Below, one piece after another: positions 1 to 28,797 of a DNA stretch of 28,797 nucleotides. A model generated the notes under the pieces. That model was not told the DNA's origin and made no database searches. It saw nothing but the letters and a program-made list of their open reading frames with translations. This DNA comes from a virus, in the IMG/VR virus record IMGVR_UViG_3300025652_000368, positions 1 through 28,797 of that record; one strand, 5' to 3'. How positions within the stretch are numbered: the first letter of the stretch is position 1; every line of letters begins with the position of its first letter. A program made the translations under genes and the position numbers.

Positions 1-2749
1 TAAAAGTTGGTAGTTCTTTGTCTGTGTCTGAACCACCTGTTGTCGGTGGGATAATCTTTTTGTTATCAGGATCAAAAATATTAATTTCTGTTCCAGTACC
101 AGATTCAAGCTGAATATCGCTACCTTCATCTGCTTCTTTAATTACATCATCTAGACCACGTTCAATTCCCTCAAATTGTTTTCCAAGAGCAGTCTCAAAC
201 TCACTCAGAGTCATGTCTCCTGTTTTTAAATCTTTAAGACCTTTACCGCCTGCAAGATCTTCTGTGATTAAATGCGTTCCTGCTCTTTCTTGAGCATTCT
301 CATCAAATAGTTCATCTGGATCAAGAACTTTTTCTCTAATCAAGCCTTTAAGAGTTGAACCAACAATTTGATATTTACCAACTGGTGTGGATATTACACC
401 AGTTCCATCGTCATTTAACTTACCAAGGTTTTTATTTATGCCTTGTGAATATTCAGCGTAAGTACCCTCACCACGCTTGTTCTGAAAATCTAAAATTTCC
501 TGAACTGTCATCTTTGTTGGGTCAATTTTAAAATTCTTTGTTTCTTGACCACCAAGAAGACGCTTATAACCACCTGCATCCGAAGTTCCTTCAGCACGAG
601 AAACACGCTCTTTAAGGTCAACTAAAGAATAACCACCTTCACCAGGAGCAAATTCATTTTCTAATGCAAGAAGATTGTTATATTTTGAAGCCCTATCCTG
701 ATCAGAATCATCCTTGTCATCACCGCTTCCAATTTTTGGCGGCAATATTGGTGGCATTATCGGCTGATTGAACATATTGCTGAAAATGTCTGGAGTATTT
801 TGTAAATTATATTTGGAAGGCGGAATATAATTAGGATCATCAAAATAAGCTCCTGCTCCCCTTCTATAAGCCTCCTCATCACTATCAAAATCACCAAAAT
901 CTTTAAAACCTTGTAAAGTACCTCTAAGAGCCTGATTACCTTGCTGATAAGACGCTTGCTGATACCCTAAATTAGCTCTATCCCTATCTGCCGCATTATT
1001 ATAGGTTCTGCCCATAATATCGGTAAAAACAACAGGATCATCAGAACCAAGGCTAATAGGAGCTATATTTGTTGGAGTTCCTGAATCTCCAGTGCCTAAA
1101 CCGCCTGCCGCAACAAATTCAGCGCCTGATACATCCGTATCCGCCTGCGCAGCAGTCGTGAAATCCTGACCAGTAGCCGTAGTCGTATAATCAACAGGAG
1201 AAAAATTTGTCGTTATGTTTGTAGCCCCAAGACCTGAAAGCTGTGCATTTAACGCATCAGATGTAGGCGTGTAATCTTCATCGCCAAAAGACATTTTATC
1301 AGATGGCGTTTGCTGTGCCGCCGTGCTATTAGTATCAATGACCTGCTGTAACGCTGCCGCTTTAGCTTCCGCCGCAGCCGCCGCCTTTGCTGCTTTTTTT
1401 CTTCTCTTAGAAGCAGAGGAAGTATAACCACTATCAAAATTACTCGAACCCGTACCAGTGGTATATCCAGACCCCATACCCGCACTGTATCCAGACTCTA
1501 CTGGTGGATAACTCGGTATGCCCCCTGGACCCGCAATTCCAGAACCGCCAAAGCTACGCAATAACGCCTCTTCGTCCTGATTAATATAAGCTAACCCATG
1601 TGGCTGACCCGCAATGCTAGTCTGTCTCGGAACAGCGCCGCCCATCTCTTTGCGAACAACAGGTGACATGCTGCCAAATACAGGATCTGCTAAATAATCA
1701 GAAATATCAATATCAACAGGCGCAGCAGGTAAATCAATCGAACCTATAGGACTTACAGCAGTCATCGTATTACCGCCAGTTGTCGTAATCGCACCCGTTG
1801 TGGGATTCTGAACATATTGTGAATAAGATGGTGTGTCCCTCACAACAGGGCCAAAAAGAGCCGCATTTTCAAAAGAAACAGGAGCACTCATATCAGCACT
1901 TTGAGCAGATGTATCTACATAAGAACTTGTATCCGCAACTCCACTATTATCCACAACTCCACTATTATCTACAACTGCCGTGTTAGAATTATTTGCGCCT
2001 GTATTAGTTGTATCAGAAGTGTCTTCCGTTAAATTTTGACCCTTACCATAAAATATATAGTCTTTTCCAAAAATATAATCTTGCTCACTTTGGTCAGCAG
2101 CCCTAACCTCACCAATTCGATCACCATATGCGCTCTGTAAAGACGCAACAACATCCTGACCTGGAGAATTAGGCGAAACATGATGATACGCACCTCCGCC
2201 AAAATCAATGTAAGCATTGCCATCAGGTAATGTAAGAACAGCTAAACCACCTTCATCCATATACTGAACAGGACCGCCATCCTCATACCCAAAAATATCA
2301 ACCTCGCCGCCCATCTGCATAGGACGCGGCATACCACGACCCATCGGTGGCGTTCTCATCATAGGTACCCCAGGTGCAACCATACGCTGTTGCTGTTGCG
2401 GCATCGGTAAAGGTCGCTGTGGAGGCGCAGTCGCACCTAAACCCTGATTCCTACCCAACATGCCCTCTAATGAATCACCAAATTTACGTCGACGATTAGC
2501 ATTTGAACCCTGCTGTTGAGGAATCGGCCTATTAGGAGCTACAGGGAAAGTCCCAGGACCGCCCATAGGAGGAGGAGAACCCGCTAACGGCATCGGAGGT
2601 AACGGCGCAAACGGATTGCCACCCTGCGGTACAGGAAAAGTACCTGGACCACCCATAGGAGGCATAGGTGGTAAACCGCCCATCGGCTGCATCGGGGCAG
2701 GCATTCCAGGCATAGAAGGTGAAGAAAATCCAGTTTTTACTGCTACCAT
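1..2749 (-). CDS. Virion protein with muramidase-like domain (3' end outside window)
   Basis: One frame stays open from ATG 2749 to the window edge, giving at least 916 residues with the C-terminus missing. AGGAG precedes the ATG. The first ~150 residues are rich in Pro, Gly, Met and Gln, with the phrase PMGGPGTFPV twice, then GGEVDIFGYEDGGPVQYMDEGG, a Gly-rich style common in marine phage tail proteins. The middle is Thr/Ser/Ala-rich and low in complexity, including a lysine/alanine-rich stretch near residues 440-460. Around residues 705-850 it turns into a lysozyme-like domain: RVSRAEGT supplies a likely catalytic Glu, followed by TPVGKYQIVGSTL and a DENAQERAGTHLI segment, the order seen in phage muramidases of the lambda R/GH104 type. 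I infer a tail or injected protein that opens peptidoglycan at entry. The domain assignment is by eye. It could instead be part of a tail fibre; it is unlikely to be the endolysin, given its size and the separate GH19 gene. Confidence 0.8.
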   Translation of the reverse strand, partial: MVAVKTGFSSPSMPGMPAPMQPMGGLPPMPPMGGPGTFPVPQGGNPFAPLPPMPLAGSPPPMGGPGTFPVAPNRPIPQQQGSNANRRRKFGDSLEGMLGRNQGLGATAPPQRPLPMPQQQQRMVAPGVPMMRTPPMGRGMPRPMQMGGEVDIFGYEDGGPVQYMDEGGLAVLTLPDGNAYIDFGGGAYHHVSPNSPGQDVVASLQSAYGDRIGEVRAADQSEQDYIFGKDYIFYGKGQNLTEDTSDTTNTGANNSNTAVVDNSGVVDNSGVADTSSYVDTSAQSADMSAPVSFENAALFGPVVRDTPSYSQYVQNPTTGAITTTGGNTMTAVSPIGSIDLPAAPVDIDISDYLADPVFGSMSPVVRKEMGGAVPRQTSIAGQPHGLAYINQDEEALLRSFGGSGIAGPGGIPSYPPVESGYSAGMGSGYTTGTGSSNFDSGYTSSASKRRKKAAKAAAAAEAKAAALQQVIDTNSTAAQQTPSDKMSFGDEDYTPTSDALNAQLSGLGATNITTNFSPVDYTTTATGQDFTTAAQADTDVSGAEFVAAGGLGTGDSGTPTNIAPISLGSDDPVVFTDIMGRTYNNAADRDRANLGYQQASYQQGNQALRGTLQGFKDFGDFDSDEEAYRRGAGAYFDDPNYIPPSKYNLQNTPDIFSNMFNQPIMPPILPPKIGSGDDKDDSDQDRASKYNNLLALENEFAPGEGGYSLVDLKERVSRAEGTSDAGGYKRLLGGQETKNFKIDPTKMTVQEILDFQNKRGEGTYAEYSQGINKNLGKLNDDGTGVISTPVGKYQIVGSTLKGLIREKVLDPDELFDENAQERAGTHLITEDLAGGKGLKDLKTGDMTLSEFETALGKQFEGIERGLDDVIKEADEGSDIQLESGTGTEINIFDPDNKKIIPPTTGGSDTDKELPTF

Positions 2750-2800
2750 GCGTAAATTCTCCTATAAAACTTAATTCGCATCCTAACAGTAACTTAAAAT

Positions 2801-3037
2801 TTAATCAACACACTCCAATAACCCATTCCTAATCATGCTCCTAGCCAACCTATGCCTATTAGAATAACAATAATTCTTACCATTATACTCGCACATCTCA
2901 ATCGCTAACCTACGAACAAACTTTAACTCGCTCTCGCCACCCATCATATGACTCACAGCAATAAACGGCACAACCTCACCCGCAGTCTGACCCTCAAACT
3001 CAAGAACTTCACAATAATTTAATCTATATCTAGGCAT
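2801..3037 (-). CDS. Small hypothetical protein
   Basis: A 78-residue protein (MPRYRLNYCEVLEF...) rich in Arg and Cys, with no family I recognise. It lies just upstream of the large virion gene on the same strand. The frame opens further at TTG 3073, but that TTG is the -35 box of a promoter whose start point would fall at about 3037, so the ATG at 3037 is preferred. That would make the message leaderless or nearly so, because no ribosome binding site is visible. An internal ATG ATG at residues 32-33 is another possible start. The existence of the gene is likely but not certain. Confidence 0.5.
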   Translation of the reverse strand: MPRYRLNYCEVLEFEGQTAGEVVPFIAVSHMMGGESELKFVRRLAIEMCEYNGKNYCYSNRHRLARSMIRNGLLECVD

Positions 3038-3044
3038 GTGGTAC

Positions 3045-3073
3045 TTTATGGGACAATCTAGGGTACCTGTCAA
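3045..3073 (-). promoter_or_regulatory. Sigma70-like promoter with GGTACC and TATGGGA elements
   Basis: On the minus strand TTGACA (3073-3068) is followed 17 bases later by CATAAA (3050-3045). The spacer begins with GGTACC, which recurs around it. The opposite strand across the -10 reads TATGGGA, close to the TGGGAT element of the other promoters. It would drive the leftward small gene and the large virion gene. Confidence 0.5.
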
Positions 3074-3296
3074 GGGGGTAGGGTACCTGGCTAAAGACAG
3101 ACATGGACACCCCCCTTTATGGGGGAGTCCTAATGTCTATAGGGTACCTTGTGATTTTTTTTAAAAAATTTTTTTGTGGTGACTGTTGGTGGAAAACTTA
3201 GTGTAGAAGATCTGACCGACACAAGTACAAAAAGGGGGGGACCATACCCGCCCGTCCCGATAATCCGAACAATTGTTCATATTGCTTAGGGTACCT
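3059..3296. repeat. Four AGGGTACCT elements in an intergenic region
   Basis: The word AGGGTACCT, or a one-base variant, occurs near 3060, 3080, 3141 and 3287. The core AGGTACCT/GGTACC is palindromic. The first copy overlaps the spacer of the leftward promoter, which suggests an operator. The region holds no convincing gene. Confidence 0.5.
3099..3138. terminator. Long GC hairpin, possible bidirectional terminator
   Basis: AGACAT, GGAC and CCCCC (3099-3115) pair with GGGGG, GTCC and ATGTCT (3121-3138), with a TA bulge and a short loop. The plus strand continues after 12 bases into a T-tract (3155-3162), so it is an imperfect rho-independent terminator. A regulatory hairpin is an alternative. 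Confidence 0.45.
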
Positions 3297-3319
3297 CAGA
3301 AATTGATTTTGAGTTGGAC

Positions 3320-3345
3320 AAAAAAAAGAGCGGCATTGCCGCTCT
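3320..3345 (-). terminator. Rho-independent terminator of the amidoligase operon
   Basis: AGAGCGGCA (3327-3335) pairs with TGCCGCTCT (3337-3345), a 9-bp stem with a minimal loop. On the minus strand it is followed directly by a run of eight T (plus-strand A-tract 3320-3327). It lies about 20 bases past the stop of the leftward amidoligase gene. Confidence 0.85.
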
Positions 3346-3366
3346 AATGTTTTAATCGGCTCCGAA

Positions 3367-4434
3367 TTATCGGAGCAATGTTATTCTGTTTTGCCACCAT
3401 TCAAACTCGCTATCATCCAATCCCGCCCAAATACTTGGGATGCCAATTCTATTTTCGGGCAACAATGTCACGCCGCTAGTCTCGCTCTCAATAGTTTGTA
3501 AAACTTGATAACGTGTAAGATCGGTACCATCACCATACCTTGCACCATTTGATTGTTGAGTATGAGTAACTACAGCATTATCGCCAACGCGATTTCTAAT
3601 TTCTGATACAGCGGCACGAACGCGTTGTTCGCTACATCCTGTCGCGTCCATAATTTCTCGAGTTGATACGCCGTTGTTGGTGCGCATCATAGTGTACTGA
3701 ACGCCAACGCGTGAACCATTGCGAAATGGTGTAGTTGGCGTTTCAACTGTAGTGGATCTATTGCCATGCTCAACTCTTGCTTCAATTGTCCAATTAACAA
3801 AGTTATCTAGGAATTGTAACCAACGCCAAATTTTGTTTGCCTCAATCGTGCCGCTATGCTGCCTAAATTCAATGGTACCATTTCGCCAAGTATCAAGATT
3901 AATAGCATAAAACTTGCTATGGTTTAATTCACTAATAGTATTAGCGTTTTCAATCTTGGTGGCGTTCAATGGTTTACAATACCTATTGTTGGTGCGAGAT
4001 CTAGGAAACATAGTATTGATAATATCTTGTTGACGCTCCCAACGAACAAATAAATCTTTTACTATTGTGAAGTCAAAAGGCTCGCCATGCTCAGATAAAA
4101 AACGGCCTGTACGTTCAGTATGTAAAATACTATCGCCTGTAAAACGTGCCGCATGCGTTGTATCGGCTAGTGGCGCGTTGCCTATATGAACATGCAAGCC
4201 GCATGATTGATTAATGCGGCAACCTATATCGCTCAATACTCTACAAACACTTTCAAGATATTCTTTACCTACTTGGCATAATGTTATCGGTGGTAATACT
4301 ATTTCGGCGTCAACGCTTGGCGTACCGTCGGGTTTTACTAAACAGCCTTTTATGCCTGCATTGTCTAACGCCTGTTTTACAGTTGATACTGAAACGCCGT
4401 GTGTTTCTTTTTCTATTCCAAATGTTAAGGTCAT
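3367..4434 (-). CDS. Putative amidoligase with C-terminal HTH
   Basis: The product (355 residues from ATG 4434) opens with MTLTFGIEKE, the acidic FGxExE-type start of the amidoligase_2 family (COOH-NH2 ligases related to glutamine synthetase). Later come SCGLHVHIGN and NLDTWRNGTIEFRQHSGT, which carry the family's His and Glu/Arg signatures. Known members are thought to join amino groups to carboxylates by ATP-dependent amide bonds, often on peptides or cell-wall components. The substrate here is unknown. After about residue 235 comes a likely winged-helix segment (STREIMDATGCSEQRVRAAV). An in-frame ATG at 4497 exists, but 4434 has GAGAG upstream and sits 20 bases after the preceding gene. It forms an operon with the gene at 4455-4784. 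Confidence 0.75.
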   Translation of the reverse strand: MTLTFGIEKETHGVSVSTVKQALDNAGIKGCLVKPDGTPSVDAEIVLPPITLCQVGKEYLESVCRVLSDIGCRINQSCGLHVHIGNAPLADTTHAARFTGDSILHTERTGRFLSEHGEPFDFTIVKDLFVRWERQQDIINTMFPRSRTNNRYCKPLNATKIENANTISELNHSKFYAINLDTWRNGTIEFRQHSGTIEANKIWRWLQFLDNFVNWTIEARVEHGNRSTTVETPTTPFRNGSRVGVQYTMMRTNNGVSTREIMDATGCSEQRVRAAVSEIRNRVGDNAVVTHTQQSNGARYGDGTDLTRYQVLQTIESETSGVTLLPENRIGIPSIWAGLDDSEFEWWQNRITLLR

Positions 4435-4454
4435 AATTTTCTCACTCTCTTTTT

Positions 4455-4784
4455 TTATTGATTTATTAATTGCTGTAATTGTTTCATGTTTAACCATTGG
4501 TGGGTTGGGTTATCCCTATGCGCATATTTTGCGCGGCGTTTTACAATCTTTTCATGGCGGCGTTGTTTACCGCTCATTCGCATACCGCTAACCCAATTCT
4601 TAATATTTTGTGACGGTGGTTTTTCATCGGCGATAAAGTCTAACATATCATCGTGAAATTTTTCGTTATGACTTTTAGGATTTGGGCCTAGTGACAAACT
4701 AGGTATTGCCATATGGTCGTCGTCAAAATTAGAAAATAGATTTTCTATTTCATCGGTTGGTAGGTCTATTGTAAAATCTAACAT
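4455..4784 (-). CDS. Hypothetical protein upstream of amidoligase
   Basis: A 109-residue protein, acidic in the first third (DLPTDEIENLFSNFDDD) and strongly basic near residues 65-90 (MSGKQRRHEKIVKRRAKY). I recognise no domain. It is the first gene of a two-gene leftward operon with the amidoligase-like gene and could be its substrate or partner, though that is only inferred from position. GTGAG precedes the ATG. A promoter lies 34-62 bases upstream. Confidence 0.6.
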   Translation of the reverse strand: MLDFTIDLPTDEIENLFSNFDDDHMAIPSLSLGPNPKSHNEKFHDDMLDFIADEKPPSQNIKNWVSGMRMSGKQRRHEKIVKRRAKYAHRDNPTHQWLNMKQLQQLINQ

Positions 4785-4817
4785 AATTTCTCACTTTCGT
4801 TTTTTTGTTTATACCTA

Positions 4818-4869
4818 AGAATACAAAATATTTTATATAATCACAAGTAAAAAATCCCATAAAATCCCA
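4818..4869 (-). promoter_or_regulatory. Promoter with two upstream TGGGAT elements
   Basis: On the minus strand TTGTGA (4846-4841), 17 bases, then TATTCT (4823-4818). Immediately upstream of the -35 are two direct TGGGATTTT copies (plus-strand ATCCCA at 4854-4859 and 4864-4869), ten bases apart, about one helical turn. It probably drives 4784-3367. Confidence 0.55.
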
Positions 4870-4971
4870 AATTATTCGGTTTATTTTTGCCAAAAAAATC
4901 TAAAAAAATCTAAAAAAAAAGAAAAAAATTATAGATAATATGTATATAAATAAGGGTATATATACATATAT

Positions 4972-5027
4972 CCCGATCCCCGATCCCGATCCCGATCCCG
5001 ATCCCGATCCCGATCCCGAACCCCGAT
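4972..5027. repeat. GATCCC hexanucleotide tandem repeat
   Basis: Seven GATCCC units run with 6-base spacing after one 7-base step, ending in GAACCCC and GATGG. It reads as (DP)n on plus and (GI)n on minus. A slipped-strand microsatellite is unusual in a compact phage genome; copy number may vary or be an assembly artefact. Confidence 0.9.
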
Positions 5028-5050
5028 GGCCCAGGCTCGGTGAAGAGAAC

Positions 5051-5271
5051 GAACAATTGTTCGGGTTGTTGTCCCAGGCAGCGGGAATGCAGCGGGAAGA
5101 TACCAGGAGACAGAAGTGCCCTGGAGCTGCTTGCCTGGTTGTCAGCGCCCTGGTATAATAACCCGAACAATTCTTCGGGTAATTCCGAAGCGCCTGGGAA
5201 GATCAACCCGAAACCCGATGTATGTCTGGGAAGCCCGCAGCGCCTCGGCAGTAACCCGAACAATTTTTCGG
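5051..5271. repeat. Cluster of CCCGAACAATT inverted-repeat elements
   Basis: Three elements: GAACAATTGTTC (5051-5062, followed by GGG), ACCCGAA/TTCGGGT around CAATTC (5161-5180, perfect 7-bp arms), and CCGAA/TTCGG (5256-5271). Related copies lie at 3265, 5901, 7524 and 11759 and as half-sites inside several genes. They are often near GTCCC(C)AGG/GCTG words. Confidence 0.7.
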
Positions 5272-5354
5272 CTTATCGACCCCGAAGATACTCCTCCCCC
5301 GCCTCCTCCGCCAAAAAAACGGGGTTGGGGGCGGATACGCAACCTCCCCAAGCG

Positions 5355-5885
5355 TCAAGACTGCTCGACGGCCTCCTGATTATATTCCGTTATAGGATTT
5401 TGTTCGGGTTCTGTGGGATTTTCTGCGGGTGTTACGTCAATCATGCGATTTTTAGCACGATCCATAAACTCTTGCAGTTGTTCCACAATCTGCTCCCTGC
5501 TGAGATTGTCAACGTGTTCGTGTGTTACATGGCTACGAGCGACCATTAAACCAGTTACCTTTAACCTGAGTTCCTCGGCTTTAATCGCTGCTCCGAAGTT
5601 ACCTTCTTGCCATGCCTCATCCCGAAGGCGTTGCATATCCCGAACAGATTTGGTTATTGATACCCCGTACTTTGCTTCAAGCTCTAAACGCATCTCCTCC
5701 ATGCGTTCTTTGACCTTTGGGTTATTGAGAAGCTGTACTGCTGAGACATTTGCGTTCTTGTACCCTGCCTCCCTAGCTGCTGCGGTCTGTGTCATATCTT
5801 TATGAATGTAGTTATCCAGAAACTTCTGCTGCGGCGGCGTTAGTCTCTTTTCTCCTTTGGCTACCTGCTCCCCGACCTTTGGCAT
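5355..5885 (-). CDS. terS: Terminase small subunit
   Basis: The 176-residue protein begins with the DNA-binding helix-turn-helix region of the terminase_2 family: LTPPQQKFLDNYIHKDMTQT, then AAREAGYKNANVSAVQLLNN and PKVKERMEEM. It recognises the packaging site and recruits the large ATPase/nuclease subunit in the capsid-loading motor. The middle (residues 65-115) is helical and probably oligomerises. The tail is acidic and Pro/Gln-rich. CGGGAG precedes the ATG at 5885. Unusually, no large-subunit gene follows: downstream is a gene-free repeat region, so terL must lie outside the window. The repeats and the TGACGTA cluster flanking terS are candidates for the packaging or origin site. Confidence 0.85.
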   Translation of the reverse strand: MPKVGEQVAKGEKRLTPPQQKFLDNYIHKDMTQTAAAREAGYKNANVSAVQLLNNPKVKERMEEMRLELEAKYGVSITKSVRDMQRLRDEAWQEGNFGAAIKAEELRLKVTGLMVARSHVTHEHVDNLSREQIVEQLQEFMDRAKNRMIDVTPAENPTEPEQNPITEYNQEAVEQS

Positions 5886-5900
5886 ACTGGCTCCCGTGCT

Positions 5901-5920
5901 ACCCGAACAATTTGTCGGTT
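5901..5920. repeat. CCCGAACAATT element upstream of terS
   Basis: ACCCGAACAATTTGTCGGTT is an imperfect inverted repeat of the dispersed family, 16 bases from the terS start codon. Confidence 0.6.
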
Positions 5921-5952
5921 TATATTACCTCATCCGCTGCTGCCGTCAAGTG

Positions 5953-5964
5953 CTATCTATCCCA
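5953..5964 (-). promoter_or_regulatory. Possible terS promoter with TGGGATAGATA
   Basis: On the minus strand TGGGA runs directly into TAGATA, as TGGGA-TATATA does at 6281-6291. The -35 is poor (TTGTGT at 15-base spacing), so this is weak. It is listed because of the shared element. Confidence 0.3.
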
Positions 5965-6012
5965 AACATTTCCAACACAACATCAAAAGCGGCAGCAACA
6001 ACATTACATCAG

Positions 6013-6047
6013 GGGGGGTAAGGTATATATACCCCCCTATAAGGGGG
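6013..6047. repeat. Alternative G6/C6/G5 hairpins
   Basis: GGGGGGTA (6013-6020) can pair with TACCCCCC (6030-6037). The same C-run can instead pair with GGGGG (6043-6047) across TATAA. The two stems exclude each other. A similar G5, C6, G5 set lies at 3073-3125. Confidence 0.6.
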
Positions 6048-6206
6048 TGACGTAGGTGACGTAAAATAACGTATTGATTTTATTACATTATTTACGTCAA
6101 ATTAACTTTTTGACGTAAGTGACGTAAACCCGTAAACCATTGATATTATTACATATTCTACGTTACGTTACTTACGTCAACTTTTGACGTAGATTTTTTT
6201 GACGTA
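6048..6206. repeat. TGACGTA repeat cluster (operator array or origin iterons)
   Basis: Exact TGACGTA or its complement TACGTCA occurs at 6048, 6057, 6093 (inverted), 6111, 6120, 6173 (inverted), 6185 and 6200. Partial TACGT copies lie at 6069, 6159 and 6164. Closely spaced pairs are 9 bases apart. The intervals are AT-rich. The cluster lies between leftward terS and the rightward early promoter. It could be a replication origin, a multi-site operator or a packaging signal. Confidence 0.8.
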
Positions 6207-6262
6207 AATTATCCTTTAAAATCAATGGGGGCACTTTTCATAAATTATTTTATAATTAGGGG

Positions 6263-6291
6263 TTGATATCTGGGATGGTATGGGATATATA
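6263..6291 (+). promoter_or_regulatory. Early rightward promoter with TGGGA element
   Basis: TTGATA (6263-6268), 17 bases, TATATA (6286-6291). TGGGA sits directly on the upstream edge of the -10, and a second TGGGAT lies at 6271-6276. It drives the first early operon, starting at 6322. Confidence 0.75.
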
Positions 6292-6321
6292 TCATACTGT
6301 CTAGTAAAAGGAGGACAGAAA

Positions 6322-6612
6322 ATGTCAGGTTACAACGGATGGAAGAACTACGAAACATGGCTCACAAACCTATGGTATGGCGATTATCTCAGTGAGTATT
6401 ATTTGGAGCTTTTTCGCGAGGGTGAATTAACTAACCCTGTGGAAGCGGAGAACGTTAAGGACATTGTTGAAAGCCTTATTTTTGATTGTGGTGACGTTCC
6501 CGAAAATGGCTTTATCTCTGATTTAGTAAATGGCGCAATGAGCGAAGTTGATTGGCGTGAGATCGCTAGTCATGTTGAGGACGTAATTAAATATGAAATG
6601 GAGAATGCATAA
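6322..6612 (+). CDS. NGWxNYETW-type small phage protein
   Basis: A 96-residue protein starting MSGYNGWKNYETWLTNLWYG. The GWxNYETWxxxLW opening is typical of a small family seen in many phages and archaeal viruses (DUF7249-like); its function is unknown. The rest is acidic and helical. The frame is open from 6280, but that ATG overlaps the promoter. AAGGAGGA lies correctly before ATG 6322. It is the first gene of the first early operon, and its stop overlaps the next start (TAATG). Confidence 0.8.
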   Translation: MSGYNGWKNYETWLTNLWYGDYLSEYYLELFREGELTNPVEAENVKDIVESLIFDCGDVPENGFISDLVNGAMSEVDWREIASHVEDVIKYEMENA

Positions 6613-6782
6613 TGTTTGAATTTATTTACAAAGGAGAAAGTATTCAGTTTGAAGGATACAACGAAGGTGACGCTATGCGAGATGCGAACAACATGTTTAA
6701 TCAAAAAGAAGAAGGTATGTGGCAAAATAGCCAGTTTGAACCTCAAAGATTTACATGGTTTGAGGGTAAATTTTTTGATTAA
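6612..6782 (+). CDS. Small hypothetical protein, 56 aa
   Basis: It begins MFEFIYKGESIQFEGYNEGD and ends WFEGKFFD. It starts within the stop of the previous gene (TAATG), so it is probably translated by reinitiation. It is aromatic-rich and acidic, with no recognised domain, and too short to be judged by length alone. Coupling and tight spacing to the next gene support it. Confidence 0.6.
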   Translation: MFEFIYKGESIQFEGYNEGDAMRDANNMFNQKEEGMWQNSQFEPQRFTWFEGKFFD

Positions 6783-6797
6783 AAGGAGTGTAGAGAA

Positions 6798-7223
6798 ATG
6801 TATTATTTAGCGTATGGAATGAACACGAGCCGCGATGCAATGGCGGTGAGGTGTCCGAATGCAAAACCTATGGGCGGTTTTTATCTGCCCAACCACCGTT
6901 TGATTTTTCGGGGCGTGGCTGACTTTCGTTACGACCCTGATTGTGTGCTGCCTGTGGTATTGTGGGAGATTACCCACGATTGTTTGAAGGCACTTGATAG
7001 GCTTGAAGGCTACCCGACTTTATACGGTAGACGTAAGATCAACGGCAATTGGATTATCTACGACATGAACGGCAACAAGGGAAACTTGCGGCATCCGTCA
7101 AGCGGATATTATGATATGATTGAAAGCGGATACAATGATTTCGGTCTTGATGATTGGTATTTGAGAGCAGCAAGGGAAGATGCTTCTTTTAATGAGGAGA
7201 AGCGAAAGGAGATTGCGGTATGA
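6798..7223 (+). CDS. Gamma-glutamylcyclotransferase-like protein
   Basis: The 141-residue product starts MYYLAYGMNTSRDAMAVRCP, the YxAYGSN-like loop of the GGCT/AIG2 fold. LDRLEGYP near residues 71-78 supplies the usual catalytic Glu. Family members release 5-oxoproline from gamma-glutamyl amines or peptides; in phages the substrate is not established. The usual Ser of the glycine loop is replaced by Met-Asn-Thr-Ser spacing, which still fits the family. AAAGGAG precedes the start. It overlaps the next gene by four bases (ATGA). An amidoligase-like gene elsewhere in the window makes a matched pair of amide-forming and amide-opening enzymes, which may be coincidence. Confidence 0.75.
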   Translation: MYYLAYGMNTSRDAMAVRCPNAKPMGGFYLPNHRLIFRGVADFRYDPDCVLPVVLWEITHDCLKALDRLEGYPTLYGRRKINGNWIIYDMNGNKGNLRHPSSGYYDMIESGYNDFGLDDWYLRAAREDASFNEEKRKEIAV

Positions 7224-7369
7224 ATTTTCAAATTGAAAACATGGAAAGCTTTTTAAAGTGGGTAAAAACGTGCCCCTACACTTACAGCATCAGTTCGATG
7301 CAAGGGGGATTTGTTCATTTAAAAGTTTTTATTCCAGTGGATAAAAAAGTTGAGGCTTCCGATGATTGA
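7220..7369 (+). CDS. Small hypothetical protein, 49 aa
   Basis: MNFQIENMESFLKWVKTCPY... overlaps the upstream stop (ATGA) and the downstream start. AAAGGAGATT lies before the ATG. It has a predicted helix then a strand-rich second half (SISSMQGGFVHLKVFIPV). No family recognised. Confidence 0.55.
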   Translation: MNFQIENMESFLKWVKTCPYTYSISSMQGGFVHLKVFIPVDKKVEASDD

Positions 7370-7451
7370 TTGGCAGGATTGGATCATTGCCACCTTAATT
7401 ATAGTTGGTGTTTATGGTTGGCTAATTGGAGCGGTGCTGCAATGGTGGTAG
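7362..7451 (+). CDS. Tiny single-pass membrane protein, 29 aa
   Basis: MIDWQDWIIATLIIVGVYGW then LIGAVLQWW: almost the whole peptide is one transmembrane helix flanked by Trp. It overlaps the previous gene by eight bases. GAGG lies six bases before the ATG. It is the last gene of the operon, before a strong terminator. It may be a small membrane effector; position and hydrophobicity are the only evidence. Confidence 0.5.
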   Translation: MIDWQDWIIATLIIVGVYGWLIGAVLQWW

Positions 7452-7479
7452 ACCCCGACATAACCCGAATAATATGAAG

Positions 7480-7510
7480 CCCCCGCAAAATTCAAGCGGG
7501 GGTTTTTTTT
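7480..7510 (+). terminator. Terminator of first early operon
   Basis: CCCCCGC (7480-7486) pairs with GCGGGGG (7496-7502), followed by eight T. Confidence 0.95.
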
Positions 7511-7523
7511 GTCCCAAGCGTAT

Positions 7524-7553
7524 AACCCGAACAATTTATCGGGTTGTTTTTTT
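7524..7553 (+). terminator. Second terminator built from a CCCGAACAATT element
   Basis: AACCCGA (7524-7530) pairs with TCGGGTT (7539-7545) across ACAATTTA, then G and seven T. Here the dispersed element acts as a terminator stem. Confidence 0.8.
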
Positions 7554-7654
7554 GTCCCCGCTGCTGACTTTTTTCTTGCATTGGTATTTTTCCCATGTTA
7601 TACCATTCCTTGCAGGGACGCATTGGTCTGCCTTTCTGCCTCACTAACTAGACG

Positions 7655-7688
7655 CCCCTCAGTTCCTCCGTTCTGAGGGGTTTTTTTT
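7655..7688 (+). terminator. Third terminator before the second early operon
   Basis: CCCCTCAG (7655-7662) pairs with CTGAGGGG (7673-7680), followed by eight T. Three terminators in about 210 bases insulate the two early operons. The sequence between them has no gene; TGGTAT/ATACCA inverted arms lie near 7584-7607. Confidence 0.95.
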
Positions 7689-7714
7689 ATTCATAAATTT
7701 TTTTATTTTTTTTC

Positions 7715-7761
7715 TTGACACTCATAATAAACTATTTTATGTATGGGATATCTAGTATAAT
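7715..7761 (+). promoter_or_regulatory. Promoter of the TIGR-Tas operon
   Basis: TTGACA (7715-7720), 17 bases, TATGTA (7738-7743), then TGGGATA (7744-7750). A second -10-like TATAAT lies at 7756-7761, so two overlapping promoters are possible; TGGGATA would sit in the spacer of the second. Confidence 0.65.
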
Positions 7762-7777
7762 GAAAGGAAGTAAAATC

Positions 7778-8215
7778 ATGGGTTTAGATATGTATTTAAG
7801 AGGCGACAAGTATATCAGTCAGTGGGATCATTCACAGCAAAAGCCCGAAGGTGGATCACTGGAAGTGAAGCGCCCTGTTGTTGATGGGTTCGATGTAGAG
7901 ACATATGTTCTTGATATGGGCACATGGCGCAAGTTCGCACCGTTGCACGTTTACATTGTAAATGAGTTCGCTGATGGTGTTGATGAATGCCAAAGGATTG
8001 ATCTTGAGGCTGAACAGTTACGCAAGATTGCCAATGCACTACGCGATAACAAATTGCCTAGCAATGATGATTGTTATGGTTGTTTCTTTGGTAGCCCAGA
8101 GATGTGGGATGAAGACCGATCCGAAGGCAAAGAGCATGCCAAAGTATTTGATGCTGCTGCTGAGTGGGTGGAGTCCACCTCTTGGGCTAGTGTTACCTAT
8201 CAGGCAAGTTGGTAG
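7778..8215 (+). CDS. MGLDMYL-type phage protein
   Basis: The 145-residue product starts MGLDMYLRGDKYISQWDHSQ. MGLDMYL openings followed by a TWRKF segment and a VDECQ segment recur in phage proteins of unknown function. Cys residues near the middle (CYGCFFGS) could bind metal. The frame is open from 7715, but the first in-frame ATGs overlap the promoter; AAAGGAAG fits ATG 7778. It is the first gene of the operon that carries the guide-RNA array. Confidence 0.75.
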   Translation: MGLDMYLRGDKYISQWDHSQQKPEGGSLEVKRPVVDGFDVETYVLDMGTWRKFAPLHVYIVNEFADGVDECQRIDLEAEQLRKIANALRDNKLPSNDDCYGCFFGSPEMWDEDRSEGKEHAKVFDAAAEWVESTSWASVTYQASW

Positions 8216-8225
8216 GGAGGCTGAC

Positions 8226-8450
8226 ATGATTAATAAAGATTCAATTAAATTTTATAACAAAGCATACAAGCCGTTGAAGGGTGCAAAGATTGTGGATTTC
8301 AACATGGTTAAATGTGACTTTGATCCGTATGTTTATTGGCCCACCTTTACCATGCAAAAGGGAACCGAAAAGTTTAATCTTGTCCTCTCTCAGGATGAAG
8401 AGGGCAATGGCGGTGGCTTTGCTTTTATTGAGGATGTGAAAAATGCATAG
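8226..8450 (+). CDS. Hypothetical protein, 74 aa
   Basis: MINKDSIKFYNKAYKPLKGA... ends GGGFAFIEDVKNA. The frame is open from 7962, but AGGGAGG directly precedes ATG 8226, and the upstream part overlaps the MGLDMYL gene. Its end overlaps the next start by eight bases. Looks like a small mixed alpha/beta phage protein; function unknown. Confidence 0.7.
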   Translation: MINKDSIKFYNKAYKPLKGAKIVDFNMVKCDFDPYVYWPTFTMQKGTEKFNLVLSQDEEGNGGGFAFIEDVKNA

Positions 8451-8808
8451 CGTTGACCCGATGGAAATTATGTTAAGCGATGTCTTTGACAAAGTGTTTT
8501 ATAACAAAGAGCAAGAACAAAGCCGCAAGGTTTGCGAAGAATGCGATGGATGGGGGGCAATTGAGGTTGATGCCCCCCGACCTCACGGCTTTAATCGTGA
8601 CGTTGGTTACATGGACGTTGATAAAATCGAATGCCCCGAATGCGATGGCACAGGGGAACTGGAGAGCGAACAATGCAATTGCACTGAAGCAGAGGAACCA
8701 CACGATCATTGTGTTGGTTGTGACTGTATTCTGCGTTGGGATGAAAGTGAGAACTATTGCCAGTGGTGCGAAGAACGCATGGAAAAGGAAGCTAAAAATG
8801 TTTCATAA
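8443..8808 (+). CDS. Cys-rich zinc-finger protein, DnaJ-like CxxCxG repeats
   Basis: The 121-residue protein has CEECDGWG near residue 31, CPECDGTG near 66, then CNC, CVGCDC and CQWCEER in the last 45 residues. The first two are CxxCxGxG half-fingers like those of DnaJ zinc domains; the others may form a second zinc site. The outer parts are acidic. I infer zinc binding and probably a protein- or nucleic-acid-binding role. It starts inside the previous gene and overlaps the next. Confidence 0.7.
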   Translation: MHSVDPMEIMLSDVFDKVFYNKEQEQSRKVCEECDGWGAIEVDAPRPHGFNRDVGYMDVDKIECPECDGTGELESEQCNCTEAEEPHDHCVGCDCILRWDESENYCQWCEERMEKEAKNVS

Positions 8809-9040
8809 GATGGTAACGAAGCTTTGGCAGGGTGATAAAGTATCTGTCAGGGATTACGAAGTAAAGAAGGCCATTGATCTTGGTGGCCTTCATTTAACCT
8901 ATGACAATCAAATTATGACTTTAACGCCCGATGATCTGATGAAGTTGAAGCCAGAGGATAAGGTTTATTCATCCCGAACAGGCGGTCAAAATTATAGTTT
9001 AGTTGATATTTTATTTAAACCATATGAGGAGACAGAATAA
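8798..9040 (+). CDS. Hypothetical protein, 80 aa
   Basis: MFHKMVTKLWQGDKVSVRDY... includes LHLTYDNQIMTLTPDDLMKL. It looks like a small beta-rich domain. ATG 8798 is preferred over the longer open frame from 8480 because the latter overlaps the zinc-finger gene throughout. AAAAGGAAGCT precedes the start. Its stop overlaps the next start (TAATG). Confidence 0.65.
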   Translation: MFHKMVTKLWQGDKVSVRDYEVKKAIDLGGLHLTYDNQIMTLTPDDLMKLKPEDKVYSSRTGGQNYSLVDILFKPYEETE

Positions 9041-9579
9041 TGACTTATCAGAGTAGAAACCCCATTGTTTTAGAGGCCATTGAAAAGGCTTGGGAAAATT
9101 CAAAGACGCAAAAGGAAGCGGCTGAAAAGTATCTTAATATGTTGCGCAATGATAAAGATTTGCGTGATGCGGCTACTGCACGTTATTTGCAGCGCATTGC
9201 GTCTGAAGATGTAAGCGCCAGATCAAGAACAAACCGAATTAGTTTTAGGCGTCAGGCTGAAAAGATTTCAAAGCAGGTTTTGTTAAAGAAGGGCGAACAT
9301 TCCACCCCGAATGTGTCTTTGAAAAATACGGCTGTTAATTATGCCAAGAATATCTTTGATTATTTTGCATTGCCCGATTTGGGCATTGCTCTTGGTGATG
9401 CAACCAAAAGCGATTTAGAGCATGTTGTTAAGCTAGAGCATGGCAAGATGAGTACGCATAAACGTAATCATAAGTTTTTATCTGCGATCTTAGATAAAAC
9501 ACCCGAAGGTAAAATTGTTCGGGATGTTTGGAAGATTGAAGATGTAGAGGCCATCTATACAGATGTGATGGTGTCGTAA
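9040..9579 (+). CDS. Unknown protein immediately upstream of the TIGR array
   Basis: A 179-residue basic, helical protein. The first ~60 residues (AIEKAWENSKTQKEAAEKYL) look like a helical regulator-like segment, followed by a basic linker (RSRTNRISFRRQAEKISKQ). The second half (IFDYFALPDLGIALGDATKS, then VVKLEHGKMSTHKRNHKFL) forms a separate domain. I do not recognise a family. It ends nine bases before the first array stem, so read-through would carry transcription into the array. Its basic character and position make it a candidate RNA-binding or array-associated factor, which is only inference. Confidence 0.7.
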   Translation: MTYQSRNPIVLEAIEKAWENSKTQKEAAEKYLNMLRNDKDLRDAATARYLQRIASEDVSARSRTNRISFRRQAEKISKQVLLKKGEHSTPNVSLKNTAVNYAKNIFDYFALPDLGIALGDATKSDLEHVVKLEHGKMSTHKRNHKFLSAILDKTPEGKIVRDVWKIEDVEAIYTDVMVS

Positions 9580-9587
9580 TGTTATAC

Positions 9588-10248
9588 GGGAGCCAACAAG
9601 ACTGCACAGCAATGTCACCTTGTGACCGCTCCCAAGGGAAGGGTCAGTTCTACCTCGCAGTAGTGCCAAAAACAATACACCCTTCCCGATTAGTTTACGG
9701 GAGCCAATCGTCGTACGCAGCAATGCCAATGCGCTTTCGCTCCCAAGGGAAGGGTCACGGCTTTATCGCAGAGATGCCACGTAACAAACACCCTTCCCGA
9801 CCAGTTTTAGAGAGCCAAGGATCAGTCGCAGAAATGCCAATGCGCGGTCTCTCTCAAGGGAAGGGTCATCATGGCCCCGCAGAAATGCCATTCATGGTTC
9901 ACCCTTCCCAACCAGTTTATGGGAGCCGCTATAGGTACGCATCAATGCCACATTTGAGTCGCTCCCACCAGTTTATGGGAGGGTCAGAAGTGACCCACAG
10001 CAATGTCACGGGGATTGCACCCTCCCACCAGTTAGGAAAGGACATAATTTGTACGCTCATCAAGCCGCTACTGTTTCTTCCTTTCCTGTTAATTTATGGG
10101 AGCCACCCCCTCTGCGCAGAAATACCAACTGTACCCCGCTCCCACCAGATTTGGGCCACTTCTAAGACTCCGCAAGGACAAAGACAGCTCGCCCAATATA
10201 ACCAGAGGCCATCGACAACGCGCAGCAATGCCACAACGTAGTCGCCTC
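9588..10248 (+). repeat. TIGR-like array: 12 dual-spacer stem-loop units
   Basis: Twelve units lie at 9588-9633, 9636-9687, 9699-9744, 9747-9798, 9810-9855, 9858-9909, 9921-9966, 9977-10026, 10034-10087, 10098-10143, 10151-10196 and 10205-10248. Each is outer stem, CA (CG in unit 7), 9 unique bases, C, a 3-bp hairpin, CA (CG in unit 9), 9 unique bases, C, closing stem. Loops are mostly GNRA (GCAA, GAAA, GAGA). Stems covary: GGGAGC/GCTCCC, GGGAAGGGT/ACCCTTCCC, GGGAGGGT/ACCCTCCC, AGGAAAGGA/TCCTTTCCT, TTGGGC/GCCCAA, GAGGC/GCCTC. Hairpin stems change as GCA/TGC, ACA/TGT, GCT/AGC, TCC/GGA. The 34 bases between outer stems are close to the 36-nt tigRNAs I recall for TIGR-Tas. Units 1-7 follow an exact 111-base two-unit period. 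A ~220-codon open frame across the array is an artefact. Confidence 0.93.
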
Positions 10249-10268
10249 GCAACTAGGAAAGAAGTAAA

Positions 10269-10976
10269 ATGGACACAAGATATGAAGACCCGACTATCGC
10301 AATGATTTATCGAACATGGCGCAACCGTCAAAATATGGTTCGCGCTGAAGGTAAATTAGTATTGCAAATTAAAGCTATCTGTAGAGGTTTTGCAGATGGT
10401 GAGATTAAAGAAGCAAACAAATTATTTACTGCTTTGAAAAAAGGAGAGGGTTCACTTGAACTCATGGCTGCAACAAAACCATTGTTTGATGCCAGAGAGC
10501 CTTTGTTAAAAAGTAGAGCAAGCTTTGAAAAGTGGTTATCTGATTTGGCAAAAGAATTACCTGTTGCAACTTTTGTGGACAAAGTAAAAGGCTTTGGTCA
10601 CTTGGGCTTGGCAGGTATTGTTGGAGAAGTTGGCGACTTTATGGCTTACGAGAAAGAACTGGACGGTATTTACAAACGTGCAGGACTTGCCGTGATTGAT
10701 GGAGAACGTCAACGTAAGCACAGCAATGCTGAAATGGCATTGGTTCACGGCTATAACCCTTCAAGGCATGCGGTCTTCTGGACGATTGGCGACAGTCTTC
10801 TCAAGGCTCAAGGCAAAGAAGAGAACGCAGGGCCATACAGAATGGTATACGATAAGCGTAAGATCATGGAGCGTGAGAGAGTTGAAACAGACGGTCATGC
10901 GCATAACAGAGCTTTACGCTATATGACAAAGCGTTTGGTTAAAGATTTATACAAAGAATGGAAGGAGGTAGCATAA
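10269..10976 (+). CDS. tasA: Tas effector (TasA-like, Nop/IS110-C-terminal-like domain, no nuclease)
   Basis: The 235-residue protein has a helical N-terminal half (1-100), likely a coiled coil like that of Nop5. Then come an HhH-like segment, VKGFGHLGLAGIVGEVGDF (106-124), LDGIYKRAGL (131-140), GYNPSRHAVFWTIGDSLLKA (161-180) and GPYRMVYDKRK (189-199). This order matches the Nop domain of box C/D RNP proteins and the C-terminal half of IS110 transposases, the fold described for Tas proteins that bind tigRNAs. No RuvC (DEDD) or HNH residues are present, so I expect RNA-guided DNA binding without cutting. AGGAAAG precedes the ATG. The start is 20 bases after the last array stem, and the stop overlaps the next ATG (TAATG). 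Family assignment is by motif order and array linkage, not by a search. Confidence 0.85.
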   Translation: MDTRYEDPTIAMIYRTWRNRQNMVRAEGKLVLQIKAICRGFADGEIKEANKLFTALKKGEGSLELMAATKPLFDAREPLLKSRASFEKWLSDLAKELPVATFVDKVKGFGHLGLAGIVGEVGDFMAYEKELDGIYKRAGLAVIDGERQRKHSNAEMALVHGYNPSRHAVFWTIGDSLLKAQGKEENAGPYRMVYDKRKIMERERVETDGHAHNRALRYMTKRLVKDLYKEWKEVA

Positions 10977-11353
10977 TGTCTATTGCAGATGATACGATGT
11001 GTATGCATTACACACTTGAGCGGTTGGGCGGTATTAAGACCGAAACTGACTTACGAGAGTTTATGGAAGAGATCAGGCATAACATTGGCGTGAACGATGA
11101 ATGGCGTGAAGCTAACCCAGATGGCGATATGCCCGATGGTTCGTTTGTTGATGATCCTGATGATTTTGATATGAACTCTGCGCTTGAGAGGGTTAAGCGT
11201 AACTATATTGAGAGAGCTTTAACTAAAACCAAAACGTTATCTGAGGCTGCTGAATTGCTTGGCTTCTCTAATTACCAGACTTTGCAGAACTGGATTGACC
11301 GATTGGAGAAGGCTCAATACGAGGCTGAAGACAAAAGAATGGGAGTGAGTTGA
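10976..11353 (+). CDS. Fis-type HTH protein coupled to tas
   Basis: A 125-residue protein. Residues ~71-116 read SALERVKRNYIERALTKTKT then LSEAAELLGFSNYQTLQNWI, the C-terminal Fis/NtrC-type helix-turn-helix. The N-terminal part is acidic (EANPDGDMPDGSFVDDPDDF). AAGGAGGT lies inside the end of tas, and the ATG overlaps its stop. The frame is open from 10958, but 10976 has the better ribosome site. It may regulate the operon, or assist the effector by DNA binding; coupling to tas is the evidence. Confidence 0.8.
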   Translation: MSIADDTMCMHYTLERLGGIKTETDLREFMEEIRHNIGVNDEWREANPDGDMPDGSFVDDPDDFDMNSALERVKRNYIERALTKTKTLSEAAELLGFSNYQTLQNWIDRLEKAQYEAEDKRMGVS

Positions 11354-11565
11354 TGATTAAATACTTTACGTTTATGGTGCTGACTTATTTCGTGCAAGGC
11401 GAACAAGTTACGCATAACATACTATTTAAAAGCTATGACGATTGTAGTCACAGCAAAGAAGCCATGTACTTTATGATGGAGCATCAACATGACGATGTGC
11501 ATATTTATTGTAAGGGCACAGCGGTTGCTTCTAATGAACTTGTTAAGCCGAAAGCGAGGCCATGA
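11353..11565 (+). CDS. Small hypothetical protein, 70 aa
   Basis: MIKYFTFMVLTYFVQGEQVT has a hydrophobic first 14 residues that could be a signal peptide or membrane anchor. Two Cys (DDCSHS and IYCKG) follow, suggesting an exported disulfide-bonded protein. It shares its A with the upstream TGA (TGATG), and overlaps the next gene by four bases. Function unknown. Confidence 0.65.
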   Translation: MIKYFTFMVLTYFVQGEQVTHNILFKSYDDCSHSKEAMYFMMEHQHDDVHIYCKGTAVASNELVKPKARP

Positions 11566-11720
11566 AAGATAGAACTAACAAAAAGTGGACTGAGGCAGAG
11601 AAGGAGTGGATGGGTTATAAACGTAAATTAGCAAACTTTAAAAAAGAAAGCGTTAGTTTATCCAAACCTCCTTGGGAAAAAGAAGCCGAACAAATTGAAG
11701 AAGATAAAGAAAAAAATTAG
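11562..11720 (+). CDS. Small charged hypothetical protein, 52 aa
   Basis: MKDRTNKKWTEAEKEWMGYK... is almost entirely Lys, Glu and aromatic residues and is probably helical. It starts by ATGA overlap with the previous gene and stops on the edge of the operon terminator. Confidence 0.6.
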   Translation: MKDRTNKKWTEAEKEWMGYKRKLANFKKESVSLSKPPWEKEAEQIEEDKEKN

Positions 11721-11744
11721 CGGGAATAAATCCCGCTTTTTTTT
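11719..11744. terminator. Bidirectional terminator between convergent operons
   Basis: AGCGGGA (11719-11725) pairs with TCCCGCT (11731-11737), followed by a T-run on plus. An A-rich flank at 11709-11716 gives a T-run on minus. It ends the tas operon and probably also the leftward block that ends at 11832. A CCCGAACAA element follows at 11760. Confidence 0.9.
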
Positions 11745-11831
11745 GTCCCCTGGTTGATAACCCGAACAAATGTTTGTATTATTTGCCTGGGGCAAGTTTT
11801 GAGGCGGGTTTCTCTTCTTGTCCCACGACTA

Positions 11832-11987
11832 CTATTTTTGGATTTTTCTTTCTAACATTTCCAACAAAGTTACTATTTCTTCACCCTGCTGTTTTACATT
11901 AAAAAAGCCCATCTGTTCTGTGTGACTAACTAACAAACGGGCTTTTCTTTTAAGCTGATTTAATATCGCTTGTGTTTCTACGTCCAC
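11832..11987 (-). CDS. Small helical hypothetical protein, 51 aa
   Basis: From GTG 11987 the product reads DVETQAILNQLKRKARLLVS then HTEQMGFFNVKQQGEEIVTL, ending ERKIQK; basic and helical. AAGGGAG seven bases upstream favours this GTG over the ATG at 12107, which would run across the DUF3846 gene. It is the last gene of the leftward block. The AAGCCC/GGGCTT arms at 11906-11944 lie inside it. Confidence 0.5.
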   Translation of the reverse strand: MDVETQAILNQLKRKARLLVSHTEQMGFFNVKQQGEEIVTLLEMLERKIQK

Positions 11988-12205
11988 AAAGCATCTCCCT
12001 TGAGGATGATAGCATGCCCGACAATACCTGTCCCGCATAATTCTGTGGCTTCTGCGTTGAACGGCAAGCCCGTAAGTAAACCTTCTTCGTTTACCAAGAT
12101 TTGCCAATCGGGTTCTGATGGAGAATGTACCATCTCCACTAAACCCCCGACAATCTTCTGCGCCTCTTGTAGCGTTGGTTGATTATCTTCAAATACTGTA
12201 ATCAT
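11978..12205 (-). CDS. DUF3846-like protein
   Basis: From ATG 12205 the 75-residue product begins MITVFEDNQPTLQEAQKIVG and continues GLVEMV, NEEGLLTGLPFNAEATEL, and IVGHAIILKGDAL. VGGxVE, NEEGxLxGLPxN and IVGxAxxL are the hallmarks of DUF3846, found in phages and plasmids and of unknown function. AAAAAGGAA precedes this ATG; the upstream start at 12244 lies in the promoter. Confidence 0.75.
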   Translation of the reverse strand: MITVFEDNQPTLQEAQKIVGGLVEMVHSPSEPDWQILVNEEGLLTGLPFNAEATELCGTGIVGHAIILKGDALWT

Positions 12206-12229
12206 AATATTTCCTTTTTCTAAAGTAAT

Positions 12230-12263
12230 TGGGATAAGTAGCACACTATCCCACGCTAGTCAA
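12230..12263 (-). promoter_or_regulatory. Promoter with TGGGATA inverted-repeat operator
   Basis: On the minus strand TTGACT (12263-12258), 17 bases, TACTTA (12240-12235). TGGGATA arms face each other at 12230-12236 and 12247-12253 with 10 bases between. One arm lies in the spacer and the other covers the -10. It would drive the DUF3846 gene and overlaps the end of the primase-helicase gene. Confidence 0.7.
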
Positions 12264-14439
12264 GTATATCTTCCTCTTGATTTAATTGACCCCCAACAAC
12301 ACCAAGCCATTTACGAGGGCCACTTCTGTTTCTTTTAAACTGGTCAATACGCCCATCGTTTTGCAACGTAGTCACAGCCTTTTTAACTGTGCTTTCTCCT
12401 ACATTTCTAAGGTTGCCTGCGTTTATGTCATCATTTGGCGCTGTTCTGATAGCATCAAAAATACCATCATGCATACCGCCCTTAGTAACGGGAATACCGC
12501 GATCCTCTCGCATTCTAATAAAATTAAAGACATATTCTATTCTTTCCCGAACGGCTTGAGACATAGCAAAATTTCGTATGTCTATACTCTTATCTTCTAA
12601 CAGACCAGTATCTGGATTACGGATAAAGTGTCTTATTTCCCGATTTGCAGGGCCGTTTGCTTTTACCACCGCACCGTCAAAAACAGCATTTCTTGTGTAT
12701 GGCACTTGTAAATCTTTACAACGTGACTTAGCCGTAGGCTCATCCACTTGCCATACAGAGAACGCACATCTTACACCGTCCACAATCGCAGAAGTACCTC
12801 TGATTTTATTACGAGCTTTCTCTGGCGAGTCGATAAAGTCATTGTCGCTTACCTTCGCCATATGGTGGTTTACGATCACCGTTGCTCCTGTTTCCGTTGC
12901 GATCTGAGCCAACAAACCCATAAATGCTGCGCCTGCCGCAGGATCAGCGTTTACATCTGCGTGAACAAATGATGCCATTGGATCAATAATAACCAATGCG
13001 AGGTCTTCAATCTCCAACATTTCTTCGTAAATCTTTTCAAATTCTGGTGATGTTGCGTATGTATTGTCCACTTTCATCATAATTGGAAACACACCGCCTT
13101 CGTTCGGCAGCGGCACAATGATACAATCATGGTCATAACCCGAACGTTTGTTCAGGGGATCTAGCCTGCTGATCCGTCTGTGGATCTCATCTTTGTCATC
13201 TTCTGCTGATAAAATTATTGATGTGCCATGATTAGCAACCAAACCACCGAAAGAGCTTTGCATACCATCGCCCGATGCTACCTTCATCGCTAGATCAAGC
13301 GTCATCATACCTTTACCGCTATCCCCTGCGGCGGCAAACACCACTGGCACCCCAAGCGGTATTGTATCTCCGATTAAGAACTTCTGCTCTGGAGCCGACC
13401 CAACAAACTGCTGAGTAATAAGCAAGTTCTGGTTTTTAAGAGATAATACCTTTTTGACCTTATGCGTAGGTGCATTGAGAAAGTTTGAAATATCAAACCC
13501 CTCTTCAATCGCATCTGCGGCATCCCACTTTTTAGGCTTACCCTTTGGCGGCACGAGCATGGTGATTGATTTTGCACCTGCATTCTGAGCCAGTTCTTGA
13601 ACTATCCTAGCTAGTTTTTTACCTGCATCGTCATTATCAGGCCATATGATTAGCTCTCTGCCTTGCAATGGAGAGAAATCAAACTTGTCTTTTGTATTAC
13701 GGGATAACATCCCTGCACCACCGATAGTACAGGTAGCTGTATATCCTTGTTTTGTTAGCTCATCTGCGCACTTCTCACCTTCCACCCATATTACGCGATC
13801 TGATTGCGCAATGTCAGGGAGGTTATAAAGCGGTCTGGTTTCAGGTAAACGTGGAAACTGGCGGAACTCTTTCTTCGTATTCCCGTCCGTATCCCGAACA
13901 ATTTCACCCGTTGGATCTCTTTCGATATATCTTCGTACCGTTACAAGGACTTCTCCATCAGTTGATAGGTAGAAATACTCGCCATCGTGTGGCGTGTTAG
14001 TATCAATGACCCGCTTTTGTCTAACTTGTTCGGGTTGTTCTTCCTGGGGCTGCTGTAACTTGTTCGGGTTAATTGGGTTAATCGGCGCTTCTGCCTGGGG
14101 ACGATCTAAGAACGTAGAGAAATGTTCGGCTACATCTGTGATTTTCCACCTGTAAGCCTCCATTAGAATCTTGGATATGCCCCCGATCCCATCACCACTA
14201 TTGAAATCCATGCCGCGCATAAAGTTTGGGCTTGATGGATCAATGTTTATTTTAAGAGATTGCCCTGCCTCACCTGACAATGAGCCAAGATAAAACTCAT
14301 TCCGAACAACTCTTCCGTTTGGGTAAGCATTCTTTAGTGCTTCGATCTGTACATATGACGGAACTTTTTCCGTAATCTCAGCGACTATATCTTTTTGATT
14401 GCTACCATATATTGTATTGCCAACTACTCTTAATGACAT
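12256..14439 (-). CDS. Primase-helicase: TOPRIM plus RepA/RecA-like ATPase
   Basis: A 727-residue replication protein. An N-terminal region (1-120) resembles primase leaders. A Gln/Pro linker follows (~125-145). The TOPRIM domain shows VIWVEGEKCADEL (~215-228) and IIWPDNDDAGKK (~263-274), the Glu and Asp-x-Asp metal ligands. A RepA-like AAA_25 ATPase has Walker A AAAGDSGKGMMTLDL (~370) and Walker B LALVIIDPM (~485), then a VNHHMAK sensor. The C-terminal ~90 residues look like a winged helix. It should unwind the fork and prime synthesis. Walker A ends GKG rather than GKS/T, a variant worth noting. No N-terminal zinc ribbon is seen. It follows the Cas4-like nuclease gene by 61 bases. Confidence 0.85.
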   Translation of the reverse strand: MSLRVVGNTIYGSNQKDIVAEITEKVPSYVQIEALKNAYPNGRVVRNEFYLGSLSGEAGQSLKINIDPSSPNFMRGMDFNSGDGIGGISKILMEAYRWKITDVAEHFSTFLDRPQAEAPINPINPNKLQQPQEEQPEQVRQKRVIDTNTPHDGEYFYLSTDGEVLVTVRRYIERDPTGEIVRDTDGNTKKEFRQFPRLPETRPLYNLPDIAQSDRVIWVEGEKCADELTKQGYTATCTIGGAGMLSRNTKDKFDFSPLQGRELIIWPDNDDAGKKLARIVQELAQNAGAKSITMLVPPKGKPKKWDAADAIEEGFDISNFLNAPTHKVKKVLSLKNQNLLITQQFVGSAPEQKFLIGDTIPLGVPVVFAAAGDSGKGMMTLDLAMKVASGDGMQSSFGGLVANHGTSIILSAEDDKDEIHRRISRLDPLNKRSGYDHDCIIVPLPNEGGVFPIMMKVDNTYATSPEFEKIYEEMLEIEDLALVIIDPMASFVHADVNADPAAGAAFMGLLAQIATETGATVIVNHHMAKVSDNDFIDSPEKARNKIRGTSAIVDGVRCAFSVWQVDEPTAKSRCKDLQVPYTRNAVFDGAVVKANGPANREIRHFIRNPDTGLLEDKSIDIRNFAMSQAVRERIEYVFNFIRMREDRGIPVTKGGMHDGIFDAIRTAPNDDINAGNLRNVGESTVKKAVTTLQNDGRIDQFKRNRSGPRKWLGVVGGQLNQEEDILD

Positions 14440-14500
14440 TATATTGTCCTCATACTCATATTTACCACTTCAGGGGTTAGCATTTACACGGTGCTGACCC

Positions 14501-15286
14501 CTAATTATATTCATCTTTCCAACAAGTCTCCCTAAACTCACAAAACTTGCAAAGATAAAAATCTTTGCTCTGAGCTATGCGAGGTAGAATGTCACCTGCT
14601 TTTGATGCAGTCAAGATATTTACTGCCTTATCACTTGCTGCCTGTGCCAACTCCTTATCAAAAGGAACTAATTCGTAGTATATTTCAGACGTATTTTTAT
14701 TCACGACTGTAAACAATGCAGGGCATTCTGTTAGATCCATGTAAGCCTGATACAGAGCGATCTGCGTTGCATATGTTGGGTTGGCTTTTGCTACACCCAT
14801 ACGTTGGAATGATTTCCATTTGCTGTCTTTCGCTGACTTGTTTTCCCACAAAGATGGGTAGCCCATATCAACAGGACCATCACAGATAACCCCATCTATA
14901 TGTCCTTTGATTTCGTCATCAGCAATTGAAAACCCGAACTGCTCTCCCATCTTGTCTTCTGTCCTAAGATCAAAGCCTGCATCCTTTATCCACTTGGCTG
15001 CGTAATCTTCGATCCCGTGACCAAACTCAAAGATGCGTAATGTCTGTGCGCTAAAGCCAGAGTTCTCATCTTGAGGGTAATTTAGGTAACGATACTGAAT
15101 TTTACGGCTGCACTCATCGCCAATACTTGACGCTCCCAGGTACTTCCGCCGCTTTTTCTTCTCATTAAGCCGAACAATTCCTCGGTCTACAGCCTTTGCT
15201 ATAGACTCTATTACAGGATCAGAACGGGATACTTGTAGGGGGCCAAGTGCCCGTTGACTTAAAGTAATTTTCTTCGAGCTTCCCAA
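14501..15286 (-). CDS. Cas4/RecB-like PD-(D/E)XK exonuclease with Fe-S-type cysteines
   Basis: About 261 residues. GASSIGDECSRKIQYRYL holds the first Cys. GHIDGVICDG and SLWENKSA give the nuclease Asp and Glu-x-Lys. QIALYQAYM is the conserved Gln-Tyr helix. FYLCKFCEFRETCW supplies three more Cys, completing the four-Cys Fe-S pattern of Cas4/AddB-like enzymes. In phages such nucleases resect DNA for recombination or degrade host DNA. No ATG is available: TTG 15286 has GGAG seven bases upstream; TTG 15292 is the alternative. It overlaps the upstream gene by 68 bases. Confidence 0.8.
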   Translation of the reverse strand: MGSSKKITLSQRALGPLQVSRSDPVIESIAKAVDRGIVRLNEKKKRRKYLGASSIGDECSRKIQYRYLNYPQDENSGFSAQTLRIFEFGHGIEDYAAKWIKDAGFDLRTEDKMGEQFGFSIADDEIKGHIDGVICDGPVDMGYPSLWENKSAKDSKWKSFQRMGVAKANPTYATQIALYQAYMDLTECPALFTVVNKNTSEIYYELVPFDKELAQAASDKAVNILTASKAGDILPRIAQSKDFYLCKFCEFRETCWKDEYN

Positions 15287-15437
15287 TTTCAATCTCCGAT
15301 GATATATCTTTTGCTGCCTGTAATCCGAATATAAGTGTGTAGACTTGATCTTCTGTTAGGTCACAAAACTTGGTGTCCCATCCGAATTTTTCTAATATAA
15401 ATGCCAATTCTTCTACTGGCTTTCTTTCTTCTATCAA
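15219..15437 (-). CDS. Small hypothetical protein with TTG start, 72 aa
   Basis: IEERKPVEELAFILEKFGWD then KFCDLTEDQVYTLIFGLQAA: an acidic helical protein, not recognised. The start TTG 15437 overlaps the upstream TGA and has AAGGAG eight bases before it. Its 3' end overlaps the nuclease gene by 68 bases, which is unusually long and makes one of the two boundaries less sure. Confidence 0.6.
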   Translation of the reverse strand: MIEERKPVEELAFILEKFGWDTKFCDLTEDQVYTLIFGLQAAKDISSEIEIGKLEENYFKSTGTWPPTSIPF

Positions 15438-15745
15438 TGTATTGCTCCTTGTGGTTCTGTTAATAAATCAATTATTTCATCCATTTCATCTCTTGGAAGT
15501 TCGCTATTCGTATATTGCAGCATAAGAACTGTAAGATTGTTTATGATAACATCTGCTGACCCGAACAAAACTTCGCCTTCTTCTGATTCGCCTATCTCTT
15601 CTTTGATAACTTCATTTGCTGTATCTGTAATTTCCTCTAGATCTTTGAGGTTTTTACAAAAGCACACATATTCAGTTTCTTCTGTATATAATTCGTTATC
15701 ATCATTACGCTTGGCTAATGATAAAACGAGTTCAAACCTAGCCAT
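15434..15745 (-). CDS. Acidic hypothetical protein, 103 aa
   Basis: MARFELVLSLAKRNDDNELY then TEETEYVCFCKNLKDLEEIT. Glu/Asp-rich with hydrophobic heptads; the last 30 residues are ELPRDEMDEIIDLLTEPQ. No domain recognised. AGAGG precedes the ATG, which overlaps the gene upstream. Its acidity might suggest a DNA mimic, but this is speculation. Confidence 0.6.
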   Translation of the reverse strand: MARFELVLSLAKRNDDNELYTEETEYVCFCKNLKDLEEITDTANEVIKEEIGESEEGEVLFGSADVIINNLTVLMLQYTNSELPRDEMDEIIDLLTEPQGAIH

Positions 15746-15890
15746 CCTCTTGCCCCTCTTTATCGTTATGTCTTAACCATAACGCCAAATCAGACAAAAT
15801 GTATTTAAAATCAGATGTTGGTAGAACTGCAATAAGTTTGCCATTGTCCCAAACTCTTAAACCATCATCATAAACTGCCCAACGTATCAT
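15738..15890 (-). CDS. Small hypothetical protein, 50 aa
   Basis: MIRWAVYDDGLRVWDNGKLI... ends NDKEGQEDG. It starts in the stop of the helicase gene (ATGA) and ends inside the next gene, a clear place in the chain of coupled genes. It looks like a small beta-hairpin protein. Function unknown. Confidence 0.6.
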   Translation of the reverse strand: MIRWAVYDDGLRVWDNGKLIAVLPTSDFKYILSDLALWLRHNDKEGQEDG

Positions 15891-17551
15891 AGGTATTTCT
15901 CCACTGCTTGTTCAATTACTGTTTTATTCCACATAAAATTAAGCATGCATGCGGCTCTGTATTTAGTCCATGAGAAGTCCATTAAACCAACTTCAATACC
16001 TTGCTTGCGTAAATGCTCAATTTGTTTCTCTGTGGCTCTCTGATCTAGCCATCTCTTTGTTTTCTTGGCGGCACTGCCATCTTCTATCTCACGCAAGAAA
16101 TCATCTGCGGCTGCTGTAGCCTGTGCGCTACCGCCTACGGCAAGGACTTTAAGCTGCACTCTCCCACTTTTTGTCCTACCAAAAGAGATAGATAACCCCG
16201 ATGTGTTTGCAACCCCGACAAAGCCCTCAAATCCCATCGCCATACGCAAGCTGCCATCACCAAACAAATCAATCCAACGGAACGGTGACATTTGCATCAA
16301 ATCGTATTCTGTCATCGTAAATGCGGATAGCTCTTCTTTCTCCTCTTTTTCGGACTCAAAGAGATGTCCACATATTGGACACTCCTGAGAACCCATAGGA
16401 ATAAAAGACTCGCACTCTGGACATTCTTTTAAGGGTGCCTCTCCTTTTTCACGATCATCAAGATTAACTGAGTCTTCAAGCGATCCGTGCGTAAGAACAC
16501 TCGTACCAAAATCAAGAACCAAACAATCTGTTTTGACAATGCCAGGGAACTCTTCTGGATCAATCGTGCGTAAACCACGACCAATCATTTGAACCATCGT
16601 ACCCTTTTGTGAACATGGCCTCATAAGAACGATACAAGACACGGCAGGAGCGTCAAACCCCTCAGTTAATACTGACACGTTCACAACCACTTTAAGATCA
16701 CCGTAGGCAAGCTCATGTAGTGTTTCGGCTCTTTCATCCTTTGGTGTCTCGCCAGTTACAAGCTTGGCATCAACCTCATGCTCTATAAAAGATTCTAATA
16801 AATCTTCTGCATGTTTAACTGTGCTACAAAACACAACTGTCTTACGTCCATCTGCACGATCTATCCACTCTGTTACAACTTTTTCATTGATGACTTTGTG
16901 GTTCATAATGGCTTCGACTTGCTCCATGTCAAAGTCGTTACCTCTACGAGATACGTTATTAAGCTGTTCGCCTACACCACAATCAATGACGTATGATTTA
17001 GGTGAAACCAAAAATCCTTCACGAATTAATGTTGTGATTTCAATCTGATGTGAGCAATTATTGAAAACGCTGCGTAGCCCTTTGCCATCGCCACGATTCG
17101 GTGTTGCAGTAAAGCCAACAATCTCTGCGTTTGGATTGTCATCTTTTACCGCGTTAATAACTTTTAAGTATGTATCGGCTGCTGCATGGTGGCTTTCATC
17201 CACAACAACCATATCAAATTTTGGGCGATCTCTTAGGTTTCTCTCGCGTGAGATTGTCTGCACCATTGAGAAGATTGTATTACCATCCCAATTCTTAATC
17301 GTGCCGTTCACAATGCTTGTTGTAATGTATGGGTTGATGCGTTCAAACTTGGACTTGTTTTGATCTACAAGTTCATCGCGGTGTTGCATCACCAAAATCT
17401 TTTTACCGTCTTTGTAGCGTTCACCTACGAGCGCGGAGAGCATAATCGTCTTACCTGCTCCAGTAGGTGCTACAACAATTGTATTACCGTGTTTATCTAA
17501 TGCCTTACACGCATCACTAACAGCGGCCTCTTGATAGGGGCGCAGTAACAT
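15887..17551 (-). CDS. Superfamily II DEAD/DEAH-box helicase with zinc ribbon
   Basis: A 554-residue helicase of the SSL2/type III restriction subunit type. Visible motifs: LRPYQEAAV (Q-like, 3-11), VAPTGAGKT (I, ~27-35), VVVDESHH (II, ~115-122), GFTATPNR (III, ~146-153), VVFCSTVKHAEDLL (IV), VVNVSVLTEGFDAPAV (V, ~288-303), QMIGRGLRT (VI, ~322-330). After ~370 a CPECESFIPMGSQECPICGH knuckle binds zinc. The C-terminal ~150 residues resemble those of other phage helicases of this type. It probably acts in replication restart or recombination with the nuclease, SSB-like protein and ATPase next to it. Confidence 0.9.
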   Translation of the reverse strand: MLLRPYQEAAVSDACKALDKHGNTIVVAPTGAGKTIMLSALVGERYKDGKKILVMQHRDELVDQNKSKFERINPYITTSIVNGTIKNWDGNTIFSMVQTISRERNLRDRPKFDMVVVDESHHAAADTYLKVINAVKDDNPNAEIVGFTATPNRGDGKGLRSVFNNCSHQIEITTLIREGFLVSPKSYVIDCGVGEQLNNVSRRGNDFDMEQVEAIMNHKVINEKVVTEWIDRADGRKTVVFCSTVKHAEDLLESFIEHEVDAKLVTGETPKDERAETLHELAYGDLKVVVNVSVLTEGFDAPAVSCIVLMRPCSQKGTMVQMIGRGLRTIDPEEFPGIVKTDCLVLDFGTSVLTHGSLEDSVNLDDREKGEAPLKECPECESFIPMGSQECPICGHLFESEKEEKEELSAFTMTEYDLMQMSPFRWIDLFGDGSLRMAMGFEGFVGVANTSGLSISFGRTKSGRVQLKVLAVGGSAQATAAADDFLREIEDGSAAKKTKRWLDQRATEKQIEHLRKQGIEVGLMDFSWTKYRAACMLNFMWNKTVIEQAVEKYL

Positions 17552-17646
17552 GTTGGGGACTCCATTTGTCTAGAAAAGAGGGGGAGTATTTGGCCCACCG
17601 CTCCCCTTCGGTGGTCTAGCAGGTGAAGTAAACCTGTGCCGCTAGA
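17552..17646. other. 95-base gap with small hairpin
   Basis: CCACCG (17598-17603) pairs with CGGTGG across a CTCCCCTT loop between the SSB-like and helicase genes. No T-run follows in either direction. It may be a processing or attenuating hairpin. No gene here. Confidence 0.4.
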
Positions 17647-18270
17647 TTAGCGATTAGCCCAACTTGGTACTGCACCACTAGCTACGGTCTGTGCCTGTTG
17701 CTGTGGTTGCGCCATCTCCTGACTTGAAGCAGGTGTCTGAGACATTGGCGCTTGACCAGAAGGGATAAAATCCTTTTGGTTAGGTGTCATGGCTGCGGTT
17801 AACTTATTCTTATCCGCATATCCATTTGTGCCTTTATCAATTCCAACTTTAGCGCAAATCTCCATGCCATTCAAGTCATTTACTCCTGAGATTTGTCTAC
17901 GATCCTGTGCTTCGGCTGAAGTATCGGTTGGAATAATATTAAATGCACTTTCAATAATCATCCTAAGAGTGGACAAACCAATCTCTTTAGTTACTGGAAT
18001 GCCGTTTGGACTCATCTTATCGCCATCAACAAAGATTTTGTCCCAGAACTTACGTTTGTCATGCTCACCGCCAATGACGGTAAACTCTAACTCCATCCAT
18101 TTTGCTTTAGATGTTTGAGATTTCTTAAACCACTGACCTGTTCCAAACTCTGGAATTTCCATGTCACCAAGTTTAACATTTACAACTGCACGACATACTG
18201 TACCCGCAGGAATTAATGTTCGCTCCATTTGTGGAGCGTCTGATACGTTTGCATTATTTAGATTAAGCAT
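17647..18270 (-). CDS. DUF669-type single-stranded-DNA-binding-like protein
   Basis: A 207-residue protein with a beta-rich core: RTLIPAGTVCRAVVNVKLGD, WMELEFTVIGGEHDKRKFWD, KIFVDGDK. LSTLRMIIESAFNI is the helix that usually follows in DUF669 proteins. The C-terminal 50 residues are Gln/Pro/Ser-rich. DUF669 proteins often stand with recombinases in phages and are thought to bind ssDNA. The tail does not end in the acidic tip typical of bacterial SSB. It overlaps the ATPase gene by eight bases. Confidence 0.75.
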   Translation of the reverse strand: MLNLNNANVSDAPQMERTLIPAGTVCRAVVNVKLGDMEIPEFGTGQWFKKSQTSKAKWMELEFTVIGGEHDKRKFWDKIFVDGDKMSPNGIPVTKEIGLSTLRMIIESAFNIIPTDTSAEAQDRRQISGVNDLNGMEICAKVGIDKGTNGYADKNKLTAAMTPNQKDFIPSGQAPMSQTPASSQEMAQPQQQAQTVASGAVPSWANR

Positions 18271-19135
18271 TTTCTAATTCTCCTTCGCTAGAATGCTGAG
18301 TGTTTGGATCTACAAAATTAAGTGGCCTTTCCGCCTGTGGTGCTCCAACACTCATTTTATTTAATAGTTTACCAAGATGTGGCTCTTCAAGTGTATCAAG
18401 CCTACCAGAGCGATCCTTTGCAGGATAGCCCCATTCATTTAAGGCACCGCAGATGAAGGCACGATATGGGCCGTTGTCTCCCGCCATAACAGCCATCGTG
18501 ATAACTTCATCTACGATCCCTGGTAATTCTCTGCCAGTTTTAGACCCTTCGATTTGCAACGCATATTGCTTGCGTCCATAATCATCGGTAACTTCATCTA
18601 AAATCCCAACAAAGATTACATTCTTTGAGCGAATGTGTTGTAGCTGTGTAAGCCACCCCATCATTTCGCGCCCATGCAAACCATAAGCTGCACGAGTATC
18701 AAGCTTACCTGTTCTATCAGACCTTGAATCTGGTTGCTGCGTACACCATTGAAAACACAATCGCCCTGCAACCGTAATCGAATCAATGAACAGAGTTTCA
18801 TACTTATTGATTGTCTGTTCTGGATCACCAAAATGCTGACACACATACTCATAATGTGCCCCACTATATGGTTGATCGTCTGCCAAGGAAGGGTTTGGCC
18901 CCCCTAAATAACAAGCAAAGTCACGACAATCTATCCATGTTTGAGGACGAATAACATCAATCTCATATCCTTCGATTGCTGCATCCCCTGCTTCCAAATC
19001 CATAAATAGTGTCGAGTGTGGCTCTAATGTTCTAGCCAATGTTGTTTTGCCTACACCGCTTGCACCGCAGACCACAACCTTGTGACCACGCTTTTCCGCA
19101 AGACGCTGTTCAGCAGAAATAATTTGTAAACTCAT
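18263..19135 (-). CDS. AAA_24 P-loop ATPase, Sak4-like recombinase candidate
   Basis: A 290-residue protein with Walker A VVVCGASGVGKTTLARTL (20-37) and Walker B YETLFIDSIT (~112-121). STLFMDLEAGD and a Q-rich strand NVIFVGIL follow the RecA-like fold. Such AAA_24 proteins, including Sak4, work with an SSB-like partner in phage single-strand annealing; the adjacent DUF669 gene supports that. A general RecA-like NTPase is the cautious reading. It starts one base after the coiled-coil gene ends. Confidence 0.75.
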   Translation of the reverse strand: MSLQIISAEQRLAEKRGHKVVVCGASGVGKTTLARTLEPHSTLFMDLEAGDAAIEGYEIDVIRPQTWIDCRDFACYLGGPNPSLADDQPYSGAHYEYVCQHFGDPEQTINKYETLFIDSITVAGRLCFQWCTQQPDSRSDRTGKLDTRAAYGLHGREMMGWLTQLQHIRSKNVIFVGILDEVTDDYGRKQYALQIEGSKTGRELPGIVDEVITMAVMAGDNGPYRAFICGALNEWGYPAKDRSGRLDTLEEPHLGKLLNKMSVGAPQAERPLNFVDPNTQHSSEGELENA

Positions 19136-19136
19136 A

Positions 19137-19535
19137 TTAATTATCCACTTCTACTGTAAATCCACCAACTTCAACGCTACGGCAAGGTTCAAGTAACGAT
19201 TTGATAGCGGGTGGCGCTGCTGTATACTTACGCTCATCAACTGTAATCGTAAGCTTCCCATAGTGCTGTGCGTCTTCTGGAGCCATTGCCTCCAATACAC
19301 AGCCTAATTCATTCTGATCCCACACGACCTTTTTAGTAACCTTAGCTTTAAGCTTTTGATTACCTGCAATCATGTGTGTGGTGCCAAAATCTTTACCATC
19401 TGCTCGTAACGCATCACGAGCCTGGGTATAAAAAGTGTCTTTGATTTGCTCTTCAAGATCCTTGAGTTCACTCCTGAGCATATCAATATGCTCTTTGAGT
19501 TCATCTCTTTCACTGAGCAGTTTTGTACTGTCCAT
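19137..19535 (-). CDS. Coiled-coil protein at head of replication block
   Basis: A 132-residue protein. Residues 1-40 (LLSERDELKEHIDMLRSELK) form a heptad coiled coil. The second half (KLKAKVTKKVVWDQNELG) leads to a compact domain ending EVGGFTVEVDN. The outline resembles phage proteins found beside recombination ATPases, but I cannot name the family. It is the first gene after the minus promoter at 19566-19594. Confidence 0.65.
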   Translation of the reverse strand: MDSTKLLSERDELKEHIDMLRSELKDLEEQIKDTFYTQARDALRADGKDFGTTHMIAGNQKLKAKVTKKVVWDQNELGCVLEAMAPEDAQHYGKLTITVDERKYTAAPPAIKSLLEPCRSVEVGGFTVEVDN

Positions 19536-19565
19536 AATAATACTTTCTTTAGTTCTAGAAATTTC

Positions 19566-19594
19566 AACTTAGAAAAGTATGGGATCTATGTCAA
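19566..19594 (-). promoter_or_regulatory. Leftward replication-block promoter
   Basis: On the minus strand TTGACA (19594-19589), 17 bases, TAAGTT (19571-19566). TGGGAT on the opposite strand (19580-19585) lies in the spacer. The start of the replication block is 31 bases downstream. It is back to back with the rightward promoter at 19630. Confidence 0.75.
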
Positions 19595-19629
19595 CAACTT
19601 TTTTACATAAATTTTTTTATTTTAGGGGA

Positions 19630-19658
19630 TTGACATTTGGTAAAGTTTGGGATATTAT
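19630..19658 (+). promoter_or_regulatory. Rightward promoter with TGGGA element
   Basis: TTGACA (19630-19635), 17 bases, TATTAT (19653-19658), with TTTGGGA abutting the -10. It drives the 19711 gene. Confidence 0.85.
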
Positions 19659-19710
19659 GGGGTTATCAGTCGAAGTGATTGATTTTATTAATAATTAACG
19701 GAGGCTCATT

Positions 19711-20031
19711 ATGAGTAAATTAAAAGCACCTTACATTTTGAACGCGGAAACTCACGGTCAAGAAGTTATTGACCAACAGCTTGGAAGTCTTATTGGAAAG
19801 ACGGTTTGTATTTCTTACACGACAACTAAAGTTGGCAACACTGAAATTGAGTTAGGAGCAAGAGATAATTTTGATCCACAAATTTCTGTTCAAGCAAAAC
19901 TTGAAGGAAGTAGGGAAACAGGAAAGTATCGTGTTTTAGTAAATGATAATACCTACTCTTACTTTTACAATGATTCGGTTTGGTCTATGGGGCAAGACGT
20001 AGGCAAAAGAGCAGTGATTTATTTTCAATAA
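19711..20031 (+). CDS. Hypothetical protein, single-gene unit
   Basis: The 106-residue product (MSKLKAPYILNAETHGQEVI...) is beta-rich, with GKTVCISYTTTKVGNTEIEL and YSYFYNDSVWSMGQDVGKRA. ACGGAGG precedes the ATG. It has its own promoter and terminator inside an otherwise leftward region, a typical moron-like arrangement. I do not recognise the fold. Confidence 0.75.
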   Translation: MSKLKAPYILNAETHGQEVIDQQLGSLIGKTVCISYTTTKVGNTEIELGARDNFDPQISVQAKLEGSRETGKYRVLVNDNTYSYFYNDSVWSMGQDVGKRAVIYFQ

Positions 20032-20032
20032 T

Positions 20033-20062
20033 AAAAAGGGGGCTTCGGCCCCCCTTACTTTT
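20033..20062. terminator. Bidirectional terminator with UUCG loop
   Basis: GGGGGC (20038-20043) and GCCCCC (20048-20053) close a TTCG tetraloop. The T-run at 20058-20062 serves plus; the A-run at 20033-20037 gives T on minus. It ends both the 19711 gene and the DUF1064 gene. Confidence 0.9.
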
Positions 20063-20423
20063 TAGATAGATAGATATCAATATTATGAACAGCTTTCATA
20101 AGCTTCTTTTTTAATTTGAACTCTGGGGTTTCCATACCTTTTGCATCTTCGATAATATGTTCCCACTCACCGCTTGCATGTTCTTTATCATATTCAAAAT
20201 CTGCTATGTATGCACAAATCTTTTGTCCGTTCACAGTAATAAGAAACTTGGGTTGCAGAGTAAGATTTTTAATTCGCTCTGCTTTTTCTAAAGATTTTAA
20301 ATAAAGATACCGTTGTGATTCCCATTTAGAATCAAACTTAATCCCATTAACCACAGTTTTCTTGTTGCCGTACTTGGGTCTTGACCTTTTTAGTTTGGGA
20401 TTATATGTTGGTTTCGAGAACAT
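20055..20423 (-). CDS. DUF1064 PD-(D/E)XK-type nuclease
   Basis: From ATG 20423 the ~122-residue product shows SRPKYGNKKTVVNGIKFDSK then WESQRYLYLKSL, LQPKFLITV, YIADFEYD, and IEDAKGMETPEFKLKKKLMK. This pattern (FDSKxE, YxADFxY, xxDxKG, TxxFxxKxKL) is the DUF1064 family of small phage nucleases, likely resolvase- or endonuclease-type, with Glu, Asp and Asp-x-Lys active-site residues. It may resolve recombination branches or assist packaging. A GTG at 20486 would extend it by 21 residues but overlap the divergent regulator. No good ribosome site marks either start. Convergent with the 19711 gene. Confidence 0.75.
   Translation of the reverse strand: MFSKPTYNPKLKRSRPKYGNKKTVVNGIKFDSKWESQRYLYLKSLEKAERIKNLTLQPKFLITVNGQKICAYIADFEYDKEHASGEWEHIIEDAKGMETPEFKLKKKLMKAVHNIDIYLSKK
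20381..20409 (+). promoter_or_regulatory. Promoter of RHH gene with TGGGAT element
   Basis: TTGACC (20381-20386), 17 bases, TATGTT (20404-20409), with TTTGGGATTA against the -10, as at 19646. It lies inside the start of the DUF1064 gene. Confidence 0.6.
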
Positions 20424-20439
20424 TATGGGAGTTATGCTA

Positions 20440-20649
20440 GTGCCTAAACCATCTAAATACAAGTCTATAGGTGTCAATGTAGACACTTATGAGAAGATCG
20501 TACAGATCGCAAACAAAGAAAGACGAAACATATCACAGCAATTATCTTTGCTTGTTGATGAAGAATACAGAAGTCAGGGTCTTAAAAAGATAACACCACC
20601 AATTGCTAGAGCAATGGTCGGGGGGATATCAGCGGTTATAGAAGACTAA
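20440..20649 (+). CDS. Ribbon-helix-helix-like regulator
   Basis: A ~69-residue protein. SIGVNVDTYEKIVQIANKER then NISQQLSLLVDEEY fits the Arc/CopG pattern: a short strand, then two helices. The last 20 residues are hydrophobic. GGGAG lies eight bases before GTG 20440; ATGs at 20425 and 20434 are alternatives. Its own promoter carries the TGGGAT element shared by other early promoters, so it could be the regulator that reads it, including autoregulation. This is inference. Its stop overlaps the convergent virion gene. Confidence 0.6.
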   Translation: MPKPSKYKSIGVNVDTYEKIVQIANKERRNISQQLSLLVDEEYRSQGLKKITPPIARAMVGGISAVIED

Positions 20650-23498
20650 AGAAGATCTGCGCTACCAAGACCCCCCAAGAGTGTTGATGCTATTGCGGGG
20701 TTTTCTTTTGCTCTCTGTCGAATGTTTGAGGTTTTGTTTATAGAGCCAGTTTCTATTGGCGGTAATACTTTAGGAACTGGAGTTGGAGGTGGCGTTGTTT
20801 TGGTCTGTCTTTGTGCGTTTTGTATTACTGATGATACTTGTTTCGCAGTTTCCCCAACTGCTTGGTCAATAGATTGCGCTGTTCCTTGCGCTATTAATGA
20901 TGATACAGCATCAGACAAAAGCTCTCCTGCTATTTGACCACGAGAACTTGCATCTTGACCTTCAGATAATCTTTTATACTTTCTAGTGAATGCTTTGTAA
21001 AAACGAGGTGATGAAAATAATTGACCAACAATACTCAATCTTGCGATTGTGCCTAAATTTTCTAACGGACTAGCTGCGATATTTGCCGCCACAAGATCAC
21101 CGCCGTTAGCAGATTCACCAAGTAGTTTCATAATTCTACCAAACTCGTCCATTTCTTTAGCCATTTCTTTTCCATAAATGACCTCTATCTTTGCTTTATT
21201 TTTTGTAAGCCTTTCTCCAAACTTTGCAAATTGAGTTCTATCAGTTAAAAAGTTTGATTGAAAATCACCGATTAAATTATCCATGTAGTAAGCACGAATT
21301 TTTCCTATAGCATCAGCATCGTCATCAAAAAATCTTCTTAAAGATGCAATATCCTCTGCTCTCATAGAATTACTTGAAATTAATTCTGCTGCTTCAGTCG
21401 GTGTAATGTTTCCACTTCGTAGTTTTTTAGCTATATTATTTTGGTTGAACGTAGCGAGATCATCTTGGGCTGTAGATAATTTTTTTAAAAGATTTATTCC
21501 TGAATCATCGGCACCCGCCTTAACAAAATCGTCTATTACAGACTGATCTACATTTCTTAAAGACAAGGCGCTCAATTGTTCGGCAAATTTTCTTATTTCT
21601 CCAACACCATCTCCAAATAATTCATCTGCTGTAGATCCTAATTTATCTAATTCATCTTTGAATTTATAACCTGAAAATTTTCCTGTGGATGAATTTTCTG
21701 ACTTTTGTAAAGTTGATCTTATCCACGAAGACGCTAATCTTTGTTTTAATGGGTCAAATGTTCCCGCACCCGCAAACTCATCTACAACTTCTTTTGCATC
21801 TTTTAATAATTGAGGGTTATTTTTTCTTATCAAAGATCTCATCATCTCTTGTGCATTTGCAGGCGTATCATTTCTTACAACGTCAATTAATGCTTTCTTG
21901 TTTATAGCGGCACTTACTTTTTCAAAACGCTGATTGCCCTCTCTATAAAAATTACGAGCTTTGCTTAAATCACGAGCGGCTTCTCTAAGAAGCTTTCTAC
22001 TGGCTTGGTTTTCTGCCCCTGGCAATGCTCTATTTAAAAAGTTGTTTCTTCCCTTTGCTGCTAAATCAAGTAAATTATCAATTTGCGGTAAAAAATCATC
22101 TACTACGTTTCCGATGGTATCAGATGTAATGTTAAACATTCCCGCATCGCGCAAACTTTTTCTTGCATAATACAATTGACCAAAAGATGCTTTATCACCT
22201 AATTCAGATATTGTTTTTAAAATCGCGCCTGCCCTAGCAGGGTTTGTCCCAGGAACAGCGTTTTCAAATTTTTGAGCGGCTCTTGCAGCATCATCAGCTA
22301 TACCTCTTGTTTTAAAAATAGCACTATCTCCAACACTATCTTCTAAAGCATTATTAATATTTAAAAACTTGGTTTCAACTAAATCATCAAATGCTTTGTA
22401 AGATTCTTGAAATGATTTAAATAAATCATCTGTAATAGCACTGTCTCTTTGAGAAGCACGACCAAGATTGTCAGCTATCTCTTCCATATGTTTTAAAAGA
22501 CGAACTTCTTGATCTTTAACTATTGTTTTTAATTTGTTGTTTCCTGTTTTTGAAGCACTCGTTAGAACTTCTGCGGCACCATCTAAGTCAACTTGACCTG
22601 CTTCATTTTTTAACCACTCTAAATCTTTCATAATATTTTCATGGTTTTTTCTAAGTCTAGCAGATGTTCCTAAAGCTTTTTCTGATATGGCCTGTTGTCG
22701 AGCAATAAGAGAAGGAGCGCCTATAGCGCCAAGAGATGGTAAATAACCTTTTTTTTCTGCTGCTAAAATATCTTTTACTCTATCATCTGGAAGTCCTTTA
22801 CCAACTCCACCTGTGCCTGAGACAACACGAAATGCTTTACCTAAACCTGCGAATATACCTTCACCTGCCGCAGCTATTAGTCCTTCAACAGCTATATCTT
22901 TTGCTATTTCTTTACCTTCTTGGGCTTGTACGCCCTGTAAGGCTTCTGTGGCTTCTTCTACCGACTTACCACCTGCGCCACCTAAACCCGCACCTATGAT
23001 TGCGCCTATTGGACCGCCAACTAAAGTTCCTGCTACGGCTCCTGCCACACCACCTGCCACGGTTGTTCCAACTCCAGTTAAGTCGGAAAAATCCTGACGG
23101 GTAAAACTTTTTTCATCAATGATTACATTTTTATCTGTTTCAATCCCGAACTTTTGTGCGCCTTCTGGCGTTAAAGCAAGTCTACCTCTATTATCTCTAG
23201 TAAATTCTGTTTCTAAAAGACCAAACGCTTCTTTTAATACTTTCTCTTCATCTCCTCTGGTATCTGCTCTACCCAACATACGACGAAGTTTTCCGTCTTG
23301 AATACCAGTTGCGTAATCAAACGTTTGATCTTCACCTTTTATAGAAGACTTATATGACTGAATTACATTATCTGAAACGTAGTCTTGAGGATTGCTTTTT
23401 ATATCATCTATTTTGAAAAATTCTTCAAGAGTCGGAGTATCACCTGCAATCTTAACATCTATGTCTCCAAATCTAGAATTGACAGTTACCGTTCCCAT
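20646..23498 (-). CDS. Large virion protein, putative ejected internal protein
   Basis: A 950-residue protein. Residues 1-100 are a beta/alpha lead (MGTVTVNSRFGDIDVKIAGD). Residues ~140-190 are a Gly/Ala-rich hydrophobic run (GGVAGAVAGTLVGGPIGAII), the membrane-seeking kind found in ejected or tape-like proteins. The rest is long, charged and helical, with many FA/KLRS heptads. The tail near 900 is Pro-rich, and the end is STLLGGLGSADLL. No enzyme motif seen. Neighbours are other Gly-rich virion proteins, which suggests an internal core protein injected with DNA. GGAG in the end of the upstream gene serves its start. Confidence 0.7.
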   Translation of the reverse strand: MGTVTVNSRFGDIDVKIAGDTPTLEEFFKIDDIKSNPQDYVSDNVIQSYKSSIKGEDQTFDYATGIQDGKLRRMLGRADTRGDEEKVLKEAFGLLETEFTRDNRGRLALTPEGAQKFGIETDKNVIIDEKSFTRQDFSDLTGVGTTVAGGVAGAVAGTLVGGPIGAIIGAGLGGAGGKSVEEATEALQGVQAQEGKEIAKDIAVEGLIAAAGEGIFAGLGKAFRVVSGTGGVGKGLPDDRVKDILAAEKKGYLPSLGAIGAPSLIARQQAISEKALGTSARLRKNHENIMKDLEWLKNEAGQVDLDGAAEVLTSASKTGNNKLKTIVKDQEVRLLKHMEEIADNLGRASQRDSAITDDLFKSFQESYKAFDDLVETKFLNINNALEDSVGDSAIFKTRGIADDAARAAQKFENAVPGTNPARAGAILKTISELGDKASFGQLYYARKSLRDAGMFNITSDTIGNVVDDFLPQIDNLLDLAAKGRNNFLNRALPGAENQASRKLLREAARDLSKARNFYREGNQRFEKVSAAINKKALIDVVRNDTPANAQEMMRSLIRKNNPQLLKDAKEVVDEFAGAGTFDPLKQRLASSWIRSTLQKSENSSTGKFSGYKFKDELDKLGSTADELFGDGVGEIRKFAEQLSALSLRNVDQSVIDDFVKAGADDSGINLLKKLSTAQDDLATFNQNNIAKKLRSGNITPTEAAELISSNSMRAEDIASLRRFFDDDADAIGKIRAYYMDNLIGDFQSNFLTDRTQFAKFGERLTKNKAKIEVIYGKEMAKEMDEFGRIMKLLGESANGGDLVAANIAASPLENLGTIARLSIVGQLFSSPRFYKAFTRKYKRLSEGQDASSRGQIAGELLSDAVSSLIAQGTAQSIDQAVGETAKQVSSVIQNAQRQTKTTPPPTPVPKVLPPIETGSINKTSNIRQRAKENPAIASTLLGGLGSADLL

Positions 23499-23499
23499 T

Positions 23500-25395
23500 T
23501 TATTCAGATGCTCCTGTTAGATCAACTGTAGCTACCGATTGAGTAGTGGGGGTTCCATTTTGATTTCTAGCAGATGGATTTATAAAAGGAGATTCTAAAC
23601 TCTTTTGTAAATATTCCATAGTTCTTCCGTACTCTGTATCATTTACATAAAAATCTCGATCATACATATGTTGTAATGGAAGAACTAAATTTTGTTTTTT
23701 ACCATTAAAATATTTTAACATTTCATTCAAAGCAAAAATAGTTTGTTGCGGTGTTGTTGTTAAATTTATTTCTCCAAATGAAGCATCTAACATTTTTCTA
23801 TCATAATCAGAAACTTGGCTTTCTTGAATAATTAAACGTTTCATTTCATTAATTACTGATAACCGAGTTGCGTTAAATCTATCTTCAGCACTTGTTCCTT
23901 CTTCACCAAAATCAATTTCTGGATCACGAAGACCAAGATTAGCAAGTTGTTTTTTAACTCTATCGCCAAAAGTTTGAAAGGCAGGAGCTTTAACTTCTCC
24001 AAGCTCTTCTGCTATCTTTAACATCTCGTTAATATTATTTTGACCTGCACTATATTTATTCCAAGCATTAGCAATAGCGGTAGCATCAGCAGAAGGTTTT
24101 GCTAATTTAGTATCACCCGCAGATGTTCCGTAATGTATTTTTACACCTTGTATGATTTCATTCGGCCCTACATTTTTTAATTCTTTACCTTTTGTTTTGT
24201 CTTTCATGGCCTCATAATCAAGCTGCATTATCTTTAGCTTAAACGCATCATCAGCAAGTCTTCTTTCTTTTGCAAAAGCGGCGGCTGATGATTCATCAGA
24301 TCTTACTTGCTCTAGTGCATATTTTCCCGCAGCGAGTTTTGCAGCGTCTGCACGATCAATTGCCTTACTTAACTCAGGCATAGCGGCTTCACCTGCTTCA
24401 CCAACTTCACGAAATATTTTTCCAAGATCAACGTTTTTACCCGCACGATTCTGCATAAGCTTCAAGCCCAACACCGTTAAAAAACGACTCTTATCAACTT
24501 TGCCACTTGCATCAATGCCAGTAACATCTTCAAACTCTTTTTTATAACGATCTAATTTTTGTTTTTTAGTTTCACCTTTGACTGCAACATCTTGTTTTCC
24601 CGCATCTGCGATAAATTGCTTCATCACTTCCATAAACGAATCAGTAACAGGATCTGAATCTGGATCTGGATCTGGTTGGTCAAAGCTTTCTTCTTGCGCT
24701 GATAAAGCTTTTTCTTCTGCTTTTGCTTGTGAGATTCTTGTCTGTTCTTTATTAGCTTCAGCTAATGAAGGGTCAATAAAATCTACATCTGGAATTTTTT
24801 TATCTTTAGCCCTGGCTTCTATTTCAGCAAGTTGTCTATATAAATCAGATTTCCCTTCTACATCTGAAAAGACATTCGCCATTTCTTGTTCAGATAATTT
24901 TGGAGCGGGAGGTTTGTCCTTTATGTTATAATTACTTGGGTCTAATCCACCGAACTCACCTAAATATTCTGGAGAATTTATTTTATCCTGCAAATTAGCT
25001 AACATTTCTGTTTCACTATAGAAAGGCAAGTCTATCATTGGAACTGCATTTTTTGATGCAGTAACAGATCCTTTTTTATAACCTTCTAAAGCAAGAGGCT
25101 TTGCTCTTCTGTATGCTTCGTCAGCAAACTCTTTTAAAGTTGCTGCATCTTCAGTAAAAGGGCCACCTAAAAAACCACCAAGACCTCCTGCTAAATCAGA
25201 CAAACCTCCCGCAACTGTATAACCTGCCGCACTGGTGCCACCCAAAATTCTATCAAATATTCTTTCTCCTAATCCAGACTGTAAAGCTACATCGCGTGTA
25301 GATTTCTGCCTAGACCTTACCATTCTATCTATAAGATCGCTTGGTAAGTTTCTATTTTCTAGCTCTTGTCTATACTGCTGTAAGGAACTCGCCAT
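23500..25395 (-). CDS. Virion protein, putative internal protein
   Basis: A 631-residue, mostly helical, charged protein. Near residues 40-80 is a Gly-rich hydrophobic stretch (GGTSAAGYTVAGGLSDLAGG). Residues ~235-245 are a DPDPDSDP linker. The C-terminal third is helical (MLKIAEELGEVKAPAFQTFG) with a Ser/Thr-rich end. No catalytic motif. Its place between two similar genes, one base from the next, suggests a joint role in the virion core or tail. AGAGGGC precedes the ATG. Confidence 0.65.
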   Translation of the reverse strand: MASSLQQYRQELENRNLPSDLIDRMVRSRQKSTRDVALQSGLGERIFDRILGGTSAAGYTVAGGLSDLAGGLGGFLGGPFTEDAATLKEFADEAYRRAKPLALEGYKKGSVTASKNAVPMIDLPFYSETEMLANLQDKINSPEYLGEFGGLDPSNYNIKDKPPAPKLSEQEMANVFSDVEGKSDLYRQLAEIEARAKDKKIPDVDFIDPSLAEANKEQTRISQAKAEEKALSAQEESFDQPDPDPDSDPVTDSFMEVMKQFIADAGKQDVAVKGETKKQKLDRYKKEFEDVTGIDASGKVDKSRFLTVLGLKLMQNRAGKNVDLGKIFREVGEAGEAAMPELSKAIDRADAAKLAAGKYALEQVRSDESSAAAFAKERRLADDAFKLKIMQLDYEAMKDKTKGKELKNVGPNEIIQGVKIHYGTSAGDTKLAKPSADATAIANAWNKYSAGQNNINEMLKIAEELGEVKAPAFQTFGDRVKKQLANLGLRDPEIDFGEEGTSAEDRFNATRLSVINEMKRLIIQESQVSDYDRKMLDASFGEINLTTTPQQTIFALNEMLKYFNGKKQNLVLPLQHMYDRDFYVNDTEYGRTMEYLQKSLESPFINPSARNQNGTPTTQSVATVDLTGASE

Positions 25396-25406
25396 CTTAT
25401 GCCCTC

Positions 25407-26543
25407 TTATGATGCTTGGTTGATGCCCTGAAGCGTTGTGTAAGCCCCAAGACCAGAGAGGAATGGGTTAGCAGGAGGCGCATAACTTGCTTGAGTTTCA
25501 GAATAAATACCTGCTGAAGGAGTTCCTGTAAGCGCACCATAGCCAAACTGAAACGGTAACAGTGCCTGCTCTGTTGGACGCTGATATTCTTGTCTTGCTG
25601 TATCTATCATTTGCTGACGATACGCACGTTCATTTTCACCTACGCCTGTCATAAATGCAAGATCAGCAGGTTGTAACGCTGAGTACACACGACCAATATC
25701 TGCGGTTGTGCCTGCTAAAGTTCCATATTGACCACCAAGACTACCAAACTGCGAACCAAGCTGACCAACAGATTGACCAAGACCACCCATTAATCGACCC
25801 GCTTCTAAATTTCTAGTAGCTCCTTGTTGATACGCATCTTGTGATGCAGCAAGAGCTTGAGTGTAACTTTTATTTCTTAAATCTGCTGCGGCCTTTGATT
25901 TCGCATCAAGAATGCTTCTTTCTATTTCAGCCGCTTGAACACCTTGTCTTGAACCACCAAAGGCACCCGCACCAACGGCCTTTGCTCTAGCTGTATTTCT
26001 AGCCACATTTCCTTGACGCTCAATATCTTTTTCTACTTCATCAATAACTTCATCAGTATAAGGAGACATAAACTGTGATACATACTGTGATGGATCATAC
26101 ATACCCCGACCACCAGAAACATACTGTGCCGCAGGTCCAAAGAATGTCTTTGCTTCTCCTACCGTGCCAAGACCACGACCTAATGCCTCAATACCACCTG
26201 TAGCGGCACCCCCCGCTGTTTCAAAGTAAGGACTATAACGCCCCATAAAATCTGGAATGCCATCATTATTTGAATCTTGAGAAAGAGCTTGTGCAGCAAA
26301 TGTTTCTAAGCCAAGTCCCGTAATCGCTCCTGTTTCTGCATCACGACCTGTTTGACCTGCCATTTTATATGGAGCTACGCGAAACAAATCAGGATATGCT
26401 GCGGCATCTAATATACCACCAGTTAAGGCTCCTGATTCATTTTCAGTTCCAAATATCTGACCCAATAAGGCTTTTTCTAAACGCTCAATGTATTCTGGGC
26501 GGCGTTGTACCGCTTCCGATCTGTTTACTAACTCATCAGACAT
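25407..26543 (-). CDS. Virion protein with GGSRQGV motif
   Basis: A 378-residue protein. YVSQFMSPYTDEVIDEVEKD then IERQGNVARNTARAKAVGAG and AFGGSRQGVQAAEIERSILD is a segment I know from virion proteins of marine podovirus-like phages (often annotated internal or DNA-transfer protein). Around 245-275 are repeated GGLGQS/LGSQFGS/LGGQYGT blocks. The last 60 residues are Gly/Pro/Ala-rich. Function inferred from company. It overlaps the upstream gene by eight bases. Confidence 0.7.
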   Translation of the reverse strand: MSDELVNRSEAVQRRPEYIERLEKALLGQIFGTENESGALTGGILDAAAYPDLFRVAPYKMAGQTGRDAETGAITGLGLETFAAQALSQDSNNDGIPDFMGRYSPYFETAGGAATGGIEALGRGLGTVGEAKTFFGPAAQYVSGGRGMYDPSQYVSQFMSPYTDEVIDEVEKDIERQGNVARNTARAKAVGAGAFGGSRQGVQAAEIERSILDAKSKAAADLRNKSYTQALAASQDAYQQGATRNLEAGRLMGGLGQSVGQLGSQFGSLGGQYGTLAGTTADIGRVYSALQPADLAFMTGVGENERAYRQQMIDTARQEYQRPTEQALLPFQFGYGALTGTPSAGIYSETQASYAPPANPFLSGLGAYTTLQGINQAS

Positions 26544-27306
26544 AATTGTTCGCCTTATTTTCTAACTTGTTCATCATTGAATAAGCTTTTTCAATGCCGC
26601 GATTTGAATCGCCGTTGCCAAGACCTTTTACAGCGTCTTTCGTTAATACAAATTCACCCGCCATAAGCATAGCAGGAACGTCATCTTTTTGACCTGAACC
26701 CTCAGATGGCATAATACCACCGTTACGCCTTGGAAAATATTGGTCATCAATATAGCCACCCGCAGCCACTTCAATTGGCCTAATCGCATTTATTGATATG
26801 TCACCCGCACCACCAAAAGGTCCACTTACCGATCCTGAAGATCCACCACCACCACCAAGTATTTTAGAGCCAATACCAGATGCTAAAGAGGTTGCAATAG
26901 CCTCTCCAACAGGAGTGTTTAAAAGATTTGTAAATTTACTATCTGGATCAAGAAGATTTGCTTTTACCAAGAAGTCTGCATAACCAAGCGTTCCTTCGCC
27001 TTGTTTGAAAACAGGTGCTATGTCTTTGACAACATTAGAAGCTTGAGCAACTTTTGCTGTAGCATCCGCACTAGGAAATCCAGATGATCCCTTTTGTATA
27101 ATCGGGTTAGCCGTTTTAGTTACCTGAGTAGCTTGTTTATCAGACCCACCACCAAACAAACTGTCTAAACTAAAACCGTCTGGGCCAAGTCCCTGTTGAA
27201 AAAGTGCAGAACCCGCCGTACCAAGAGCAGCAATGTTACCACCCTTTTTGCCTCCAAGAATCCTACCAGTAATATAATTAGCTAATAAATTTGAGACAAA
27301 AGACAT
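26536..27306 (-). CDS. Gly-rich tail protein with MLMAGEFVLTKDAV motif
   Basis: A 256-residue protein. The N-terminus is helical and Gly-rich (LLANYITGRILGGKKGGNIA). The middle has GGGGGSSGSVSGPFGGAGDI. The C-terminus reads AAGGYIDDQYFPRRNGGIMP, then SGQKDDVPAMLMAGEFVLTK. DD(V/I)PAMLxxGEFV is common near the ends of phage tail and virion-assembly proteins. It precedes the other virion genes in one leftward unit. Only a weak ribosome site is visible. Confidence 0.7.
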   Translation of the reverse strand: MSFVSNLLANYITGRILGGKKGGNIAALGTAGSALFQQGLGPDGFSLDSLFGGGSDKQATQVTKTANPIIQKGSSGFPSADATAKVAQASNVVKDIAPVFKQGEGTLGYADFLVKANLLDPDSKFTNLLNTPVGEAIATSLASGIGSKILGGGGGSSGSVSGPFGGAGDISINAIRPIEVAAGGYIDDQYFPRRNGGIMPSEGSGQKDDVPAMLMAGEFVLTKDAVKGLGNGDSNRGIEKAYSMMNKLENKANNYV

Positions 27307-27378
27307 ATTTTAAACAATCCAAAGCAGTTTATATATTTTTAGCATACTATTTCCTAATTTCAAAGTGCCACTCTTAAT
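27307..27378 (-). promoter_or_regulatory. Possible promoter between endolysin and virion genes
   Basis: On the minus strand TTTGAA (~27364-27359), 17 bases, TAAAAA (~27341-27336), in an AT-rich 72-base gap. It has no TGGGAT element. Weak. Confidence 0.3.
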
Positions 27379-27987
27379 TTATCTTAGCCACTCATAAATC
27401 TTCTTAGTTTCTTCTTTTCTGTGTTTTAATCCGTTATAACCACCGTTTATACGTTTAGTAAGACGTTTGATTGTATCATCATTAACACCTTCATCACATA
27501 TAGCCCACAATTTGTTTCTGTGAAAGAACCATATGGCGCTTTCCATAGGGAACTTTGAGGCCATGAGATCAGGATCTTTCATCACTTCAGGCAGGTCCAT
27601 ATCAGCCGCAAACTGAGAATAGTTGTTTTTGCCAGTACATTGTAAAAATCCTCGACCACGCCACAGATAGCCCTGTCCATCATTACCCATACGACCACCA
27701 TAAACACGATCTGCTAGTGCCTGGGGGTTACGAGAACAGCTTTCGGCTTCACTTTCTGAATCAAAGTATTTACCAAACACTGCCAATATAGACTTAGTGC
27801 TATAGTTTAGGTTCTCTTCTGTATAACGAAACGTACCACTCTCATGCACAAGCTGCCCAAGAAAATGAGATCCGCGCTCTGGATTTAAAGCGTAATGGTC
27901 ACAAATCTTCTTTGCAGTATTGGGGCCAAATGAACCATCAGGCGAAGATCCTATCTTTTCCTGTAATGTCTTTAATGCTTCACTCAT
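27379..27987 (-). CDS. GH19 endolysin
   Basis: A 202-residue lysozyme of glycoside hydrolase family 19. It opens with a short substrate-binding-like helix pair (LQEKIGSSPDGSFGPNTAKK), then FLGQLVHESGTFRYTEENLN with the catalytic Glu of HESG and the second Glu. YGGRMGNDGQGYLWRGRGFL QCTG is the GH19 core, ending GGYNGLKHR. It cleaves peptidoglycan at lysis. No signal peptide is visible, so export should rely on the holin. It overlaps the SNase gene by eight bases. Confidence 0.9.
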   Translation of the reverse strand: MSEALKTLQEKIGSSPDGSFGPNTAKKICDHYALNPERGSHFLGQLVHESGTFRYTEENLNYSTKSILAVFGKYFDSESEAESCSRNPQALADRVYGGRMGNDGQGYLWRGRGFLQCTGKNNYSQFAADMDLPEVMKDPDLMASKFPMESAIWFFHRNKLWAICDEGVNDDTIKRLTKRINGGYNGLKHRKEETKKIYEWLR

Positions 27988-28381
27988 TTGGAGCTTTCCT
28001 TCTATCTTTTAACGTCTGTAAATCTTTTTCTTTTGTACCACCATCATATTCCCAAGCAAAACCTTGCTCTATCATCACTTCATTGATTGAGTATTTAGCC
28101 TCTTCGTTACGGTAAAACCATCCAAGCATTCTACCATACTTGCCATCTTTTTCAGTTTTTACGATTAGACGTTCAGAGTGTTCTAGCAAATCTACGAGAT
28201 GATCCTTTGCTTCAAGACCCATAGCCTTTTCTTCTAAATCTCTCGTGCGGCTTTCAGGAGTATCTATGCCTGCAAGTCTGACACGTTCTTTCTTTGTAAG
28301 ATCAAAGCCAAGATCAATGATAACATCAACTGTGTCACCATCAACAACTCTATCTATTTTAGAAACAAAATAAGTATACAC
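27980..28381 (-). CDS. SNase-like thermonuclease
   Basis: A ~133-residue staphylococcal-nuclease-fold protein. DGDTVDVIIDLGFDLTKKER then VRLAGIDTPES gives metal Asp and catalytic Arg and Glu. YGRMLGWFY supplies the second Arg. The start GTG 28381 overlaps the upstream TAG and has AGAGG nine bases before it; ATG 28408 lies inside the upstream gene. No signal peptide is seen, unlike secreted SNases. It may break down host or competitor DNA at the end of infection. Its seat inside the lysis cassette is unusual. Confidence 0.85.
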   Translation of the reverse strand: MYTYFVSKIDRVVDGDTVDVIIDLGFDLTKKERVRLAGIDTPESRTRDLEEKAMGLEAKDHLVDLLEHSERLIVKTEKDGKYGRMLGWFYRNEEAKYSINEVMIEQGFAWEYDGGTKEKDLQTLKDRRKAPNE

Positions 28382-28647
28382 TAATTTACAACCTCTTTTG
28401 ATCCACAAACACGTTCATACACCATATCGTCTATGTACGCCTCTGCCCATTTGTTTTCAGTGAAAGTGCAGAACTCCCACAAATCATTTACATCATCATT
28501 AAGTAAGTCGATAATATCTTGTTGTGCCGATACTGTTCCCTCAAGATGTTCAATGTCGTGCACCATTCCAGAAATATACCAGACTAACGCTACCAACTGC
28601 ACAGCCATAGCAAATACTAAAGCCACAGGTATTTTCATATCAGCCAT
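28381..28647 (-). CDS. Membrane protein with coiled coil, spanin-like candidate
   Basis: An 88-residue protein with an N-terminal transmembrane helix (IPVALVFAMAVQLVALVWYI, 6-25), then a predicted coiled coil (MVHDIEHLEGTVSAQQDIID). This layout fits an i-spanin, and it lies in the lysis cassette. Two Cys (CTF and CGS) at the far end are not typical. GGAGG precedes the ATG eight bases away. Function inferred. Confidence 0.65.
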   Translation of the reverse strand: MADMKIPVALVFAMAVQLVALVWYISGMVHDIEHLEGTVSAQQDIIDLLNDDVNDLWEFCTFTENKWAEAYIDDMVYERVCGSKEVVN

Positions 28648-28797
28648 TGGACTTGCCTCCTATATAGCCCCCAACAACGCCTATTACACCCGTCATCGAC
28701 ATTTGCAGTAAACCTATAATGTTTTCATCAAGCTCTCCGCCGTGCTCATTTGCCATTTTAAACTCATCATAAACAATTAAACCAAGTATACCCATGA
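28640..28797 (-). CDS. Holin-like protein (5' end uncertain)
   Basis: The visible part (at least 51 residues) reads MGILGLIVYDEFKMANEHGG and ends with MSMTGVIGVVGGYIGGKSNG. A hydrophobic Gly-rich C-terminal helix and position directly before the spanin-like and endolysin genes suggest a holin. The ATG at 28795 lies two bases from the edge; the frame could start further upstream. Overlaps the next gene by eight bases. Confidence 0.5.
   Translation of the reverse strand, partial: MGILGLIVYDEFKMANEHGGELDENIIGLLQMSMTGVIGVVGGYIGGKSNG

Follow-up and report, generated by a model that had tools for sequence, protein, structure and literature searches.

In the alpha protein of phage P4 (P4 alpha), a primase and a helicase are joined to a C-terminal winged helix that binds the origin by reading short iterons (ori/crr); its helicase is of the SF3 type and its primase differs from the one considered below. 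The iterons of RSF1010 are read by RepC, and RSF1010 RepA is, to our knowledge, without an origin-binding domain. In the PLE satellites of Vibrio cholerae, the DNA-binding domain of the initiator RepA covaries with the origin iterons and has been swapped several times; outside this domain the initiator is conserved, and two origin types are found across five PLEs (PMC8263062). The phage lambda initiator O acts at repeated iterons beside AT-rich DNA, is neither a helicase nor a primase, and has its four 19-bp dyad iterons inside the O gene itself (PMC7466680).

Against this background, we analysed a cluster of 7-bp words in a marine phage. We regard it as highly likely that this cluster is an iteron origin to which the C-terminal domain (CTD) of the phage primase-helicase binds and which IHF bends, and that its specificity has switched at least 12 times. 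The open-access literature covered yielded no prior description of this origin, which is weak evidence.

A two-block repeat cluster upstream of terS

The window, i.e., the whole stretch of DNA analysed (28,797 nucleotides), contains an AT-rich divergent gap with the terminase small subunit gene (terS; 5355–5885, minus strand; Pfam Terminase_2) on one side and rightward early genes on the other. The first-pass annotation had claimed at least eight TGACGTA elements in this gap, six direct and two inverted, along with partial copies. A recount together with shuffling bore this out: eight exact copies lie within 159 bp (6048–6206), of which six are direct (plus strand, at 6048, 6057, 6111, 6120, 6185 and 6200) and two inverted (minus strand, at 6093 and 6173), with partial copies (TAACGTA and others) interspersed among them. 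The full 28.8 kb has 10 copies; 100 shuffles gave 1.93 on average (sd 1.42, maximum 5).

The cluster is built of two blocks followed by two further direct words. In each block, two direct words at a distance of 9 bp are separated by an AT-rich spacer from an inverted one. Block 1 includes iterons F1 and F2 (6048–6063, plus strand, TGACGTAGGTGACGTA), the inverted iteron R1 (6093–6099, minus strand) and, between them, an IHF-type element that is the reverse of WATCAANNNNTTR (6067–6079, minus strand). Block 2 includes iterons F3 and F4 (6111–6126, plus strand, TGACGTAAGTGACGTA), a second IHF-type element (6133–6145, minus strand) and, beyond it, iteron R2 together with a degenerate copy upstream of it (6163–6180, minus strand, TTACGTTACTTACGTCAA), the latter two being 94% complementary to F3F4 over 18 nt. 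The final direct words, F5 and F6, lie 15 bp apart (6185–6206, plus strand). Beyond them is an AT-rich stretch (6207–6260), a candidate unwinding region, around which the AT fraction averaged across relatives reaches its maximum of 0.78–0.80. On the terS side the cluster is bordered by a G/C-rich palindrome with a TATA core (6012–6047, GGGGGGGTAAGGTATATATACCCCCCTATAAGGGGG), a candidate packaging or terminator element that could still belong to packaging; it is found in 165 of the 175 related clusters (see below), 93–151 bp from the terS start. GC skew, suggested earlier as a check for an origin, does have a local minimum at 6009; however, it is uninformative here because gene orientation also flips near this position, and it was discarded as origin evidence as it tracks the coding strand.

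Other repeats and motifs occur elsewhere in the window. CCCGAACAATT, with at most one mismatch, has 14 sites over 3264–21584 as against 0.65 expected (e.g., at 5055, 5162, 5255, 5902, 7526 and 13893) and recurs in relatives; it is often found within CCCGAACAATTxxTCGGGTT hairpins, one of which (7523–7550) precedes a terminator-like T-run. An intergenic (ATCCCG)n microsatellite occupies 4970–5023, and a 111-bp tandem repeat (9627–9927) lies within a poorly conserved ORF in a region where relatives are strongly diverged. A CTAGTA-type leader motif (6298–6312) lies past the early promoter region and ahead of the first gene; as a loose pattern, it is seen in 121 of 175 relatives.

Conserved layout and variable words in related contigs

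A search of IMG/VR with terS recovered 80 loci with TerS 86–99% identical, and later scans brought the total to 175 clusters. Conservation in relatives had been proposed as a check on the cluster, and these show a repeat layout that is kept and a word that is itself variable. The layout upstream of terS is common to about 170 related marine contigs: in each of two blocks, paired direct words lead through an IHF-type bend element to inverted words, and two direct words come after, with the same spacings (FF 9 bp, FF 15 bp, FR 37 bp) repeated across relatives. At least one IHF-consensus site is present in 96% of 140 clusters as against 4% of shuffles, and two IHF-type sites stand at fixed offsets in 101 of the 140, across nearly all word types; clusters with TGGACTA have no IHF site at full consensus. 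Multiple short repeats in a fixed arrangement within a small non-coding region are thus found here, as expected of an iteron origin; judging from the sequence, a putative AT-rich unwinding region and predicted bending-protein sites also adjoin the iterons.

The word is TGACGTA in window-like contigs. Others carry TGGAGTA/TGGACTA, TGAAGTA, TAACGTA, TACCGTA/TACTGTA, TCCGGTA, TTCATGT, TTGTCAC, TTGCCTA/TTGCGTA, TTGGGTA or TGGC/T/A-GTA, amounting to at least 10 different words among the relatives. Replacement is concerted in that all or most copies of a contig carry the new word, even between near-identical phages, and in some clusters with the GGA word block 1 differs from block 2 with each block internally matched. 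Word class switched at least 15 times on the tree of the primase-helicase core and at least 12 times on the CTD tree. A DNA similarity search with the cluster region found no match among cultured phages, and DSL-LC04, considered as a carrier of the cluster, has just two TGACGT near its terS, which were judged to be chance. The cultured pelagiphage HTVC023P has five CTAGGAAA in the gap upstream of terS (L435 11679–11764), which form an iteron-like cluster of their own at the corresponding location; its primase looks unrelated.

The primase-helicase C-terminal domain as candidate reader

We sought the reader of the word by tabulating how the window genes compare with 27 contigs and by profiling residues, and this singled out the primase-helicase (12256–14439, minus strand, 727 aa), our proposed initiator. 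It comprises a Toprim-like N-terminal part, a hexameric-helicase-type core of the RSF1010-RepA/AAA_25 kind and a C-terminal winged helix. It matches Pfam AAA_25, PHROG 239 (primase/helicase) and, below threshold, Toprim_2, and its core matches RSF1010 RepA (1g8y) with E = 1.6e-4. AF2 modelled the full-length protein poorly (pTM 0.33), and only the C-terminal secondary structure of that model was used; an AF2 model of the CTD (residues 615–727; 12256–12597, minus strand), the proposed iteron reader, is a winged helix with pLDDT of about 90 over its core and a predicted recognition helix at residues 682–695 (12355–12396, minus strand). In fold comparisons the CTD ranked generic winged helices, e.g., Fur and MecI, with no close solved relative, and 1KA8, which we take to be the entry for the P4 alpha origin-binding domain, was absent among the ranked matches; a CTD profile found no sequence match among solved chains. 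In one contig (G001:C1:18274-20458) the primase-helicase is broken by an internal TGA and overlapping pieces, and assembly or strain mixture is suspected.

Three contigs with the GGA word (G002, G009 and G012) are about 97–100% identical to the window primase-helicase over residues 1–520 and then drop to 47–75%, whereas in GAC contigs of the window's clade identity stays at 77–100% through to the end. A matching step is seen in the DNA profiles of the GGA contigs, where alignment is also lost over the cluster. For 41 non-redundant contigs in which both parts are present, distances between words correlated with those between CTDs when core and TerS were controlled for (partial Mantel r = 0.22, p = 0.001); given the CTD, no signal was left for the core (p = 0.54) or TerS (p = 0.77). 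Pairs with similar cores, which are not mutually independent, had a mean CTD difference of 0.21 when sharing a word and 0.46 when differing in it. Phylogenetically independent pairs agreed in four of four cases (p = 0.125), a number too small for significance. The CTD also drifts without word change, with same-word pairs being up to 46% different.

Lys686 (codon 12382–12384, minus strand), inside the predicted recognition helix, shows the closest association with the word. Within the tree set, Lys686 is present in 37 contigs, and the third variable base is C in every one, with two of them using both C and T. The GAA contigs G007 and L248, from separate lineages, both have Asn at this position, such that a Lys-to-Asn change accompanies C-to-A; L355 has Gly and its word tolerates C, T and A, and the exception, L379, has Ser yet keeps the GAC word. 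This covariation suggests that the DNA-binding domain of the putative initiator is matched to the repeat.

Two other genes of the window were considered as following the word. A small HTH_28-like ORF (10958–11353) was rejected as reader, its identity being independent of the word in the window's clade. The amidoligase gene (3367–4497) stands much lower, at 32–48%, in GGA contigs and is not the best covariate because the other word classes are not separated by it. In a helicase gene (15887–17551), the patch 16200–16950 is diverged in the GGA contig G002 (64–87% as against 93–99% around it), possibly a second recombination.

Clusters beside distant homologues

A homologous protein, 36% identical, is encoded by Rhizobium phage RHph_Y3_1. 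Its gene is directly followed by a cluster of TGGGAAC words that shares the FF-TAANNNNTTGA-RR architecture and stands 2.5 kb away from terS. In alphaproteobacterial genomes, 16 regions surrounding distant homologues were compared with 16 control regions of those genomes, and clusters with at least six copies in two orientations occurred in seven of the former and none of the latter; the other nine homologue windows were without such a cluster, and the Wolbachia WO homologue had no matching module within the flanks examined. Four of these clusters and an additional five-copy one (L505) begin within about 100 bp of the end of the gene, and two others lie about 5 kb from it. The presence of clusters beside the primase-helicase genes of RHph_Y3_1 and the bacterial homologues ties the architecture to this protein rather than to terS.

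A model for the cluster and alternatives to it

We propose that the primase-helicase binds the 7-bp words via its C-terminal winged-helix domain and that IHF or a similar bending protein would, in both blocks, curve the stretch that separates the inverted copy from the direct pair. The adjoining AT-rich DNA may then open, and the same protein would load as both helicase and primase. Changes of origin specificity would come about as the CTD is swapped or mutated together with the word. We infer physical binding, IHF use, unwinding and the start of replication at this place, which is very probably the replication start site of this marine phage. Of the readings first offered for the repeats, that of replication iterons is thus well supported, with the primase-helicase CTD as the likely reader; a packaging site was not upheld, and an operator function may be a secondary role.

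As a primary function, the operator reading seems improbable. It holds that the words are repressor or activator sites for the divergent terS and early promoters, with the primase-helicase or the small HTH protein (10958–11353) as regulator. The divergent gap, with promoter-like sequence immediately to the right of the cluster, fits this, as does the frequent repression of neighbouring promoters by initiators, and the HTH_28-like ORF offers an alternative DNA-binder. However, within the window's clade this ORF is 84–99% identical among contigs with GAC, GAA and GGA words, irrespective of the word; in G016, an intact cluster stands about 750 bp from the leftward early genes, with two genes in between; and the primase-helicase gene is followed by the cluster in RHph_Y3_1 and several homologues.

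Still less probable is that the cluster acts through a single-strand or cruciform structure, with inverted copies co-changing by base-pairing and the link to the protein incidental. Direct and inverted copies are complementary, the cluster strand folds more favourably than when shuffled (z = -4.5), and the GGA clusters with differing but internally matched blocks would suit such a structure. Against this, pairing alone would not keep six direct copies alike, and matching within blocks was barely better than across them (higher in 47 contigs, lower in 34 and equal in 30), a difference weak enough that we set aside hairpins as the sole explanation. L020 is among the contigs mismatched across F1/R1 and R1/F6, and the covariation with the winged helix is left unexplained.

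In lambda cosB, R sites are spaced by IHF; a cos or pac site read by TerS, to which the F-IHF-R geometry here might be likened by analogy and which the adjacency of cluster and terS throughout the marine group had suggested, is very unlikely, because TerS does not follow the word, being identical over residues 1–165 between L001 (GAC) and L005 (GGA) and over about 1–152 between L013/L014 (GAC) and L016 (GAA), with word and TerS distances uncorrelated (Mantel r = -0.002; partial p as above), and because the RHph_Y3_1 architecture stands beside the primase-helicase gene.

Returning to the origin reading, one tentative and on balance doubtful extension is that the words represent replication incompatibility types, with satellites, rival phages or host defence, by attacking or making use of a particular origin type, driving the changes of origin word and reader in co-circulating phages that are otherwise near-identical. 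If true, it would imply fast, repeated switching of specificity within an ocean phage group. The present analysis provides a candidate origin and initiator for uncultured marine phages, as well as for related alphaproteobacterial phages and prophage-like elements. The matched domains and DNA words form a natural series, through which the recognition code and the reason for repeated origin switching become directly testable.

Comparison with known systems

As in the PLEs, the initiator domain and origin vary together here with the remaining initiator conserved; unlike the PLEs, in which a satellite uses a RepA_N initiator, the reader appears to be carried by the phage's own primase-helicase, with at least 10 words. 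Its gene resides on phage contigs of up to 55–60 kb, and the arrangement of a RepA_N protein on a satellite does not apply. As in P4 alpha, a primase, a helicase and a predicted C-terminal winged-helix reader seem to be joined in one protein, going by sequence matches and the structural model; unlike P4 alpha, there is no SF3 core, and a Toprim-like part and a RepA/AAA_25 core are present instead. The helicase core is detectably homologous to RSF1010 RepA, but reader and helicase would here be fused in the primase-helicase, unlike in RSF1010. The repeated iterons next to AT-rich DNA recall the lambda origin, from which the locus differs in its 7-bp words in both orientations, its IHF-type spacers and its intergenic position. 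Thus, covariation of an initiator domain and its iterons with swapping (PLE) and iteron origins (lambda) are already known; what is distinct here is the origin architecture, the fusion of the reader with a RepA-type core and how many switches took place among near-identical phages.
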